DNA of 64,000 nt from Alphaproteobacteria bacterium (GCA_021776235.1 JAJFGG010000013.1:1-64000), one strand, 5' to 3'; positions 1 to 64,000 are shown, numbered from the stretch's first letter. Translations and numbers: made by a program. The notes: generated by a model not told the origin, from the sequence alone.

Positions 1-136
1 AGTCTGTCGGATTTAGGTAGTTTTCGACTCGTTTTTGAAATAATCAGCAAGTATACCTTCGAAAAATATCAGAATATGATAAATTTCACCGATATTTCGG
101 ATGATTATTTCAAAACTCCCCTAAATCCGACAGACT
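1..136. mobile_element. MITE-like element with 17-bp terminal inverted repeats
   Basis: Bases 1-17 (AGTCTGTCGGATTTAGG) are the exact reverse complement of 120-136. The interior is AT-rich and partly self-complementary: GTTTTTGAAATAATCA near 31-46 matches the complement of about 101-116. It has no coding capacity. This is the shape of a non-autonomous transposable element. The right end lies one base before the stop codon of the dioxygenase gene. The window begins at the left repeat, so a target-site duplication cannot be checked and the element could extend further left. Confidence 0.6.
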
Positions 137-137
137 G

Positions 138-1001
138 CTAGGACACTTCGCTATAGGTTACGTTGCGACGAATTTGGGCGCCGGCGTCCTGACGGCCCCG
201 AAATTGGCTCATCAGCCGTGCATGGTTTTCGTAGGCTTCCGGGCTCAACGGCGCACCGATCCGTTGCTCGGGCCGGAAATGACCCCAGCGGTCTTCGCCG
301 CGCACCAGCATGGCGGAACCCGGCGGCGCGCCGACCTGGGCACCGGCATCGCGGACATGGGCCGGGATATAACTGATGCCAAATCCCATGCGCCGGTCCT
401 GAGCCTCATTCGGGCGCGAACAATGCACGAGATTGGTGTGGTGCAACGACATTTCACCGGCCTGCAACGGCATCGGCACCCCGACCTCGTCATCAAACCG
501 GCCAAATATGGCTTGTCCGCGCAGGATCAGATTGTTCTCCCCTGGATCGTCCCGGTGTTCAAACTGTCCTAGTTTGTGACTGCCTGGCAGCACATGCATA
601 CAGCCTGCCTCGACACTGGCATCCGACAGGGCAACCCATGCCGTCACGTGCAGCGCCGGATCCAGGTGGAAATAGGTACCGTCCTGGTGCCACAGAATAT
701 ACTGCGGCGTGTTCGGATCCTTGATCCACATGGTGGTGTGATAGACCATGATGTCCGGACCGATCAAATCCTCCACCGCGTCCAATACCTTCTCGTGGCG
801 GACCAGCCGATCGGCCCAGTCGAACAAAAGGTAGGATTTGGATTTTTCGGGATAGTCCAAGGTTTTCCCGGTACGTGCCTCGAACAATTCGATCTCCGCC
901 CGAGCGGCCCGCACTTCATCATCATTCAAAACAGCGACGGGATGAACATAGCCGTTGTCCTCGTACTGTCTGATCTGGCTGTCCGTCAGGCGTTTGCGCA
1001 T
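138..1001 (-). CDS. Phytanoyl-CoA dioxygenase (PhyH) family protein
   Basis: This 287-residue protein has the PhyH-family Fe(II)/2-oxoglutarate dioxygenase fold pattern. The iron-binding HxD lies in WHQDGTYFHLDP near residue 104, and the distal histidine in HHTNLVHCSRPN is followed by the arginine expected to bind 2-oxoglutarate. Family members hydroxylate small organic substrates in the cytoplasm; the substrate here cannot be read from sequence. The gene is complete and divergent from a flavin monooxygenase gene 106 bp away, so the two may form an oxidative catabolic pair. Its stop codon abuts the MITE-like element at the window edge. Confidence 0.85.
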   Translation of the reverse strand: MRKRLTDSQIRQYEDNGYVHPVAVLNDDEVRAARAEIELFEARTGKTLDYPEKSKSYLLFDWADRLVRHEKVLDAVEDLIGPDIMVYHTTMWIKDPNTPQYILWHQDGTYFHLDPALHVTAWVALSDASVEAGCMHVLPGSHKLGQFEHRDDPGENNLILRGQAIFGRFDDEVGVPMPLQAGEMSLHHTNLVHCSRPNEAQDRRMGFGISYIPAHVRDAGAQVGAPPGSAMLVRGEDRWGHFRPEQRIGAPLSPEAYENHARLMSQFRGRQDAGAQIRRNVTYSEVS

Positions 1002-1107
1002 GGCGATGATCCTAAGGCATTTTCATGTATGAGTCCCAATTTGAAGGGCCATTTGTTTTGCCTAACAGTATAATGGCAAGCGCCAACATCCGGCAAAAGA
1101 GGCCAGC

Positions 1108-2217
1108 ATGACCAACGCTTTATTCAACGACAACCGTGTCAAACTGGGCGTCATGGCTTTCAACTGCTCTCACGGCTCGACGGTAACGACCGCCGACGGG
1201 GTCTGGACAATGACCTGGGAAGAGAATCTGGACCTGGCCCGCATGGTCGATGCCGCCGGCCTGGAAGCTTTGTTGCCGGTGGGGCGCTGGAAAGGATACG
1301 GCGGCGAAACCAACTTCAACAACCGCACCTTCGAGACCCTGACATGGGCCGCGGCGATGGCCGCGATTACCCACTACAGCACCATTTTTGCAACGGTGCA
1401 CGCGCCGCTGATCCATCCCGTCGCGGCGGCCAAGATGGCGGTGACCATCGATCATGTCTCGGCCGGGCGTTTCGCCCTCAACCTCGTCGCCGGGTGGTTC
1501 AAGAACGAATTCGATATGTTTGGCCATGCCCTGGCGCCGCACGATCAGCGATACGAGTATGCGGCGGAATGGCTGTCGCTGGTGAAAAAACTATGGTCGG
1601 CGGATGCCGAGTTTGATTTTGATGGCGCCTTCTTCAAGGGCAAGGGTTTGTGGAGCGAGCCCAAGCCATTGCAGTCGCCGCGCCCACCGATCATGAACGC
1701 CGGCAGCTCGGCCACCGGTCACGCCTTCTCGGCCCGGCATGCGGATATGAACTTCGCCATGCTGCGGCAACAGACTGCGGATAGCGACCGGGCCCAGATC
1801 GCCCGGCTCAAAGGCATGGCGGCTGATCTTGGCCGCACCTCGCAATGCTGGATCCATGTCTATGTCGTCTGCCGCGAGACCGAGAAGGAGGCCCGGGACT
1901 ATCTGCACCACTATGTTGTCGAAAAGGGTGACGATCAGGCTGTCGCGAACATGATTGATATCTTTGGCACACAATCGGCCACCTTGAGCGACGACGTCCT
2001 CGAAGCTTTCAAATTTCACTTCAAGGCCGGCTTCGGCGGCTATCCGCTGGTCGGCACAGCAGAACAGATCGTGGCCGGAATCGAACGGCTCTCTGACTTG
2101 GGCGTGGACGGACTATTGATCTCGTGGGTCGACTATCTGAACGAGTGCCGGCAATGGATCGATCAAGTCCTGCCGCTCATGGAACAGGCCGGATTACGAA
2201 AAGCCTTCCCCGGCTAA
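1108..2217 (+). CDS. LLM-class flavin-dependent monooxygenase (SsuD/SfnG/RutA-like)
   Basis: The 369-residue protein belongs to the bacterial luciferase-like superfamily. TIDHVSAGRFALNLVAGWFK (about residues 112-131) is the typical flavin-binding signature, and NAGSSATGHAFSARHAD is the second conserved block. It most resembles the alkanesulfonate, dimethylsulfone and pyrimidine monooxygenase branch, which uses FMNH2 from a separate reductase and O2. No reductase gene is adjacent. Transcribed away from the PhyH gene. Family is secure; substrate is unknown. Confidence 0.85.
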   Translation: MTNALFNDNRVKLGVMAFNCSHGSTVTTADGVWTMTWEENLDLARMVDAAGLEALLPVGRWKGYGGETNFNNRTFETLTWAAAMAAITHYSTIFATVHAPLIHPVAAAKMAVTIDHVSAGRFALNLVAGWFKNEFDMFGHALAPHDQRYEYAAEWLSLVKKLWSADAEFDFDGAFFKGKGLWSEPKPLQSPRPPIMNAGSSATGHAFSARHADMNFAMLRQQTADSDRAQIARLKGMAADLGRTSQCWIHVYVVCRETEKEARDYLHHYVVEKGDDQAVANMIDIFGTQSATLSDDVLEAFKFHFKAGFGGYPLVGTAEQIVAGIERLSDLGVDGLLISWVDYLNECRQWIDQVLPLMEQAGLRKAFPG

Positions 2218-2558
2218 TGGGGCCGACCGGTATTTTGCCGCGGGCCGGAAATTTTCTGCAAAAATTGCTACTGGTTACATCGGCGTTGCCTGCTGCCGCC
2301 TCGCCACGACTGTATAGCGGCCATCACATACAATTGCTTTGAATTATGACCAATGGTAGATTGTCCAACCGAATCAGTTCCTTGCGCAAATTCCAACAGG
2401 GCCTGACCGGTAACTGACCGCGTGAGAAATCGCCTGACGGGCCAGAATGTTTAGCCCGTCACCGATTTGGCGGCCGTTGGTTTTTTGCGGGTCTCGGGGC
2501 ATGGTAGGCCGCTGCGTATGGTCAGCTTTCGGAGACCCTTTTAAGAGGGAGGTATCTC
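2218..2558 (+). promoter_or_regulatory. 341-bp leader of the symporter gene with a perfect hairpin
   Basis: No convincing gene is visible. A perfect 8-bp stem, TGACGGGC (2435-2442) and GCCCGTCA (2454-2461), with an 11-base loop lies about 100 bp before the symporter start. There is no T-run after it, so it is not a classical terminator; it may be a leader-RNA structure or operator. A strong ribosome-binding site (AGAGGGAGG) precedes the ATG at 2559. Confidence 0.3.
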
Positions 2559-4517
2559 ATGGAAGCCAAAGTTGTCTGGCTGTTCGTGTTTGTGGCGCTG
2601 TATTGGTGCTATTGCATCTTTTGGGGCGTCAAAAGCGCAATGGCGGCGAAAACCGCGACCGACTATTTCATTGCCGGCCGCAGATTATCAATTTGGGTCT
2701 TTGTCCTGGCGGCGACGGCGACGTCGTTCTCCGGCTGGACGTTTATGGGCCACCCTGGCCTGATCTACCGCGACGGATTTCAGTACGCCTACGCATCTTT
2801 CTACGCCATCACCATTCCCTTCACCGGGGTGATGTTTTTGAAACGGCAATGGATGCTGGGTAAACGGTTCGGCTATGTGACTCCGGGCGAAATGCTGTCT
2901 GACTATTTCCAGGGCGATGCTATTCGCATCCTGGTCGTGTTGGTCGCGCTGTTGTTCTCGATACCTTATCTTGGCGTGCAATTGGGGGCTTCCGGCTTCC
3001 TGTTCAACGTCCTGACCGACGATATGATCACTAAGGACGTGGGCATGTGGGTGCTCTCGGCCGTGGTGCTGATCTATGTCGCGACCGGTGGTTTGCGGGC
3101 CGTGGCCTATGTGGACACCCTGCAATGCATTTTGCTGGCCTTTGGCATCGTTTCCATCGGCTTCATCGCATACAGCCATCTGGGCGGTTTGGGCGCTTTC
3201 AATGACGCCATGGCGGCCTTGGGCAAGACGGATATCGGCAAATGGGGCGCCACGCCAGATGGCCACAACGCTTATCTGGCAATCCCCGGCGTCATCCAGT
3301 TTACCGCCGGCCTTGGGGTAGAGACGCCGGTTGGCGGTTTATGGACCGGTATGATGTGCCTGACCTATATGTTTGCCCTGATGGGCATCCAATCGGCACC
3401 GGCATTTTCCATGTGGTCGTTTGCCAATACAGACCCCCGGCCTTTTGCGCCGCAACAGGTCTGGGCCTCGTCATTTGGCATCGGTTTGATTCTGTTCGTC
3501 TTTACTGCCGCGCAAGGAATGGGGGCCCATTTCCTGGGCGCCACTCCGGCGGTGGCCGAGGCGGGCGGCATTTCGGCCGTGCTGCCGGATCTGACAGCCA
3601 ACAAACAGGGCGGTCTGGTACCTCATTATATCAACCTGGTTGGTGATGCCGCACCTTGGTTCGTCGGGCTGTTGGCGGTTTGCGCCCTGGCCGCGATGCA
3701 GTCGACGGGTGCGGCTTATATGTCAACGGCCGGCGGCATGCTGACCCGCGATCTATACAAGCGCTATCTGAATCCCGATGCCAGTCATGCCACGCAAAAG
3801 CTGTTTGGCCGTTTGGGCGTTGCCTTCATCGTGATATCCGCCTTGCTGGTGGCGACCTATTCAGCGGATGCCCTTGTCCTGTTGGGCGGTCTGGCGGTGG
3901 CCTTTGGCTTTCAGATGTGGCCGTCACTGGCGGCCGTGTGCTGGTTCCCTTGGATCACCCGGCAGGGGGCTACTCTGGGACTGGCCGCCGGCCTGATCGC
4001 GGTGATCTTTACCGAGAACTTTGGCCTGAATATCGCCAGCGCCTTCGGCATAGAACTGGCCTGGGGCCGTTGGCCCTGGACCATGCACTCGGCCGGCTGG
4101 GGCATGGTCTTCAATCTGGGTATCTGCGTCATCGTTTCCGCCATGACCCAGGACGAAACCGGCCGTTCGCACCGGATGGTCTATCATGACTTCCTGCGCG
4201 AACATGCCAGCATCTCAGCCGATAAGCGCAAATTGGTTCCGTTGGCATGGATCGTCACCCTGGCCTGGCTGTTCTTCGGTGTTGGCCCCGGCGCGGTCAT
4301 TGGCAACACCATCTTTGGTGCCCCCAATGCCGGTGTCGATGGCTGGACCTTTGGCATTCCATCTATCTGGGCTTGGCAGATCCTGTTCTGGGTCCTGGGT
4401 GTCGCGATGATGTGGTTCCTGGCTTACAAGATGGAAATGTCTTCGATGCCCAGTAAGGAGGTTGAATCTCTGATCGAAGATATCGGCGATGCGCAACCGC
4501 AATCGGCGGGGTCGTAA
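2559..4517 (+). CDS. Sodium:solute symporter (SSS family)
   Basis: A 652-residue polytopic inner-membrane protein with about 13 or more hydrophobic segments. The N-terminal half carries SSS-family features: TDYFIAGRRLSIWVFVLAA, the TSFSGWTFMGHPG segment, and YVATGGLRAVAYVDTLQ. It is longer than the common 500-550 residues because of extra C-terminal membrane segments. It should import an organic solute with Na+; the neighbouring oxidative genes suggest a carboxylate or similar compound, but that is inference. The start is fixed by a strong ribosome-binding site. It is monocistronic, with a terminator downstream. Confidence 0.88.
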   Translation: MEAKVVWLFVFVALYWCYCIFWGVKSAMAAKTATDYFIAGRRLSIWVFVLAATATSFSGWTFMGHPGLIYRDGFQYAYASFYAITIPFTGVMFLKRQWMLGKRFGYVTPGEMLSDYFQGDAIRILVVLVALLFSIPYLGVQLGASGFLFNVLTDDMITKDVGMWVLSAVVLIYVATGGLRAVAYVDTLQCILLAFGIVSIGFIAYSHLGGLGAFNDAMAALGKTDIGKWGATPDGHNAYLAIPGVIQFTAGLGVETPVGGLWTGMMCLTYMFALMGIQSAPAFSMWSFANTDPRPFAPQQVWASSFGIGLILFVFTAAQGMGAHFLGATPAVAEAGGISAVLPDLTANKQGGLVPHYINLVGDAAPWFVGLLAVCALAAMQSTGAAYMSTAGGMLTRDLYKRYLNPDASHATQKLFGRLGVAFIVISALLVATYSADALVLLGGLAVAFGFQMWPSLAAVCWFPWITRQGATLGLAAGLIAVIFTENFGLNIASAFGIELAWGRWPWTMHSAGWGMVFNLGICVIVSAMTQDETGRSHRMVYHDFLREHASISADKRKLVPLAWIVTLAWLFFGVGPGAVIGNTIFGAPNAGVDGWTFGIPSIWAWQILFWVLGVAMMWFLAYKMEMSSMPSKEVESLIEDIGDAQPQSAGS

Positions 4518-4585
4518 GCAACCAGTCCCGCAGGCGTGGAAATTCCGTTTTCCCCCGCCTGCAGAAAGGATGGACGAAAAATCGT

Positions 4586-4616
4586 GGGGAAGGGCATAGC
4601 CCTTCCCCCTTTTTTT
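4586..4616 (+). terminator. Rho-independent terminator after the symporter gene
   Basis: A perfect 10-bp GC-rich stem, GGGGAAGGGC (4586-4595) and GCCCTTCCCC (4599-4608), with loop ATA, is followed by C and seven T. A second inverted repeat, GCAGGCG (4530-4536) and CGCCTGC (4556-4562), sits between it and the stop codon. Confidence 0.9.
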
Positions 4617-4680
4617 CGCTAGCCTTCCCCCGTATCAAAAGACCGCACGGAATAACCGGCGGACCTATTTGCGAGTTTCC

Positions 4681-4923
4681 ATGGCAGCAATTTTTCAGCC
4701 GCAGTATTGGTTGTTGTGGAGCGTGGTATTGGCGCTCCTGCTTTTCTTTCCCATTCGAAAGATCATCTGGGTGATGACTATTCGCCGCGCTCAGCGCAAG
4801 GGCGAAGCAGCGGATGCGGCGGAACAGCAGCGTCTGTTGCTCCGGGCCGGCGTCACGGCCGCTTTGCTCAGTTTTGTCTTCTCGGTCTTTTACACCAATT
4901 ATTTGTTCGGCGCCGGCTCATGA
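4681..4923 (+). CDS. Small two-helix membrane protein, function unknown
   Basis: A protein of about 80 residues with hydrophobic segments near residues 7-25 and 55-72, separated by a charged stretch with RRAQRKGE and a run rich in Ala, Glu and Gln. An in-frame TTG lies four codons upstream at 4669; the ATG at 4681 is preferred. Its stop overlaps the ATG of the TPR gene (ATGA), indicating translational coupling. I do not recognise a family. It may anchor or partner the TPR protein. Confidence 0.6.
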   Translation: MAAIFQPQYWLLWSVVLALLLFFPIRKIIWVMTIRRAQRKGEAADAAEQQRLLLRAGVTAALLSFVFSVFYTNYLFGAGS

Positions 4924-5528
4924 GCCCGGCGGTTATCAGACGCTTTATCTTTTTGATGTTCATCACGCTGGCCCTTGCCGGGGGGACGGCCATTTTCTTC
5001 GACACTTTTTTCGACCGGCCACCCGGTGACTACGAGACCGAACGTGGTGATATGTATCTTTCGACCCGGGATTACGACCGCGCGATGGAGAACTTCGAAG
5101 CGGCGTTGCGGATCAATCCCGATCATCGCGGCGCCCGCATGGGCCTGGTCACGATCCTGATCGCCACCGACCGCCACGACGAGGCCATCGCGGAATTACA
5201 CGCCCTGATCGAATTCCTGACCGCCAACCTTTCCGACGATGATCCCACGGGCCGCGGCACCTTGGCCGCCGCCTACGCCAACCTGGGCATCGTGCATGAC
5301 CGCAACGGCCGCCATGAACTGGCCCTGCAGAATTATATTGAAGCCTTGAAGGTCGACGAGGAGGCCGTAGACGGGCCGGGGATTATTGACCGCATTCTGC
5401 ATGATCCCAATCCATCGACCATCCGCAAGCGGGCCAGCTATCTCTATACGGAATTACAGAAGCCAGCGGATCAGCAGGTATTGCGGCGCCCTGAGATCGA
5501 TAGCAAATCCCGCACCTACAAGCCCTGA
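4920..5528 (+). CDS. Membrane-anchored TPR protein
   Basis: About 202 residues. An uncleaved N-terminal signal anchor (IRRFIFLMFITLALAGGTAIFF) is followed by tetratricopeptide repeats: GDMYLSTRDYDRAMENFEAALRINPDH in shortened form at about residues 43-69, and a second unit around AYANLGIVHDRNGRHELALQ. TPR domains hold protein complexes together, here probably on the periplasmic face. The start at 4920 is chosen because it overlaps the stop of the upstream gene. It ends 1 bp before a convergent small membrane gene. No specific function can be assigned. Confidence 0.8.
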   Translation: MSPAVIRRFIFLMFITLALAGGTAIFFDTFFDRPPGDYETERGDMYLSTRDYDRAMENFEAALRINPDHRGARMGLVTILIATDRHDEAIAELHALIEFLTANLSDDDPTGRGTLAAAYANLGIVHDRNGRHELALQNYIEALKVDEEAVDGPGIIDRILHDPNPSTIRKRASYLYTELQKPADQQVLRRPEIDSKSRTYKP

Positions 5529-5529
5529 T

Positions 5530-5733
5530 TCAGGAAAACGTCACCACGCCCAGAACGTCCTGAAACAATACCAGCATGAAGAAGACCGCAGCGATACAGC
5601 CGAACAGCAGGCGCACGAAATCGCTTTTGCCGTCGGCGTCACGGTAACGGATCGCATGGACGGCAATGGCGCCCGTGACGATCAGAAAGATGAAATTGAT
5701 GGGGCCTTCCCAGGCGCCGGTGAATTCAAACAT
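5530..5733 (-). CDS. Small two-helix membrane protein, function unknown
   Basis: A 67-residue protein with two predicted membrane helices (about residues 11-29 and 42-63) and a short charged loop, RYRDADGKSDF. It is convergent with the TPR gene and lies downstream, in the same direction, of another unknown gene. The hydrophobic pattern and tight packing support a real gene, but no family is recognised. Confidence 0.5.
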   Translation of the reverse strand: MFEFTGAWEGPINFIFLIVTGAIAVHAIRYRDADGKSDFVRLLFGCIAAVFFMLVLFQDVLGVVTFS

Positions 5734-5782
5734 TGCGCCAGCATAATACCCGGCAACCCGCTTTGATAGTCCAGCCGCGCCG

Positions 5783-6250
5783 CTATTGCGCCCGCGATTG
5801 CGAAATCTCGTCGCTACTCAGGCACGGGGGAAATTGCCCACTGCATTCCGCCGTCTGGCTGGCCAAGGCGAAGGCGCCGCCCAAGGTTCCAATCAGGAAC
5901 GCCACGGCTGCGAGAAATCCGGCTTTCGGATTTGCCTTACGGACGGGCCGGAAGGCGATGTCATAGCGGTGATACGCCGGATCGTTACCGTCGAGCTGGC
6001 TGCCCCGTTCCAACCGTTCGATGTCCCGCGCGTACATTAGTGCCCAACCCGGAACTTCGCTGCGGATCATAAAACTGTCGAAAACCGCACCTGCCTCGTC
6101 CGGGCGCATGTCCCGGCCATGCCAATGGGCGAAGGCCAGTTGCAGTAACTGAAACTCGCCAATTTGCAGCAAATTGGCTGCATTGACGACGATGGTCCGG
6201 TTGGGAAATTCATCCCCATCGGGATTTAGCAATGTGTCAATGAAGTTCAT
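5783..6250 (-). CDS. Hypothetical protein with one C-terminal membrane segment
   Basis: A 155-residue protein. The first 100 residues look soluble and acidic, with DGDEFPNRTIVVNAANLLQI and HWHGRDMRPDEAGAVFDS. A single hydrophobic helix follows (about residues 110-131), and the short tail contains two cysteines, in TAECSGQFPPC, so the tail is probably periplasmic. No known family is recognised. It is followed in the same direction by the 67-residue membrane gene. Confidence 0.55.
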   Translation of the reverse strand: MNFIDTLLNPDGDEFPNRTIVVNAANLLQIGEFQLLQLAFAHWHGRDMRPDEAGAVFDSFMIRSEVPGWALMYARDIERLERGSQLDGNDPAYHRYDIAFRPVRKANPKAGFLAAVAFLIGTLGGAFALASQTAECSGQFPPCLSSDEISQSRAQ

Positions 6251-6408
6251 GTTTTCCTACCTCAACCCTCATGATGGCAGGTAAGTATTGAAGAAGTTCA
6301 AACGATCTGAAAAATTTCCACCCTTCCTCGAAAAACCCCCAGCCGCGCCATGCCGGTATGGTCGCTGATGGCGGCCACACTATCCCTGGATGGGAGGTAC
6401 CTGACTAC

Positions 6409-7395
6409 TCAATATAATAGCGCGCCTTGCAGGCGCAACCACGCCGCATCGTGGCCAGGCAGGCCGAACCGCAGCCATGTGCTGTGGGCGGCGAAGTCGC
6501 GGACGTGAATTTGCGCCGCCGCCAGACGGGTGAATAATTCCGTCGCCCTGTCGGAGTGCAGCAGAACAAACAGATCCGTTCCACCGACAATTTCGCCATG
6601 GGCCGCCAACAGGGACCGCAGTTTGGCGGCCTGCCCCGCCAAAACCTGACGATGCGCCGCAATCCATGCCGCATCGCCATAGGCCTGGGCCGCGATCGCC
6701 AGGGCGGGGCCATTGACCGGCCAGGGACCAAGGCGCGTCTTGGCTTTTGCAATGAACGCCGCCGGCCCCAGCAGAAAGCCCAGGCGCAGACCCGCAAGGC
6801 CAAAAAACTTGCCGAATGAACGCAGGATCAATAATCCCGGTTGACCGGCCTTCGCGGCCAGACTGCGGTCCGGCAGGACGTCGCAAAAGGCCTCGTCGAC
6901 AATCAAGCAACCGTCCCGCGCCGCCAACAGCGCGGCAAGGGACAGCAAATCTCTGACCTCGTGGACCGCTCCGGTCGGATTATTGGGGTTGACCAGGACC
7001 ACGTAACGGCATTCCGGCGGCAATTCGGCAAGGCTGGACGCCTCATGCACCAAATGGCCGGCCTGCGCCCAACGATAGGCATGCTCGCCATAGGTCGGGC
7101 CCAACACACCGACCACGCCGTTGGGCAATAAACCCGGCAACAGCTGCAACAGCGCCTGGGATCCGGGGCCGAGACAGATATCCGAGGATCGCTCCAGCCC
7201 GAAATAGTGCGCTGCTGCGATCAACGCGGCTTTCTCGTCGCGCAGACGCGGCAGTATTTGCCAGGAACTGGCAGTCGGTAGGGAAAATGGATAGGCGATG
7301 GGCGCAATTCCAGTGGAGAGGTCCAGCCAATCAGTTCCCCCGGTCCCCGTGCCGTTTGGCGGCTCACCGCCATGATGTAGTTGCTCTGACGTCAC
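6409..7395 (-). CDS. cobC: Threonine-phosphate decarboxylase (CobC/CobD type)
   Basis: A 328-residue PLP enzyme of aminotransferase fold I. SFGKFFGLAGLRLG contains the Schiff-base lysine, VNPNNPTGA the cofactor-binding Asn/Pro motif, and IVDEAF the conserved Asp. In cobalamin synthesis it makes (R)-1-amino-2-propanol phosphate for the nucleotide loop; CobC is the Pseudomonas denitrificans name and CobD the Salmonella name. It overlaps the cobalt transporter gene by 4 bp (ATGA), so the two are co-translated. The operon diverges from the riboswitch-led cob operon. Confidence 0.9.
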   Translation of the reverse strand: MTSEQLHHGGEPPNGTGTGGTDWLDLSTGIAPIAYPFSLPTASSWQILPRLRDEKAALIAAAHYFGLERSSDICLGPGSQALLQLLPGLLPNGVVGVLGPTYGEHAYRWAQAGHLVHEASSLAELPPECRYVVLVNPNNPTGAVHEVRDLLSLAALLAARDGCLIVDEAFCDVLPDRSLAAKAGQPGLLILRSFGKFFGLAGLRLGFLLGPAAFIAKAKTRLGPWPVNGPALAIAAQAYGDAAWIAAHRQVLAGQAAKLRSLLAAHGEIVGGTDLFVLLHSDRATELFTRLAAAQIHVRDFAAHSTWLRFGLPGHDAAWLRLQGALLY

Positions 7396-8108
7396 GAAGG
7401 CAACAGCGCCAGCACGGCTGGCGCCTGAGCAACGGCATAATAGCTACCAATCGCAACGGAAATTGTCCCGGCACCCAGCTGCAGGCCTCGGTTAAGGCCG
7501 GTCATGAGACCGCCGGACAGGGCAATTGGCAAGGCGATAACAGACGAGAGCAGCACCATGCCCGCAATGGAGCCGGTCGCGAAGAGCAAGACAAAACCCA
7601 GCCCTTGCAGCCACTGACCGGGCGCGGCCAGCGCAACCAGAGCAGCGGACCCGGCCAGGCCGTGCATAACGCCGACGGCCAGGCTGCGCCGGACACTGCT
7701 GCCATGATGCTCATGATCATGGCGGTTTTTATCGTGGGCCCGCCCCTCGCCGGCATGGCTGTGGGAGTGGAAATGTACTTTGCCGTCCGCATGATGATGA
7801 AAATGAAAGTGCAGTCGCTCGCGTAGCACCCGCAAAATCACCATGGCGCCCAGGACAATCAGCATACAGGCAACGGCAAGTTCAAGGCCTGCGCTCAATC
7901 CGGCGGGAATAGTGCCGCGCGCCAAGACCACAAACCCGGCGAAGGCAGACAGCGCCAGGGCATGACCCAGGCCCCAAAAGAGACCATGACGAAGCACTTG
8001 GCCCAGGCGGCTGTTGCCCGTGGATACCGCCGCGACGGCGGCAACATGATCGGCCTCCATGGCGTGCTGCAAGCCCAGCAGAAACCCCAGGCCGAGAATG
8101 GTGAACAT
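7392..8108 (-). CDS. Nickel/cobalt transporter, NicO/UreH-like
   Basis: A 238-residue inner-membrane protein with about six hydrophobic segments. GLQHAMEADHVAAV near the N-terminus matches the metal-binding HAxDADH-type signature of nickel/cobalt transporters. The central loop is strikingly histidine-rich (LHFHFHHHADGKVHFHSHSH), typical of metal delivery loops. Coupling to cobC and the position next to the cob operon point to Co2+ import for cobalamin. The length fits the compact NicO/UreH branch better than the larger HoxN type. Confidence 0.85.
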   Translation of the reverse strand: MFTILGLGFLLGLQHAMEADHVAAVAAVSTGNSRLGQVLRHGLFWGLGHALALSAFAGFVVLARGTIPAGLSAGLELAVACMLIVLGAMVILRVLRERLHFHFHHHADGKVHFHSHSHAGEGRAHDKNRHDHEHHGSSVRRSLAVGVMHGLAGSAALVALAAPGQWLQGLGFVLLFATGSIAGMVLLSSVIALPIALSGGLMTGLNRGLQLGAGTISVAIGSYYAVAQAPAVLALLPS

Positions 8109-8227
8109 GAAAAATACCCAAAATATGATGCCCTGGTCGGGCCACTAGCATTACGCGGCCTGAAGAAACATTGCCAGCGTGATTTCGTGAGCTTTCAAAT
8201 TAGTCAATTGCCGGGCCATTATGATGC

Positions 8228-8412
8228 GTGTTAGGTTGCCCTTGCCGTGGCGCGGAAGCCGGTATTTCGACGCTGTATACGCAAGAATTTCAAAATCCGG
8301 CGCTGCCCCCGCAACTGTGAATGGCGAGGAAACGGGATAATTGCCACTGGTGGCGTTGCCACCGGGAAGGTTCCGTGACTGATGACCCTAAGCCAGGAGA
8401 CGCGCGCGGTCC
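8228..8412 (+). promoter_or_regulatory. Cobalamin riboswitch
   Basis: The leader of cobU holds the hallmark core CGCTGCCCCCGCAACTGTGA (8301-8320) and, further downstream, the B12 box CTAAGCCAGGAGAC (8388-8401). Spacing and order match adenosylcobalamin riboswitches. It is on the plus strand, 36-60 bp before the cobU start, so it should turn off translation or transcription of the cobU-cobW-cobN-cobO-cobQ operon when the coenzyme is plentiful. No second B12 box is visible for the divergent transporter-cobC operon. Boundaries are approximate. Confidence 0.93.
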
Positions 8413-8447
8413 GTTGAAACTGATCCTCGGAGGGAGGACGCCGGATC

Positions 8448-9008
8448 ATGGGGAACCCAGATCATTCAGGCGAGATTACATTAATTTTGGGCGGCGCCCG
8501 CTCGGGAAAAAGCCGCCTGGCCGAGGCGATCATTGCGCAAAAAAACGGGGCCGCGATCTATGTCGCCACGGCGGAAGCCCGCGATGAAGAGATGGCCCAA
8601 CGCATCGCCGACCACCGCCTGCGGCGCGGCCGGAATTGGCGCACCCGGGAAATTCCACTTGAGCTGACCCGGGACCTTCCAGGCCTGCTGCAATCAGAAG
8701 AGCCTATTCTGGTCGACTGCCTGACCCTGTGGCTAACCAACCTCATGCTGGCGAAGCGGGAGATCGAGGCTGAGGTCGGGGCGCTGATCGCCGGCATAGC
8801 CCTGGCCCGCGGGCCGTTGGTGTTGGTTTCCAATGAAACCGGTTTAGGCATCGTGCCCGATAACGCCCTGGCCCGGCGCTTTCGTGACCTTTCCGGGATC
8901 ATGAACCAACGAATTGCCGCCATGGCCGATAATGTCCTGTTTGTCGCCGCCGGCCTGCCCCTTGTCATGAAAGGCCGCGATCCGGCCTCTAGAGCATGTC
9001 GTGGCTAA
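8448..9008 (+). CDS. cobU: Adenosylcobinamide kinase/guanylyltransferase
   Basis: A 186-residue bifunctional enzyme (CobP in Pseudomonas naming) that phosphorylates adenosylcobinamide and attaches GMP from GTP. The P-loop GGARSGKS lies near residue 15; VDCLTLWLTNL and SNETGLGIVP are diagnostic CobU motifs. It is the first gene after the riboswitch. The natural end is near AAGLPLVMKGRDP; the last residues (SRACRG) and the TAA stop lie at or inside the left arm of a palindromic repeat that begins at 8990. The catalytic part is intact. Confidence 0.93.
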   Translation: MGNPDHSGEITLILGGARSGKSRLAEAIIAQKNGAAIYVATAEARDEEMAQRIADHRLRRGRNWRTREIPLELTRDLPGLLQSEEPILVDCLTLWLTNLMLAKREIEAEVGALIAGIALARGPLVLVSNETGLGIVPDNALARRFRDLSGIMNQRIAAMADNVLFVAAGLPLVMKGRDPASRACRG

Positions 9009-9252
9009 TTTGACCCATTTGACCGGTCAACCAGGACCCGTGGGTAGGCGCGGTTCGCAGCGCGATGTGGGGCATCGGGCAAGAACCGTAACGCCGCCAC
9101 GGATCCTGGTGGACCGGCCTGCGGTGGCGCAGCCAAGCCATTGGGCGGCGTTGCGAGGCTTACGCGATGTCCCACATCGCGCCGCGCCACGCGCCTACCC
9201 CAATGGCTTGGCTGCGCCATCAAATGAATCAGATTAACCACGACATGCTCTA
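8990..9252. repeat. 263-bp palindromic (MITE-like) repeat element
   Basis: TAGAGCATGTCGTGG (8990-9004) is the exact reverse complement of 9238-9252. The two arms also match each other imperfectly inside: both contain versions of GGCGCGATGTGGGGCATCG and of GTAGGCGCG. The mirror-image open frames at 9001-9237 (+) and 9005-9241 (-) encode similar peptides, because they read the two arms of one palindrome. It lies between cobU and cobW, fills most of the gap, and supplies the cobU stop codon. Confidence 0.75.
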
Positions 9253-9276
9253 ACCTTACCTAGGACGATTTGAACC

Positions 9277-10311
9277 ATGAACCAACTGCAGCGAATTCCA
9301 GCCACGGTGATCACCGGATTTCTGGGTGCCGGCAAGACCTCCATGATCCGGCACCTGTTGCAAACCGCCAATGGCAAGCGGCTGGCCCTGATCATCAACG
9401 AATTTGGTGATATCGGGGTGGACGGCAACATCCTGAAGGCCTGCGGCGCGGATAATTGCGCGGAAGAGGACATTGTCGAATTGGCCAACGGCTGTATCTG
9501 TTGCACCGTGGCCGACGACTTCGTGCCGACGATCGAGGCTTTGCTGAACCGGCCTGACGGTATCGATCACATCATAATCGAGACCTCTGGCCTGGCGCTG
9601 CCAAAACCGCTGCTCAAGGCCTTTAACTGGCCAGCCATCCGCACCCGCATCACGGTCGATGGCGTTGTTACCGTGGTGGACGGCCCGGCCTTTGCCGCCG
9701 GCCTGTTCGCCGATGACCCGGCGGCCGTGGAGGCGCAGCGCCAGGCGGACGATGCCCTGGATCATGACAGCCCACTGGCCGAACTATTTGCCGATCAATT
9801 AGCCTGCGCAGACCTGGTCGTCATAAACAAATCCGATCTGTTGCCAACGGATGCCGCACCGCGCGTGACCGGGGATTTACAGGCAGCCTTACGCAAATCC
9901 GTCAAGGTGATCCCGGCCAGACATGGCGCAATCGGTGCCGACACCCTGTTGGGTCTGGGCGCGGCGGCTGAAGACGATATTGAGAACCGGCCGTCCCATC
10001 ACGACGGCGAAGACGATCACGAACATGACGATTTCGAAAGCTTCGTCGTGGCTTTCGATGCCATCACCGAGCCCGACGCGTTGATGGCGAAACTGCGCGA
10101 CGCCGCCGCCGCGCATGAAGTCCTGCGTATGAAAGGATTCATCGCGGTCGAGGATAAGGACATGCGCCTGCTGGTGCAGGGCGTGGGCGATCGCTACCAG
10201 CACTATTTCGACCGGGATTGGGAGCCTGGGGAGGATCGCGTCAGCCGCCTTGTGGTGATCGGCCTGCAGGGTCTGGACCAGGCGGCAATCCGCGCCATGA
10301 TCCTGGACTGA
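9277..10311 (+). CDS. cobW: CobW, COG0523 GTPase/metal chaperone
   Basis: A 344-residue G3E-family GTPase. ITGFLGAGKTSMI is the P-loop (about residues 11-23), NGCICC holds the metal-binding CxCC, INKSD is the NKxD guanine-recognition motif, and the C-terminal CobW domain follows. A His/Asp-rich loop (SHHDGEDDHEHDD) precedes that domain. CobW proteins are thought to hand Co2+ to the cobaltochelatase, which fits the cobN gene 8 bp downstream. Confidence 0.93.
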   Translation: MNQLQRIPATVITGFLGAGKTSMIRHLLQTANGKRLALIINEFGDIGVDGNILKACGADNCAEEDIVELANGCICCTVADDFVPTIEALLNRPDGIDHIIIETSGLALPKPLLKAFNWPAIRTRITVDGVVTVVDGPAFAAGLFADDPAAVEAQRQADDALDHDSPLAELFADQLACADLVVINKSDLLPTDAAPRVTGDLQAALRKSVKVIPARHGAIGADTLLGLGAAAEDDIENRPSHHDGEDDHEHDDFESFVVAFDAITEPDALMAKLRDAAAAHEVLRMKGFIAVEDKDMRLLVQGVGDRYQHYFDRDWEPGEDRVSRLVVIGLQGLDQAAIRAMILD

Positions 10312-10319
10312 GCCGGCGC

Positions 10320-13300
10320 ATGCATCTGCTTGCAGCAAAACCTGGCGGGATATCCGATGGCTCGGAAGCGGTGGACCTGGGTCAAAGCCCCGGAGACATT
10401 GTCATTCTTTCCGCCGCCGACACGGATCTGCAGATGCTGTCTGCGGCGCGCCAGCGCCAGACGCCGCAAATAGAACGGGATGCGCCCAGTTTACGCCTCG
10501 CCAATCTAATGAACCTCAGCCACAACATGTCGGTGGACCTCTATGTGGACGACATCGTTGCCGAGGCCAAGGTCGTCGTCATTCGTCTACTGGGCGGTGT
10601 GAACTATTGGTCCTATGGGGTGGAACAGGTGGTGCAATGCTGCCGCCGCGCAGGCATTTTGCTGGCCATCGTCCCCGGCGATGATCAACCGGATGCAGAG
10701 CTGCACGCATTGTCTACCCTGCCAGCCGAGGCCTGCCACCGGTTTTGGCAATATTTTGTCCAGGGCGGCCCGGACAACGGCGACAATCTGCTGTCCTATG
10801 CCGCAAGTCTGCTGGGCCACCAGGACAAATGGGCCGACGAATGGCGGGAACCGGCCCCCCTGTTGCGGGCCGGCCTCTACTGGCCCAGCGCGGATCTCAT
10901 GGAACTTGCCGATCTGCGGGCGCAATGGACACCCGGGGCGGCGGTGGTGGCCATCACCTTTTATCGCGCCCTTTATCAGGCCGGCAATCTGGATCCGGTG
11001 GACGCGGTGATCCATGAATTACGCGATCGAGGCCTTAACCCCCTGCCAATCTTTGTCGCCAGCCTGAAGGAGCCGGTATCCGCCGCGACGGTGAATTCGA
11101 TCTTTGCTGAAGCCGCCCCGGATCTGATCCTCAATGCGACCGGCTTTGCCGTTTCCAAGCCGCATGGCGAGCGCGCGGCTTCACCGCTGGAACGGCCCGG
11201 CGTGCCGGTCATTCAGATGATCTTCGCGGGGGGCAATGAAGACGACTGGCGGGCCAACCTGAATGGGCTTAGCGCCCGGGACATCGCCATGAATATTGCC
11301 CTGCCGGAAGTCGACGGCCGGATAATCTCGCGGGCCGTGTCCTTTAAGGCAGAGGCGCGCTTTGATACCGCCACCGAATTGCCCGTCGTCGCCTACCGGG
11401 CCGTACCGGACCGGGTGAAATTTGTTTGTGACCTTGCCGCCAATTGGCTGCACCTGGCCAGGACACCGGCACGGGACCGGCGCATGGCGCTGATTTTCGC
11501 CAATTACCCCAACCGGGATGGCCGTCTGGGCAATGGCGTCGGCCTGGATACACCGGCCAGCGCCCTGAACCTGCTGCGGGCCCTGGCGGATGCAGGCTAT
11601 GAGGTGGGTGATCTGCCGGGGGATGGGGATGCCTTGATCCACCGGCTCGCGGCCGGCCCGACCAACGATCTAACCGGCCGCCGCGATCGGGATGGGGGCA
11701 TCAAATTCGCCGTCACCGATTACCTGGAATTCTTCACCGCGCTGCCAGAGGCACTGCAAAGGCAGGTTACCGAACGCTGGGGGCCACCGGACCTGGATCC
11801 CTTTGTGGTTGACGATGACTTCGTCCTGTCCGCCTTTAAGCTGGGCAATACGGTGATCGGACTGCAACCGGCGCGCGGCTACAATATCGACCCCAAGTCC
11901 AGTTATCATGACCCGGACCTTGTGCCGCCGCACGGCTACCTGGCATTTTACGCCTGGCTGCGCCAGGGCTTTCAGGCCCAGGCCATCATCCACATGGGCA
12001 AGCACGGCAATCTTGAGTGGTTGCCGGGAAAATCCGTGGCCATGTCAGAAAGCTGTTTTTCCGAGGCGGTGCTAGGCCCCCTACCCCACCTATATCCCTT
12101 CATTGTCAATGACCCCGGCGAAGGCACCCAGGCCAAGCGGCGGGCCCAGGCGGTGATCGTGGATCACTTGACGCCGCCGTTGACCCGTGCGGAAAGTTAC
12201 GGGCCCCTGGCGGAGTTGGAATTGCTGGTGGATGAATTTTACGAGGCGGCCGGCCTGGACCCACGCCGTCTGGACTTGTTGCGCCGGCAGATCCTGGAAT
12301 TGACCCGCGTTATCGGACTGGACAAGGATGCCGGCATCGCCGCTGGCGATGACGAGGACGCGGCCCTGGCCAAGCTGGACAATTATCTCTGTGATCTGAA
12401 GGAAATGCAGATCCGCGACGGCCTGCATGTATTGGGCGAAACACCGCGGGGCCGGTTGCGGCGGGATTTGCTGGTCGCCTTGGTCCGATTGCCACGGCAG
12501 GGCGAGACCGACGATCCACGCAACAATTCCCTGATCCGCGCCCTGGCCGCTGATTTAGGGCTGGCCGAAAATGGTTTCGATCCGCTGGACTGCGAATTGG
12601 GGGAAGCCTGGCGGGGCGCAAAACCGGATGTCCTGCAAAAGCTATCTCCGGATGCGAGCTGGCGCAGCCACGGCGATACGATAGAGCGTCTGGAGGAACT
12701 GTCCGCCCGTTTGTTGGACAAGCAGGCAGCATTGGAAGCCGGTTGGACGGCAACCCGCGCCGTGCTTCAGGCGATCGACGAACAGGTTGCCCCCGCGGTG
12801 GATGCCTGCGGCGGCGCCGAAATCGCGGCGTTGATCAAGGGCCTTAATGGCGAATTTGTCGCGCCCGGTCCCTCGGGCGCCCCGACCCGCGGGCGTTTGG
12901 ATGTCCTGCCAACAGGGCGGAATTTCTATTCCGTGGACAGCCGCACCGTGCCCACCCCCGCCGCTTGGCAGTTGGGCTGGAAATCGGCCGGCCTGTTGCT
13001 GGATGAATATCGGCAGAACCATGGCGAATGGCCCAGACATCTTGCGATCAGCGCCTGGGGCACCGCCAATATGCGGACCGGCGGCGACGACATCGCCCAG
13101 GCCCTGGCCCTGATGGGCGTACAGCCAAAATGGGAGCCGGCCTCGCGCCGGGTGCTCGGCTTTGATATTCTGCCCATCCATATGCTGGACCGGCCGCGGG
13201 TCGATGTAACCTTGCGCATATCGGGCTTTTTCCGCGATGCCTTTCCAACCCAGATCGAGCTTTTCGACGGCGCCGCACGGGCCGTCGCGGCCCTGGATGA

Positions 13301-14126
13301 AAGTCAAAGTGACAATCCCCTGGCGGCACGGGTGAAGGCAGATGGCAAACGTCTGCGTCAACAGGGTTACGATGCCGAAAATGCGGACCATCTGGCCGCC
13401 GCCCGGGTGTTCGGCTCCAAGCCGGGGGCCTACGGCGCCGGTTTGCAGTCCCTGATCGACGAGAAGGGCTGGCAGGATGATCAAGACCTGGCCCGCGCCT
13501 ATCTTGCCTGGGGCGGATACGCCTATGGCGGCAAGCAATCCGGCCGGCCGGCTCACAAGCAGTTCCAATCCCTGTTGTCCACCACCCAGGCCGTGGTGCA
13601 GAACCAGGATAACCGAGAACATGACCTGCTGGATTCCGATGATTATTACCAGTTCGAAGGTGGATTGACCGCGGCCGTACGGCACTATTCAGGAGCCCAG
13701 CCGGCGATCTATCACAATGATCACAGCCGCCCCTTCGCGCCGAAAATCCGCAGGCTGGAGGACGAGATCGGCCGGGTGGTACGCGCCCGCGTGATCAACC
13801 CGAAATGGATCTCCGGCGTTATGCGCCACGGCTACAAAGGTGCCTTTGAAATGGCGGCCACGGTGGATTACCTGTTTGCCTTCGCGGCCACGGCCCAGGT
13901 TGTATCCGACCACCATTTCGATGCGGTCTATGAAGCCTATTTGAACGACGAGGCGGTATTGGATTTCCTGCGCCGGAATAATCCGGCGGCCTTGAAAGAG
14001 ATGGCCGAACGAATGGCCGAGGCGTTGGAGCGCGGGCTGTGGCAAACGCGGTCCAATTCCACCCAGGCCGCCTTGCATCGCCTGATCGAGGGTCGGGAAA
14101 CCGTGCATGTGGGAGATATGGAATGA
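10320..14126 (+). CDS. cobN: Cobaltochelatase large subunit CobN
   Basis: A 1268-residue protein, the usual length. It is the catalytic subunit of the ATP-dependent aerobic cobaltochelatase that inserts Co2+ into hydrogenobyrinate a,c-diamide, working with CobS and CobT, neither of which is in this window. The start at 10320 gives the classic N-terminus MHLLAAKPGGISDGSEAVDL; an in-frame extension to 10218 would run into cobW and is rejected. HMGKHGNLEWLPGKSVAMS is the conserved core motif. Its stop overlaps the cobO start (ATGA). Confidence 0.95.
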   Translation: MHLLAAKPGGISDGSEAVDLGQSPGDIVILSAADTDLQMLSAARQRQTPQIERDAPSLRLANLMNLSHNMSVDLYVDDIVAEAKVVVIRLLGGVNYWSYGVEQVVQCCRRAGILLAIVPGDDQPDAELHALSTLPAEACHRFWQYFVQGGPDNGDNLLSYAASLLGHQDKWADEWREPAPLLRAGLYWPSADLMELADLRAQWTPGAAVVAITFYRALYQAGNLDPVDAVIHELRDRGLNPLPIFVASLKEPVSAATVNSIFAEAAPDLILNATGFAVSKPHGERAASPLERPGVPVIQMIFAGGNEDDWRANLNGLSARDIAMNIALPEVDGRIISRAVSFKAEARFDTATELPVVAYRAVPDRVKFVCDLAANWLHLARTPARDRRMALIFANYPNRDGRLGNGVGLDTPASALNLLRALADAGYEVGDLPGDGDALIHRLAAGPTNDLTGRRDRDGGIKFAVTDYLEFFTALPEALQRQVTERWGPPDLDPFVVDDDFVLSAFKLGNTVIGLQPARGYNIDPKSSYHDPDLVPPHGYLAFYAWLRQGFQAQAIIHMGKHGNLEWLPGKSVAMSESCFSEAVLGPLPHLYPFIVNDPGEGTQAKRRAQAVIVDHLTPPLTRAESYGPLAELELLVDEFYEAAGLDPRRLDLLRRQILELTRVIGLDKDAGIAAGDDEDAALAKLDNYLCDLKEMQIRDGLHVLGETPRGRLRRDLLVALVRLPRQGETDDPRNNSLIRALAADLGLAENGFDPLDCELGEAWRGAKPDVLQKLSPDASWRSHGDTIERLEELSARLLDKQAALEAGWTATRAVLQAIDEQVAPAVDACGGAEIAALIKGLNGEFVAPGPSGAPTRGRLDVLPTGRNFYSVDSRTVPTPAAWQLGWKSAGLLLDEYRQNHGEWPRHLAISAWGTANMRTGGDDIAQALALMGVQPKWEPASRRVLGFDILPIHMLDRPRVDVTLRISGFFRDAFPTQIELFDGAARAVAALDESQSDNPLAARVKADGKRLRQQGYDAENADHLAAARVFGSKPGAYGAGLQSLIDEKGWQDDQDLARAYLAWGGYAYGGKQSGRPAHKQFQSLLSTTQAVVQNQDNREHDLLDSDDYYQFEGGLTAAVRHYSGAQPAIYHNDHSRPFAPKIRRLEDEIGRVVRARVINPKWISGVMRHGYKGAFEMAATVDYLFAFAATAQVVSDHHFDAVYEAYLNDEAVLDFLRRNNPAALKEMAERMAEALERGLWQTRSNSTQAALHRLIEGRETVHVGDME

Positions 14127-14773
14127 ACCAGCAGGATAAATCGGCAATGGACAAACCAGCGGACGACTTTGCCCGGGCCAACGAAAAAGCCGCCAAGAAG
14201 AAGCAGGCCCGGGAAAAAATACTGGCCGGCAAGACCATCGAAAAAGGTCTGCTGATTGTCCATACGGGCAAGGGAAAGGGCAAGTCCACCGCCGCCTTTG
14301 GCCTGGTCGTCCGCGCCATGGGCAATGGCATGCGGGTTGGCGTCATTCAATTCGTAAAAGGCAAATGGGAGACCGGCGAACGCAGCATTCTGGAGACCTT
14401 CCCCGATCAGATCGAAATCCACGCCATGGGTGAAGGCTTCAGCTGGGATACCCAGGACAAGGCCCGCGATATTGCCGCCGCGCGCAAGGCCTGGGAGAAA
14501 TCCAAGCAGATGATAGAGGCATGCCGCGGCGCCAAGCCGGAATTCGACATGATTTTGCTGGATGAACTGAACATCGTCCTGCGCTACGGAAATCTGCCCC
14601 TGGAGGAAATCGTCGAAACCCTGGCCAACAAGCCAAAAGATCTGCATGTCATCGTCACCGGGCGCAACGCCAAGGACGAGTTGATCGAGATCGCGGATCT
14701 GGTCACGGAGATGACCCAGGTAAAGCATCCCTTCCGTGCCGGCGTGAAGGCGCAAAAGGGCATCGAGTTCTAA
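14123..14773 (+). CDS. cobO: Corrinoid adenosyltransferase CobO
   Basis: A 216-residue CobA/CobO/BtuR-type ATP:cob(I)yrinic acid a,c-diamide adenosyltransferase. IVHTGKGKGKSTAAFGL is the P-loop (about residues 45-61), VIQFVKGKW and LLDELNIVLRYG are family motifs. The first 40 residues are charged and contain AKKKQAREK, normal for this family. It follows cobN with a 4-bp overlap, indicating coupling. It adds the upper adenosyl ligand. Confidence 0.94.
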   Translation: MNQQDKSAMDKPADDFARANEKAAKKKQAREKILAGKTIEKGLLIVHTGKGKGKSTAAFGLVVRAMGNGMRVGVIQFVKGKWETGERSILETFPDQIEIHAMGEGFSWDTQDKARDIAAARKAWEKSKQMIEACRGAKPEFDMILLDELNIVLRYGNLPLEEIVETLANKPKDLHVIVTGRNAKDELIEIADLVTEMTQVKHPFRAGVKAQKGIEF

Positions 14774-14793
14774 TTTGTCGGAATTTGCATCAC

Positions 14794-16260
14794 ATGATGG
14801 CTAAGGCGTTGATGTTCCAGGGTACAGGATCGGACGTGGGCAAATCGCTCATGGTCGCCGGCCTTGCCCGCGCTTATGCCAACAGGGGCCTATGCGTACG
14901 GCCCTTCAAGCCGCAGAACATGTCCAACAACGCGGCGATTGCGGCCGACGGCGGTGAAATCGGCCGGGCCCAGCATCTGCAGGCCATGGCCGCGCGGGCC
15001 CAACCCAGCGTTCATATGAACCCTATCCTGCTGAAGCCGCAGACCGATATCGGCGCCCAGGTTATTGTCCGCGGCCAGGTCCTTGGCGCGGCAAATGCGC
15101 GGCAATACCAGCACATGAAGGCGGACCTGCTGGCCGAGGTGCTGGACAGCTACGCCATCAACGCGGCGACGGCCGACCTGATCCTGGTGGAAGGTGCAGG
15201 CAGTCCGGCAGAGATTAATCTGCCGGGCAAGGACATCGCCAATATGGGCTTCGCCGCTGCCGCCAATGTACCCGTTCTATTGGTCGCGGATATCGACCGC
15301 GGCGGCGTCATTGCCGCCGTGGTCGGCACCCACGCCGTGGTGCCGGCCCCGGCCCGCGCCCGGGTGAAGGGCTATATCATCAACAAGTTTCGCGGCGATA
15401 TCACCCTGTTTGACAGTGGCTTGACCGAGATCACGGCCCGCACCGGCTGGCCCGCCCTGGGCATCGTGCCGTTCTTCCCGGGCGCGGCGCATTTACCGGC
15501 GGAAGACGCCGTGGCTTTGGACAGGCCGGTGGCGCACAGCGGCGGCGCGATCAGGATCGCCGTGCCGAAGCTCTCGCGCATTGCCAATTTCGACGACTTG
15601 GATCCCCTGAACGCCGAACCGGATGTTGACCTTCAGTTGATCGCCCCGGGCAAGGCCATACCAGTTGATACGGACCTGATCCTGCTGCCCGGCAGCAAGG
15701 CCACAATCGCCGATCTGGCGTTTTTGCGGCAACAGGGCTGGGACATCGACATCATGGCCCATCATCGCCATGGCGGCCGGATTCTGGGCATCTGCGGCGG
15801 CTATCAAATGCTGGGGCGAACCATCAGCGACCCTGACGGCATCGAAGGCAGCAATCGCCGGGCGGACGGCCTGGGCTTGCTGAATATTGATACCGTCCTG
15901 GGCCGCGAAAAAAGCCTAGGTGAACGTTCGGCCATTCACTGCACAAGCGGCGCGGCTTTGCAGGGCTATGAAATCCACCTGGGCCACAGTGAAGGACCCG
16001 ACCGGGCACGGCCGTTCCTGACCATAGATGGCGTCGGGGACGGCGCCTGCAGCACCGATGGCCGGGTTGAAGGCTGCTATCTACACGGCTTGCTGTGCGC
16101 CGATGGCTTCCGGCACGCCTATCTGGCGGGCCTGCGGCAACGGGCAAGAAGCGGCGTCGAATTCGCCGCCCTGGTGGAGGAAACCCTGGACGGCCTGGCC
16201 GCACATCTGGAAAGCCATCTGGATCTGGACCGCATGTTGGAGATTGCCCATGCCGCCTGA
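14794..16260 (+). CDS. cobQ: Cobyric acid synthase CobQ
   Basis: About 488 residues. The N-terminal BioD-like ATPase domain has FQGTGSDVGKSLMVAGLARA and RPFKPQNMSNNA. The C-terminal class-I glutamine amidotransferase domain has the nucleophile Cys in GICGGYQMLG. It amidates four carboxylates of adenosylcobyrinic a,c-diamide. The ATG at 14794 is chosen over an in-frame TTG at 14785. It is convergent with cobD/cbiB and is the last gene of the riboswitch-led run. Confidence 0.95.
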   Translation: MMAKALMFQGTGSDVGKSLMVAGLARAYANRGLCVRPFKPQNMSNNAAIAADGGEIGRAQHLQAMAARAQPSVHMNPILLKPQTDIGAQVIVRGQVLGAANARQYQHMKADLLAEVLDSYAINAATADLILVEGAGSPAEINLPGKDIANMGFAAAANVPVLLVADIDRGGVIAAVVGTHAVVPAPARARVKGYIINKFRGDITLFDSGLTEITARTGWPALGIVPFFPGAAHLPAEDAVALDRPVAHSGGAIRIAVPKLSRIANFDDLDPLNAEPDVDLQLIAPGKAIPVDTDLILLPGSKATIADLAFLRQQGWDIDIMAHHRHGGRILGICGGYQMLGRTISDPDGIEGSNRRADGLGLLNIDTVLGREKSLGERSAIHCTSGAALQGYEIHLGHSEGPDRARPFLTIDGVGDGACSTDGRVEGCYLHGLLCADGFRHAYLAGLRQRARSGVEFAALVEETLDGLAAHLESHLDLDRMLEIAHAA

Positions 16261-16267
16261 GCCAATA

Positions 16268-17278
16268 TCAATGACCATTGGTATGAAGCAATACACCAAG
16301 CAACAGGGCCAGAACGATCAGGCCGCAGGTCCAGCGGTACAGTTTGCAGCCGCGCAGGATATCCGCCGCGCTGGCTTGCCCGTTACCATCGCCGATCCAG
16401 GCGCCCGCGACGGTCTCGCTGCCGTAAACCCGGGGCCCGGCCAGGGCCACGCCCAGGGCGCCCGCCATGGCGGCTTCCGGCCAGCCGGCGTTGGGCGAGG
16501 CATGCTTGCCGCCATCGCGCCACAGGATACGCCGGGCCTCCGAACCGCACATACCCGGCGTCAACAGCGCGGCAAGGCAAAGCAGCCCGCCGGTGATCCT
16601 TGCCGCCGGCCAGTTGACAACATCGTCCAGGCGCGCCGCGGCACGGCCAAAGTAGAGATAACGCTCGTTACGATGGCCGATCATGCTGTCCAGGGTATTG
16701 ATTGCCTTGTAGGCCAGCAGGCCCGGCAAACCGGCCAGCAGGAACCAGAACAGGGGCGCGACCACGCCGTCGGAAAAATTCTCGGCCAGGGATTCCAGGC
16801 TGGCGCGGGCAACGCCAGCCTCGTCCAACTGGGCGGTATCGCGGCCGACGATATGGCCGACCGCCCTGCGCCCTTCGGGCAAACCCTGCGACAGGCCTTG
16901 CGCCACGGCGGCCACATGGTCATGCAGGCTACGGGCGGCGATAAATACGGATCCGGTCACCCCGATGACAATCCAGGCATAGCCGCTTTGTACCGCCAAC
17001 CAGCTAACAAAGGCGCCTGCAATAGCGCACCCCATGACGGTGATTACCACCAGAACCGCGCCCAGGGCGATCTCTCCCGGGGGACCATGAAGGCGCGTGC
17101 GCAGACGGGCCTCGAGACCCGAAATCAAGGCGCCGATCCAAACAATGGGATGGGGAACGCGGGCATACAGCCATTTTGGTTCGCCGAACAGCAGATCCAG
17201 CGCCAGGGCAAGCAATGCCGCCTGAACGCCCAGGCGGCCACCGTCGATCGACAAAATGGGAAAAGTAAGTTCGAACAT
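16268..17278 (-). CDS. cobD: Adenosylcobinamide-phosphate synthase CobD/CbiB
   Basis: A 336-residue inner-membrane enzyme that joins aminopropanol phosphate, the CobC product, to adenosylcobyric acid. Family motifs: LDLLFGEPKWLYARVPHPIV near the N-terminus, ESLAENFSDGVVAPLFW, and MIGHRNERYLYFGRAAARLDD. Several membrane segments are visible. It is convergent with cobQ, with 7 bp between the stops, and divergent from cbiX. Name follows P. denitrificans; CbiB is the Salmonella name. Confidence 0.93.
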   Translation of the reverse strand: MFELTFPILSIDGGRLGVQAALLALALDLLFGEPKWLYARVPHPIVWIGALISGLEARLRTRLHGPPGEIALGAVLVVITVMGCAIAGAFVSWLAVQSGYAWIVIGVTGSVFIAARSLHDHVAAVAQGLSQGLPEGRRAVGHIVGRDTAQLDEAGVARASLESLAENFSDGVVAPLFWFLLAGLPGLLAYKAINTLDSMIGHRNERYLYFGRAAARLDDVVNWPAARITGGLLCLAALLTPGMCGSEARRILWRDGGKHASPNAGWPEAAMAGALGVALAGPRVYGSETVAGAWIGDGNGQASAADILRGCKLYRWTCGLIVLALLLGVLLHTNGH

Positions 17279-17391
17279 GCAAACTGCTGTATTAAGCCGC
17301 GATGGCCGCAGGATTGCCGAAATGCTCTAGCAAGAGCAAGCATTGAAAACATTGCAGCGGCCCGGACCCGGATAGAGCGATAGAGGCGATC
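17279..17391. promoter_or_regulatory. Divergent promoter region between cobD and cbiX
   Basis: A 113-bp region that must hold promoters for both genes. The only obvious structure is the short palindrome TGCTCTAGCAAGAGCA (17323-17338). No cobalamin riboswitch core or B12 box is visible, so these two operons are not evidently under the same RNA control as cobU. Confidence 0.3.
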
Positions 17392-18435
17392 ATGACGAAT
17401 ATAGGCATTATGGTGTGTGGCCACGGCAGCCGCGATGTGGATGCGGTGACCGAGTTTCAAAGCGTCGCAGACGGCATACGCGCCCGTCTGCCGCAATATG
17501 ACGTGGACAGCGGCTTTCTGGAATTCGCCACACCGATCATTCGTGACCGGTTGGAGGCCCTGCGCGAAAGGGGCAACAAACGCATCATCGCGGTGCCCGG
17601 CATGTTGTTTGCCGCCGGTCATGTGAAAAACGATCTGCCCTCGGTCATCAACACCTATGCGGCGCAACACCCGGACCTGGAGATTACCTATGGCCGCGAC
17701 CTGGGCATGGATATGAAGCTGATCCGCGCCGCCGGCGACCGGGTGAAGGAGGCCATGGCCACGGCCGGCGATCACATTACGGCGGAAGAAACCTTGCTGG
17801 TGGTGGTCGGCCGCGGCGCTTCTGATCCCGATGCCAATTCAAATATCGCAAAAGTCTGCCGCCTGTTGTGGGAGGGGTTGGGTTTCGGCTGGGCGGAAGT
17901 GGCCTACTCCGGCGTCACCTTTCCCCTGGTGGAGCCGGGTCTGCAGCATGCGGCAAAGCTGGGCTACAAACGGATTATCGTATTCCCCTATTTCCTGTTC
18001 ACCGGAATTCTGGTTCGGCGGATTTATCACTATACAGACCAGGTGGCGGCGCAGCATCCGGACATCGAATTCGTCAAAGCATCATACCTTAATGACCACC
18101 CTCTGGTATTGGACGCCTTCGCCGACCGGGTCGAGGAGGCCCTGGACGGCGCCAACAACATGAACTGTCAGATGTGCGTCTACCGCGAGCAGATTTTGGG
18201 CTTTGAAGCCCATGTTGGTCTGCCCCAGGAAAGCCACCACCACCACGTGGAAGGCATCGGTACGGGTAAGATATCCGACGCGGAATTCGACCCCACAGCG
18301 CAGCTGCATCAGGGCCATGACCATGCCCACGAGCATCAACATGATCATGACCATAGCCATGGCCATGATCATGCTCATCATCCCTACCCACACGCCGATC
18401 ACCCGTTGGGCCCGAACAGCATGTTGAAGAAATAG
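17392..18435 (+). CDS. cbiX: Sirohydrochlorin cobaltochelatase CbiX, long His-rich form
   Basis: A 347-residue two-domain chelatase. MVCGHGSRD near the N-terminus carries the catalytic-type His and FPYFLFTGILVRRI is typical of the second half. After the chelatase domains come MNCQMCVYRE, like the MxCxxC Fe-S motif described for Bacillus CbiX, and a very histidine-rich tail (HDHAHEHQHDHDHSHGHDHA). It inserts Co2+ into sirohydrochlorin, the early step of the anaerobic-type route. It begins the cbiX-cobH-cobL-cobI-cobJ-cobM operon. Confidence 0.92.
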   Translation: MTNIGIMVCGHGSRDVDAVTEFQSVADGIRARLPQYDVDSGFLEFATPIIRDRLEALRERGNKRIIAVPGMLFAAGHVKNDLPSVINTYAAQHPDLEITYGRDLGMDMKLIRAAGDRVKEAMATAGDHITAEETLLVVVGRGASDPDANSNIAKVCRLLWEGLGFGWAEVAYSGVTFPLVEPGLQHAAKLGYKRIIVFPYFLFTGILVRRIYHYTDQVAAQHPDIEFVKASYLNDHPLVLDAFADRVEEALDGANNMNCQMCVYREQILGFEAHVGLPQESHHHHVEGIGTGKISDAEFDPTAQLHQGHDHAHEHQHDHDHSHGHDHAHHPYPHADHPLGPNSMLKK

Positions 18436-18442
18436 CCCGAAC

Positions 18443-19084
18443 ATGGGCAATCCCGCCGCATACGACTATTTGCGTGACCCGCAGGCGATTTACAAGAAAT
18501 CATTCGCCATCGCCCGTGCGGAAGCGGATTTTTCCCGGCTGCCGGAAAACCTGCACGGCATCGCCGTACGCTTGATCCATGCCTGCGGGATGACCGACCT
18601 GCCCGCCGATCTGGCCTGGAGCGGCGATCCCGTGGCGGCGGGCCGCGCGGCGTTGCAACGCGGCGCGCCAATCCTGGTGGATGTGATGATGGTGCGCCAC
18701 GGCATTATTAACCGTGCCCTGCCGGCGCAAAACAAGATTGTCTGCACCCTGAACGACGACGGCGTTGCCGAGGCCGCCGCGGCGCGCGGGGATACCCGTT
18801 CGGCCGTCGCCACTGAACGCTGGCGCGGTCACATGGACGGCGCCATCGTCTGCATTGGCAATGCGCCGACAGCCCTGTTTCGCCTGTTGGAGATGCTGGC
18901 CGATGGCGCGCCCAAACCCGCCGTAATTTTCGGCTTCCCCGTCGGCTTTGTCGGTGCCATGGAATCCAAACAGGCCTTGATCGAGGCCGAAACGGATATC
19001 CCCTACCTTACCCTCCGCGGCCGCCGTGGCGGCAGCGCCATTGCCGCCGCTGCCGTCAACGCCTTGGCGCGAGAGACAAAATGA
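18443..19084 (+). CDS. cobH: Precorrin-8X methylmutase CobH
   Basis: A 213-residue enzyme moving the C-11 methyl to C-12 to form (hydrogeno)byrinate. Key features: the start YDYLRDPQAIYKKSFAIAR, VRLIHACGMTD with the catalytic His, and GAPILVDVMMV followed by FGFPVGFVGAMESK. Length is normal. It starts 7 bp after cbiX and overlaps cobL by 4 bp. Confidence 0.95.
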   Translation: MGNPAAYDYLRDPQAIYKKSFAIARAEADFSRLPENLHGIAVRLIHACGMTDLPADLAWSGDPVAAGRAALQRGAPILVDVMMVRHGIINRALPAQNKIVCTLNDDGVAEAAAARGDTRSAVATERWRGHMDGAIVCIGNAPTALFRLLEMLADGAPKPAVIFGFPVGFVGAMESKQALIEAETDIPYLTLRGRRGGSAIAAAAVNALARETK

Positions 19085-20295
19085 GCGAAATCTGGCTCTC
19101 CATTATCGGCATTGGCGAAGACGGCTTGCCGGGCCTTGCGCCGCCGGCCCGCGCCGTCATTGATGACGCGGAAATTTTTGTTGGCGGTGAACGGCATCTG
19201 GCCATGCTGGCGAATGACCCGCGCCCGCGCCTGACCTGGGACAGCCCCTTGCGCAAGACTGTGGCAAAGATCAGGGGCCTGCGGGGCCGGCGTGTCTGCG
19301 TGCTGGCCACGGGCGATCCCATGGCCTATGGCATCGGCGTCACCCTGACCAGGGAATTTGGCATGGCGCAATGCCTGGTGTTACCGGGGCAATCGGCTTT
19401 TTCCCTGGCCTGCGCCCGTCTGGGCTGGTCATTGCCCGAGGTTGATTGCCTGACCCTGCATGGCCGCCCTTTGGGATTGCTGAACCAGCATCTGCGGCCC
19501 AACGCACGGCTGCTGATCTTGAGCGAGAATGGCCAGACGCCGAAACAGGTGGCGCAGATGCTGAAGGCGGCCGGCTTTGGCGACAGCCGGATCACGGTGT
19601 TTGAGAATATGGGCGGGGGCCGGGATAAGCGTCACGAAGGTACGGCCCGAACCTGGCGCACCTGGCGGCGCAAGGTCAACGATCTGAACACCATCGCCTT
19701 GCATTGCATTGCCGATCCTGACGCCCCGCGCCTGATGCGCCCGGCAGGTTTGCCCAACGAACTGTTCCAACATGACGGTCAGTTGACCAAGCGGGAGGTG
19801 CGCGCCGTAACCCTGGCTGCATTGGCCCCGGCCCCGGGCGAGACAATGTGGGACGTGGGCGCGGGCGCGGGTTCCATTGCCATTGAATTTCTGCGCGCCG
19901 AGCCCACTGCCCAGGCCATTGCCATCGAACGGAATGCCAAGCGCATCGCCAATATCCGCGCCAACGGCAGCAATCTGGGCGTCGTCAATCTGCAGACCGT
20001 CAAGGGTACGGCACCCGCCGCCTTGCAGGGCTTGAGCAAACCAAACGTGGTCTTCATCGGCGGCGGCCTCAGCGATGGCAAGCTGCTGCAGGCCTGTTGG
20101 CGCGCCCTGACGCCCGGCGGACGGCTGGTCGCAAATGCCATCACCGCGGAAGGGGAGCACGAGCTGTTTCGTTTCATGCGCCGCCGGGGCGGCGAGATGA
20201 CGCGAATTGCCCTGTCCCGGATGGACGCCATGGGCGATTTGCATGCCTGGCGCCATATGCGGCCGGTGACGCAATACCGGGCCACCAAGTCATGA
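19081..20295 (+). CDS. cobL: Precorrin-6Y C5,15-methyltransferase (decarboxylating) CobL
   Basis: A 404-residue fusion of a CbiE-like tetrapyrrole methyltransferase (residues about 1-200; GIGEDGLPGL, VLATGDPMAYGIG) and a CbiT-like SAM methyltransferase (residues about 210-400; MWDVGAGAGSIAIEF, IAIERN). It methylates C5 and C15 and decarboxylates the C12 acetate. It overlaps both neighbours by 4 bp, so the operon is tightly coupled. Confidence 0.95.
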   Translation: MSEIWLSIIGIGEDGLPGLAPPARAVIDDAEIFVGGERHLAMLANDPRPRLTWDSPLRKTVAKIRGLRGRRVCVLATGDPMAYGIGVTLTREFGMAQCLVLPGQSAFSLACARLGWSLPEVDCLTLHGRPLGLLNQHLRPNARLLILSENGQTPKQVAQMLKAAGFGDSRITVFENMGGGRDKRHEGTARTWRTWRRKVNDLNTIALHCIADPDAPRLMRPAGLPNELFQHDGQLTKREVRAVTLAALAPAPGETMWDVGAGAGSIAIEFLRAEPTAQAIAIERNAKRIANIRANGSNLGVVNLQTVKGTAPAALQGLSKPNVVFIGGGLSDGKLLQACWRALTPGGRLVANAITAEGEHELFRFMRRRGGEMTRIALSRMDAMGDLHAWRHMRPVTQYRATKS

Positions 20296-20993
20296 GCGGC
20301 ACCCTTTATGGCGTCGGCGTCGGGCCCGGCGACCCGGACTTGATTACCCTGAAAGCGCACAAGGTCTTGCAGGCCGCGCCGGTGATTGCCTATCCGGCGC
20401 CATTGGCCGGCGACAGTCTGGCCCGGACCATCGCCGCGCCGCACATACCGGCCGGCCGCCGTGAAATCGTTATCCGCATGCCGTTGGATCCGAAACGCTT
20501 TCCCGATCGTACGGCCTATGATGATGCGGCCGGAGAAATCGCCACGATCTTGCGCAGGGGCGAGGACGTGGCCGTGATCTGCGAGGGTGACCCCTTCGTC
20601 TATGGCAGCTTCATGTATTTATTCAGCCTCCTGCAAGACGAATTCCCTGTACAAGTGGTGCCCGGAATCTCTTCCCTGACCGCCTGCGCCGCGGCCGCTC
20701 TCACGCCGCTGGCGGCGCGCAACGAAGTGCTGAGTATCCTGCCCGCACCCATGGCGGAAGATGATCTGCGCCGCCACCTGCAGAGGACAGAGGCGGCCGC
20801 CATCATCAAGCTGGGCCGGCATGCGCCCAAGGTCTATGGCGTTCTGCGCGAACTCGACCTGCTGGATCAGGCCAAATATGTGGCCCATGCCACCATGCCC
20901 GGGGAAAAGGTGCAGAACCTGCGCGACGTGGACCCGGCCGACGTGCCGTATTTCGCCATGATCCTGGTGCGCAAGAGCGGAATAGAGCCGTGA
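20292..20993 (+). CDS. cobI: Precorrin-2 C20-methyltransferase CobI/CbiL
   Basis: About 233 residues. GVGVGPGDPDLITLKA is the N-terminal SAM-methyltransferase motif and ICEGDPFVYGSFMYL the second; VVPGISSLTACAAAA is the third. It methylates C20 of (cobalt-)precorrin-2. The ATG at 20292 is chosen because it overlaps the cobL stop and gives the standard N-terminus; the open frame extends upstream inside cobL. Confidence 0.95.
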   Translation: MSGTLYGVGVGPGDPDLITLKAHKVLQAAPVIAYPAPLAGDSLARTIAAPHIPAGRREIVIRMPLDPKRFPDRTAYDDAAGEIATILRRGEDVAVICEGDPFVYGSFMYLFSLLQDEFPVQVVPGISSLTACAAAALTPLAARNEVLSILPAPMAEDDLRRHLQRTEAAAIIKLGRHAPKVYGVLRELDLLDQAKYVAHATMPGEKVQNLRDVDPADVPYFAMILVRKSGIEP

Positions 20994-22807
20994 ACTATCT
21001 GGTCCTGAACGAAACAGGCCTTGCAACCGCGCGGGCCTTGCAGGCGGTGCTGGGCGGCGTCATCCATGGCTACGGAAAACGGCTGCAGGCGCGCGATGTC
21101 CGCGCCTTCGATGATGTGGGCACGGGATTGCGCGCGGTTTTCGCTTCCGGGGGCCCGCTGGTCGCGCTCTGCGCCGCCGGTATCGTCATTCGCCATCTGG
21201 CGCCACTGTTGGGTAACAAACATGACGACGGCCCGGTGCTGGCCCTGGCCGAGGATGGCAGCGCCATCGTACCCCTTTTGGGTGGCCATCGGGGGGCCAA
21301 CGAGCTGGCCCGGCGCATGGGCGACATCCTTGACGTGGCGCCGGCCATCACCACCGCCAGCGATACCATGTTCTCGATCGCCCTGGACGAACCGCCCGCC
21401 GGTTGGCGGCTTGCCAATCCTGAAGATATGAAAAGCTTCGTCGTAGGGTTGGGGAGGGGTATGGCTGTAAAGATCGAGGGCCAGGGCGATTGGCTGCGCG
21501 CCGGCAACCTGCCCCAGGCCGATGACGCCGCCCTGCGCATCACGGTTGCCGATGGGCTGCTGAAGGGCGATGGGCGGCATCTGATCTACCATTCCCAGAA
21601 CCTGGCCCTGGGTGTCGGCTGCGAACGCGGCGCGGCGGCTGCGGAACTGATCCAGTTGATCACGGAGACCCTGGCGGCCGAAAACCTATCGCCGCTGTCC
21701 CTGGCCGGCATTTTCTCGCTCGATCTGAAAATGGATGAAGCCGCCATTCATGCCGCCGCCGGGCATTTCGACATACCAGCGCGGTTTTTCAATCTGGCCG
21801 ATCTTCAGGCCCAGGAAAGCCGCCTCCCTAACCCTTCCCATATGGTCAAGGCGGAAGTCGGCGTCGCCGGCGTGGCCGAGGCGGCGGCACTGGCGGCGGG
21901 CGGCGACCTGCTGGTTGAAAAACGCAAGAGCCGGCGCGCCACCTGCGCCATCGCCCGCGCGCCCGGTATCATCGAGGGCAGGACATTGGGTGCGGCGCGG
22001 GGGCATCTGGCCGTTGTCGGCATCGGGCCGGGCCGGGCCGATTGGCGCACCGGCGCCGCCGAAGCGGCTTTGCGCCGGGCAGAGGTTATTGTCGGCTATG
22101 GCCTTTATCTTGAGCTGATCGCAGATCTGATCGTGGATAAGGATTGCCACGCCTACGAACTGGGGGAAGAAGAGGCCCGGGTCCGCTTCGCCATCGATCT
22201 GGCGGCAAAGGGCGGCAATGTCGCCCTGGTCTCGTCCGGCGACGCCGGGATCTACGCCATGGGGGCCCTGGCCCATGAATTGCTGCAGCGGGACGACGCA
22301 CCGGCCCATTGGGATCGCATAGGGCTGGAGCTTCTGCCCGGTATATCCGCCATGCAGGCGGCCGCCCTGCGCGCCGGCGCACCGTTGGGGCACGATTTCT
22401 GCGCGATTTCGCTATCCGACCTTCTGACCCCGCGTGAGGTTATCCTGCGGCGTGTGGAAGCGGCAGCGGCGGGTGACTTCGTCATCTCGTTTTACAATCC
22501 GGTCAGCAAGCGCCGCCGCGATCTGTTGGCCTTGGCGCAGAAAATTTTGTTGCGGCACCGGCCCGGCGATACGCCGGTCATCCTGGCCCGTAATTTGGGC
22601 CGGCCCAGCGAACAGCTGACGGTGCTGCGGCTTGACGAACTGAGGGTGGACGATGTTGATATGTTGACCCTGGTCATGGTGGGTTCCAGCGAAACCCGCG
22701 CCCGGCGCCGCGGCGATGGCACCTGGTCGGTCTTTACACCACGCGGCTATGCCGCCAAGCATGCGAAACCAGAGAACGCTGAGCCAAACAGGGAGGACAG
22801 GGCATGA
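20990..22807 (+). CDS. cobJ: CbiG-CobJ fusion: cobalt-precorrin-5A hydrolase / C17-methyltransferase
   Basis: A 605-residue fusion. Residues about 1-330 are CbiG-like ([32 protein letters not shown], then the CbiG/CobE C-terminal domain), the enzyme that opens the C20 acetaldehyde lactone in the anaerobic route. Residues about 338-600 are a CobJ/CbiH methyltransferase ([34 protein letters not shown]) that carries out ring contraction with C17 methylation. The start is a GTG overlapping the cobI stop. The fusion suggests consecutive steps are channelled. Confidence 0.92.
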
Positions 22808-23562
22808 CCGTGCATTTCATCGGCGCGGGGCCCGGCGCGCCGGACCTGATTACCTTGCGTGGCCGTGACCTGATCGCCGCCTGCCCGGTCTGTCTTTATG
22901 CCGGGTCGCTGGTCCCGGCCGAGGTTGTCGCCTTTGCCGCCGACGATGCCCGCGTTATCGATACCGCGCCCCTGCACCTGGACGAAATCATAGCTGAAAT
23001 CGAAAGGGCCCATGACAAGGGCCAGGACGTGGCCCGGGTGCATTCCGGCGATCCATCTCTGTACGGCGCCATTGGCGAACAGATCCGGCGCTTGCAGGCC
23101 CTGGGAATAGCCTACACCATCACCCCCGGCGTGCCGGCCTTCGCCGCCTCGGCCGCCGCCCTGGGTTTGGAATTGACCCTGCCGGACGTCAGCCAGACCA
23201 TAATTCTGACCCGCACGGCGATGAAAAGTTCGGCCATGCCGCCGGGAGAGGACCTGGCGGAATTGGGCCGTTCCGGAGCCACCCTGGCGATCCACCTGTC
23301 GGCCCGCAATCTACGTCAGGTTTGCCGTGATCTGATCCCGCATTATGGTGCGGACTGCCCCGTGGCCCTGGTCTATCGCGCCAGCTGGCCCGACCAGGAG
23401 ATAATCCGCGGCACCCTGGCCGACATCCGCGAAAAAGTGCGGGCGGCAAAACTGACCCGTACCGCCCTGGTCCTGGTGGGGCGGGTGTTGGACACGGACG
23501 CGGCCACCGACAGCCGCCTCTATGCCGCCGATCACCAGCATATCCTGCGGCATGGCAATTAA
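22804..23562 (+). CDS. cobM: Precorrin-4 C11-methyltransferase CobM/CbiF
   Basis: A 252-residue SAM methyltransferase: [52 protein letters not shown] and [11 protein letters not shown]-type motifs (here [15 protein letters not shown]) are diagnostic. It methylates C11. Last gene of the cbiX operon; its start overlaps the cobJ stop by 4 bp, and it is convergent with cobK 12 bp away. Confidence 0.95.
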
Positions 23563-23574
23563 GGCACTTCCAGC

Positions 23575-24321
23575 CTAACCGATACAGTTCTGCAGCCAGT
23601 CGCAGGCGTCGTCGACGGTTTCAACCAGCGGCGCGGCGGCCGCGTCGGGCCGGGCAATCATGACAACCGGCAGGCCGAGATCCCGGGCGGCGGCAATCTT
23701 GGCATAGGTCGCGAGCCCGCCCGCGTTCTTGCTGATCAGGGCCGAGATCCGGTGTTCGCGCAGCAACGACACTTCATCGGCCTGCTGGAACGGGCCACGG
23801 GCATACAGATACTGGCCATTTGAAAGTATGGGCAGATCCGCGCCGGGGGCGATAACCCGGGCCAGCCACCAGCAGCGCCGATCGTCGGCGAATTCCGCCA
23901 TGGCCTGGCGCCCGGTGCTGACAAAAACCCGCAGGGCGGTATGGGCCGCAACATCCCTCGCGGCCGATATATCCGGCACCTGAAGCCACCGGTCGCCGGG
24001 CATCTCGCGCCACGGCGGCGCCTGCAGACGCAGCAGGGGACGGTCCGCCATTTGGCAGGCCAGCCGGGCGTTCTCGGAAATCCGCGCCGCATAGGCATGG
24101 GTGGCGTCAACCACGGCGAACACATTCTTCTGGCGCAGATAATCCGCCAAGGCCTCGGCGCCACCGAAGCCGCCCCTGCGCACGTCCACACCCGGCACGG
24201 GTCCGGGTACGGTGCGCCCGGCCAGGGAATAGATAACCGAGACATCAAACGCCGCGGCCGCGCGCGCCAACTGCGCCGCCAGGGTGGTGCCGCCAAGAAG
24301 CAACAGAACCGGTTCAGGCAT
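23575..24321 (-). CDS. cobK: Precorrin-6A reductase CobK/CbiJ
   Basis: About 248 residues, the usual size. LLLGGTTLAAQLARA near the N-terminus, VVDATHAYAARISENA and ISKNAGG in the C-terminal part are family motifs. It reduces the macrocycle with NAD(P)H. The ATG at 24321 is preferred to an upstream in-frame one at 24354; it overlaps the cbiD stop by 8 bp, so cbiD and cobK form one small leftward operon. Confidence 0.92.
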   Translation of the reverse strand: MPEPVLLLLGGTTLAAQLARAAAAFDVSVIYSLAGRTVPGPVPGVDVRRGGFGGAEALADYLRQKNVFAVVDATHAYAARISENARLACQMADRPLLRLQAPPWREMPGDRWLQVPDISAARDVAAHTALRVFVSTGRQAMAEFADDRRCWWLARVIAPGADLPILSNGQYLYARGPFQQADEVSLLREHRISALISKNAGGLATYAKIAAARDLGLPVVMIARPDAAAAPLVETVDDACDWLQNCIG

Positions 24322-25399
24322 TGCTGCGGCCAACCAGTTTGCCGGTCCGCTCAAAGATCAAGACCTCGATCGCCAGGTTGCCCCGACAAATTTTCATGGC
24401 CTGTTCACGGGCCAGATCCGCAACCAGATCAGCCAGGGGAAATCCGCGCGCCTGCGCCGCTGCCAGGACTTCAGCCGCCGTGTTGGCGTTGTCGCATAGG
24501 GCCGTGATCTGCCCATCAGCGGCGGCGACCTGCGCCAGCCAGGCAAAATCAACCTGCGACCGCTTGGAATGCAGATCCATGTGACCCTTGGCCAGTTTGG
24601 AGATTTTCGCGAAACCGCCGGCAAGGGACAGTTTTTCGACCGGATGGGTGCGCAGATATTTCAACATCCCGCCTGCGAAATCACCCATATCGATCAAGGC
24701 GCCTTCGGCAAAGCCATAATGCTGCTGCAACGCGGCCTCGGATGTCCGCCCGGTGGCCGCGCCCAGATGCTTCAGGCCCGCCGCCCGCGCCACATCGATG
24801 CCCTGGTGAATGGAGGCGATCCAGGCCGCGCACGAATATGGAATAACCACGCCGGTGGTGCCCAGTATGGATATCCCGCCAAGGATGCCCAGCCGCGCAT
24901 TCATGGTCTGCCGCGCCATGGCTTCGCCGCCCGGTACGGAAATTTCCACGTCCAGATCCGGCGCCAATCCGGCGGCCCCGGCCAGCTGGGTCAATTCCCC
25001 GGTCATCATGGCGCGGGGCACCGGGTTGATGGCGGCTTCCCCGACCGCAATGGGCAACCCCGGCTTGGTCACCATGCCAACGCCTGGCCCGGCGCGGAAG
25101 CGGACACCGGCGCCGTCATCGGGGCGCTGCTGCACGCGGGCATGGATCACCGCGCCGTGGGTAACATCAGGGTCATCACCTGCGTCCTTTTCCACCGCCG
25201 CCATGGCAACATTTCCGTTCAACTCTTCAAGAGTAAGACAAAAGGCGGCGGTGCCGCCCCGTGGCAGGGTAATTTCAACGGGATCGGGGAAAACGCCCGT
25301 CAACAAGGCGCTATAAGCCGCCTTGGCCGCCGCCGTGGCGCAGGCGCCCGTGGTCCAGCCACGCCGCAACGGCCCCTCACCTGCCTCTTTCGCCGCCAT
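24314..25399 (-). CDS. cbiD: Cobalt-precorrin-5B C1-methyltransferase CbiD
   Basis: About 361 residues with the CbiD hallmark RRGWTTGACATAAAKAA near the N-terminus, then the GGISILGTTGVVIPYS block and GGFAKISKLAKGHMDLHS. CbiD methylates C1 in the cobalt-containing (anaerobic-type) pathway and is the counterpart of CobF; its presence matters for deciding which route operates. The ATG at 25399 matches the typical family start; in-frame starts at 25444 and 25501 would lengthen it. Confidence 0.93.
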   Translation of the reverse strand: MAAKEAGEGPLRRGWTTGACATAAAKAAYSALLTGVFPDPVEITLPRGGTAAFCLTLEELNGNVAMAAVEKDAGDDPDVTHGAVIHARVQQRPDDGAGVRFRAGPGVGMVTKPGLPIAVGEAAINPVPRAMMTGELTQLAGAAGLAPDLDVEISVPGGEAMARQTMNARLGILGGISILGTTGVVIPYSCAAWIASIHQGIDVARAAGLKHLGAATGRTSEAALQQHYGFAEGALIDMGDFAGGMLKYLRTHPVEKLSLAGGFAKISKLAKGHMDLHSKRSQVDFAWLAQVAAADGQITALCDNANTAAEVLAAAQARGFPLADLVADLAREQAMKICRGNLAIEVLIFERTGKLVGRSNA

Positions 25400-25516
25400 A
25401 CCGTCGAAAACCTCTTGATCGCTCCCCTGCCCTGCAATAGGCATGGATCGCGCTAGATATACACCTGCAAGGCGCCATGAAAAGGCGCAATTTACGGCCA
25501 TGAGAATAACGACGTG

Positions 25517-26356
25517 ATGACCCCTCTAGGAACTTCGCCCACATTCGCGTCCGGCACGGTCTGGCTGGCCGGGGCCGGGCCAGGCGATCCGGGCCTGTTG
25601 ACCCTGCACGCGGTCAACGCCATCCGTCAGGCGGATGTGATCATTTATGACGCGCTGGTATCGCGGCAAATTCTGGATGCCATCGAGAATCCCGAACGGT
25701 TGGAATACGCCGGCAAGCGTGGTGGTCAGCCGTCGCCGCAGCAACGGGACATTTCCCTGCGTCTGGTCGAACTGGCGCGGCAGGGGAAACGTGTTCTGCG
25801 TCTGAAAGGCGGCGATCCTTTTGTTTTTGGCCGGGGCGGCGAAGAGGCCTTGGCCCTGGCGCGCGAAGACATCCCCTTTCGCATCATTCCAGGGATCACG
25901 GCGGGGCTTGGCGGCCTGGCCTATGCGGGCATTCCGGCAACCCATCGCAGCGTCAATACGGTGGTCAGCTTCATTACTGGACACAGCATAACAGGCGGCC
26001 AGGACGGCATCGACTGGGCCGCGTTGTCCCAGGGCTCGCCGGTACTGGTGTTCTACATGGGTCTGTCACGCCTGCCCCACATCCGCGATAACCTGATGGC
26101 GGCGGGGCGTCCGGGCGCACACCCCATGGCACTGGTTTCCAAGGCCGCGACGCCGGCGCAGGCGGTGGTCATCACCACTCTGAAAGATTGTATCGAGGCC
26201 GCGGCGGCATCCGGCATCGAGGCGCCGGTCATTATCGCCGTCGGCGAAGCCGTCGATCTGCGGGCCAGCCTGAATTGGTTCGACCCGGGCGAACTGGGCG
26301 CCACGGCACCTTTTGACCACGATGGCCATACAGCGCGGCAGGTCGGTGATGACTGA
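25517..26356 (+). CDS. cobA: Uroporphyrinogen-III C-methyltransferase (SUMT) CobA
   Basis: About 279 residues. VWLAGAGPGDPGLLTLHAV, YDALVSRQILD, LRLKGGDPFVFGRGGEEA and IIPGITAGLGG are the classic SUMT motifs. It makes precorrin-2 from uroporphyrinogen III, the committed step toward corrinoids and sirohaem. A GTG directly precedes the ATG at 25517. It is divergent from cbiD and overlaps cobB by 8 bp. Confidence 0.95.
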   Translation: MTPLGTSPTFASGTVWLAGAGPGDPGLLTLHAVNAIRQADVIIYDALVSRQILDAIENPERLEYAGKRGGQPSPQQRDISLRLVELARQGKRVLRLKGGDPFVFGRGGEEALALAREDIPFRIIPGITAGLGGLAYAGIPATHRSVNTVVSFITGHSITGGQDGIDWAALSQGSPVLVFYMGLSRLPHIRDNLMAAGRPGAHPMALVSKAATPAQAVVITTLKDCIEAAAASGIEAPVIIAVGEAVDLRASLNWFDPGELGATAPFDHDGHTARQVGDD

Positions 26357-27671
26357 ACCGGCCCGGGGATGGATCCTGGCGGCGCCCGGCTCCAACGCCG
26401 GCAAGACCCTGGTCTCCGCGGCCTTGCTTCGCCTGATGCGGCGTGAGGGCTTACAAGCGGCCCCCTTCAAGGTCGGGCCCGATTACATTGACCCCGGTTT
26501 CCTGTCCGCCGCCGCAGGTTCGGTCTGCCGCAATCTGGACCCCTGGGCCATGGGGCCGGCGCGTCTTGGGCAATTGCTGCGTGATCAGGCCGGAAGCCGG
26601 TTTTTGATTGAAGGGGTGATGGGCCTGTTTGACGGCGCGGTCAGCGGCGATGGTTCCACGGCGGATCTGGCCGCGGCCTTGAACCTGCCCGTGGTGTTGG
26701 TCATCAATGCCAAAGGCCAGGGCGCCTCTGTCGCGGCCCTGGCACAGGGGTTTGCCAATTTCCGCGCGGATGTCGCCGTCGCCGGCGTGATTTTCACCCA
26801 GGTCGGCAGCCCCCGGCACCGGAAACTGCTGTACGACGCCTGCGCCGGCGTGGGCATTCGGGTGTTTGGCGCCCTGGCCTCCGATCCCGCACTGACCCTG
26901 CGGCAGAGGCATCTTGGTCTGGTCCAGGCCGGCGAGCGGGCGGACCTGGACCGGCTGTTGGATCACGCCGCAGAGGTACTTTCCCGTGACCTGGATTTCG
27001 CGGCTCTGCAGCAAATCGGCGCGGCGCCGGTATTCGAGACTTCCGCCGCACCTGATCCGATACCGCCCCTGGGTCAACATATCGCCGTGGCGCGGGACAT
27101 TGCCTTTGGCTTTTGTTACCCCCATGTCCTGGGCGACTGGCGCACCAAGGGGGCCCGGATCAGTTTCTTTTCACCCTTGGCCGACGAAAACCCGGCCCTG
27201 GATGCGGATGCGGTCTACCTGCCGGGCGGCTATCCCGAATTGCATGCCGGCGCCCTGGCGGCGAACGAAAATTTCCTGGACGGCCTGCGCAACGCGGCAA
27301 AGCGCGGCGCCGGCATCCTGGGTGAATGCGGCGGCTATATGGTACTGGGCCAAGGGGTGGTGGATGCGGACGGGGAGCGCCATGCCATGGCCGGGCTTCT
27401 GGCTCTGGAGACAACTTTCGCCAAGCGTAGCCTGCATTTGGGCTATCGCCAGATGCGCTTGCAGGCGGATTGCTGCCTGGGCCCGGCGGGCGCGGCGTAC
27501 CGTGGCCACGAGTTTCATTACGCCAGCATCGCCAGGGAAACGGGCGATAGGCTATTCACCGTGCGGGATGCCCTGGGCCAACAGGAAGATCAGGTCGGCT
27601 TGCGGTCCGGCAAGGTTCTGGGCAGCTTCATCCATCTGATCGACCGCGCCGATCACACGGCAGGGGCATAG
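26349..27671 (+). CDS. cobB: Cobyrinate a,c-diamide synthase CobB/CbiA
   Basis: About 440 residues. The ATPase domain begins APGSNAGKTLVSAALLRLM and has KVGPDYIDPGF; the glutaminase domain has ECGGYMVLGQG with its nucleophile Cys and ends FIHLIDRADH-like (SFIHLIDRADH). It amidates the a and c carboxylates. The start at 26349 is fixed by overlap with the cobA stop. It is the last cob gene before the island that separates it from cobT. Confidence 0.95.
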   Translation: MTEPARGWILAAPGSNAGKTLVSAALLRLMRREGLQAAPFKVGPDYIDPGFLSAAAGSVCRNLDPWAMGPARLGQLLRDQAGSRFLIEGVMGLFDGAVSGDGSTADLAAALNLPVVLVINAKGQGASVAALAQGFANFRADVAVAGVIFTQVGSPRHRKLLYDACAGVGIRVFGALASDPALTLRQRHLGLVQAGERADLDRLLDHAAEVLSRDLDFAALQQIGAAPVFETSAAPDPIPPLGQHIAVARDIAFGFCYPHVLGDWRTKGARISFFSPLADENPALDADAVYLPGGYPELHAGALAANENFLDGLRNAAKRGAGILGECGGYMVLGQGVVDADGERHAMAGLLALETTFAKRSLHLGYRQMRLQADCCLGPAGAAYRGHEFHYASIARETGDRLFTVRDALGQQEDQVGLRSGKVLGSFIHLIDRADHTAGA

Positions 27672-27794
27672 GGGCGAATTATACGAATGATCTGTTCCCT
27701 AATTACCAACAATTCATGAGCGGTGGCGTCCTTGAATACACGGGTAATCCTCTTCACCTGACCTTCGATCAGGGCCGACTGGTTGAAAATCACA

Positions 27795-27828
27795 AACTCA
27801 GTGTGTTTTGCCAATAATCCACTATGTC
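27795..27828 (+). repeat. 34-bp direct repeat, left copy (island border)
   Basis: AACTCAGTGTGTTTTGCCAA... at 27795-27828 recurs at 34802-34835 in the same orientation with two substitutions (GC versus AT at one dinucleotide region). Weaker similarity continues rightward to a shared GGAGCC. The copies bracket about 7 kb containing the CHAT/lipase genes. It may be a shared insertion-sequence end or a recombination scar. Confidence 0.7.
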
Positions 27829-27831
27829 GGT

Positions 27832-27936
27832 TTGCGCTAGTTGGAGCCGGACCACCGGCTCTCCGGCGGCATCAACAGCATGGACCTGGAAAACGCTCTT
27901 GGTGATATAGACACCGATCGTGATGGCTCCATTCAT
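27832..27936 (-). pseudogene. IS110-family transposase, N-terminal fragment
   Basis: The minus-strand frame starting at ATG 27936 reads MNGAITIGVYITKSVFQVHA and continues with DAAGEPVVRLQLA, closely resembling the RuvC-like N-terminus of IS110 transposases (IGIDLAKxVFQVHxVD pattern). The first catalytic Asp position of that pattern is Tyr here. The frame ends after about 50 codons, so only a fragment of the roughly 340-residue protein remains. It marks past transposition at the island's left edge. Confidence 0.65.
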
Positions 27937-28098
27937 GGAACAGCTCCTATATCCTCGTGGTTGCTGAGAACCACACTGTGGCACTTAGATGCCGGCGGTG
28001 GGAGCCGTCCACAGCATCATAAGCGGTCATTGCTATGGTCGCGTCCGCCATCCTGTCTGGCTTCACGTTCGCATGAGTTGGTGGCAAAACCCTGAAAA

Positions 28099-28128
28099 TT
28101 GACATAATATTAGTGGTGCGAGTATCCT
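28099..28128 (+). promoter_or_regulatory. Candidate sigma-70 promoter for the CHAT-lipase operon
   Basis: TTGACA (28099-28104) and TATCCT (28123-28128) are separated by 18 bp, close to housekeeping consensus. A ribosome-binding-like ACGGAGG follows at about 28130. It lies 88 bp before the CHAT gene and in front of the truncated cyclase-like frame, so it may be a captured promoter. Confidence 0.4.
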
Positions 28129-28141
28129 ACGGAGGTAACAG

Positions 28142-28231
28142 GTGGAGGATCGGGCTCAGCGTCGGCTCGCCGCGATCGTCGCCGGCACGACCCTAAGATG
28201 TTACCGAGATAGACGATGGACGAGAAGCTGA
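28142..28231 (+). pseudogene. Truncated leader resembling a class III adenylate cyclase N-terminus
   Basis: From GTG 28142, after ACGGAGG, the frame reads VEDRAQRRLAAIVAGTTL. This resembles the start of many alphaproteobacterial class III nucleotide cyclases (pattern DRVQRRLAAILAADVVGYSRL). After about 18 codons the similarity stops, and the frame runs out of register into the CHAT gene. It is probably a scar where a cyclase gene's 5' end was joined to the CHAT gene, leaving promoter and ribosome site. The match is short, so this is tentative. Confidence 0.35.
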
Positions 28232-30801
28232 AATCACTCCACGATTTGTTTCAACTCCAGAAACAGGTTGGGGGTCTTTTTTTCCAGGCAGAGGCGGTGA
28301 AAGCCTCGGGCGATTACATCACTGCCCGCCCCGTCTACGATGAGTACGTTGCAGAATCCAAGGTCTATCTGCTGGCCTCCCTGGACTTCAACAATCGGTT
28401 CCCGAGTTCGCCTTACGACATTCCGCCCATCGCACAGCCATTAGTCAATGCCTTGTTGGTTCAGGCGGATATGGTCCATGCCGTCGGGGACCGCGAGACT
28501 GCCGAGGGTCTTCGCAAAGAGGCCCTGGAAGTATCTCGCGCGCATTTGGGTCGCCTGGGCACGGCCGAGACGGAGCGCTCGCGAGCGGGGGCTCTTACTC
28601 TCGAAGGTCGGTTCAACGAAGCGATCGTTGCATTAATGAGTGCCCGCGACATGGTTATGGAGCAAAATGATCCACTCGCCCTGGCCCGGGTGACCATCGA
28701 CCTCGGGGACATCTTGCAGTGGCTGGGAGACTTCAATCGCGCCAAGGAAGAGATCGAGCATGCCGAGAAGCTCATTGAGCCAGCCATGGTGGGTGGGCGG
28801 CCGACCCAGAGCAATGTGCTATCCGGACTGTTGTCGTCGGTCTCGAGCATCCTAGAGGGTAAGGGGGATTCCGGGGACGCCATGAGAGCCGCCAACCTCT
28901 ATCGTGATGCCGTGGAAGTGACCTACTACCACGGCCTGATCTCGAAGGCGCTGGGCGATTGGGATGAAGCCGAGCGCCGCATGAACGACGTACTACCGGA
29001 ATACCGGAAACTTGGATGCGGTGAAGCAATCGAGTTTGAACTAGCTCGGATCAAGACAGGGCGCGGGCAGTTCCGCGAAGCGCTCGAGCAGGTCCAGCGG
29101 ATCGCCCCCGTATTCGAGCGTGGTGCATACCGTGCCAAGAAGGGAGTGCTGCTACGAATGCAAGCCGAGTGCTTTCTGGCGCTGGGAAACACAGTCGAGG
29201 CACGCAAACTCGTTGACGAAAGCATTGCGGACTTCACGAACACGCATTTCGATCCCGACGCACTTTGGCGCTCCCAGTGGCTGCGGGCCCAAATCTGTGT
29301 CGGCGCAGGCGATATGGACCAGGCCCTGGGATCATTCCGGGCCGCCATCGAGACCATCGGTAATCTCCGGCGCGCCCCTCTCGGCTATCGTCTGGACAGC
29401 ACTTTTCTGGCGGATAAGAAGGATCTCTATTCGCAGGCTATCCAAAGCACACTCGGTGCGCACGCCGTTTTGGACTGCTGCCGGTTCATGGAGAGCGTCA
29501 AATCTCGAACCCTCACTGCAGTGCTGAGCATTCCTGCTTCGCACACCCTGGCCGGCTCGCACATGGAAGGTAAACTCGATGAATTGAGCCAGCAACTGGA
29601 CTCCATGGAATACCAGTCCTACCGGGAAGGATGGAATAGAGATCGGCGGCTGACGCATCGTGAGCTGCTCAATAAACGAGCCCATCTGCTGGAACGGATC
29701 CGGATTAGCGATCCCCGATGGCGAACCCTTTCAGAGCCAATCCGGTTCGACATTGATGCATTGCTGAAGCTGCTGTCGGAGAGATCACAGGCAGCGCTCA
29801 CACTGTATTATGAGCCGCCCAACTTGAGTGTCGTGCTGCTCTTCAATGGCGAGGTCAAGGGTGAACGGTTGACCCTTGGCCAGGAGACCGTCGGTAAGTT
29901 GGCGGACTACGCTAAGAACCTCCAGAAGCCCAACTATGATCCCTACGAGTACGATTTCTCGGTGGAGCACGCAGTGTGTGCCGCGGATCTGATTCCATCG
30001 TCTTTGTTAGCACAATCCCTGACCGCCAAATCTCTCGTCATCATTCCGCACGGGCAACTACACCTGCTGCCGTGGGCCGGGCTGTTGGATGGCGGGCACC
30101 GACTCTTCGAACGGCTGCCGGTGGGCATCCTTCCCAATCTGAGTATGTTGAGCATGACCGCCGTACTCTCGGCACCGAGACGAGCTTCCCTGGTCGGTGT
30201 CACAAACTATCCGGGTATGGAGAGGGTGATGGATCTGCCGAGCGTCAGAGAGGAGATCGAAGACATCCGTTCGATCTACCAAGCTGTCGGTGTCGAGGTG
30301 CTGCCCCCGTTGTTGGACGAGGCGGCCACCGAAGGCGCATTCTGGGAGATGGCGCGCGGCGTGAGCGGCGACGGCAACCTGCTTCACATATCATGCCATG
30401 GCACCTCCGTGCCCAATGAGCCCATGAATTCGGGACTCCTGCTGTCCGACTCGAAAGTCGATGCCGCCGAGGTAGCACGCACCCGCTTGCCCTTTGACGA
30501 AGTGGTGCTTAGCGCCTGCAGCACGGGCTGGCGGCCCACCAGGGTAGCCGATACGATGCTCGCGGCGGACGACATCTTAGGCATTCCGGGAGGCTTTCTC
30601 GAGTCCGGGGCAAGTGCTGTACTGGTCAGCATTCCTAAATCCGAGGGCCAGGCCGCGAGAATGCTGACTTGCCATTATCATGGGCGGCGGGCGGCGGGCG
30701 ATTCACCTTTGCACGCTTTCAGAAGCGCACAGAAACACCTTTTGGCGCAAGGCGTTTCACCCGGCACCTGGGTGGGTTTCACCTTGTATGGCTGCGTCTG
30801 A
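28216..30801 (+). CDS. TPR-CHAT protein (caspase-like protease)
   Basis: An 861-residue soluble protein. Residues about 20-430 are helical TPR-like repeats (for example GDWDEAERRMNDVLPEYRKL and GDMDQALGSFRAAIE). Residues about 560-861 form a CHAT domain: HGQLHLLPWAGL, then the catalytic dyad His728 (LLHISCHGT) and Cys768 (VVLSACSTGW). CHAT proteases are caspase relatives; in bacteria TPR-CHAT proteins act with gasdermins and with type III-E CRISPR effectors. Here the partner genes are a lipase 20 bp downstream and a small membrane protein. Ribosome site is weak. Target and trigger are unknown. Confidence 0.9.
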   Translation: MDEKLKSLHDLFQLQKQVGGLFFQAEAVKASGDYITARPVYDEYVAESKVYLLASLDFNNRFPSSPYDIPPIAQPLVNALLVQADMVHAVGDRETAEGLRKEALEVSRAHLGRLGTAETERSRAGALTLEGRFNEAIVALMSARDMVMEQNDPLALARVTIDLGDILQWLGDFNRAKEEIEHAEKLIEPAMVGGRPTQSNVLSGLLSSVSSILEGKGDSGDAMRAANLYRDAVEVTYYHGLISKALGDWDEAERRMNDVLPEYRKLGCGEAIEFELARIKTGRGQFREALEQVQRIAPVFERGAYRAKKGVLLRMQAECFLALGNTVEARKLVDESIADFTNTHFDPDALWRSQWLRAQICVGAGDMDQALGSFRAAIETIGNLRRAPLGYRLDSTFLADKKDLYSQAIQSTLGAHAVLDCCRFMESVKSRTLTAVLSIPASHTLAGSHMEGKLDELSQQLDSMEYQSYREGWNRDRRLTHRELLNKRAHLLERIRISDPRWRTLSEPIRFDIDALLKLLSERSQAALTLYYEPPNLSVVLLFNGEVKGERLTLGQETVGKLADYAKNLQKPNYDPYEYDFSVEHAVCAADLIPSSLLAQSLTAKSLVIIPHGQLHLLPWAGLLDGGHRLFERLPVGILPNLSMLSMTAVLSAPRRASLVGVTNYPGMERVMDLPSVREEIEDIRSIYQAVGVEVLPPLLDEAATEGAFWEMARGVSGDGNLLHISCHGTSVPNEPMNSGLLLSDSKVDAAEVARTRLPFDEVVLSACSTGWRPTRVADTMLAADDILGIPGGFLESGASAVLVSIPKSEGQAARMLTCHYHGRRAAGDSPLHAFRSAQKHLLAQGVSPGTWVGFTLYGCV

Positions 30802-30821
30802 AAACATTCGGGAGCGAGGCT

Positions 30822-32198
30822 ATGAAAGCACAGCTAAAAGATGTGGTGATCCTGCTCCCCGGGATCATGGGCAGTGCGCTCGCGAAAGGTGACGAGGCCG
30901 TCTGGGACCTGAGTGCGGGCGCGGTGGGCCGCGCTATCTACACCCTTGGAGATAGTATCCAGAAGCTGGCTTTGAGTAGTGACGCATCAACTGGAGAGGG
31001 CGTGAGCGCAACCCATCTCTTGTCGGGTATGCATATGATCCCGGGTCTTTGGAAGATTGACGGTTACTCCGAACTCGCCGAGTTCATCCAAGACAAGTTC
31101 GAGGCCGTACCGGGCGAAAACTTCTTTGAGTTTCCTTACGACTGGCGGCTTGACAACCGCATCTCGGCCCAACGTCTGCAGTCGGTGGCGATGGAATGGC
31201 TGGAGAACTGGAGGAGTCGATCCGACTGCAAAGACGCTCAGCTCGTGTTTATTGCGCATTCTATGGGCGGGCTGGTGTCTCGTTACTTTGTCGAGGTCTT
31301 GGGCGGCTGGAGGCACACAAAAATGCTGATCACACTGGGAACTCCACACAGGGGCTCGGTCAAGGCGCTGGACTACTTAGTGAACGGAATGCGAAAGAAA
31401 GTCGGACCGATCACACTCCTCGATTTGACCGACCTGCTTCGTTCGTTCCCTTCTGTGCATCAGCTGTTGCCGAGCTACGCGTGTATTGGAAAAACCGAGC
31501 ACGACCTCGAGAAGCTGGAGAACCTGCCGGAGCTTGGCGGCATGGACATGCAACGAGCCCGCGCGGGCGTTGAGTTTCACCACGAGATCGAGCGGGCCGT
31601 CAAGAACAACTCCACCGACCTCGAATATGCTGCCTCAGCTTATAAGCTGCTGCCAGTCGTCGGCACGTATCAGCCTACCTTTCTGAGTGCTATCATAGCG
31701 GGCGACAGCGTCAAGCCCATTCGAACCTACAAAGGCAAAACGATGTTGGGGGGAGATGGCACCGTCCCGCGGCTGTCTGCTACGCCTATCGAACTTAGCC
31801 AGGCGAGGGCCGAGAATTTCGTGGCCTGTCCCCACGCCAGTCTGCAGAACTTCAATTCGGTACGTATCCAGGTGCGCGCAACCCTCGAAGATGTAGACAT
31901 TAGCGAGATAAAGGCGGTCGGGGTCGAACCCATTTCGTTGGAGATGGACGACGTCTTCTCCTCGAGCGAGCGATTTCAGGCACGCGCCCGGTGCGCGATC
32001 GCGCTCGACCCTATGCACGCAATGCTCACCAACCTCGATACGAGCCAGGAAACAGAAGCCCAATTCGAAATCGAGGCAGGGGATGAGGGTTGGCAGCAGC
32101 TTGACCTGTGTCCATTGCCCGCAGGTGCATATCGTGTCCATGTGGACGCCGGCGAAGAAGCCGAGTCGATCTCTGATGTTTTCATGGTCTTGGATTAG
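30822..32198 (+). CDS. LCAT-type lipase/acyltransferase (alpha/beta hydrolase)
   Basis: A 458-residue protein. VVILLPGIMGSAL is the oxyanion-hole region of the lecithin:cholesterol acyltransferase family; Ser147 in FIAHSMGGL is the nucleophile, Asp312 in LGGDGTVP the acid, and His338 in ACPHASL the base. TLGTPHRGS is also typical. After the hydrolase comes a C-terminal beta-rich domain of about 90 residues. There is no signal peptide, so it is probably cytoplasmic and could attack membrane lipids when released or activated. Ribosome site GGGAGCGAGG; only 20 bp after the CHAT gene, so co-transcribed. Confidence 0.85.
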   Translation: MKAQLKDVVILLPGIMGSALAKGDEAVWDLSAGAVGRAIYTLGDSIQKLALSSDASTGEGVSATHLLSGMHMIPGLWKIDGYSELAEFIQDKFEAVPGENFFEFPYDWRLDNRISAQRLQSVAMEWLENWRSRSDCKDAQLVFIAHSMGGLVSRYFVEVLGGWRHTKMLITLGTPHRGSVKALDYLVNGMRKKVGPITLLDLTDLLRSFPSVHQLLPSYACIGKTEHDLEKLENLPELGGMDMQRARAGVEFHHEIERAVKNNSTDLEYAASAYKLLPVVGTYQPTFLSAIIAGDSVKPIRTYKGKTMLGGDGTVPRLSATPIELSQARAENFVACPHASLQNFNSVRIQVRATLEDVDISEIKAVGVEPISLEMDDVFSSSERFQARARCAIALDPMHAMLTNLDTSQETEAQFEIEAGDEGWQQLDLCPLPAGAYRVHVDAGEEAESISDVFMVLD

Positions 32199-32234
32199 AC
32201 CAAGGGCACACAGATAACTTTGGAGGGATAATCC

Positions 32235-32585
32235 ATGCCAGCGCTACTATCGATCATAATTGAATGGCTACCAATCATAATTATTGTAGTACCAGTCGTT
32301 GGGGCAATTCTTAGTATTCTGTTTTGGTATTTTTTTATCCGAGTAGTAGTGAAACCTATCCTGGATCATATGCTACTTTTCAATGATGAGGTACTGAATT
32401 GGCAGGTCCTCCTCTCACAAGCCCAGAAAGCGAACCAGCACCAGTTTACGCCGCAGATGCAGGCAAGCTGGAACAAGATGCAGCAAGAGCAAGCGTATCT
32501 CACTGGTCTGGACCAACAGCAATCGGAGCTGACCATGGCTGGAATGAGGTCTGATGCGGCTGCGGCAGGAATATTTATTGAATAA
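32235..32585 (+). CDS. Small single-helix membrane protein of the CHAT-lipase operon
   Basis: A 116-residue protein. Residues about 5-40 are strongly hydrophobic and rich in Ile/Val (one long or two short helices); the rest is a soluble, Gln-rich helical tail (NKMQQEQAYLTGLDQQQSEL). A strong ribosome site (GGAGGG) precedes ATG 32235, 36 bp after the lipase gene. Base composition turns AT-richer here. No family is recognised. In context it could be a membrane receptor or effector partner of the protease and lipase; that is inference. Confidence 0.65.
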   Translation: MPALLSIIIEWLPIIIIVVPVVGAILSILFWYFFIRVVVKPILDHMLLFNDEVLNWQVLLSQAQKANQHQFTPQMQASWNKMQQEQAYLTGLDQQQSELTMAGMRSDAAAAGIFIE

Positions 32586-33334
32586 GGAAAAATTCCTCCT
32601 CTAGCCGTCATGGCCGACGGCGTGACGGGCCCTATTCCGCTCAACCGGATGGGCAGTGGCGAAAACTGGACTGGCTACCCGAAGCCAAACGCCCTAATTC
32701 AGCACCTTTTGATGGGCCGCTTTTGAAGCTGTGACCGGCTCCCGCTGCTGCCATCTAGGTGTTATGTATATGGAATGTCAACGCCGACTAAAATACAGCA
32801 GTCGCCGGAGTAAAAATGCACCACTGTGACGGAGTAAAATTAGTCCGGCTTGGTTGATGTTGAAGGCGCGCACGGTGTTTCGGGTTGTCCCGGTAGCCCA
32901 TAGGAGGGACCCGCGCGGCTTCGTGTAGCGTCTTGCGTTACGCGGAGCGAAGCAGCGTGGCCTTGCCGTTTCCGTCGGATTAACCAGCTCAAATCCATCC
33001 CGTGAATCTTTTTGACCTGCACACAAGAGTAAGTCGGATCCCCACCTTATACGCAAATTACTACACGACATGCCGATTCCATTTAATCGGGTGGCCAAAA
33101 CCGGAACCCAATCTGACGCACTTATCTATTGGCCACAACTAGGCAAAAAAGACAATCAATCGTCCGAGATACATTAGGCTTTGGTAGCGCACCAGAAAAC
33201 TAAAGAACGGTACATCACCGCTTCCCTAAGATCGCATTTAGGCCTAACATAAACATAAATAATGACAAACCAAAGCAACTTCGTTCGCAATATTCGCCGA
33301 TGAGAATTAGTCTTAGAAACTGGAGGCTAAGGGT
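32586..33334. other. 749-bp non-coding stretch with mobile-element debris
   Basis: No credible gene is visible. The minus frame at 32778-33098 is Arg-rich and reads through a repeat array, so it is rejected. Three repeats suggestive of an insertion-sequence end lie at 32776-32841. The last 200 bp are AT-rich and end in a ribosome site (GGAGGCTAAGGGT) for the membrane gene at 33335. Confidence 0.5.
32776..32841. mobile_element. Possible IS21-like terminus with three internal repeats
   Basis: Starting at TGTCA (32776), three spaced repeats occur: GCCGACTAAAAT (32783-32794), GCCGGAGTAAAAAT (32804-32817) and GACGGAGTAAAATT (32828-32841). Multiple short repeats next to a TG-starting end are characteristic of IS21-family termini. 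No transposase gene follows, so at most this is a relic. Confidence 0.35.
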
Positions 33335-34576
33335 ATGAATAAATCACTTATAGAACAGCTTGAAAACACTCTTAAGATCGTCGCTGCAAGCTTCACTTTG
33401 ATTGCCATTTTAGGCCTTCCAGCAATTTATCAGCATTACGATAAGTATTCCCTGCCTATAAGTTTCATTGGATACGATCAAATCATTAAGGCTGGAGTAT
33501 TTCCTTATCTTCTCTTGCTGGGATTCTTAGTGTACTTTAACTGGGCATATCGGCAGTTTAAAAACGAACGGGGTAGGAGACAGTATATTTTGATTTTTAT
33601 CCTGTTTTTGTGTCCCTTTTTTATTCTCCCCATTCTCGTATACATTTTAGGCGCGATTTCGACGATCCTAGTTTACTGTTGGGCCGTCGCATGGGTAATT
33701 ACTGTGTGGGCACTAGACTTGGATGTTTCCAATTTTGCAATAATTTCCAGCTGTTTCGTCATTATAATAACCACACTTCTGGTGGTTTTGACATACAAGA
33801 TGTTACCGAGGAGGCTACACTACAGGATTCTGCGAGTGTATTTGAGCTTAATTCTCAGATTCGACTACCTGCGAAAACAACTGTATTTCCGCCGGGCGAC
33901 TAGGTTACAACGATTTATGGCTCGGAAGGAGAAATCCGAGATAGCGAAATGGGATCCACCGAAGAAACTGGTGAAACACAATGACGGAATAAAGGTTGGC
34001 TTTAGGAATGTAATTTCGTACAGCTTGATACCAATCGTCGGTTTTTTATTCTTGCTACTATTTTTGGGTCTTTTTCTTCATATTTTGAATTTTGAGGTTC
34101 CATATTTTTCTAGCTGGGAGGCGAGAATATACTGGTCCATATTTACTGTGGCATCTGTGACAATATGCGGATCGACCTTTTTGGTCGTAAACTGGCTTAC
34201 ATGCGATAATTCTGGAAAACGTAATGCAGCGTTTGTCGCAGTCATCGTAAGTGTTGCAGCCTTTATATTTGGAGTCGGATATTTGTACTCCTCATATATT
34301 TTTGCCCATATTCCACAGGGCCTTGGAGGAGGTAAGCCGGATACGGTAGATGTTTTAATAAGTGTGAAAGCCGTTCCGGACTCGTTCAAGGTCATCCCTC
34401 GCAATAGAAATTGCCACACTGGCGAAAAGAGCATATTTTGCACTAACACACAACTGCTTTATCATGATGATAAGATCGTGGTGATCCATTTTAGTTTTGA
34501 TAAAATAGCTGACCGATCACATTCATTGGTTTTAAATCGTGCGGGTATTTTGGCATTTTCAGTGAGTTCTCCCTGA
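33335..34576 (+). CDS. AT-rich multi-pass membrane protein, function unknown
   Basis: A 413-residue protein with about eight hydrophobic segments (near residues 15-30, 50-70, 85-125, 133-155, 230-255, 267-288, 300-325). A basic central loop (RKQLYFRRATRLQRFMARK) and a C-terminal soluble domain of about 80 residues with two cysteines (NCHTGEKSIFC) are visible. Its base composition is markedly AT-richer than the cob genes, a sign of recent transfer. A ribosome site is present. No family is recognised; it could belong to the CHAT-lipase system or be separate cargo. Confidence 0.7.
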   Translation: MNKSLIEQLENTLKIVAASFTLIAILGLPAIYQHYDKYSLPISFIGYDQIIKAGVFPYLLLLGFLVYFNWAYRQFKNERGRRQYILIFILFLCPFFILPILVYILGAISTILVYCWAVAWVITVWALDLDVSNFAIISSCFVIIITTLLVVLTYKMLPRRLHYRILRVYLSLILRFDYLRKQLYFRRATRLQRFMARKEKSEIAKWDPPKKLVKHNDGIKVGFRNVISYSLIPIVGFLFLLLFLGLFLHILNFEVPYFSSWEARIYWSIFTVASVTICGSTFLVVNWLTCDNSGKRNAAFVAVIVSVAAFIFGVGYLYSSYIFAHIPQGLGGGKPDTVDVLISVKAVPDSFKVIPRNRNCHTGEKSIFCTNTQLLYHDDKIVVIHFSFDKIADRSHSLVLNRAGILAFSVSSP

Positions 34577-34712
34577 TCACTAACTTGCATTTCATTAAGC
34601 TTTTAGGCGTTTATGAGTTTTGTTTTAATCGAATTTGCAGCGGGTTTTTGTACTTGCTGAATCGGTACGTTTTGTTCTTCACATACACTTCACCCAGAAA
34701 CCACACTGCGCG

Positions 34713-34787
34713 CTTACCTATGTCTCCACCTGGGCAGGCTTCGTCTATGTGGTCTTCGTGATCGATGTGGCCGCCAGGGGGAAAATC
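34713..34787 (+). pseudogene. IS3-family transposase (OrfB, rve domain) fragment
   Basis: The frame reads LTYVSTWAGFVYVVFVIDVA, almost the exact integrase-core pattern of IS3 OrfB proteins (DLTYVxTWxGFVYVAFVIDVFARRIVGW). Similarity begins and ends abruptly within about 25 codons, and the frame then runs into the 34-bp direct repeat, so this is a broken remnant at the island's right edge. Confidence 0.7.
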
Positions 34788-34801
34788 ATTGCAAATTCGC
34801 C

Positions 34802-34835
34802 AACTCAGTGTGTTTTATCAATAATCCACTATGTC
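34802..34835 (+). repeat. 34-bp direct repeat, right copy (island border)
   Basis: AACTCAGTGTGTTTTATCAA... matches 27795-27828 at 32 of 34 positions in the same orientation, 7,007 bp away. It directly follows the IS3 fragment. Confidence 0.7.
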
Positions 34836-34867
34836 AATTCGCACCAGCCGCTGGAGCCATGGCTAAA

Positions 34868-34976
34868 TTTTGACGGGGCGGTAAAAAGTCCGGATTTGGC
34901 CAATTCTTCACTGCTAACCCATTGATGAATATAACCTCGAAATTTTGCTTTTAGACTTTTTACCGCCTCGTCAAGA
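34868..34976. repeat. 109-bp element with 23-bp imperfect inverted repeats
   Basis: TTTTGACGGGGCGGTAAAAAGTC (34868-34890, shown only as positions with core GGCGGTAAAAAGTC) pairs with 34954-34976 (core GACTTTTTACCGCC), with about two mismatches over 23 bp. The intervening 63 bp are AT-rich and non-coding. It may be a small MITE or a long hairpin. Confidence 0.5.
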
Positions 34977-35324
34977 TTCAGCTATAGCTCTCTTTTCCGA
35001 GGCCGGAACGGCGTTTGATCGGCACTATCAAATGGTCGGGAATAGCCAGAATGAACAACTTCGTCAAAGGTCATATTTAGCGGCGGAACATGGCTGAACC
35101 GACACATAGTATGCACGGGCATCCGGGGTCTGCTCCTGGCAAACAGCTGGCGTAAAAGCATGTGTGCGGCAACCCTATGTGCAGTGGGCGTCTGCATAAA
35201 TCGGTTAGCGACGGTTCAAACACCGCCCGAGTTGCTTGACCTGTCTATTGCCTGCCCCGATCATCGCGCCAGATTTGCATTGAACCGCGGTCACCGCTAA
35301 ACACCCTGAAGGGCCGACAAACCC

Positions 35325-36338
35325 ATGCCACAAACGCCCGATGAACTGCGCCGCCTCTTGGCCGACCTTCCCCAGGCCGACGCCGAGGCCTATGCCGCCG
35401 CATCGGCGCGCAACGATATGCTGACCAAGCCCCAGGGGGCGCTTGGCAGGCTGGAGGATCTGGCCCTATGGCTGGCCTCGTGGCAGGGCCGCGAAAAACC
35501 GGTGCTGGACAAGGTTCAGGTGCTGGTCTTTGCCGGCAATCACGGCGTGGTAGCACAGGGCGTGTCCGCCTTTCCAGCGGCGGTCACGGCGCAAATGGTA
35601 GGTAATTTCGCGGCCGGGGGCGCCGCCATCAATCAACTCTGCCAACTGGCGGGAGCGGAATTGAAGGTTCTGGCTCTGGATCTCGACAACCCGACCGCCG
35701 ATTTCACGCAACAGCCGGCGCTAAGTTGGCAGGCCTTCCTGGACGCCCTGCGCCAGGGTATGGCGCAGGTGGACGGCAAGTCCGATCTGGTCTGCATCGG
35801 TGAAATGGGCATTGGCAATACCTCCACTGCGGCGGCTATCGCACACGCGCTATATGGCGGCGAGGCGGTGGATTGGGTCGGGCGCGGCACCGGGGTGGAC
35901 GAGGCGGGGCTGGCGCGCAAAGCCAAGGCCGTGGCCCATGGACGGGCCCGGCATGCCCATGCTCTGGACGATCCCCTGGAGGTCGCCCGCCGCCTGGGCG
36001 GGCGGGAACTGGCGGCCATGGCGGGCGCGGCCCTGGGGGCACGGCGGGCCAGCATACCGGTGCTGATCGATGGCTATGTGGCGACCGCTGCCCTGGCGCC
36101 CCTGTTTGCCGCGGCGCCGGACTTTCTGGCCCATTGCTGGGCGGCCCATGTTTCGGCCGAGCCTGGGCATACACGGCTATTGGAAAAAATGGGCCTGTCG
36201 CCGCTGTTGGATCTGGGCATGCGTCTGGGTGAAGGCTCGGGCGCGGCCACGGCAGCCCTGTTGCTGCGCGCCGCCTGCGCCACGCACGCTGGCATGGCCA
36301 GCTTTGCGGATGCCGGCGTGGCGGAAAAATCGGAATAA
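35325..36338 (+). CDS. cobT: Nicotinate-nucleotide:dimethylbenzimidazole phosphoribosyltransferase
   Basis: A 337-residue CobT (CobU in Pseudomonas naming). LTKPQGALGRLEDLALWLA, VLVFAGNHGVVAQGVSAFP, GEMGIGNTSTAAA and SAEPGHTRLLEKMGL are diagnostic, and the glutamate near the C-terminus in RLGEGSGAATA is the catalytic base. It activates the lower base for the nucleotide loop. It is separated from the other cob genes by the island, which suggests the island inserted into an originally continuous locus. Convergent with cbtA, 4 bp apart. Confidence 0.95.
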   Translation: MPQTPDELRRLLADLPQADAEAYAAASARNDMLTKPQGALGRLEDLALWLASWQGREKPVLDKVQVLVFAGNHGVVAQGVSAFPAAVTAQMVGNFAAGGAAINQLCQLAGAELKVLALDLDNPTADFTQQPALSWQAFLDALRQGMAQVDGKSDLVCIGEMGIGNTSTAAAIAHALYGGEAVDWVGRGTGVDEAGLARKAKAVAHGRARHAHALDDPLEVARRLGGRELAAMAGAALGARRASIPVLIDGYVATAALAPLFAAAPDFLAHCWAAHVSAEPGHTRLLEKMGLSPLLDLGMRLGEGSGAATAALLLRAACATHAGMASFADAGVAEKSE

Positions 36339-36342
36339 ACCG

Positions 36343-37050
36343 TCAGGCGGTTCGGGCGTTTCCGGTCAAGTCCAGGCGGGCCAGGGTTTCGGCGATAAGG
36401 GCCCCGAGGATGGCCCAGAAAATCAAGTTGGAGGCCAGGCTGGCAGTGGCGAATTCCGCCGCCAGAACAGCCGGCACGTTGCTATCCAGGTTCGCTGGAT
36501 GGGGCGCGCCGTAAACATGCGGCAGGACAACCAGCACCACGCCCGACAAACGCCAAAGCCGGCCACGGCTGAGAAAAATCAGGGCAATGCCCGCCGCCGT
36601 GAGCAATGCGGTGGCCAGCCACCAGGTTTGCCGCGCCAGCAACTCGCCGGCCGGCATGCCTGGCAGTTCCGGCGGCATGCCCAATGCCGGCGCCAGATTG
36701 ACGGCTGCGAACCCGCCCAGACCCCAGACCACCCCCTGCCGCCAGTCGGCCACATCGCGAAGGGCGAATATCGCCGCCAGGACGAGGCCCAGACCGACGC
36801 AAAGCAGTATGTTGGATAACAGTGAATAAAACAGGCGTTCCGCACCGTCGGCGGGCATCCAGGAAACCGCCTCCTCATGATGACCAGGCTTGGCCGCATC
36901 ATGCTCCGCATGCGCGTGGCTTTTACTTTCAAACGCCTCCGCCGCGAAGATCAGCGGATAGACCTTCAATGTCTGCAGCCCGGTCAGGGCGGCGCCGGCG
37001 ACCACACCGGCAAGCAGGGCACTGATCAATATGGCTCGAAAAAAAACCAC
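36343..37050 (-). CDS. cbtA: Cobalt transporter subunit CbtA
   Basis: About 235 residues with five or six membrane segments. FRAILISALLAGVVAGAALTGLQ at the start, a His-rich loop (HAHAEHDAAKPGHHEE), and VVLPHVYGAPHPANLDS near the end fit the CbtA family, the predicted energy-uncoupled cobalt transporter found with cobalamin genes. The open frame runs to 37122, but that would overlap cbtB; the GTG at 37050 gives the typical short N-terminus. The exact start is uncertain. Confidence 0.85.
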   Translation of the reverse strand: MVFFRAILISALLAGVVAGAALTGLQTLKVYPLIFAAEAFESKSHAHAEHDAAKPGHHEEAVSWMPADGAERLFYSLLSNILLCVGLGLVLAAIFALRDVADWRQGVVWGLGGFAAVNLAPALGMPPELPGMPAGELLARQTWWLATALLTAAGIALIFLSRGRLWRLSGVVLVVLPHVYGAPHPANLDSNVPAVLAAEFATASLASNLIFWAILGALIAETLARLDLTGNARTA

Positions 37051-37075
37051 GGCGAAGCTCGATGCGGCAATGGGA

Positions 37076-37261
37076 CTAGTGGCAGGGCACCGCGATGCCG
37101 TGGCGGGAATCATGGGCCGCATTGTGGATCATCGACGGATGGGAAAACGCAACACCAATGAACAGCGCCAACCCCAACAAGGCGGCAAGGCTCGCCGGCA
37201 AAACCTGAGCGGTTCGCGCTTGTACGGCGGCGGTATGATCGGCAACTTTTGTCTGCGCCAT
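37076..37261 (-). CDS. cbtB: Cobalt transporter subunit CbtB
   Basis: A 61-residue protein with one membrane helix (about residues 21-40) and the CbtB C-terminal signature HDSRHGIAVPCH, which carries conserved His and Cys residues thought to bind metal. It lies immediately upstream of cbtA, as is usual, and has a good ribosome site (AAGGAGAACG) before its ATG. Confidence 0.88.
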   Translation of the reverse strand: MAQTKVADHTAAVQARTAQVLPASLAALLGLALFIGVAFSHPSMIHNAAHDSRHGIAVPCH

Positions 37262-37337
37262 GCGTCGTTCTCCTTAAACTGACCTGTGTCACATCACCCC
37301 GGAATAAGCAGACGGGATGCAGCTAACTACCTAGCCC

Positions 37338-37354
37338 TGACAATACTTGTGTCA
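37338..37354. promoter_or_regulatory. Candidate operator upstream of cbtBA
   Basis: TGACA (37338-37342) and TGTCA (37350-37354) form a perfect 5-bp inverted repeat with a 7-bp spacer, 77 bp before the cbtB start. On the minus strand it overlaps TTGACATTGACA, a possible -35 region. No riboswitch is visible upstream of cbtB, so a metal-responsive repressor is possible; the identity is not determined. Confidence 0.3.
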
Positions 37355-37432
37355 ATGTCAATTACAACAAGAATTCGGGCTGCAGACGCAATGATGACGG
37401 CCGGCCAGTATGAGTCGCCCACCGGCGCCGAT

Positions 37433-37472
37433 TTAGAGCAACCTGCGTTCGTTTGAACGCAGGTTGCTCTAA
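37433..37472. repeat. Perfect 18-bp palindromic repeat
   Basis: TTAGAGCAACCTGCGTTC (37433-37450), loop GTTT, and GAACGCAGGTTGCTCTAA (37455-37472) form a perfect 18-bp stem. No T-run follows on either strand. It resembles the interspersed palindromes common in alphaproteobacterial genomes and shares the TAGAGCA start of the repeat at 8990. It lies just beyond the 3' end of the respiratory cluster and could stabilise or end its transcript. Confidence 0.65.
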
Positions 37473-37543
37473 CTCTTTGAAATAGATCAAATTATCAGCC
37501 CAAAAATGATTCCACCTTTTTGCTGTTTGATCTAGCACCGCAT

Positions 37544-38932
37544 TCAGGAAACCGTGCGTTGGCGTTGAAACCGATTGCCGGATTCGAGATGCTGATGTGC
37601 GGCGAGGGCGGTTTTCCGGGCAACATTGAGGCAGACCGCGACCGAGGGTCCGGCAAAATAATTGCCCGTCAGGAACAATCCGGCCTGCCGTTCGCTGGTG
37701 CCGCCCAGGGTCTTGATGAGCCCGCGGTGCCCGGCGCGGTACTGGGGCAGTCCAACCGGCCAATGGCGCACCTGCGCCACGGTTGGCTCGCCCGTGGCGC
37801 CGATAAGGTCGCGGAACTCCCGGCAGGCCAGATCGATCAATTCAGGCGCTGAAAGCCGCGCCAGATCCGGCGCCCGGGTGCCGCCGATATAGGCGGAGAC
37901 GGCAACGTAACCCTCGGGCGCGCGGCCGGGAAACATGGTCGAACAAAACTGCGAGCCCAGAATATCGCGCTTTTCCGCCTCCGCCGTGAGGAAACCTAGT
38001 CCATCCAACGGATGGGCGACCGCCTTTCGCGGAAAGCCTAGAAACACCACGGCCAACGGCGGCGCCTGGATTTGTTTTGCCGCTGTCATGCCCTGGGGAT
38101 CCAGGTCAGAGATCAGTTGCGCCGCCACGTGGGCCTGGGTGGCGACAACGACTGTTTTTGCCTGCAGGCTCCCGCTGTTTCCCAGATCTATCTTGAAACC
38201 ATTGTGATTCCGAGAAATACGTCGCACGGCGGCGCCGGTTCGTATGTTTTCCCTTAGATCCTGGGCCAGCGTCCTGGTCAGCGTCGCCATGCCATCGCGC
38301 CAGGAGAACAACCGGCTGCCCGGCATCTTACCGCCCTCGCGCCGCCGGTGCATAATGCCGAGGGTCACGGAACCGTATTTTTCCTCCAACGCGACCAACA
38401 TGGGGAATATGGCGGCAACAGACAATTCCGAGGCGCGGCCGCCGCCATAGATACCGGCGACCATGGGATCCATGACGCGCTCGGCGAATTCCCTGCCGAA
38501 CCGCCGCGAACAAAAGTCCATCACGGTCTCGTCCGCCACTCCGCTGCCATGGGGCACGAGAAACTCCGCCAGGATGCGCAGTTTTGCCATTGGCGACAGG
38601 TAGCTGGCGGTCAGAAATCCAAGCGCTCCGGTCGAGATTCCGGAAAGCTCGCCATCCGAAACAAGATAGCGGTTGTGAACCCCGTCTCCCAAGTCGCAGC
38701 GCTGGCTCTCAAGGCCAAGCTGGCGCGAGATTTCGCTGGAAACAGGAAGATGGGCATTCATGGTGCTGGGGCCGTGCTCCATCAGAAAACCATCCCGGCG
38801 TTCCGAGACCGCGTTGCCACCGGCATGGGTTTGCCGCTCCAATACCACCACGCGGTGTCCGCGCTGTTTCAGATCATGAGCCGTGGCCAGCCCGGAAACA
38901 CCGCCGCCGATGATGGCAACATCCGTTGTCAT
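37544..38932 (-). CDS. hemY: Protoporphyrinogen oxidase, HemY type
   Basis: About 462 residues. AIIGGGVSGLATAHDL and VVVLERQTHAGGNA form the FAD-binding N-terminus of the amine-oxidase-like fold; VMDPMVAGIYGGGRASELS and LFLTGNYFAGPSVAVCLN are typical of HemG/HemY protoporphyrinogen oxidases. It oxidises protoporphyrinogen IX or a related porphyrinogen at the membrane. The ATG at 38932 overlaps the stop of the radical-SAM gene, so an upstream extension is rejected. Many alphaproteobacteria use HemJ instead, so this may have arrived with the cluster. Confidence 0.85.
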   Translation of the reverse strand: MTTDVAIIGGGVSGLATAHDLKQRGHRVVVLERQTHAGGNAVSERRDGFLMEHGPSTMNAHLPVSSEISRQLGLESQRCDLGDGVHNRYLVSDGELSGISTGALGFLTASYLSPMAKLRILAEFLVPHGSGVADETVMDFCSRRFGREFAERVMDPMVAGIYGGGRASELSVAAIFPMLVALEEKYGSVTLGIMHRRREGGKMPGSRLFSWRDGMATLTRTLAQDLRENIRTGAAVRRISRNHNGFKIDLGNSGSLQAKTVVVATQAHVAAQLISDLDPQGMTAAKQIQAPPLAVVFLGFPRKAVAHPLDGLGFLTAEAEKRDILGSQFCSTMFPGRAPEGYVAVSAYIGGTRAPDLARLSAPELIDLACREFRDLIGATGEPTVAQVRHWPVGLPQYRAGHRGLIKTLGGTSERQAGLFLTGNYFAGPSVAVCLNVARKTALAAHQHLESGNRFQRQRTVS

Positions 38933-40218
38933 TGTTCCGCCCGCCCTGAAATAGGCGGGCCGCTTCCCAAACGTCCCCGCGCCACCTTTGCCAGTTCCGC
39001 CATCACTTCGCCGGTTACCTCGCTGCCGCTGCTGGCGCGCACATGGCTTTCGGCCCGCTGGCGGACAAAGCGGCGGATGAAAGAGGGAATGCGGGCCAGC
39101 CACGCTTCGGCTTCTGGCGTCCATGAGAGCGCCTCCGCATCATCGCCACAGGACGCACCAAGAGGTTGGATCACCGGGCCTCCTTTGGGTTCATAGGCGC
39201 AAAGGAAATCCTCGCCCATAAGCTGGCCGTCACGGGCCAACGGCCGGGCCCGGCAGCCGCCGCAGATCTTGCCGTACTCGCAAACGCCGCAACGCCCCTG
39301 CAAAACCGGTTGGCGCAACGCCTTGAACTGCGGTGCGTCCCGCCAGATGTCGGCAAAGCCGTTGTCACGGACGGAGCCGACCTCTTCCTCGATGTACGGG
39401 CAGGCGGTGACACCGCCCGTAGGCGTAATCCGGCAATAGCGGGTGCCGGCCAGGCAGCCGCCGGCCTCATAACCATGCGCACTGGTAATAGGCCAGTCCG
39501 GGTCCAGTTCCCAGGCCATGCGCTTGAAATGGGGCGCGCATTTGGCCCGGATCATGATCTCCGTCTCCTGCCGAGAGGCTTCCGTCAGCCGCCGCATGAC
39601 CCGTTCGTAGGTGTCGACCGAGATGTTCGTTACCTTTTCGCCACGGCCCGTGCAGACGAGAAAAAAGACGTTCAGGACAAACGCGCCGACGTCGCGGGCA
39701 AAGGCGATCATATCGTCAAGTTCATGGGCATTGTCGTCGGTGACCGAAAAATGGATCTGAAAGCGCAGGCCGTTCCGGCGGCAGGCATCGAAGGCCGCCA
39801 TGGCCTGTGCCCACGAACCCGGCAACCCGCGAAATTCGTCGTGGCGGGCGGCATCCAGGGAATCCAGACTGATGCCGGCGCCCATTAGCCCGGCCGCCTG
39901 CAGGGCAGCGGCGCGGCGGTCGTTAAGGCCTAGGCCGTTGCTGCCCAGGACCGCCATCAGGCCGAGGCCGGCGGCATGGGTAACCAGTTCCGTCAGGTCA
40001 GCCCGTAACAACGGTTCGCCACCGGTGAACACGACCATGGTCTCGTCACTAAGGGCGGCAATATCGTCCAGCAGCGCCATGACCTCCGCCGTGGTCAACT
40101 CACCCGAATTGTCGCTTTCGCGGGTCCCGGCATCGAGGTAGCAGTGCGCGCAATTCAGGTTGCAGCGGCGGGTCAGGTTCAGGGCAACCAGAAAGGGCGG
40201 GCTGAGCGTGTCTGCCAT
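38929..40218 (-). CDS. Radical-SAM/SPASM protein with C-terminal PCP_red domain
   Basis: A 429-residue protein. Cys19, Cys23 and Cys26 (RCNLNCAHC) bind the SAM [4Fe-4S] cluster. The SPASM region has CPYIEEEVG and CGVCEYGKICGGCRA for auxiliary clusters, as in the NirJ/AhbD family that trims side chains of haem precursors. The last 70 residues (SWTPEAEAWLARIPSFIRRF) match the PCP_red domain repeated in the neighbouring UspA gene. It probably modifies a tetrapyrrole for the cytochromes. It sits in the run usp-radical SAM-hemY. Confidence 0.82.
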   Translation of the reverse strand: MADTLSPPFLVALNLTRRCNLNCAHCYLDAGTRESDNSGELTTAEVMALLDDIAALSDETMVVFTGGEPLLRADLTELVTHAAGLGLMAVLGSNGLGLNDRRAAALQAAGLMGAGISLDSLDAARHDEFRGLPGSWAQAMAAFDACRRNGLRFQIHFSVTDDNAHELDDMIAFARDVGAFVLNVFFLVCTGRGEKVTNISVDTYERVMRRLTEASRQETEIMIRAKCAPHFKRMAWELDPDWPITSAHGYEAGGCLAGTRYCRITPTGGVTACPYIEEEVGSVRDNGFADIWRDAPQFKALRQPVLQGRCGVCEYGKICGGCRARPLARDGQLMGEDFLCAYEPKGGPVIQPLGASCGDDAEALSWTPEAEAWLARIPSFIRRFVRQRAESHVRASSGSEVTGEVMAELAKVARGRLGSGPPISGRAEQ

Positions 40219-40245
40219 GGAAATGATCCCCCCTTGCCGCGCCGG

Positions 40246-42357
40246 TCAATTCTTGTACTGACCGGGTGCGCTTTCCGAGTGGAAGGCGCCCAGGCTTTCC
40301 CAGGACTCGGCTGCCTTGTCGATGGCGGCGCCATTGACGATGTCGAGCCCCAATGCGCGGGCGCAACGTTCAATCTCGGAAACCACCATTGGGCGGATGA
40401 AATCAGGAATGCGCTCGACGCGCGTCGCCGCCGCTGGGTCCCAGGCCATCTCGGCCTGCCGTTTCTCGGAGCCCTTGGCCCAGCCGGCGTATTTCTCCTC
40501 CAGCAGATCCAGGGTGACGCTTTCAGCGCCGGTCTGGCGCGCCATGTTCTCCACCCGCTGTCTTGTCATCTCGCGCATGATGCCTTCGGGCACTCGTGCC
40601 AGACGGCTCTCGGCTGCATCGGTCCAGGTAACGGGATGGTCTGCGGATAGGGCTGACGCGGCGGCCCCGGACTGGTCCTCATCGCCGTTCTGATCCGAGA
40701 TCTCATCCGTGCCCTCATCCTCCGGGGCCGGCACCGGACACATGGCCTTGCGGGCTTCGGCCACACCTTCCTCTGCCAGCTCAAGGGTAATATCCTTGAG
40801 GCCGCGCTCCAGGGCCAGGTCCTCAATACCCGCCTTGACCGTTTCACGGACCATCTGCGGCACCTTGACCACGCGGGCCAGGGCGGCGGCCGACCAGGCC
40901 GGCCGTTCGCTGTCCGCCAGGTCGAGAAACGGCGTCACGTGTTTCGGCATGACGGTGGCGCTGTGATCCCGCCGGGCCCGTTTGACGGCGCGCAGCCGGA
41001 TGTTATCGGCGACCGCGGCGTCCGCGACCGTGGCCAGCAGCTTTTCCGCCGCCTCGCTCCACGTCAATTCGCGGTCCGCGCCGGCGTCGTTGCCGGCGAA
41101 ACCCGGCATGGCCTTGCCCATGACCTCGTCCACGATATCGGAGGTCACAAAGGTATGGCCCAGTTTTTGCGTGTGACGCAGCACCATGCGCCGGGCCATA
41201 TCGCGGACGAATTCCGGCGCCCGGGATATTTTCTTCTCCGCCTCCACACTCCAGGACACGGTTTCCGAGGCCACCACGTCGAGGGGCGGCGTATAGATGG
41301 TCTGGGTCAGCCATATATGGCAGGGCGCCTGGCGCAGCAGATTTTCAGCATTGCCGCCGATATCCAGTTCATCGTCCGCATGGACGCCGGTCTTGCCAAC
41401 CACCAAAAGCGAGGCGCCGACGGTTTCCAGATAACCGAGGACGGCCTTGTAGGGCTTACCGTCCAGCAGCTTTGTCGAGATCTTGACGCCCAGATCGTCG
41501 GCAATGGTTTCGGCTACTTCCAAATGAGACTGATAGATCTTGGCAATGCCGTCGTCGATCAGTTCCTCGTGCAGCTGTTCCTGTTCCTTGAAGCGAAAAA
41601 CCTTGCCGGCCTCTTCGCTGAGCACGCCGGCGATCTTGTTGAAAGCGACGTAGTGGTAATAGGGGTCATAGGCCGCCACCGCGTGCACCGCCGCCCCGGT
41701 CCGGGCCGCCAGGTCCAAGGCGGTCATCAGGCCGCCATAGGAAAGCGGCGAACCGTCGATACCGACGACGATGGGTCCATCGCCAACCGCCCTACGCGGG
41801 TCGCGAACGACAAATGTGTCGATCGGCGAGCGGCGAACGACCCGTTCCGCGACGGTACCGATCAGGCTTCCGGGTACGGCGCCCAGACCCAGTGCGCCCA
41901 CGGCCAAGACATCATATTCACCGCTGCGGGCCGCCGCCACGACCTGGGCATAGTTCTTGCCCTCGGGGCTGAGCCGCTTGAAAAGTACACCGGCGGCCTG
42001 ACAGGCCGCCTGGCCGGCATCGTGGTAACTATCGGAGATGATGTTCAGGCCACGGCTGATCAGATCGTCATGGACTTCGCGCTGATAGCCCATCTCCTCT
42101 TCTTCCAGATAACGCTCCGGCAAGCCGCCTTCCATCATCTTGAAACGGCGGTCATGCAGAGCCGCCGCGTAGGCATGAATGCCGGTGACCACGCCGTCGG
42201 CGGACTTGGCCAGACGAATCGCTTCATCAAGCGCCCTATTGGCATGTTCAGACGCATCCAAGGCGACCAGAATGCGCCCCAGGGACACGGGCGCCGTATC
42301 GGCTGTTCTATGGTCACCCGCCGTTTCTGCGGCTTGCGGGGCTATGGATGCTGTCAT
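40246..42357 (-). CDS. Universal-stress protein with about five PCP_red-like repeats
   Basis: About 703 residues. Two UspA domains: residues about 25-170 (RILVALDASEHANRALDEA) and about 175-345 (IVVGIDGSPLSYGGL, LLVVGKTGVHADDEL). Then come about five units beginning W(S/T/D)xxAxxxLxRVPxxxR: VSWSVEAEKKISRAPEFVRD, LTWSEAAEKLLATV, PAWSAAALARVVKVPQMVRE, VTWTDAAESRLARVPEGIMR, MAWDPAAATRVERIPDFIRP. These resemble the C-terminal helix of protochlorophyllide-reductase B subunits. No signal peptide. It may sense or handle porphyrin or Fe-S cargo. The start at 42357 gives a Usp-like N-terminus. Confidence 0.78.
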   Translation of the reverse strand: MTASIAPQAAETAGDHRTADTAPVSLGRILVALDASEHANRALDEAIRLAKSADGVVTGIHAYAAALHDRRFKMMEGGLPERYLEEEEMGYQREVHDDLISRGLNIISDSYHDAGQAACQAAGVLFKRLSPEGKNYAQVVAAARSGEYDVLAVGALGLGAVPGSLIGTVAERVVRRSPIDTFVVRDPRRAVGDGPIVVGIDGSPLSYGGLMTALDLAARTGAAVHAVAAYDPYYHYVAFNKIAGVLSEEAGKVFRFKEQEQLHEELIDDGIAKIYQSHLEVAETIADDLGVKISTKLLDGKPYKAVLGYLETVGASLLVVGKTGVHADDELDIGGNAENLLRQAPCHIWLTQTIYTPPLDVVASETVSWSVEAEKKISRAPEFVRDMARRMVLRHTQKLGHTFVTSDIVDEVMGKAMPGFAGNDAGADRELTWSEAAEKLLATVADAAVADNIRLRAVKRARRDHSATVMPKHVTPFLDLADSERPAWSAAALARVVKVPQMVRETVKAGIEDLALERGLKDITLELAEEGVAEARKAMCPVPAPEDEGTDEISDQNGDEDQSGAAASALSADHPVTWTDAAESRLARVPEGIMREMTRQRVENMARQTGAESVTLDLLEEKYAGWAKGSEKRQAEMAWDPAAATRVERIPDFIRPMVVSEIERCARALGLDIVNGAAIDKAAESWESLGAFHSESAPGQYKN

Positions 42358-42439
42358 TTCTCTGCTTTCACTACCGGTGGATTCCTGAATTTCGCACCAG
42401 CAGGGTCTGTCAGAAGCTAAGCAGCCGCATTGACATCCA

Positions 42440-42667
42440 TCAAGCTGCGCCCTGGCGCCGGATGGCACCGATCAGGCACAATAATAGCCCTCCTATGAGC
42501 AGCATCGCGTGAAACGGAGCAACCTCGAATCCGCCACGCCACGACAGCATAATGTCCAAGGTGCCGAGAATGACCAGAATAACGCCGAACAGCCGGATGA
42601 TGGCGCCGCGGCTGGTGTTGTTACCGCTTTCCGCAGTCTCTTCGGTTTCCTCCATCTCGGCCTTCAT
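42440..42667 (-). CDS. Small two-helix membrane protein
   Basis: A 75-residue protein with a charged N-terminus (MKAEMEETEETAESG) and two hydrophobic helices, IIRLFGVILVILGTLDIML and FHAMLLIGGLLLCLIGAI. The ATG at 42667 overlaps the upstream cytochrome stop (ATGA), so it belongs to module A. A longer frame to 42946 would lie inside the cytochrome gene and is rejected. It is probably an accessory subunit of the membrane complex; no family recognised. Confidence 0.6.
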   Translation of the reverse strand: MKAEMEETEETAESGNNTSRGAIIRLFGVILVILGTLDIMLSWRGGFEVAPFHAMLLIGGLLLCLIGAIRRQGAA

Positions 42668-44229
42668 GATGCCCGGCCCGCGTTTCGGGCCGCCGCGCCA
42701 CGGCCCCACCAGAGCAGAATGCCGCCGATCAAAAACACGGCGATCAAGGCGCTGATTGCCGGTTTCGCGCCCGCGGTGGGCTTCAGCAAAAGCCAGTACC
42801 AGGTCGTCATGCCGTGGCTGGTTCCGCTCTCGCTGTTGGAACCGTCCCAGGCAAAAAAGGCAATGGGGATGAATTGCCCCTCCTCGAACTGCAGATCCCT
42901 GTCCACGGTTTCGGTGCGGAGCGGCCTGGTCATCACGACCCGCCAAGTACCGGCCTTATAGCTGCCCTTGGCCGCGACTGAGGTGGCCGCGGCGTCGCGT
43001 GCCTCTTGCGCCGCAATCCCCGTTGCATCAAGCATGGTGATGCGTTCCGGCGCCTCCGTGGTGCCACTGGACCAGCGCCACAGATTGACCGGTTTGGCCG
43101 CATCACCCATGAGGAAATAGGGTTTTTCCATGCCCCGGGGGATGGTCATCGGGAACTGGACGGCAATGGCGTCTTCGCTGAGTTCCGCATCGGCAATGCT
43201 TCGCGCCTTGTCATCGCCGGGGATGCTTCTGGTCCGGTCGTCCCATTCAAGATGAATGGCAATCTGCTTGTCATTGTAAAGGGCGCGGACGCTGACCGTG
43301 TCGTTGGCGGTCGTGAAGAAACGCGACTTGCCGACGATCTGTGGCACCATGAAGAAGGTCGATGGCGGTGCTGTCTTCCAGACGGGATCGTCCGGAGCGG
43401 CAGGTAATTCTCCCTCGACGCGGGCGGCCTGGATGACCGTATTCTCGGGCCGTACCACCATCTCCGTCTTAGCCAGGGCGGCGACATAGTTTGCGACATG
43501 CCAGCGCTCTTCGATGCTGAGCTTCTTTGAACTTTTTGGATCAGCAAAGGACGGCATCTGGGTTGTCGGAATGCCGGCTGAAATTCGGGCAAAGATATCT
43601 TTCGGGTCATTGCTGGCGCGGAACGTCCAGGGTTTGGTCAGATTTCGCGGCCAGGTACGCTCGCCATTGTCGTTTTTCAGCTTCTTGATGGCATCGCCTT
43701 TGCCGGTCTCGCCATGGCATTCCGAGCAGCGGTCGTCGGCATGGAACAGTTTGTCGCCGGCAGCAATGCTTTCCGGCGAGGTTTGCACCCGGGTGCCGTA
43801 GTCCACCTGTCCTTCGGGCGTCCCCTCCAATTCGGCGAAGCTTTTGATATAGGCAATAACGTCCCGGATTTCCTGTTCCGACAGCAGATCGCTCCAGCCG
43901 GGCATGGCCGTGCCGGGCATGCCGTCGCGGACCATGCGAAACAGATCCTCGTCGTTGGGCAGATCCGCATCAAAGGCCGAGGACTTGATCTTGTAGAGAC
44001 CAAGCGTGAAGTCACGGGGCGGCGGGTTCAGTCGTTCGGCCGCCGGGCCCAGGCCGTCGCCCTCATCGCCGTGGCACTGCAGGCAGCGTTTGATATAGAC
44101 CGTTTCGCCTTTTTCGGCGTCACCGTTCTGCGCCGCGGATTGCGCGCTGACCGGGCCGGAACAGAGCGCCAGCAGACCGGCCGCAATGGCTGGGGCAAGA
44201 ATCCGTTTCATCAAACCGCCCGCCATCAT
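42664..44229 (-). CDS. Di-haem cytochrome c with ethylbenzene-dehydrogenase-type haem domain (module A)
   Basis: A 521-residue exported protein: signal peptide (KRILAPAIAAGLLALCSGPVSAQ), cytochrome c domain 1 (CLQCHGDEGDG), domain 2 (CSECHGETGKGD), then an EB_dh-like domain of about 200 residues (FEEGQFIPIAFFAWDGSNSE) of the kind that binds haem b in the gamma subunit of type II DMSO-reductase enzymes and in NxrC, and a C-terminal membrane helix. It shuttles electrons in the periplasm. It is a paralogue of the protein at 49300-50958. It overlaps the gene before it; ATG 44211 is an alternative start. Confidence 0.87.
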   Translation of the reverse strand: MMAGGLMKRILAPAIAAGLLALCSGPVSAQSAAQNGDAEKGETVYIKRCLQCHGDEGDGLGPAAERLNPPPRDFTLGLYKIKSSAFDADLPNDEDLFRMVRDGMPGTAMPGWSDLLSEQEIRDVIAYIKSFAELEGTPEGQVDYGTRVQTSPESIAAGDKLFHADDRCSECHGETGKGDAIKKLKNDNGERTWPRNLTKPWTFRASNDPKDIFARISAGIPTTQMPSFADPKSSKKLSIEERWHVANYVAALAKTEMVVRPENTVIQAARVEGELPAAPDDPVWKTAPPSTFFMVPQIVGKSRFFTTANDTVSVRALYNDKQIAIHLEWDDRTRSIPGDDKARSIADAELSEDAIAVQFPMTIPRGMEKPYFLMGDAAKPVNLWRWSSGTTEAPERITMLDATGIAAQEARDAAATSVAAKGSYKAGTWRVVMTRPLRTETVDRDLQFEEGQFIPIAFFAWDGSNSESGTSHGMTTWYWLLLKPTAGAKPAISALIAVFLIGGILLWWGRGAAARNAGRAS

Positions 44230-44993
44230 TCGTGCTCCCAGGATCGCGGCCGATGACCCGTATAGTCATAGAGATACAGGATTACCTGCCAGACCTCGTC
44301 TTCCGTGAGGAAGTCCTGCCACACCGGCATGGAAGAAATCCAGGGTGCGGCCTCCTTCGGCAGACCCGGGCCACCGGTGGTGATGCGCCAGAACAAATAG
44401 GATTCCTGCAGTTGCGCGATGGTACCTACGTCCTGGAAGTTCAGCGGCGTCGGGTTCAGGCCATCGGCGTAAGGCCCCTGGCCGTCAAGCTTGTCGCCAT
44501 GGCAGTACTGGCAGTTCCGGATATAGACGGCGGCACCCTCGTTGACCAGTTCGCGGAACTGCTCCGGGTCTTCCTTTTCGAGCTTTCTAAACGGGTTCTC
44601 CAACTGCAACAGGTTGACCCGCTTGCCATAAATTTTCGCCGTGGTGGGCGGTGCCGGATGGATGGTGCGCAGTTCCAGGGGCGCCTCGAAACCAGGCTGC
44701 ATCTGCATATAGGTGGCCCCGCCCACTGCCAGCGGAACGATGGCGAAGACGAGGTTGCGCCAAAGCCGCTTCGCGGGGTCTTCCACCAGGGCCTTTATTG
44801 GGGCCACCAGCTCGCGTGTCTGGTCCTCGTCGTAGGTAAAGACCATGAAGACGCCGGCGGTGACGAAGAACATGTACATGACGAGCAGGCTGGCAGGAAT
44901 AACCGCTTCCAGAATGACATCGAAGACGACGACAAACCCGAAATAGACCCCGGCCAGAACCAATGCGGCCTGTAGCAATCTGGGTATCTTCAT
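44226..44993 (-). CDS. Membrane-anchored mono-haem cytochrome c (module A)
   Basis: About 255 residues. Three hydrophobic segments fill the first 100 residues (LLQAALVLAGVYFGFVVVF; LLVMYMFFVTAGVFMVFTY; NLVFAIVPLAVGGATY). A single cytochrome c domain follows: NCQYCHGDKLDGQGPYADGL, with the distal-side segment SSMPVWQDFLTEDEVW. The ATG at 44993 has a good ribosome site (GAGGGGGC); a GTG sits two codons upstream. Paralogue of the 50958-51923 gene and in the same place in its module. Probably connects the CydA-like subunit to soluble cytochromes. Confidence 0.87.
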   Translation of the reverse strand: MKIPRLLQAALVLAGVYFGFVVVFDVILEAVIPASLLVMYMFFVTAGVFMVFTYDEDQTRELVAPIKALVEDPAKRLWRNLVFAIVPLAVGGATYMQMQPGFEAPLELRTIHPAPPTTAKIYGKRVNLLQLENPFRKLEKEDPEQFRELVNEGAAVYIRNCQYCHGDKLDGQGPYADGLNPTPLNFQDVGTIAQLQESYLFWRITTGGPGLPKEAAPWISSMPVWQDFLTEDEVWQVILYLYDYTGHRPRSWEHE

Positions 44994-45006
44994 TGCCACC
45001 GCCCCC

Positions 45007-45834
45007 TCACTTCAACCCGGCCAGGTAGTCCAGCAGGAGTTCCAGTTCCGCAACGTAAATCTGTTCACCGATATCCGCCGGCATCAGATCCGCCTCATAG
45101 CCCTTGGCCAGATCGGCATTGGGATCGAGCAGCGCCCGGCGGAGATAGGCCCGATCGCGGCCGGCGCCGATCCTGGACAGGTTTGGCCCGACCTCGCCGC
45201 CCTCGCCGCCCTCGCCGTTGATCATATGGCAGGCGTCACAGGTGAATTTAGCCAGCAAATCCTTGGGGTCGTCGATGGCGTCACGGGCCTCGGGTTCCTC
45301 CTCCTCGTCATCGCCGCCGCCCTGCCCGGCGTCCTCGGGAATCTCGACCGTAACCTCGGCGCCGCCTTTATCCTGAAGGTAGGCGACGACCGCCGCGACC
45401 TCGGCCTCGTTCAGGCTGATCCCGCCGGCGGCGACGTTCGGCATGGGACTTTCCGCATCGTTGGTACCCTTCTTGCCGAAACCGGCGACCACAAAGGCCG
45501 ATGGCTGGACCAGGGATTCGATCAGATAGCTCTCGACATCCTCGGCCTCTCCCTTGTACCGGGGGTCTTTCAGGCGTTCCGGCACGGCAGCCGCGGTGGT
45601 GTCCAACAAAGGCGCGCGGCCAAGCTCGTTATGACACAGGGTGCAGGTACCCTTGCCATTGTAGATCCGCTCACCCAGGAGGATGAATTGATCCATGGTC
45701 ATGGCGCTAAGATCCAGTTTTTCTTCCTTCGGCGGCGGCGCCGGCTCGATCTGCGGTATGCCGTAGTTGGAATAAGCCGAGAAGAAGCCAATGGTCAGCA
45801 GGGCAAAGGCAACGACGGTAAGGAATTGCCGCAT
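45007..45834 (-). CDS. Membrane-anchored di-haem cytochrome c (module A)
   Basis: A 275-residue protein: an N-terminal helix (FLTVVAFALLTIGFFSAY), cytochrome c domain 1 (GTCTLCHNELGRAP), a linker with a highly acidic run (GGGDDEEEEPEARD), and domain 2 (FTCDACHMINGEGGEGGEVG). Both haem sites look intact. It starts 6 bp after the CydA-like gene. This intact copy shows what the interrupted gene at 51986-52969 should encode. Confidence 0.88.
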   Translation of the reverse strand: MRQFLTVVAFALLTIGFFSAYSNYGIPQIEPAPPPKEEKLDLSAMTMDQFILLGERIYNGKGTCTLCHNELGRAPLLDTTAAAVPERLKDPRYKGEAEDVESYLIESLVQPSAFVVAGFGKKGTNDAESPMPNVAAGGISLNEAEVAAVVAYLQDKGGAEVTVEIPEDAGQGGGDDEEEEPEARDAIDDPKDLLAKFTCDACHMINGEGGEGGEVGPNLSRIGAGRDRAYLRRALLDPNADLAKGYEADLMPADIGEQIYVAELELLLDYLAGLK

Positions 45835-45840
45835 GGCCGC

Positions 45841-47661
45841 CTACCCCTTCCAGTACCCGGCCGGCAGCGTCTTGCTGCCGCTGACCTGGGCGATCCAGAA
45901 GACGAAGATAACCATCGCCATGAACAGAATGGCGGCAACCGAGACCACGTTCGCCGCATAACCCAGAGTCGGCGTGAAGGCGTCCGGCGAGGCATCACGC
46001 ATGATGTCAAGCACGTGCCAATGCTGGCGAATGCCGGAGCGGATATACCCCATCAAGCCCATCAGCCAGGTGAAGGAGACGGCCAACAGGAACAGGGCAT
46101 ACTGGGCCCGGCCTGGTATCCGGCCCCAATGCAACGGCCCAACCTCCTTGGCGCCACGGTAGATGAAGGAATCCAGGGTAATACTGCCCACGATCACGGC
46201 CACGGTGGTCAACACCTGGGGGATCGACGCCGCGACCTTGTAAACCGTATTGGTGAAATAGCCGTGATAGATGCCAAGAAACATGATGTTGGCGATACCG
46301 GTCGTGAACAGCGCCACTTGTATGGCGTTGCCGGCATTCACCCAGGATACGGTGGCGACCTTGTTGGCCCGCCGGTAGAACATGAAACTCAGGGCCGTGA
46401 AGATAATCATCACATTCACTGCCGTATTCTTGGCCGGCATGATGCCCAGGGGACCAAGAATTTTGTGGTGCGGCCCGCCCAGTGCCTTCAACTCCTCATT
46501 GGTCAGCACCAGGGTATGGGGCGTAAACCAGACCAGAAAAGCGCCGATCAGGACGATGGCGATGTACTTGATATACTTGGTATAACGCTTGGCCCCGTCA
46601 CTGCGCCCCATGCCGCACCAGAGGTAATAGTTGGCGGAAAGGAACAGCGTGCCGATTAGCACCGCCTGAATGATGAACAGCCAGGCAAAAATCCCGCCCA
46701 TGAGAGTAATGCCCATTTGCTGGCTGTAGGCATAAATCTCCGCGGCCAGATAGTATCCGGCGAAGGGCAGCGGCAGCAGCGCGCAAATGGCGATGAAGTT
46801 GGCATTGTAGCCCATCCAGTCATAGTGGGCCTTCTCCTGATTGCCGGTCGCGGTCAGGAATTTGAAAGCGGCGTAGGCGCCGACGATGGAGCCGCCATAG
46901 GCAATATTGGCGACGAAGCGGTGGATGTTGATGGGGTTCCAGAGGAAATTATGGATGGCGGCCCAGGCATCGCCACTGAAGACACCGGCCGCGTCCACGC
47001 CGGCGGGGCTCATCATGAAGGTCAGCCAGGCGTTGGCCAGCAGCATCAGGGTCGTGCCGACGGCATTGAGAATCAGGCCAAGGCTCAAATGAACCCATTT
47101 CTTGAAGCCGCCCTGCAGCCAATGCCAGCCATAATAATAGACGTAGAGAACGGCGCTTTCGGCGAAAAACAGCAGCGCATAATAGAACATGCTGGCGCTG
47201 AAAATGGTTGAGAGATAGGTGAACAGATGGGGATAGAACAGGATCAACGAGAACAACAGCCCCCCGCCCAGAATGGCGGTCAGAGAATAGGCGGTAATGG
47301 CGACCTTGATGAATTCATAGGCCATATCGTCATATCGTTTATCCCGGGTGCGCATGCCGATGACTTCGATAATGAAAACGAAGATCGGCACGGCCAGGAC
47401 AAAGGCGGCGAACCACAGGTGAAGCTGGGCGAAGATCCAGACCGCGACCCGGCTGTTGATGCCGGCGATGGTGGGGTAATCGGCAGCGGTGAGTTTTGGT
47501 GCCGGGGCGTAAGAACCGGCAGCCACGCCGTCAGCCGCCGCAGGTTCGGCGGCAAGAGCATCAACGGGGCCAAAGGCAAGTAGGAAAACCGCGGCAAGGG
47601 CGACGACGAAGGCAATCATTGCCGACGCCGGGCCACGTTGGGTGGGATGAGGGTCTTTCAT
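45841..47661 (-). CDS. CydA-like membrane subunit (bd-oxidase family), module A
   Basis: About 606 residues with some 14 hydrophobic segments, against about 520 residues for ordinary CydA. A cleavable-looking N-terminus ends in DALAAEP. His81 in FAQLHLWFAAF and the His of INIHRFVANIAYGG lie where CydA haem ligands are found; SGIRQHWHVLDIMRD near the end resembles a degenerate GRQPW quinol-loop motif. FMMSPAGVDA and HYDWMGY are shared with the second copy. No cydB is present. It probably oxidises quinol or reduces O2 together with the following cytochromes. ATG 47661 has a better ribosome site than 47679. Confidence 0.82.
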   Translation of the reverse strand: MKDPHPTQRGPASAMIAFVVALAAVFLLAFGPVDALAAEPAAADGVAAGSYAPAPKLTAADYPTIAGINSRVAVWIFAQLHLWFAAFVLAVPIFVFIIEVIGMRTRDKRYDDMAYEFIKVAITAYSLTAILGGGLLFSLILFYPHLFTYLSTIFSASMFYYALLFFAESAVLYVYYYGWHWLQGGFKKWVHLSLGLILNAVGTTLMLLANAWLTFMMSPAGVDAAGVFSGDAWAAIHNFLWNPINIHRFVANIAYGGSIVGAYAAFKFLTATGNQEKAHYDWMGYNANFIAICALLPLPFAGYYLAAEIYAYSQQMGITLMGGIFAWLFIIQAVLIGTLFLSANYYLWCGMGRSDGAKRYTKYIKYIAIVLIGAFLVWFTPHTLVLTNEELKALGGPHHKILGPLGIMPAKNTAVNVMIIFTALSFMFYRRANKVATVSWVNAGNAIQVALFTTGIANIMFLGIYHGYFTNTVYKVAASIPQVLTTVAVIVGSITLDSFIYRGAKEVGPLHWGRIPGRAQYALFLLAVSFTWLMGLMGYIRSGIRQHWHVLDIMRDASPDAFTPTLGYAANVVSVAAILFMAMVIFVFWIAQVSGSKTLPAGYWKG

Positions 47662-47682
47662 AGTGACTCGGTTCCTCATCCA

Positions 47683-47805
47683 TTATTGGTGAAAAATCAG
47701 ACCCAGGCCTTGCATATTCATCACCGCTGTATCGAGCAGCAGGAAGGCCGCGGTAAAAACCACCAGGCCGGCGACAAAGGGCAGAAAATAGCCTTTCACA
47801 CTCAT
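47683..47805 (-). CDS. 40-residue membrane peptide preceding CydA-like gene A
   Basis: A short gene with a very strong ribosome site (GGGAGGAGA) before ATG 47805: MSVKGYFLPFVAGLVVFTAAF then a polar end, a single membrane helix. It ends 21 bp before the CydA-like start. Its size and place recall CydX/CydY subunits that stabilise bd oxidases, though the sequence does not match CydX. Confidence 0.65.
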   Translation of the reverse strand: MSVKGYFLPFVAGLVVFTAAFLLLDTAVMNMQGLGLIFHQ

Positions 47806-47837
47806 GCTTTTTGTCTCCTCCCGTCCTCGGTCCATGC

Positions 47838-47951
47838 CTAGGCCTGGACAAACCACCAGAAGAACGCCGCCAGCAGGACAAACACGACGATGAACAGAGC
47901 CGGCCCGGCCCACGGGTAACGTTCTACTTGATCCGCGTCTTTGGTCATCAT
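47838..47951 (-). CDS. 37-residue membrane peptide, CydX-sized
   Basis: From ATG 47951 the frame reads MMTKDADQVERYPWAGPALF, then a single hydrophobic helix ending FFWWFVQA and TAG at 47838-47840. It is immediately upstream of the other small peptide and the CydA-like gene, on the same strand. A short charged N-terminus with one helix is the layout of small respiratory-oxidase subunits. Too short for homology; supported by hydrophobic pattern, context and clean start/stop. Confidence 0.55.
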   Translation of the reverse strand: MMTKDADQVERYPWAGPALFIVVFVLLAAFFWWFVQA

Positions 47952-48047
47952 TCGGCCACCTGTACGGCCATACATAGCGGCACGATAATCCGCCGAACTT
48001 GATCCCGATCAATGAGTGAAGAGCCCGACCTCGAATAGGCTGCCGCC

Positions 48048-48149
48048 ATGACACACCCCAGAAAACGCCTCGCCGACGCTGTCATCTTTATGGGCATGGC
48101 CGTCAACGTCGTCGTCATTGCGCTGATCCTCTATTTCTACGTCTTCTAG
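48048..48149 (+). CDS. 33-residue membrane peptide on the opposite strand
   Basis: ATG 48048 opens MTHPRKRLADAVIFMGMAVN, continuing as a hydrophobic helix ending ILYFYVF and TAG 48147-48149. A basic N-terminus with one helix is a sensible membrane peptide. It lies in the gap between the two modules and is the only plus-strand candidate in 26 kb. No clear ribosome site; an even shorter frame (ATG 48012, eight codons) precedes it. It could be chance. Confidence 0.35.
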   Translation: MTHPRKRLADAVIFMGMAVNVVVIALILYFYVF

Positions 48150-48173
48150 GGATCCGCATAGACCCTGACGGCC

Positions 48174-48572
48174 CTATCCCTGTTTCCCTTTGCATTTGCA
48201 GATGCCGCGCAGGTGCTTGACCAGCCCGTCGACTTGCTCGGCGGTCAAGGTCTTGCTCCAGGGCGGCATCATGGGTGATTTGCTGACCGACGGACCGCCG
48301 TCCAAGATGACGTTCTTCAGATCCGCATCGGAAAGCTTGTCCATCTCTTTGGCATTGGTAAAATTGCGCGGGCTAACGGGGAAATCCTTGGTGACGTTGG
48401 GGCCATCGCCCTTACCCGTCAGGCCATGGCATTGGGCGCAATAGAATTTGAAGACCTTTTCCGGGTCTGAGGCAAAGGCCGGAGCCGCGGAAAATAGCGC
48501 AACCAGGACTGTAAAGACAACGATTGCCAGAACTTCTTTCAAACCGCGTTCATTCATGCTTGGCTGTTTCAT
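48174..48572 (-). CDS. Small mono-haem cytochrome c
   Basis: A 132-residue exported cytochrome: signal peptide (EVLAIVVFTVLVALFSAAPAFA), haem site FYCAQCHGLTGKGDGPN, and the axial Met probably in SPMMPPWSKTL. The C-terminal CKCKGKQG has two extra cysteines that do not form a haem motif. It is the last gene of module B, following the di-haem cytochrome at 48588. Probably a soluble electron shuttle. Confidence 0.85.
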   Translation of the reverse strand: MKQPSMNERGLKEVLAIVVFTVLVALFSAAPAFASDPEKVFKFYCAQCHGLTGKGDGPNVTKDFPVSPRNFTNAKEMDKLSDADLKNVILDGGPSVSKSPMMPPWSKTLTAEQVDGLVKHLRGICKCKGKQG

Positions 48573-48587
48573 GATCGATGTCCTCCC

Positions 48588-49265
48588 CTATTTCTTTTTC
48601 TTCGGTTTGAAATTGGCGACATAGCGGGCGACATTCAGCATGTCCTTATCGCTCAACAGGCCGGCGAAAACCGGCATCATCTTCACCGGCTTGAACACCT
48701 TGGGCTTCTGCAGATAGGCAAGAATCCAATCGGGATTAAGACGTAGCCCCGCTTCGACCAGAGACGGACCGCTGCGCCCGCCGGAGAGCTTTTTCTTGCG
48801 CCCCAGGTATTGGTGGCAGCCGCTGCACGGCATCTTCTTGGTGAAAATCTGCCGGCCTTTGGGATTTTTCTTTGGCTTCACTTTACCTGCCGCAACCTCC
48901 GTCGAGGTCAGGCCCATAAGAAAATCGGTCACCGCGGCCACATCCCCGCCTGCCAATTTCGGATGACCGCCGGTGTTCTCCTGCATCAGATTGTTGAACT
49001 TCATGGGCCGGATCGGTTTTGGATCGGCCAGCCACTTGCCCAGCCAGTCCTTCTGAAATTTGGAACCGGCATACCAAAGCTCGGGCCCTTTCTTGGCCAG
49101 TTGATCATCGATGGTTTTTTCCCTGGCCGGTCCCTCGGTGTAATGGCAGCCGCCACAGCCTTTCGCCTCGAAAACATCCTTGCCGGCGGCTGCGCCGGCC
49201 GGATTGGACGACGCCGCGCCGAGCAACAAGGCCGCGCTGAATATTGCTGTAATTGAGAGTCTCAT
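48588..49265 (-). CDS. Di-haem cytochrome c
   Basis: About 225 residues. Signal peptide MRLSITAIFSAALLLGAASS, haem 1 GCGGCHYTEGPAREKT, haem 2 PCSGCHQYLGRKKK, and a very basic C-terminus (FKPKKKK). The ATG at 49265 is set by a strong ribosome site (GGAGGAAAG); the frame extends to 49331 without one. Follows the EB_dh-type cytochrome of module B by 34 bp. The basic surface suggests docking to acidic partners, such as the acidic linker of the other di-haem protein. Confidence 0.85.
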   Translation of the reverse strand: MRLSITAIFSAALLLGAASSNPAGAAAGKDVFEAKGCGGCHYTEGPAREKTIDDQLAKKGPELWYAGSKFQKDWLGKWLADPKPIRPMKFNNLMQENTGGHPKLAGGDVAAVTDFLMGLTSTEVAAGKVKPKKNPKGRQIFTKKMPCSGCHQYLGRKKKLSGGRSGPSLVEAGLRLNPDWILAYLQKPKVFKPVKMMPVFAGLLSDKDMLNVARYVANFKPKKKK

Positions 49266-49299
49266 CACATTCTTTCCTCCAATTTTCCCCCCGGTGGGT

Positions 49300-50958
49300 T
49301 CAGACACCCGCTTCAACCGGCTCCTCTTCATTCTCGGCTTTTCGCATCAGCCAAATTCCCACCGCGCCGGCAATCAGAAAGGCCAGGACGGCGTAGACGT
49401 AGACGCTGATCGGTGTCGGCGTCTCCAGGAATACATAATGCCAGGTGCTGAGGCTCATAATCAGCCCATGTTCACCGTTGGAGCCATCCCAGGCGTTGAC
49501 GGACATGGGCACGAACACGCCCGGTTCGAACGCCACGTCGTTCTTGTCGCCGGTTTTCAATGGCCGTTTCATGACCACGGTCCAGCGTCCCTGATCCCAC
49601 TTCGCCTGGCCCATGACCTGCTGGCCGTCTTCGGCCTGAACCTTGATGGGCTGTTTCCAACCCCGCGCGGTGCCTTCTTCCGTGCCCCGTTTGCCGGTTT
49701 CGGCCTGGTCCGCTTTCCAGACCCAAAGGTGGACCTGGTCGGAGGAGGAGCCACGGTAGAAGTGCGGCTTTTTGGTACCTTGGGGCGGTTTCACCGGGAA
49801 CTGCAGCGCAATGGAATCGCGGAACGTTTCCAGCGCGCGCGGCACCATGTCATTGGCTTCCACGTAGGAACTGAAGCCGCCGACCTTGGCAAGCTCATTG
49901 GGATTGAACACCTTGGTCTCGTCGTGCGCCACGTCCTTGAAAGCATCATCCCAGATCAGCCGGAAAGCGATTTCCTTGTCGTTGAACAGGGCCTGGAGGG
50001 TCACCATCTCGATGCTCGGGTTTTGCCAGCGGGGTGCGGCCACAACCTGACCTGCCAGGCGTATGTCCATGGGTTGGGCGGTATTCCAGGCCTCGTCGTC
50101 GGGATTTTCCGGCAACGCGCCCTGGACCGGCTTTGCCCGAAGCGTCTGATGGCCGGTCAGTTGGTGTTGCAGAGACTTGATGTAATTGGCCAGATGCCAG
50201 CGGTCTTCCTCATTCAGGCTTTTTACGAATGACGGCATGGGTGTGCCGGAGATGCCGGAAGTGAAGCGCATATAGATATCCGCGACCTCGCCGCCCGCCT
50301 TGATCTTCCAGGGATGGGTGACGTTACGAATGCGGATGGGAAAACCCCAATCGTCTTTGCGAAATTCCTTGTTGCCATCGCCGCGGCCCAGCTTGCCGTG
50401 GCAACTCCAGCATTTGGCCTTTTCGAACACCGCCTCGCCCTTGGCAATGGTTTCGGGGCCATAGGGTGCTGGGCTGGCGGGCAGCGAGATCACCTTGCCG
50501 GTTTCTACCGGATCCAGTTCCGGATCATCGAACTCCTGGGCGAAGGTCTTGATATAGGCGATAACGGCCCAACGCTCATCCTCGCTAAGGCCGTTCTTGA
50601 ACAGGTCGCTGTCAAAAGACTGCATTGCCGTGCCCTGCAAACCCCGGCTGACGGTGCGGAACAAGTCCTCGTTGGTGGGCAATTCGCCGCTTTGCGTGGT
50701 CCGGAACTTGAAAGTGCCAAGGGTAAAGTCGCGCGGCCGGGGGTCCAGATACTTCGCCGCCGGCCCTTCGCCGTCACCCAACAAGCCATGGCAAAAGCTG
50801 CAGCGGCCAAAATAGATGTCACGGCCCTGCTCCAGCAGCGCCTCGGTCGCTTCGGGCATGGGTTTGCTGGGCACGTTGGCGGCCAGGGCCTGGCTTGAAA
50901 TCCAGACGGCGGCAAGCGCGGCACCGAAAGCGGTTGGAATCATTTTGCTGATCCGCAT
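49300..50958 (-). CDS. Di-haem cytochrome c with ethylbenzene-dehydrogenase-type haem domain (module B)
   Basis: A 552-residue exported protein with the same plan as 42664-44229: signal peptide, CSFCHGLLGDGEGP, CWSCHGKLGRGDG, an EB_dh-like domain (FEPGVFVPMSVNAWDGSNGE), and one C-terminal helix (VYAVLAFLIAGAVGIWLM). Shared phrases such as DLFRTVSRGLQGTAMQ / DLFRMVRDGMPGTAMP show the two genes are duplicates. Its ATG overlaps the upstream stop (TGATG). Role: periplasmic electron transfer with possible haem b. Confidence 0.87.
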   Translation of the reverse strand: MRISKMIPTAFGAALAAVWISSQALAANVPSKPMPEATEALLEQGRDIYFGRCSFCHGLLGDGEGPAAKYLDPRPRDFTLGTFKFRTTQSGELPTNEDLFRTVSRGLQGTAMQSFDSDLFKNGLSEDERWAVIAYIKTFAQEFDDPELDPVETGKVISLPASPAPYGPETIAKGEAVFEKAKCWSCHGKLGRGDGNKEFRKDDWGFPIRIRNVTHPWKIKAGGEVADIYMRFTSGISGTPMPSFVKSLNEEDRWHLANYIKSLQHQLTGHQTLRAKPVQGALPENPDDEAWNTAQPMDIRLAGQVVAAPRWQNPSIEMVTLQALFNDKEIAFRLIWDDAFKDVAHDETKVFNPNELAKVGGFSSYVEANDMVPRALETFRDSIALQFPVKPPQGTKKPHFYRGSSSDQVHLWVWKADQAETGKRGTEEGTARGWKQPIKVQAEDGQQVMGQAKWDQGRWTVVMKRPLKTGDKNDVAFEPGVFVPMSVNAWDGSNGEHGLIMSLSTWHYVFLETPTPISVYVYAVLAFLIAGAVGIWLMRKAENEEEPVEAGV

Positions 50959-51923
50959 CAGTGGCTCTCCGGGATGCGTGGCGTTTTCTGGGCCAGGTCG
51001 TACTCGGCCAGAATGATCTGCCAGCGTTGCGCTTCGGTCAGGCTAAGCTTCCATTCAGGCATCGCCGAATCCCAGGGCGTGGCCTCGGCCGGCAGGCCCG
51101 GACCGCCATTGGCGACGCGCCAGAAGGTATAACCCTCGACGATGGTTTCGATGGTGCCGTTGTCGGTGAAGTTGATGGGCCGAAGCTTGAAGCCGTCGGC
51201 CATGGGGCCATCTCCGGCAACGCTGTCGCCATGGCAGGCGCGGCAATTCATGGCATACAGGGCGCGGCCCTCGAACAGGTTCTTCTCCAGCAACGCCGCC
51301 CTGGCCGTGTCCTTGTCGACGTCACCGGATTGCAACTGGGCCAACAGTTTCTGCATGGCTGCGGTGGGGAAAAGCTCCAGCACGTGATCTGGATCTACTT
51401 CTTCGGCCCAGTTCTCCACGTCGTCACGGACCTGCGGAATAAAATCAACCTCGTTGGCCTTGGCCTGCTCGATGAAGGCATCAACGTCGGCCTCCGTCGG
51501 GTTGGCGATGGGGTTCTTTTTGGCCTCGAAGCTTTTCGGGAAATTCGACGATGGATGCTGGATCCGCAGGGACGAGGGTACTTCCATCTTGGGCACCGTA
51601 ATCTCGTAAACCTGCCAGCCGATCAGCGCGGGTATCGCCGTCAAAACCACCGCGCGAAGACTCTTGGTATAGCCGCCGCGCAGGAACTTCTTTACCGGTC
51701 TGAGGAAATCGTTGAGGCCCTCGTCCGAAAAGGTCACGAACAAGAACAGCGCGACGATCGTCAGCACCATATAAAAGAACATCAGGGTGCCGGGAACGGG
51801 CAACGGGAAGGGCAGTGTGGTCACTTCGCGGGAGAGGGCGGGAATGCCCCATTTCACAAGGGCATAGACGACCACAAGGGTCAACACCACCGACAGGAAA
51901 CTACCAACTCTTGGTTTCTTCAT
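50958..51923 (-). CDS. Membrane-anchored mono-haem cytochrome c (module B)
   Basis: A 321-residue protein. Hydrophobic segments near residues 8-25, 40-63 and 90-110, then a periplasmic part with one haem site, NCRACHGDSVAGDGPMADGF, and DSAMPEWKLSLTEAQRWQ, parallel to the module A protein. It is about 65 residues longer because of a helical insert before the haem domain (EEVDPDHVLELFPTAAMQKL). It follows the interrupted di-haem gene by 62 bp. Confidence 0.87.
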   Translation of the reverse strand: MKKPRVGSFLSVVLTLVVVYALVKWGIPALSREVTTLPFPLPVPGTLMFFYMVLTIVALFLFVTFSDEGLNDFLRPVKKFLRGGYTKSLRAVVLTAIPALIGWQVYEITVPKMEVPSSLRIQHPSSNFPKSFEAKKNPIANPTEADVDAFIEQAKANEVDFIPQVRDDVENWAEEVDPDHVLELFPTAAMQKLLAQLQSGDVDKDTARAALLEKNLFEGRALYAMNCRACHGDSVAGDGPMADGFKLRPINFTDNGTIETIVEGYTFWRVANGGPGLPAEATPWDSAMPEWKLSLTEAQRWQIILAEYDLAQKTPRIPESH

Positions 51924-51985
51924 GATCGGTCGCCCCGATTGCCCGTCATTGCGTTTGCCATGCCTCTACCCATCGAAATGCCCAC

Positions 51986-52969
51986 CTACTGCACCGGCTT
52001 CGGCTTTTGCAACATCAGGAAGGACAGGATGTCCTGGTAGTCCTTGACCGTCATCGCCTCTGACAGATCATCCGGCATGACACTTTTGGTATCATCGATC
52101 CTGATCTCCTTGATCTCGTCCTTGGCAATGGTGACCACGTCGCCATTGGCCTTTGTGATGTCGACCTCGCCGGCCTCGTCGCGGGTTTTCAGTCCCACCG
52201 TCTGGCGGCCTTCCTTGTTAATGGCGACATAGGTCTCGAAGCCCTTGGTCAGAACCTTCGCCGGTTGCAGGATGGCTTCCGAGATAAACTTCAAGCCCTT
52301 GGCGCTAATGCCCGCCAGATCGGGACCGACCTCGCCGCCCTCGCCGTCCAGGCTGTGGCAATCCACGCAATTGTCTTCAAAGACCGTGGCACCCAGGCCT
52401 GGGTCGCCGCCGCCCGCCGCCGCCGCCGCCGAGATCTTGCCATAGAAACTTTGGGTCATCTCACTTGGCTTGGTGTCGATCGCCTCCATATCAAGATCGC
52501 CGCCCAGGGACATCAGATAGGCGGTCACGGCCTTGATCTCCACAAGACTCAACGAGATCGGCGGTGCGTACACCACGGCCATCTCGTTCTAGTAGCCCTT
52601 CACCACATAGGCACCGGGGCTGGCCAGGCTTTCGACGACGTAATCAACAGCGGTGAATTCGACGCCTTCCTTCTCTGCCCGCTCCCTGGCCCGTTCCACC
52701 GCCCGCGCACCCATGGACAAGGGGAACTTTTCCCCGAACTGGCCATGGTTGGGGCCGCGCACGGCGCTGCCCTGGCCGCCGACACTGTGGCAGGTGAAAC
52801 ATCGGCCCTTGCCCCAATAGATGGCTTCGCCGCCCTCCGGGCTAATATCGACGGCCGCGCTACTCTTGCGCCCGCCGCCCGTAAGTTCGGTTATGGAGTA
52901 GCCAATCCACAGGTAAACCCCCAGCACGACCAGCAGAAACGGGAAGATCCGGGTTATGGTCACGTTCAC
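51986..52969 (-). pseudogene. Di-haem cytochrome c interrupted by an in-frame TAG (module B)
   Basis: The N-terminal half (GTG 52969 after AGGAGG, membrane helix, haem GRCFTCHSVGGQG) ends ...GAYVVKGY at TAG 52589-52591. Reading straight on in the same frame gives NEMAVVYAPPISLSLVEIKA and then a second haem site, NCVDCHSLDGEGGEVGPD, to 51986. The intact paralogue at 45007-45834 is continuous here. A single base change (for example GAG to TAG) explains it. The second half alone would lack an export signal. Alternatives: sequencing error, or stop-codon readthrough. Confidence 0.85.
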
Positions 52970-52973
52970 GGTT

Positions 52974-55145
52974 TCAGTCCTCCTGCTTCTTGGAGGAGAT
53001 ACCGCCGAGCCAGAACATGAAGGCACAGCCGATCATGAATAGCAGCACGGCGGCGCCAACCTGCTGGGTCATGACAAAATTACTGGGCGTGTAGGCCCAA
53101 TCAGAGGTGTCGCGCATGATGCCGAAGATGTGCCAATCGCCGCGCAGCCCGGAGCGGATAAAGCCCATAAGCCCCATGTTCATGGTGATCACAAAGGTCA
53201 GCAGCAACAGCGCGTATTGCGAGCGCACGGTCATCTTGCCCCATTGCATCCCGCCCAGGGACTTGGCCCGTTTGAACAGGAAAGCATCGATGACGGCGAC
53301 CAGAACCAGGCAGCTTATCAGTTGCAGGAACTGCGAAACAGCGACGTTTCGCAACACCGGCGACGCCTTTTCCATGACCACGAAACCATACACGCCCAGG
53401 AATATGGTCACGTTGAAGGCCGTAACAGCCAGATAGATGGCCTGCCCCAACTTGCCCCGGTCGGTCAGCGCCAGGATGATAGCGACAATGCCAATAAGGC
53501 ATTCGAAAACCAGAACGTAACCGATCATGCGGATGAACTCGGCCCGGTCCGCCGGCAGATCGAGTTCGGCCGGATCCATCTGCAACATGGTCACCGCGTA
53601 CTGCGCCACCAGGGCAATGGCCACCCCACCGACGATCAATATGGTGATCCGCGCGCCTTTGCCTTGGGCGCGGATGGAGACCGCGTCTTCCATGTTGCCC
53701 CGGCGGTACAACAGGAACGAGAAGAAGGTCGCCAGGATAATCAGATTGACCACCGCGTTCTTGGCCGGCATCAGGCCCAGATACTTCAGCATCGGGTGAT
53801 ACTGGCTGCCGGCCATTTCGCCGACCTCCTGGCTGGTCAGAGGCAGATTGTGCGGCGTCAGCCAGATCGCGAAGGAAACGATCAGGGCAAACAATATGTA
53901 CTTGATAAATTTGTAGTAGCGTTCGGCCCCGGGAATCCGGGTCATGCCGCTCCACAGATAATAATTGGAAATCACGAACAGCGAACCCACCAGCATGGCC
54001 TGGATGATAAAGGTCCACGAGAAATCGCCGCCCATCATGTTGTTGCCCATGACGGCGGACGTTGAATAGACCTCGCGGCCCAGGTAATAGCCGGCGAAGG
54101 GCAGCGGGATCAGCGCCGCGATGGCGACGAAATTGGAAATATAGCCCATCCAATCGTAATGGGCCTTTTCCTCGGCCGTCTTGGCGCCGATGAACTTGAC
54201 GGCGGCGTAGGCGCCGGCGACCAGTCCGCCGAATGCCAGGTTGCCGAGCATGCGGTGAATGGCGATGGGGGTGGCCAGGATGTTCTCGAACGCCTCCCAG
54301 ACGGTGCCGACAAGGACGCCGTCCGCATCGACGCCGGCGGGGCTCATCATGAAGCCGGCCCAGGAGTTGGCCAGTTGCATGATGGCGGTGCCGAAGACAT
54401 TGAGAAGAATGCCGATAAAGATGTGCGAAGACTTCCGGTCGCGGATGATCCAGAAACCGACCGCCAGGGGCAAAATGTAAAGCAACAGGATGAACCAGCG
54501 CGTATCAACCCGCATCGCCGGGCCGATGGCGCCGAGTAGAAGGGCCAGGCCAAAAGCCGCGATGACAAGGCTGATGCCCTTGAACAGCCATTGCATCTTG
54601 GTTGAAAAAAGACCGCCGCCCTTCAGCCAGTTCCAGCCGTAATAGTACATATACAGCGCAAAGGTCTCGCCGAAGAACAACAGGGCATAGAGGAACATGA
54701 TATCCTTGAAAATACCGGCCATGTAGCCCATGAAGGTCGGGTACAGGGTAAACAGGGCGAAGGCGAGAAGGCCGCCCAGAGCCGCTGTCGTTGCATAGGC
54801 GACACTCAGCAACGAGGTGAACTCATAGGCCAGATTGTCGAATTTCGGGTCCTTGTTGTTCCAGCCGACGACCTCGATGATCACCGCGAACAGCGGCACG
54901 CCAAGCACGAAGGCGCCAAAGAACAGATGCATCTGCGCCAGGAACCAGATCAACCGCCTGGAATCGATCCCCATGAACTGGCGATAGACATTCTCTTCCA
55001 GGGCGAAGGCGGGGGACGCGGCGACGGCCAGGCCTAGCACCAGCAAACTGGCAAGACAGAGTCTTGGGAACCGGCCCGGATTTGCTCCAGAGCCGAAGAT
55101 ACCGCTGGATTGCCTCTGTCCCATGGTCCGATTCCCAGTCTTCAT
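52974..55145 (-). CDS. CydA-like membrane subunit (bd-oxidase family), module B
   Basis: A 723-residue membrane protein, about 110 residues longer than the module A copy. After a signal-like N-terminus (LASLLVLGLAVAASPAFALE) come His73 in FLAQMHLFFGAF, FMMSPAGVDADGV, IAIHRMLGNLAFGG, HYDWMGY, MPAKNAVVN, and SGLRGDWHIFGIMRD near the end. The extra length is mostly additional membrane segments in the middle. No cydB or copper-site subunit is nearby. An alternative start is the ATG at 55124. It leads module B; the di-haem cytochrome start follows 4 bp after its stop. Confidence 0.82.
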   Translation of the reverse strand: MKTGNRTMGQRQSSGIFGSGANPGRFPRLCLASLLVLGLAVAASPAFALEENVYRQFMGIDSRRLIWFLAQMHLFFGAFVLGVPLFAVIIEVVGWNNKDPKFDNLAYEFTSLLSVAYATTAALGGLLAFALFTLYPTFMGYMAGIFKDIMFLYALLFFGETFALYMYYYGWNWLKGGGLFSTKMQWLFKGISLVIAAFGLALLLGAIGPAMRVDTRWFILLLYILPLAVGFWIIRDRKSSHIFIGILLNVFGTAIMQLANSWAGFMMSPAGVDADGVLVGTVWEAFENILATPIAIHRMLGNLAFGGLVAGAYAAVKFIGAKTAEEKAHYDWMGYISNFVAIAALIPLPFAGYYLGREVYSTSAVMGNNMMGGDFSWTFIIQAMLVGSLFVISNYYLWSGMTRIPGAERYYKFIKYILFALIVSFAIWLTPHNLPLTSQEVGEMAGSQYHPMLKYLGLMPAKNAVVNLIILATFFSFLLYRRGNMEDAVSIRAQGKGARITILIVGGVAIALVAQYAVTMLQMDPAELDLPADRAEFIRMIGYVLVFECLIGIVAIILALTDRGKLGQAIYLAVTAFNVTIFLGVYGFVVMEKASPVLRNVAVSQFLQLISCLVLVAVIDAFLFKRAKSLGGMQWGKMTVRSQYALLLLTFVITMNMGLMGFIRSGLRGDWHIFGIMRDTSDWAYTPSNFVMTQQVGAAVLLFMIGCAFMFWLGGISSKKQED

Positions 55146-55178
55146 GGATCGCTATGCAGCGCCCCTAAATGCAAATCA

Positions 55179-55973
55179 TTATTTGCCGTCGGAGAACGCG
55201 AAATTCGACTCCACCGCGCCCTTGGCGGCTACGGTGATCTTGGTTTTCTTGACGCCGAAACGGGGATGCCAGGCTTTCAAGGTGTATTTACCCGGCGGAA
55301 TGTTGTCGATGGAAAAGCCGCCGTCATCGCCGACCACCACGGCATAGGGATGGGTCGGCGCCAGGATGTAGCCGAACATGAAGTTGTGGGCCTCGCAGTT
55401 GATGCCGATATAGGAAGAGCGCCGCGGCTTTATCTTGTCGGAAATATCGCCGGGGTCCGGCTGGCCGAAATTGAACAACGTCTTCTTCACGACGCGGCCC
55501 TTTTCAACGCCGATCAGTTCGCGGGCGTTGATATTGTGCAAGACACCGGCATCGCTGTTGCGGATAATGAAGGGGCCAGGCCTGACCACCTGGGCCCAGG
55601 GCCGAAAACGGCAGCCCTTTTGGTCAACCAGATAATTTCCGAACTGCGGCTTGGCCCACTTCTTGCCCTTCTTGATCTTGTCGAGGAAAACAAACGTACC
55701 CCGTAGCGCGCCGTCTTTGACGTCCACCCAGACGATCTCGCGTTCGCCGGTGCCGCAAACATCCGTATTCTTGGTGATCAGAATTTTTTCGATGGCGTCG
55801 GCAGGCACCGCACCCTCGAAACTTACCTTGCCCTTGACCATACCGCCATCGGTGACGCCGGTTTCCTTGTACTTGCCGCGCTTGGCTGCGTCCACCGGCG
55901 CCGCCAGGCTCAGCATGGCAATCGAAACGCATGCACCGAGCGTCAAACCGGTAAATATTTTGCTGGCATTCAT
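55179..55973 (-). CDS. Periplasmic cupredoxin-like / carboxypeptidase-regulatory-like protein
   Basis: A 264-residue exported protein (signal peptide ends APVDAA). The middle part is cupredoxin-like: His146 (GVLHNINA), Cys193, His196 and Met199 (INCEAHNFMFG) form a plausible type 1 copper set with a compact C-x2-H-x2-M loop. The C-terminal 60 residues (DDGGFSIDNIPPGKYTLKAW) form a beta-sandwich of the carboxypeptidase-regulatory type. It may be an electron carrier or substrate-binding protein between the molybdoenzyme and module B. Metal binding is unproven. Confidence 0.72.
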   Translation of the reverse strand: MNASKIFTGLTLGACVSIAMLSLAAPVDAAKRGKYKETGVTDGGMVKGKVSFEGAVPADAIEKILITKNTDVCGTGEREIVWVDVKDGALRGTFVFLDKIKKGKKWAKPQFGNYLVDQKGCRFRPWAQVVRPGPFIIRNSDAGVLHNINARELIGVEKGRVVKKTLFNFGQPDPGDISDKIKPRRSSYIGINCEAHNFMFGYILAPTHPYAVVVGDDGGFSIDNIPPGKYTLKAWHPRFGVKKTKITVAAKGAVESNFAFSDGK

Positions 55974-55988
55974 GGGTATATCCCTCCG

Positions 55989-58262
55989 TTATCCATGTCG
56001 TACGTGATCCTGGGCCTCGGTCATCAGGACCGGCCGTGAACGATTCAATTCCGCCAAAGCTTCGATGGCGACAGCCCAGATCCGCTGGCGCTTTGGATCA
56101 CGCAGCACATCGATGAACAGCGCGCTGGCCCGCGCTGCATCCAGGTTTCGCAACAGACGGGCCGCGGCTAGGCGGTGATAGCCCTCGAACGAAAAGGCGA
56201 ACTTCACCAACAGTTCGACCGCTTCACCATCGCCGGCACCCCCGATCGCTTCGGCGGCGCACAGCCGAACGGCGGGATCGGGGTCGTCGAGCAACGCGGC
56301 AATCTCACCGCCAACCCGGCCCAATCTGGCGAGTGCGCCAACCGCCTCCTTGCGAATGAAGGAATCGCCATCGCTCATATACGTCATCAGCATGCCATCG
56401 ATCCCACCGCCTTCACAGGCGGCCAAGGCACGGATCAACAGAAGTTTCAGGTCCCGGTCAGCCGTCGGCGCCGCCGCCGTCACGGCATCCGCGACGTCAC
56501 TGGGCAGCGGCGATAGGCGCACCCCGATCCGGGCCAATGAATCGGCGGCCGCCATACGCACCTCGGCGTCGCTTGCCGTCAGGGCTACCGCCAGTTCCTG
56601 TGCGACTTCGCCGTAAGCCAGGTCGCCCAGCACCCGGGCGGCAAAACGGCGAATATCGTCATGCAACACCAACTTTGGCGACACCGGCACGCGCGCCTTG
56701 GGTTTGATGCGTTTGGCCAGTGCCAGACGCTCCATGTCGGCCGGTGTCAATTCCACGCCTTGTTCGGGTAAGTCCAGAACCTCCCGCGCCTCGGGGGTAT
56801 CGTTGAGAATTGCGTTCAAGGTCGAAGTCGGGAAGACAACTCCGACATCGCCGGTCTTAGCCGACAGCTCCGGCAACGGCGTCTCCACTTCGGCGCTTGT
56901 TGCCGGTGCCGGGTTGGTAACCAGTTCTTCGCCACCATCATCGCCCTCGGGCGCGTAGCGGCCCCGCAACGCGGCAAGCAACGCCACGCCGGCCGCGTTG
57001 GGCCACGCCTCTGCCTGGGCCAGACGGGCCAGCGCCGACATGGCTTCGAGGCGCACCGCCCGCGCCCCATCGTCCATGACACTGATGAGCGAGGCCACAG
57101 CCTGTTCGCCGCCGATCTGGGCAAGTCCCTGGAGCGCACCGAGCCGGGCCTCGAGTGGCCGCCCGGTATCGATCAACAACCCGATCAGATCGGCCAAACC
57201 GGATTGCGGGGCGATGGCGGCAAAAGCGCGGGCGGCCGCGGCCGCGACCCCCGCGGTCTCAACGTCGAGCTTGGCCCGCAGTTTTGCGGCCAGAGCCTCG
57301 CCGCCCGGAAACGCGCCAAGGCCGGCAAGAGCCGTTAGCGCCGCCATCTGCACCTTTTCCGAGGCGTCATCCAACAGGGCCGGGAGCCGCTCGGGATGAT
57401 GCGCGCCGCATAGTGTGGCCGCCTCGGACCTAACGGCGGCATCTGGGTCGGCAAGCAACGCTATCAGGCGGCCATCCGTAGGACAATGTGCGGCCCGCGC
57501 CTGCATGGCGGCCAGGCGCACCGCGGCGGAGGGATCGCTCAGAGCGCGGTCCAACGGCACTGCCGCGTCTTCACTGTCCGTGGCGGCCAATGCGGCGGCG
57601 GCACGCCGGCGCAGACGCACCGATTTTTCGTCAAGAAAGCATGCCAGCGCCTCGATACCCGGCCGTTCCATGCGGGCCAGGGCCTTGAACGCCGCCTCGG
57701 TCATATCCTGGGCATCTTCGTCCCAAATGGCCGCGACGATATCGGGCACGGCCTCGGCCGCGTTCAGATCCGCCAGGGCGTTGACCGCCCTGATCTGAAT
57801 ATCCACCCAATCGTCCCAGCCGCTGGCGTAAAATTCGTCTTCGTCCCAGACGATCTCCCCATCGCGCCCCTTGACCAAGCGCCGGAGCCACGGAATGACC
57901 TGCCCGTCCTGTATCTTCCCCAACCCGTCGATCGCCGCCAACTTGACCTCGGCACAGGGATCGCCAAGCAGGTTTTCAAGCAGTTGTTCACCGGCTTGTG
58001 GATCAGCCAGTCCGGCCAGCGCCTCGGCGGCATCGGTACGGACATCTTCATCTTCGTCCAGCAATGCCGCGATCAAGGGTTGAACAGCCACGACACCGCC
58101 GACACGCCCCAATGCCTGAGCCGCCAAACAACGGTGCACATCGGCGCCATCGCCAAGAATGCCGGCCAATTCTTGGCACACTGCCTCGCGCATCCCGTCC
58201 GGCCCCGATTGGGACGCCGGGACTTGATCTTTCTGCGGAGGCTGCTGACGGTGGATGATCAT
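55989..58262 (-). CDS. Large HEAT-repeat protein
   Basis: A 757-residue protein made of HEAT/PBS-lyase-type repeats throughout, for example LGRVGGVVAVQPLIAALLDE, VRTDAAEALAGLADPQAGEQ and VRLCAAEAIGGAGDGEAVEL. A low-complexity linker near residues 430-480 divides two repeat arrays. No signal peptide is visible, so it is likely cytoplasmic. Such repeats form scaffolds and act in cofactor attachment or complex assembly. Its position between the molybdoenzyme and the electron carriers suggests an assembly role, which is inference. Confidence 0.83.
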   Translation of the reverse strand: MIIHRQQPPQKDQVPASQSGPDGMREAVCQELAGILGDGADVHRCLAAQALGRVGGVVAVQPLIAALLDEDEDVRTDAAEALAGLADPQAGEQLLENLLGDPCAEVKLAAIDGLGKIQDGQVIPWLRRLVKGRDGEIVWDEDEFYASGWDDWVDIQIRAVNALADLNAAEAVPDIVAAIWDEDAQDMTEAAFKALARMERPGIEALACFLDEKSVRLRRRAAAALAATDSEDAAVPLDRALSDPSAAVRLAAMQARAAHCPTDGRLIALLADPDAAVRSEAATLCGAHHPERLPALLDDASEKVQMAALTALAGLGAFPGGEALAAKLRAKLDVETAGVAAAAARAFAAIAPQSGLADLIGLLIDTGRPLEARLGALQGLAQIGGEQAVASLISVMDDGARAVRLEAMSALARLAQAEAWPNAAGVALLAALRGRYAPEGDDGGEELVTNPAPATSAEVETPLPELSAKTGDVGVVFPTSTLNAILNDTPEAREVLDLPEQGVELTPADMERLALAKRIKPKARVPVSPKLVLHDDIRRFAARVLGDLAYGEVAQELAVALTASDAEVRMAAADSLARIGVRLSPLPSDVADAVTAAAPTADRDLKLLLIRALAACEGGGIDGMLMTYMSDGDSFIRKEAVGALARLGRVGGEIAALLDDPDPAVRLCAAEAIGGAGDGEAVELLVKFAFSFEGYHRLAAARLLRNLDAARASALFIDVLRDPKRQRIWAVAIEALAELNRSRPVLMTEAQDHVRHG

Positions 58263-58318
58263 CGACTAAATCCAAGTTCAAAGTTATTCCAATTCAAAAC
58301 TACGATCCAAACACGGCA

Positions 58319-58356
58319 CGGGCCCGGCTGAACATGGTGGTTCAGTTCCGGGCCCG
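58319..58356 (-). other. Intercistronic hairpin after the molybdoenzyme gene
   Basis: CGGGCCCGGCTGAAC (58319-58333) pairs with GTTCAG (58340-58345) and CCGGGCCCG (58348-58356), with a TT bulge and a 6-base loop. It lies in the 103-bp gap between the molybdoenzyme stop and the HEAT gene. On the minus strand it is not followed by a good T-run, so it may be a leaky terminator or an RNA-processing and stabilising structure that raises the level of the upstream mRNA. Confidence 0.5.
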
Positions 58357-58365
58357 CACTTGCGT

Positions 58366-61038
58366 TCAGGTGATATCCCGCGGTGCAAACGACATCGAAC
58401 GGAAGGTTTTCTTGTAGGGCGAGACGCCAATCTTCTTCACCTCGGCGACACCCATCTTGTAGTTGTAGTTGCCGCTGATCCAATCGACGACGCGGCCTTC
58501 CAGGGCATTCGCCGGTTGCGACGTATGCAGGAAGTCCATGAAGATGATGCCCTTTTTGATATGCCGCGTGACCATGGCGACGCCAGTCACCGCGGCCCGG
58601 GTCAACTCCACATTGCCGGCTTTCATCTGGCCGCTGAAGGAGTAGTCGCTGCCTTCAACGCCAAGCGTCGTTTCCTTCAGGCTTGGCACCCGGTCCGAGT
58701 AGACCATCACGGTGTCACCGCTTTCGATGCCGCGCGCCTTGGCGTCATCGGGATGCATTTCGACATAGTTATCGGGCCAACGCTGAACCACATAGGGCCG
58801 GCGGCGGTCATCGAAGCCGGACTGCCAACGTTCATTGGTCCGGCCCGATGTGCACCACAACTCGGTACCCTTCGGCTTCATCCATTCCCAATAGTCCGAG
58901 AACAGGGACCAGGGTGATTTCTGAATGTTGCAGCGTCCGGTCTGGCTGTTGAAATGCGTCAGCTTCTTGTTGAACATATTGCCGGCGGCCGGCCCGGTTT
59001 CCGATAGCTTGAGCGTGGTATCGTGAAGCCGTTTCGTGCCAACCAGACTGCCGTCGTCCTCCATGAACACCGGGCCCTGGATACCGTTGGTGCCGAACTC
59101 GCCCAGCTTCTGATGCAGGGTCTTGCCCTCGCGGTGGGCGGCGACCTTGATCATGTTGAAGTCCTTGCGGCTGCCGCGCGAGAAGCGGGCGGATTCCTCG
59201 GCAACATCGTTGGAATTCTTCCAATCGAAACCGTCGAAGCCCATGCGTTTGGCCAGTTCGGCGATGATCCACCAGTCCGGCTTGGCCTCGCCCGGGGCGT
59301 CGTAGAACTTGTTGTAGAGCCGCAGGCGCCGTTCGCCGTTGGCCCGCATGAAGGTTTCCTCGCCCCAGGTGGCGGCCGGGAAGATAATATCCGCATACCG
59401 GTTGCCGATGGGATCAACCAGATAGATGTCCTGGTTGATAACCACCATGCCGCCGGAATCGGCCCGTTGCTTCAAGGTGTCGATAATATCCTGCTTGTTA
59501 TAGGACCGCACCTGGTGGGGATTGCCGACGGTCAATTCCTCGAAGCGCTGGGCCAGTTGCTGCGAGCCGCACATGGACTGGATCCAGGTGGTGCCGATGA
59601 CATGCGCAAAACGCGTATGCCCCGACATGGTCCAGGTGTCCGTATCCAGGGCCCGGCGCCTGCGGCCCGGCACCTTCATGGGCGACTTGTTACGGGGATA
59701 CTTGCCGCCGCGCTGCCCGCCCCGCTGATGGCCGCCGGCCCGCCCGACGACCTGGCCGGGCCTGCCGCCGGCGCCAACGATGATCGCCAGTGCGCTGATC
59801 GCCTGGGTGTTGCCGGTGTTGTTGGACCAATAAAAGCCCTTTTCGATCATGATCGAGGTCTTCGGATGTTTGCCGGCTTTCGGCTTGGCCATCCATTCGG
59901 CCGCGGTCTGAATCTTCTTTACGTCAACACCAGCGACCTCAGCCGCATGCTCAGGCTTGAACTCGTCTTGAGCCAGCAGCCATTTTTTCCAATCTTCGAA
60001 ACCATCGGTCTGGAATTTGCCCCAGGTGGTTCGCCATTGCCATGGCGTGTTCCGGGTGCCCTGGCCAAAGCCGGACGAAGAGCCCCACTTGTTGTTGACC
60101 CAATTCTTGATCCATTCCGCATCCTGCCAGCCGCTCTCGACGATGATACGGGCAATGGCATTGACGACGAGAAGATCCGTGCCCAGATTGACATCGAGCC
60201 AAAGCCCGCCGTTTTTCTCGGCATAGGCTACGCCGGCCGTACGGCGCGGGTTCATCATGATGCATTTCTGACCATTCTGAATGCCTTTCATGATCCACTG
60301 GGTCCAGAGAATGGTCTTGGTCTCGTAAGGATCGGTGCCGCAAATCAACAGGGTTTCGGCATTCATCCAATCCTCGTAGGCCGGGCCGAAATTGTCGAAA
60401 CCGGCGTCGCGAAATCCCGGTGTCGAGGAAACGTCGGACGGCGTATCGTGAAAAGTGAAGTTGGCCGTGTTGACATGGCGCAGGGCATACTTGGTGATGG
60501 CGTAAGTGTTCTCGATGTACTGATAGGAATAGGTCTTGACGCCGTAGGCATTGGAACCGTGTGCCGTGCGCACGTAGTTGCCCACTTCCGCGGCCACATC
60601 GAGGGCAAATTCCCAAGGTACCGGCTGCAAGATGCCGTAGATGCGCATCATTGGTGATTTCAGCCGATCGCGGGTGGGCTTTTGCGGGTTATAGCATTTC
60701 TGCGCGATGCAACCGCCGCGTAGAGAGGAATCGCCGTCCGTATTGACGAACTTCGTGTCCTTGTCGGGAATGATGACGACGTGGTGCGGTTTACCCTTGT
60801 GCAGCACGATGTTGTGCTGGTTGGGCGCCACCCAGGGGCCCAGCGGTTCGACCGGGAATGTCGCCCCGAAGGCGTTCTGTTCCGCTTTCGGGCCGCCGTC
60901 GTGCCCGCCCGCCACCGGCCAGCGGTAAACATTGTAACCACAGGCGACGATGCAATAGTCGCAGGCCGTGGTGATCACTTCGGCGCCCTTTGGAGGGAGG
61001 GGTACGTTGGTTTCTGGAATGTAGTACGGAGTAGACAT
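58366..61038 (-). CDS. idrA: Arsenite-oxidase-family molybdoenzyme, probable iodate reductase subunit A
   Basis: An 890-residue DMSO-reductase-superfamily protein of the AioA branch. Cys26, Cys29 and Cys33 (ACDYCIVACGYNVYRWP) with Ser104/105 (DSSLRGG) give the [3Fe-4S] signature of AioA rather than [4Fe-4S]. Against AioA from Alcaligenes, the arsenite-site His195 and Glu203 fall on Pro207 and Asn216, while Arg419 and His423 are kept as Arg433 and His437 (GRAGGHQ). With the Rieske and two peroxidase genes this matches the iodate reductase set. It has no signal of its own; export would be with the Tat-targeted Rieske. Start by ribosome site GGGAGA. Confidence 0.75.
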   Translation of the reverse strand: MSTPYYIPETNVPLPPKGAEVITTACDYCIVACGYNVYRWPVAGGHDGGPKAEQNAFGATFPVEPLGPWVAPNQHNIVLHKGKPHHVVIIPDKDTKFVNTDGDSSLRGGCIAQKCYNPQKPTRDRLKSPMMRIYGILQPVPWEFALDVAAEVGNYVRTAHGSNAYGVKTYSYQYIENTYAITKYALRHVNTANFTFHDTPSDVSSTPGFRDAGFDNFGPAYEDWMNAETLLICGTDPYETKTILWTQWIMKGIQNGQKCIMMNPRRTAGVAYAEKNGGLWLDVNLGTDLLVVNAIARIIVESGWQDAEWIKNWVNNKWGSSSGFGQGTRNTPWQWRTTWGKFQTDGFEDWKKWLLAQDEFKPEHAAEVAGVDVKKIQTAAEWMAKPKAGKHPKTSIMIEKGFYWSNNTGNTQAISALAIIVGAGGRPGQVVGRAGGHQRGGQRGGKYPRNKSPMKVPGRRRRALDTDTWTMSGHTRFAHVIGTTWIQSMCGSQQLAQRFEELTVGNPHQVRSYNKQDIIDTLKQRADSGGMVVINQDIYLVDPIGNRYADIIFPAATWGEETFMRANGERRLRLYNKFYDAPGEAKPDWWIIAELAKRMGFDGFDWKNSNDVAEESARFSRGSRKDFNMIKVAAHREGKTLHQKLGEFGTNGIQGPVFMEDDGSLVGTKRLHDTTLKLSETGPAAGNMFNKKLTHFNSQTGRCNIQKSPWSLFSDYWEWMKPKGTELWCTSGRTNERWQSGFDDRRRPYVVQRWPDNYVEMHPDDAKARGIESGDTVMVYSDRVPSLKETTLGVEGSDYSFSGQMKAGNVELTRAAVTGVAMVTRHIKKGIIFMDFLHTSQPANALEGRVVDWISGNYNYKMGVAEVKKIGVSPYKKTFRSMSFAPRDIT

Positions 61039-61051
61039 CGCTGTTGTCTCC

Positions 61052-61639
61052 CTATCCTTGTAAATTGTCGTAGCGGCCAAAAATCAGGCCGAACACGCCA
61101 ACGGCATAAATATCGTCGCCTTGCAGTTCGAGCAGCACCTGCGGCAAGCTTTGGTAAGCCTGACCGGAAATCAGAATGCCGTGCCGGGTCAGATCGTAGG
61201 TTGAAAGATGCAGGGGGCAGGCGCCCAGGGACTTGGTGTCGCCCTTGTAGGTGCCCGACAAATCACCGCCCTGATGGGTGCAGAAGTAGTTGAAGGCCAC
61301 CACGTCCTTTTGCGGCCCGATGCCGCCGCCCGCCTCGGCCCCCAATTTGACCAGCATGGATTGCGCATAGGCGCCTTCATCGGGGTATTCGAAACCCACC
61401 GGCTGATCAGTCTTCAGGGCACTTAGTTTACTGATTTTCTTGCGTGGGTAGGTGGTCACCATAGCCGGCACTTTGGCTGCCGCCGCGCCGGCACCGACCG
61501 AGACCATGACCGTCGCCGTCGCCAATCCGGAAGAAAACAGCATCTTGCGGCGTGACATCAGGCATTTTCCGGCCGGATGATCCTTCTTCGACGGCAGTTG
61601 CGGCGCGTCGATTTCAGGTCTTTGCATTTGCTTCGTCAT
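61052..61639 (-). CDS. idrB: Rieske [2Fe-2S] subunit with Tat signal, probable IdrB
   Basis: A 195-residue AioB/IdrB-type protein. Twin arginines 30-31 in SRRKMLFSSGLATATVM mark Tat export, giving passage for the folded A subunit. Cluster ligands: Cys120 and His122 (FCTHQGG), Cys141 and His144 (ACPLHLSTYD). The second, disulfide-forming cysteine of classical bc1 Rieske proteins is replaced by Gly, as expected for a lower-potential variant. It starts 14 bp after the peroxidase gene and ends 13 bp before idrA. It carries electrons between the Mo subunit and external cytochromes. Confidence 0.82.
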   Translation of the reverse strand: MTKQMQRPEIDAPQLPSKKDHPAGKCLMSRRKMLFSSGLATATVMVSVGAGAAAAKVPAMVTTYPRKKISKLSALKTDQPVGFEYPDEGAYAQSMLVKLGAEAGGGIGPQKDVVAFNYFCTHQGGDLSGTYKGDTKSLGACPLHLSTYDLTRHGILISGQAYQSLPQVLLELQGDDIYAVGVFGLIFGRYDNLQG

Positions 61640-61653
61640 TTTCTGTTTCCTCG

Positions 61654-62811
61654 TCAGTTCGCCATAGCGGGCAGAGGTGCGTAGCGTGGAAGTTTCGGCG
61701 TCGACATCTTGATTTCCGGGCCGCTCAGGGCTTCCAGGAAGGCCACCAGGTCTTCCTTCTCCGTGTCGGTCAGGCCAAGCGGTTTCAGCAATTTTGTCTT
61801 GCTTGCAGCCATGGTGCCGTCGGTGAATTCATTGCTGCTGCCGCCATCGTTATAAAAGTCGACCACTTCGTCGAAGTCGAAGAACGTGCCGTTGTGCATG
61901 AACGGCGCCGTGTAGGCGGTGTAGCGCAGGGGCGGTGTGCGGAACTTGCCCATGTCGGACTTCTGCTTGGTTCTGTAGTAGAGCCCGGCATCGTCCTTGA
62001 TTTTGCGGTACATCTCCTCGGTCACGCCCTTGGCATATTGTTCGTAGCGGAAGGTGATCTGGGCCAGACCGCTGGTTAACCAGTCCTCGGCCCTGGGCAG
62101 GCCAAGGTTGTAGTATTTCTGATCCGTCAGCAGCGGGCCGTTGTGGCATGCGATGCAATTGGCCTTGCCCTGGAAGAGTTCGAGGCCGCGCACCTGTTGC
62201 TCGCTGAGTGCCTTCTTATCGCCGCGCATATATTTGTCGAACGGCGTATCATTGTGGATCAATGTCCGCTCGAATGCGGCCATGGCCTTCCAGACGTTGT
62301 TGACCTTTGGCCAGTCATCGCCAAACACCTGATTGAAGCGCTTGACGTATTCGGGAATGAATGCGAGGCGTGCCTCGACCATGTCCCGCTCGCCATTACC
62401 CGAGACCGCGCCAAGCGCCGCACTGGGTGCCTGGTTCTCCAACGACTTGGCCGAACCGGTCCAGAACAATTTGCCGAGATAGGCGGAATTTATCACCGTC
62501 TGACTGTTGCGCCAGTGAATGACACCCGGATAACCGCGCGATATGGGATCGTTGAAGCCCCAGCCCTGCTTGGGAATATGACAATCGGCGCAGGAAACGG
62601 ATGCGTCACCGCCAATCCGTGAATCGAAGAACAGTAACTTGCCCAGTTCGATTTTCTCGGGGGTCTGCGGATTGTCCGCCGGTATCGGCGGCGCCCCGAG
62701 GGCAGCCAGCGAAGGTTTCATTTCGGCCGAGGCCGGAGATATCAATCCAGCAACCGCAAGGCCGAAGGAGGTCGCGATAATCACGCGGGATAATGATTTA
62801 GCCATTTTCAT
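61654..62811 (-). CDS. idrP1: Di-haem cytochrome c peroxidase-like protein, probable IdrP1
   Basis: A 385-residue periplasmic protein (signal peptide ending SPASAEM). Two haem sites: VSCADCHIPKQGWGF near residue 80 and NCIACHNGPLLTDQK near residue 220, as in bacterial cytochrome c peroxidase/MauG. TPPLRYTAYTAPFMHNGTFF is the usual C-terminal block. In iodate reducers two such peroxidases accompany IdrAB and are proposed to remove hydrogen peroxide or reduced-halogen by-products. Coupled to idrB with 14 bp spacing. Confidence 0.82.
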   Translation of the reverse strand: MKMAKSLSRVIIATSFGLAVAGLISPASAEMKPSLAALGAPPIPADNPQTPEKIELGKLLFFDSRIGGDASVSCADCHIPKQGWGFNDPISRGYPGVIHWRNSQTVINSAYLGKLFWTGSAKSLENQAPSAALGAVSGNGERDMVEARLAFIPEYVKRFNQVFGDDWPKVNNVWKAMAAFERTLIHNDTPFDKYMRGDKKALSEQQVRGLELFQGKANCIACHNGPLLTDQKYYNLGLPRAEDWLTSGLAQITFRYEQYAKGVTEEMYRKIKDDAGLYYRTKQKSDMGKFRTPPLRYTAYTAPFMHNGTFFDFDEVVDFYNDGGSSNEFTDGTMAASKTKLLKPLGLTDTEKEDLVAFLEALSGPEIKMSTPKLPRYAPLPAMAN

Positions 62812-62821
62812 AGCACTGCTC

Positions 62822-63931
62822 CTAATTCGTCTTCTTCAGCCAATCTTCGATCACCGCATAATTGACGTTGATCTTGTCCTTCCAGACGTGTTCCGGGCCG
62901 GTCAGGGGGTCGCCCGACAGGGCTTCCAGAAACGCCACCAGATTGGCCCTTTCTGCCTTGCTCAGATCGAGTGGCTTGATACGCGGATCCTTGTTGGCAT
63001 CGTTGCCGCCACCCCGATTGTAGAAAGCGACCACATCGGCCAAGGTCTTGCTGGTACCGTTGTGCATGTACGGTGCCGTCTGGCGCAGCTCCCGCAGGGT
63101 CGGCGTCATGAACTTGCCCATATCCGAGCCATCCACCTTGTGGGTGCGGATGTGAGCGCCGACATCCCGGCGGATATTCATGTAGTTCTCGATGCCCATG
63201 AAATTGGCAAACGTCACAAAGGTTATATGCCGCATGGGGTTTGACCAGATTTCCGGATTCTCGGGCACCCCGATGTTATGCGGCATGTCGTCCGTGAACC
63301 TGGGCCCGGAATGGCATTGGGCGCAGCCGGCCTTGCCCTTGAACAGATCGAACCCGCGTTGCGCGGCGGCCGACATTTTTCCTGTATCAAAGGGCGCGCC
63401 ACGAGAGGTCAGGGTCTTCAGGTATTCGGGGATTGCCTTGCGGATAGAGCCGTTGGAAGGCTCGCCGTAACCGGCATCCTTGAACATTTTCACGTAGATT
63501 GGATCCTGCTTGACGCGCTCTTGCATCAACCGCATGTCCATGTTCATTGAGTAGGTCTCGGTGATGGATTCGCGGGTCACATCGTTCAGGTTCGTGCCGA
63601 TCCGCCCGTCGTGAAACCACGCTGCCTTGCGCGCGGTATTGATCAGGGTTGGCGTATTGCGAAAGCCATCCGAGCCGGGATAGGCTTTGGCGAGCGCCAA
63701 GCCGTCGCTAAACCCCTTTTGTGGAATATGACAGGTCGAACAGCTGATCGCGGCGTCACCGGACAGCCGGGGATCGAAAAACAGCCGCTTGCCCAATGCC
63801 GCCTTCTCGGCATTGATCTTCATTGGTTCCACCGGGCCAAAATCGGCCGCCAAAACCGGTGTCGCAACGACCGCGGCACTGACTGCCAAGGCGACGCCCC
63901 AGGCAATTCTTGACGATTTATTTCTATTCAT
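62822..63931 (-). CDS. idrP2: Di-haem cytochrome c peroxidase-like protein, probable IdrP2
   Basis: About 369 residues. Signal peptide MNRNKSSRIAWGVALAVSAA ends near PVLAADF. Haem sites ISCSTCHIPQKGFSD (about residue 65) and GCAQCHSGPRFTDD (about residue 210); TPTLRELRQTAPYMHNGTSK near the end. A close relative of, but clearly distinct from, the next gene. The ATG at 63931 is chosen over an upstream frame to 63961. It is the first gene of the leftward cluster in this window; the promoter lies at or beyond the right edge. Confidence 0.82.
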   Translation of the reverse strand: MNRNKSSRIAWGVALAVSAAVVATPVLAADFGPVEPMKINAEKAALGKRLFFDPRLSGDAAISCSTCHIPQKGFSDGLALAKAYPGSDGFRNTPTLINTARKAAWFHDGRIGTNLNDVTRESITETYSMNMDMRLMQERVKQDPIYVKMFKDAGYGEPSNGSIRKAIPEYLKTLTSRGAPFDTGKMSAAAQRGFDLFKGKAGCAQCHSGPRFTDDMPHNIGVPENPEIWSNPMRHITFVTFANFMGIENYMNIRRDVGAHIRTHKVDGSDMGKFMTPTLRELRQTAPYMHNGTSKTLADVVAFYNRGGGNDANKDPRIKPLDLSKAERANLVAFLEALSGDPLTGPEHVWKDKINVNYAVIEDWLKKTN

Positions 63932-64000
63932 CGCTAAACCTCTCAAAAGGTACGGCTGCACTGAAAATATGCTCTCCGGAACTCTTCCAGCTTTTGGTCA

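Follow-up and report, generated by a model that had tools for sequence, protein, structure and literature searches.

A CydB-less bd-like gene cluster with c-type cytochromes beside an iodate-reductase-type operon in a marine alphaproteobacterium

Introduction

A window of 64,000 nucleotides from a marine alphaproteobacterium (Alphaproteobacteria bacterium GCA_021776235.1, JAJFGG010000013.1:1-64000; a genome in 174 contigs) carries, next to a molybdoenzyme, two runs of genes that each combine a protein like subunit I of cytochrome bd (CydA) with three cytochromes c. What might two such modules do, and do they serve the molybdoenzyme? An earlier note on this DNA placed them at 42440-55145 and regarded them as an undescribed membrane complex. 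The functional neighbourhood is broader, extending over 37544-63961, and is considered here as a whole.

Gene content

All eight genes of the two runs lie on the minus strand and share the order CydA-like, di-haem c, mono-haem membrane c and di-haem c with an EB_dh domain, as the earlier note had described. The features are as follows.

37544-39124, minus: protoporphyrinogen-oxidase-like (HemY-like) FAD protein (PF01593, E 5e-57; true start likely near 38930)
38929-40218, minus: radical SAM/SPASM protein (NirJ2/AhbD-like) fused to PCP_red (PF04055, PF08369)
40246-42468, minus: universal-stress-protein domain with four PCP_red domains (PF00582, four PF08369 stretches; the true start may lie downstream)
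42664-44229, minus: di-haem c + EB_dh, copy 1, alt-NxrC type, with a C-terminal helix (PF09459, E 1.6e-26)
44226-44999, minus: membrane mono-haem cytochrome c, copy 1 (one CXXCH, PF13442)
45007-45834, minus: di-haem cytochrome c, copy 1, Kustd1711 homologue (two CXXCH; PDB 7zs0, E 1e-18)
45841-47679, minus: CydA-like copy 1, CydA1 (PF01654, E 5e-17; 14 helices including an N-terminal one)
47683-47805, minus: 40-residue single-helix ORF, candidate CydX-like small subunit, directly upstream of CydA1
48174-48572, minus: mono-haem cytochrome c between the modules (one CXXCH)
48588-49331, minus: di-haem cytochrome c between the modules (two CXXCH)
49300-50958, minus: di-haem c + EB_dh, copy 2 (PF09459, E 1.5e-22; separate ancient clade)
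50958-51923, minus: membrane mono-haem cytochrome c, copy 2 (one CXXCH)
51986-52969, minus: di-haem cytochrome c, copy 2, with an in-frame TAG here (six relatives uninterrupted)
52974-55145, minus: CydA-like copy 2, CydA2 (PF01654, E 4e-9; clade apart from CydA1, 100/100)
55179-55973, minus: periplasmic cupredoxin with a regulatory-like domain (conserved His, Cys and Met residues, AlphaFold model, fold matches)
55989-58262, minus: HEAT-repeat protein (PF13646, E 1e-51)
58366-61080, minus: IdrA-type molybdoenzyme catalytic subunit (TIGR02693 over cut-off; 100/100 Idr-like clade)
61052-61639, minus: IdrB-type Rieske subunit (TIGR02694, E 5e-34)
61654-62811, minus: di-haem MauG/CCP-type peroxidase, IdrP type (PF03150, E 1e-41)
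62822-63961, minus: second di-haem MauG/CCP-type peroxidase, IdrP type (PF03150, E 2e-37)

The 17 CXXCH motifs previously counted in the cluster are exactly matched by our count, against an expectation of 0.025 for shuffled protein. The reported lack of CydB also holds: none is present within the cluster by gene calls and Pfam, and a PF01654 search of the genome gave no third protein, leaving the two CydA-like proteins as its sole members of that family. The gene order given for copy 1 stands, but the CydA-like gene starts at 47679 rather than 47661 and the mono-haem c at 44999 (a GTG start, or one a few codons further in) rather than 44993. The four genes of each module stand too, but the 40-residue ORF ahead of CydA1 had been overlooked. 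It lies 3 bp upstream of that gene and has no Pfam match; in about 75 loci, Nitrospira-type ones included, the gene immediately preceding CydA1 is a homologue with an LD..M..QGL motif. On this comparative evidence we assign the ORF to the module and regard its product as a candidate CydX-like small subunit.

The CydA-like cores

The AlphaFold model of CydA1 (pLDDT 86) contains 14 helices. In a Foldseek comparison with the PDB each of the ten best matches is a cytochrome bd subunit I, and the matches with E < 0.001 are bd subunit I chains exclusively; CydA1 is predicted to have the CydA fold. With PF01654 in both copies, the model agrees with the bd-type core lacking CydB that had been proposed. 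His87, His253 and Glu174 of CydA1 correspond to His19, His186 and Glu107 of the E. coli protein. The earlier note had allowed that all haem-ligand positions might prove to be lacking; alignment and local profile comparison indicate that the equivalents of these three residues, together with that of His126, are conserved across the CydA1 and CydA2 families. Nevertheless, the position of E. coli Glu99 is occupied by tyrosine in both families and, by inspection, the equivalents of Met393 and Glu445 are not conserved, so that an O2-reducing haem pair is not assured.

Local profile comparison detected no alignment of the Q-loop region with canonical CydA, which does not prove absence of the quinol site, and none of the canonical quinol-binding residues aligns. 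All such residues are reported to be missing from the bd-like proteins of Nitrospina (PMC3578206), and the unaligned Q-loop and 14 helices seen here match what is reported for those proteins. Canonical CydAB has the overall fold, the haem ligands His19 and His186, Glu107 and an alignable N-terminal half in common with the present proteins, but these have 14 instead of nine helices, the Glu99-to-tyrosine replacement, no detectable C-terminal sequence similarity and c-type cytochromes attached. Identity with canonical CydAB is excluded by the lack of CydB in the cluster.

Two anciently separated modules

Over aligned columns the two copies of CydA are 47% identical, and those of the three cytochromes 39%, 38% and 38%; the Z-scores of these alignments range from 36 to 136. 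In the CydA tree CydA1 and CydA2 are split with 100/100 support, the EB_dh tree is congruent, and each copy clusters with its own orthologues across phyla (Pseudomonadota, Nitrospirota and Nitrospinota). The tandem duplication seen earlier is therefore real but ancient, and a recent origin is excluded. In the same tree, built without named OR-N reference sequences, CydA1 clusters with CydA-like genes that occur in tandem in Nitrospirota genomes.

The two modules may together make up a single complex, as its A and A' halves. The earlier note instead saw two specialised versions, which would mean a separate complex for each module; one might, for example, serve O2 and the other the molybdoenzyme. 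This view is about assembly and fits either of the two leading mechanisms considered below; we rate it a serious contender, somewhat short of an even chance. Neither module lacks any of its three cytochromes, and both the CydA and the EB_dh sets fall into ancient clades. Module 1 stands alone in many genomes, a second CydA being present in 13 of the 31 fully flanked loci, and in one betaproteobacterial genome the CydA2 module lies with IdrA and the HEAT-repeat gene on a different contig from module 1. Weighing against independence, CydA-type cores function as pseudo-dimers, the modules are adjacent in most alpha- and gammaproteobacterial loci having both, and published work proposes that OR-N1 and OR-N2 pair as CydAA' (PMC10839748, PMC12342949).

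The cytochromes

The earlier note had joined the core with three cytochromes c, while allowing that these might belong to unrelated operons in relatives. All three types (di-haem c, mono-haem c and EB_dh c) accompany the CydA-like gene in all 31 fully flanked loci and share its operon in lineages ranging from Alphaproteobacteria to Nitrospirota, which is consistent with their association. The cytochromes between the modules are less constant (mono-haem c in 19/31, di-haem c in 16/31).

Sequence matches of the copy-1 EB_dh protein in the PDB comprise 6h5l_B (E 6e-40), the gamma subunit of ethylbenzene dehydrogenase (2ivf_C) and NxrC (7b04_C). The first, which belongs to an anammox HAO-like complex as its electron-transfer subunit, matches the di-haem part of the protein. 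The copy-1 di-haem c matches 7zs0, which is Kustd1711, over about 200 residues. Kustd1711 is the di-haem c of an anammox nxr cluster, with a measured potential of about +350 mV (PMC11791136); the two are homologous, but Kustd1711 is from an anammox organism, and the potential and calcium sites are those described for that protein. An in-frame TAG follows KGY in the ORF of the copy-2 di-haem c, at a position where six relatives have a sense codon; this points to a private nonsense change or an error in the 174-contig assembly; recoding was rejected as unneeded.

The molybdoenzyme

The molybdoenzyme had been correctly placed beside the module, but its type had gone unidentified. Its operon has the order P2-P1-IdrB-IdrA, with idrA, idrB and two peroxidase genes all within one cluster. 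The catalytic subunit falls in a 100/100 clade with Idr-like proteins of Azonexus, Thiothrix and Vibrio, apart from AioA, in a tree that represented Idr by such relatives rather than by the Pseudomonas SCT and Denitromonas IR-12 type sequences. The histidine of the arsenite-site loop (DH...EN), present in 5/5 AioA sequences, is absent from this enzyme and all its Idr-like relatives. From sequence, we assign the enzyme to the iodate-reductase type. Arsenite oxidase AioAB belongs to the same family (TIGR02693/TIGR02694), but is only 29-32% identical; that identity is excluded by the separate clade, the missing histidine and the presence of the peroxidases. All four genes of idrABP1P2 are shared, in the P-P-B-A order of the Azonexus hydrophilus NCP973 plasmid. 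The catalytic subunit is 49% identical to that of NCP973 and 67% to that of Vibrio THAF190c; the present operon differs in forming a distinct subclade accompanied by bd-like modules, a HEAT protein and a cupredoxin.

Relation to known bd-like systems

We know of no OR-N enzyme of this kind that has been purified. The complex is not, as had been supposed, undescribed. In Nitrospira, bd-like_3 is encoded with two c-type cytochromes and alt_NxrC_2 in the same order, with bd-like_4 as a tandem duplicate (PMC6606698), and the bd-like/c-cytochrome gene order is conserved in Nitrospina and anammox bacteria (PMC6606698, PMC3578206). We find the four-gene order in Nitrospirota loci L176, L177, L178 and L183. 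The Nitrospira cluster also has a PCP_red protein and a weak cupredoxin relative nearby. It adjoins Nxr-based nitrite oxidation, whereas at the present locus no association with nitrite oxidoreductase is seen, the adjacent molybdoenzyme being Idr-type in the tree. Here, moreover, both CydA-like genes carry a full cytochrome set. Both members of the Nitrospira-type pair are nearer CydA1 than CydA2.

The OR-N/CydAA' proteins (Murali et al., 2021) are a published CydB-less bd-like family, for which cytochrome c oxidation is a proposal and whose consulted descriptions mention neither Idr linkage nor a small subunit (PMC10839748, PMC12342949). Compared by description at the level of the family, they share with our proteins the CydA fold, the lack of CydB and of aligned canonical quinol residues, co-encoded c-type cytochromes and a paralogous CydA pair. 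What is already known is the four-gene module itself, from nitrite-oxidising bacteria; new here are the stable Idr linkage, the cupredoxin, the conserved small gene and the PCP_red, radical-SAM and HemY-like genes.

Possible mechanisms

Our preferred reading, with a probability of roughly 0.45, is that the cluster specifies a bd-like membrane complex of the OR-N/CydAA' kind that has no CydB, is linked to cytochrome c and shares a carrier pool with the Idr-type enzyme. It draws on which genes are present and how they are arranged across genomes, on the fold and the conserved ligands, on co-occurrence, and on the ancient paralogy and Idr-type phylogeny. Each module encodes a CydA-like core of 14 helices, a mono-haem c in the membrane, a di-haem c resembling Kustd1711 and an anchored, NxrC-like di-haem c + EB_dh protein, and A and A' are most likely parts of a single heteromeric complex or else build two complexes that cooperate. 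A high-potential periplasmic pool would be made up of the c-haems, the haem b of EB_dh and the cupredoxin, and from it electrons could pass either to the haem pair of the CydA-like core, reducing O2 at low concentration, or to the Idr enzyme, reducing iodate. A probable task of the PCP_red, radical-SAM and HemY-like genes is the production or insertion of a tailored tetrapyrrole that the complex would use.

The bd subunit I fold, the conserved ligand equivalents, the Kustd1711 match and the cupredoxin argue for such a reductase, as does the proposal that OR-N enzymes oxidise cytochrome c (PMC10839748). The changes at Glu99, Met393 and Glu445 count against it, and the O2 activity of OR-N enzymes is itself a published proposal. 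Idr accompanied by the CydA1 module alone is seen in Gammaproteobacteria and in one distant alphaproteobacterium, so A' is not obligatory, and the copy-2 di-haem c is interrupted in this genome. There are also four haem-copper oxidase matches in the genome; a further oxidase is not obviously needed.

The main rival is a quinone bridge, in which a CydA-like core with a different quinone site would, like alternative complex III, connect the quinone pool with the periplasmic haems and feed Idr, running in reverse in nitrite oxidisers. A complex III-like role was raised by Lucker et al. (PMC3578206), and the known idr cluster is without its own quinone oxidoreductase (PMC8692401). Elsewhere the module has as neighbours genes of the periplasmic nitrate reductase type (L069) and one for a propeller-cupredoxin protein resembling NosZ (L080), and the match to 6h5l_B fits the same idea. 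We consider it doubtful, however, given the quinol-binding residues that are reported missing and do not align here, and a bc1 complex could serve instead.

It is very unlikely that the molybdoenzyme acts as an arsenite or iodide oxidase, as Nxr does for nitrite, with the bd-like complex as the O2-reducing end of a high-potential chemolithotrophy. In Nitrospira, Nitrospina and anammox bacteria the same membrane module is indeed tied to the machinery that oxidises nitrite, and the present genome has O2 reductases; but the enzyme clades with Idr-type proteins, possesses the two peroxidases that mark Idr and lacks the AioA His-loop, and iodide oxidation would need carriers well above the +350 mV measured for Kustd1711, as estimated from standard potentials.

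Linkage of the module with Idr

Within the genus the CydA module and IdrA are both present in seven genomes and both missing from four (linkage 7/7 versus 0/4); among 61 genomes eight have both, two and one have a single one, and 50 have neither. A chance proximity of the Idr operon and the modules within a respiratory island, with no relation between them, is very unlikely, for although Vibrio THAF190c and Azonexus have Idr operons without a nearby module, and Nitrospinota and deltaproteobacteria have modules without Idr, the two are gained and lost together in the genus and are adjacent in separate alpha- and gammaproteobacterial lineages with different gene orders. The stable linkage points to an unrecognised membrane partner of the iodate-reductase-type enzyme. 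Such a partner would fill a gap in the literature on iodate respiration (PMC8692401) and bear on marine iodine cycling.

A wider reading, which we advance tentatively and think rather unlikely as a whole, is that the module is at once a dedicated membrane partner of Idr-type enzymes and a general high-potential haem/copper hub, with its own CydX-like subunit and tetrapyrrole-tailoring genes. Different lineages would plug it into different periplasmic enzymes, Nxr, Idr and perhaps Nap or NosZ-like proteins, and from the tailoring genes the core would hold a modified haem not yet known. Nitrite oxidisers express their bd-like cytochrome complexes at high levels, and few respiratory enzymes of the nitrogen cycle are as poorly understood; the module in ordinary Pseudomonadota, tied to a different enzyme, offers study hosts beyond slow-growing nitrifiers. 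The conserved small gene and the PCP_red and radical-SAM genes provide testable handles on subunit make-up and cofactor.

Accessory genes

PCP_red domains are confined to this cluster in the genome. The universal-stress-protein/PCP_red protein is co-located in 27/31 loci and the HemY-like protein is present in 19 of the 31 fully flanked ones; the best matches of the radical SAM/PCP_red protein, TIGR04055 and TIGR04545, are both below cut-off. A literature search for PCP_red together with bd-like clusters found nothing direct. The cupredoxin gave at best a weak match in a PDB sequence search and its identity was settled by fold: the AlphaFold model (pLDDT 87) matches mostly amicyanin, pseudoazurin and other cupredoxins. 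Its His146 and Cys193-x2-His196-x2-Met199 are kept in 31/31. The HEAT-repeat protein is conserved beside Idr and the module. A divergent HEAT-like ORF also adjoins the Idr operon of Vibrio THAF190c.

Organization and age of the modules

The eight genes that the earlier note had described were all found where it placed them, on the minus strand, as two runs sharing one gene order (CydA-like protein, di-haem cytochrome c, mono-haem cytochrome c and di-haem cytochrome c with an EB_dh domain). Its figure of 17 CXXCH motifs is exact for the cluster from 42664 to 63961, compared with 0.025 in shuffled protein. Both CydA-like proteins match PF01654 and both large cytochromes match PF09459 (EB_dh) above the Pfam cut-offs, and counterparts in the two runs share 38–47% identity over aligned columns. 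Two features had been overlooked. An in-frame TAG near 52590 (-) breaks the copy-2 di-haem cytochrome gene in the window; in six relatives this site is a sense codon and the gene is uninterrupted. The second is a small open reading frame:

47683-47805, minus strand, 40-residue single-helix ORF, 3 bp upstream of CydA1

About 75 loci, drawn from all of the lineages sampled (several phyla, Nitrospirota included), keep this ORF immediately upstream of CydA1, with a conserved LD..M..QGL motif. It matches no Pfam family and is a candidate CydX-like subunit.

A tree of 35 CydA-like proteins puts CydA1 and CydA2 at opposite ends of a long branch that has 100/100 support. Both clades contain Pseudomonadota together with deep lineages of Nitrospirota or Nitrospinota, and the tree of the EB_dh proteins agrees. 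The modules therefore probably arose by an old block duplication and were inherited side by side. A third EB_dh protein (L195, G000:C3:19797-20438, a 310 aa frame) is encoded elsewhere in the same genome.

The CydA-like fold and its haem ligands

As modelled with AlphaFold from 52 sequences (pLDDT 86, pTM 0.85), CydA1 has 14 long helices, and the model's sole PDB matches below an E value of 0.001 are ten chains of bd subunit I. When its profile was compared with that of canonical CydA (the E. coli protein plus one relative), residues 76-279 of CydA1 aligned to E. coli CydA 8-212 with 97% probability, placing H87, H197, H253 and E174 at the positions of H19, H126, H186 and E107; the position of E. 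coli E99 is occupied by tyrosine. Six histidines (H87, H197, H253, H388, H405 and H555) show little or no variation among 88 CydA1 sequences, and the same positions are conserved across 24 CydA2 sequences. The comparison aligned neither the Q-loop nor the C-terminal half, which left the b558 methionine and b595 glutamate without an assigned equivalent.

The molybdoenzyme and its linkage to the modules

The molybdoenzyme exceeds the TIGR02693 cut-off. Maximum-likelihood analysis groups it, at 100/100 support, with proteins of Vibrio THAF190c, Azonexus hydrophilus NCP973 and Thiothrix subterranea and separates it from five AioA; an active-site-loop histidine present in all five AioA is absent from it. 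The order peroxidase–peroxidase–Rieske–catalytic subunit is identical to that of Azonexus NCP973, and the two peroxidases are reported to occur in all idrA-clade neighbourhoods but not in those of AioA (Reyes-Umana et al.; PMC8692401). Because of its clade and gene content, we classify the enzyme as Idr-type. A divergent HEAT-like protein, divergently oriented, adjoins the Idr operon of Vibrio THAF190c (L136:7028-9061), near which there is no CydA module; the association of the HEAT protein may be with Idr itself.

In the genus, the order from the Idr side is P2-P1-Rieske-molybdoenzyme-HEAT-cupredoxin-CydA2-di-haem-mono-haem-EB_dh, continuing di-haem-mono-haem-CydA1-di-haem-mono-haem-EB_dh-USP/PCP_red-radical SAM/PCP_red-HemY-like. 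A single scan of the contigs of named genomes found at least 555 relatives, and the 80 best were used; many of the relatives' genomes are metagenome-assembled, so that contig ends hide linkages. Among the 31 loci flanked by at least 9 kb on both sides, all carry the three cytochromes beside CydA1, 27 the USP/PCP_red protein, 26 the radical SAM/PCP_red protein and 13 a second CydA. Idr genes were seen in at least eight, a lower bound since the alphaproteobacterial order puts them mostly beyond the 10 kb flank. Sulfur-oxidizing Gammaproteobacteria have a differently arranged locus, with a single CydA1 module beside the Idr genes. In the window's genus, seven genomes have both the module and IdrA and four lack both (Fisher p = 0.003). 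Across 61 relatives, 50 have neither, eight have both, two have the module alone and one has IdrA alone (p = 1e-7, a value only indicative because the genomes are related).

Other neighbours were also seen. In an Arenicellales genome without Idr, the double module has directly downstream of it a NapC-type cytochrome, a di-haem cytochrome c and a molybdopterin enzyme, together with NapG- and NapH-like proteins, these two recognized by reading (L069:16266-21736). In Nitrosomonadales/Gallionellales genomes a NosZ-like β-propeller and cupredoxin protein, followed by a mono-haem cytochrome c, lies beside the CydA1 module (L080:15231-17150; L085:15288-17123). The entire double module of a 'Dehalococcoidia' contig (L093) nests among Arenicellales sequences with high identity, reflecting either recent transfer or a misbinned contig.

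Relation to nitrite-oxidizer systems and proposed function

Nitrospirota genomes, which from phylum and arrangement we infer to be Nitrospira-type, hold a pair of CydA1-like genes about 5.5 kb apart, one of them followed by di-haem, mono-haem and di-haem EB_dh cytochromes as in the window. This arrangement matches the published cluster of Nitrospira moscoviensis, in which bd-like_3 and bd-like_4 accompany two c-type cytochromes and alt_NxrC_2; that cluster is highly transcribed, and Nitrospina and anammox bacteria conserve it as well (PMC6606698; PMC3578206). The copy-1 di-haem cytochrome is homologous to Kustd1711, which comes from the nxr cluster of anammox bacteria and whose haem potentials lie near +350 mV. 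In later papers CydB-less proteins of this kind are assigned to OR-N CydAA', with cytochrome c as the proposed donor (PMC10839748; PMC12342949).

We tentatively favour, with a probability of about 0.45, a cytochrome c-linked bd-like reductase that would have a high-potential carrier pool in common with the Idr enzyme. Its main rival, a bridge from quinone to Idr, appears less likely; the ligand changes in the CydA-like proteins leave room for it, as do the varied partner enzymes (Nxr in the literature, the Nap-type genes of L069 and the NosZ-like genes of L080). The two modules may form either one complex or two.

Cupredoxin and putative tetrapyrrole-tailoring genes

Positions 55179-55973 encode a cupredoxin, with an H...C-x2-H-x2-M motif in 31 of 31 sequences and a predicted structure that matches amicyanin and pseudoazurin.

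The PCP_red domain takes its name from protochlorophyllide reductase. Only two proteins of this genome carry it, both in the cluster, and among 14 control genomes it was found in the cyanobacterium only; the Nitrospirota cluster is likewise accompanied by a PCP_red protein. Together with the NirJ/AhbD-like radical SAM and HemY-like proteins, it suggests dedicated tetrapyrrole tailoring by the cluster. About 10 kb from the PCP_red/radical SAM genes there is a large cobalamin biosynthesis cluster (7392-27671 and 35325-37122), with CobN-, CobQ-, CobL-, CbiD-, CobA-, CobB-like and other genes recognized by reading translations. Amid these, a CHAT-like TPR protein and then a lipase/acyltransferase-like protein were read at 28216-32198.
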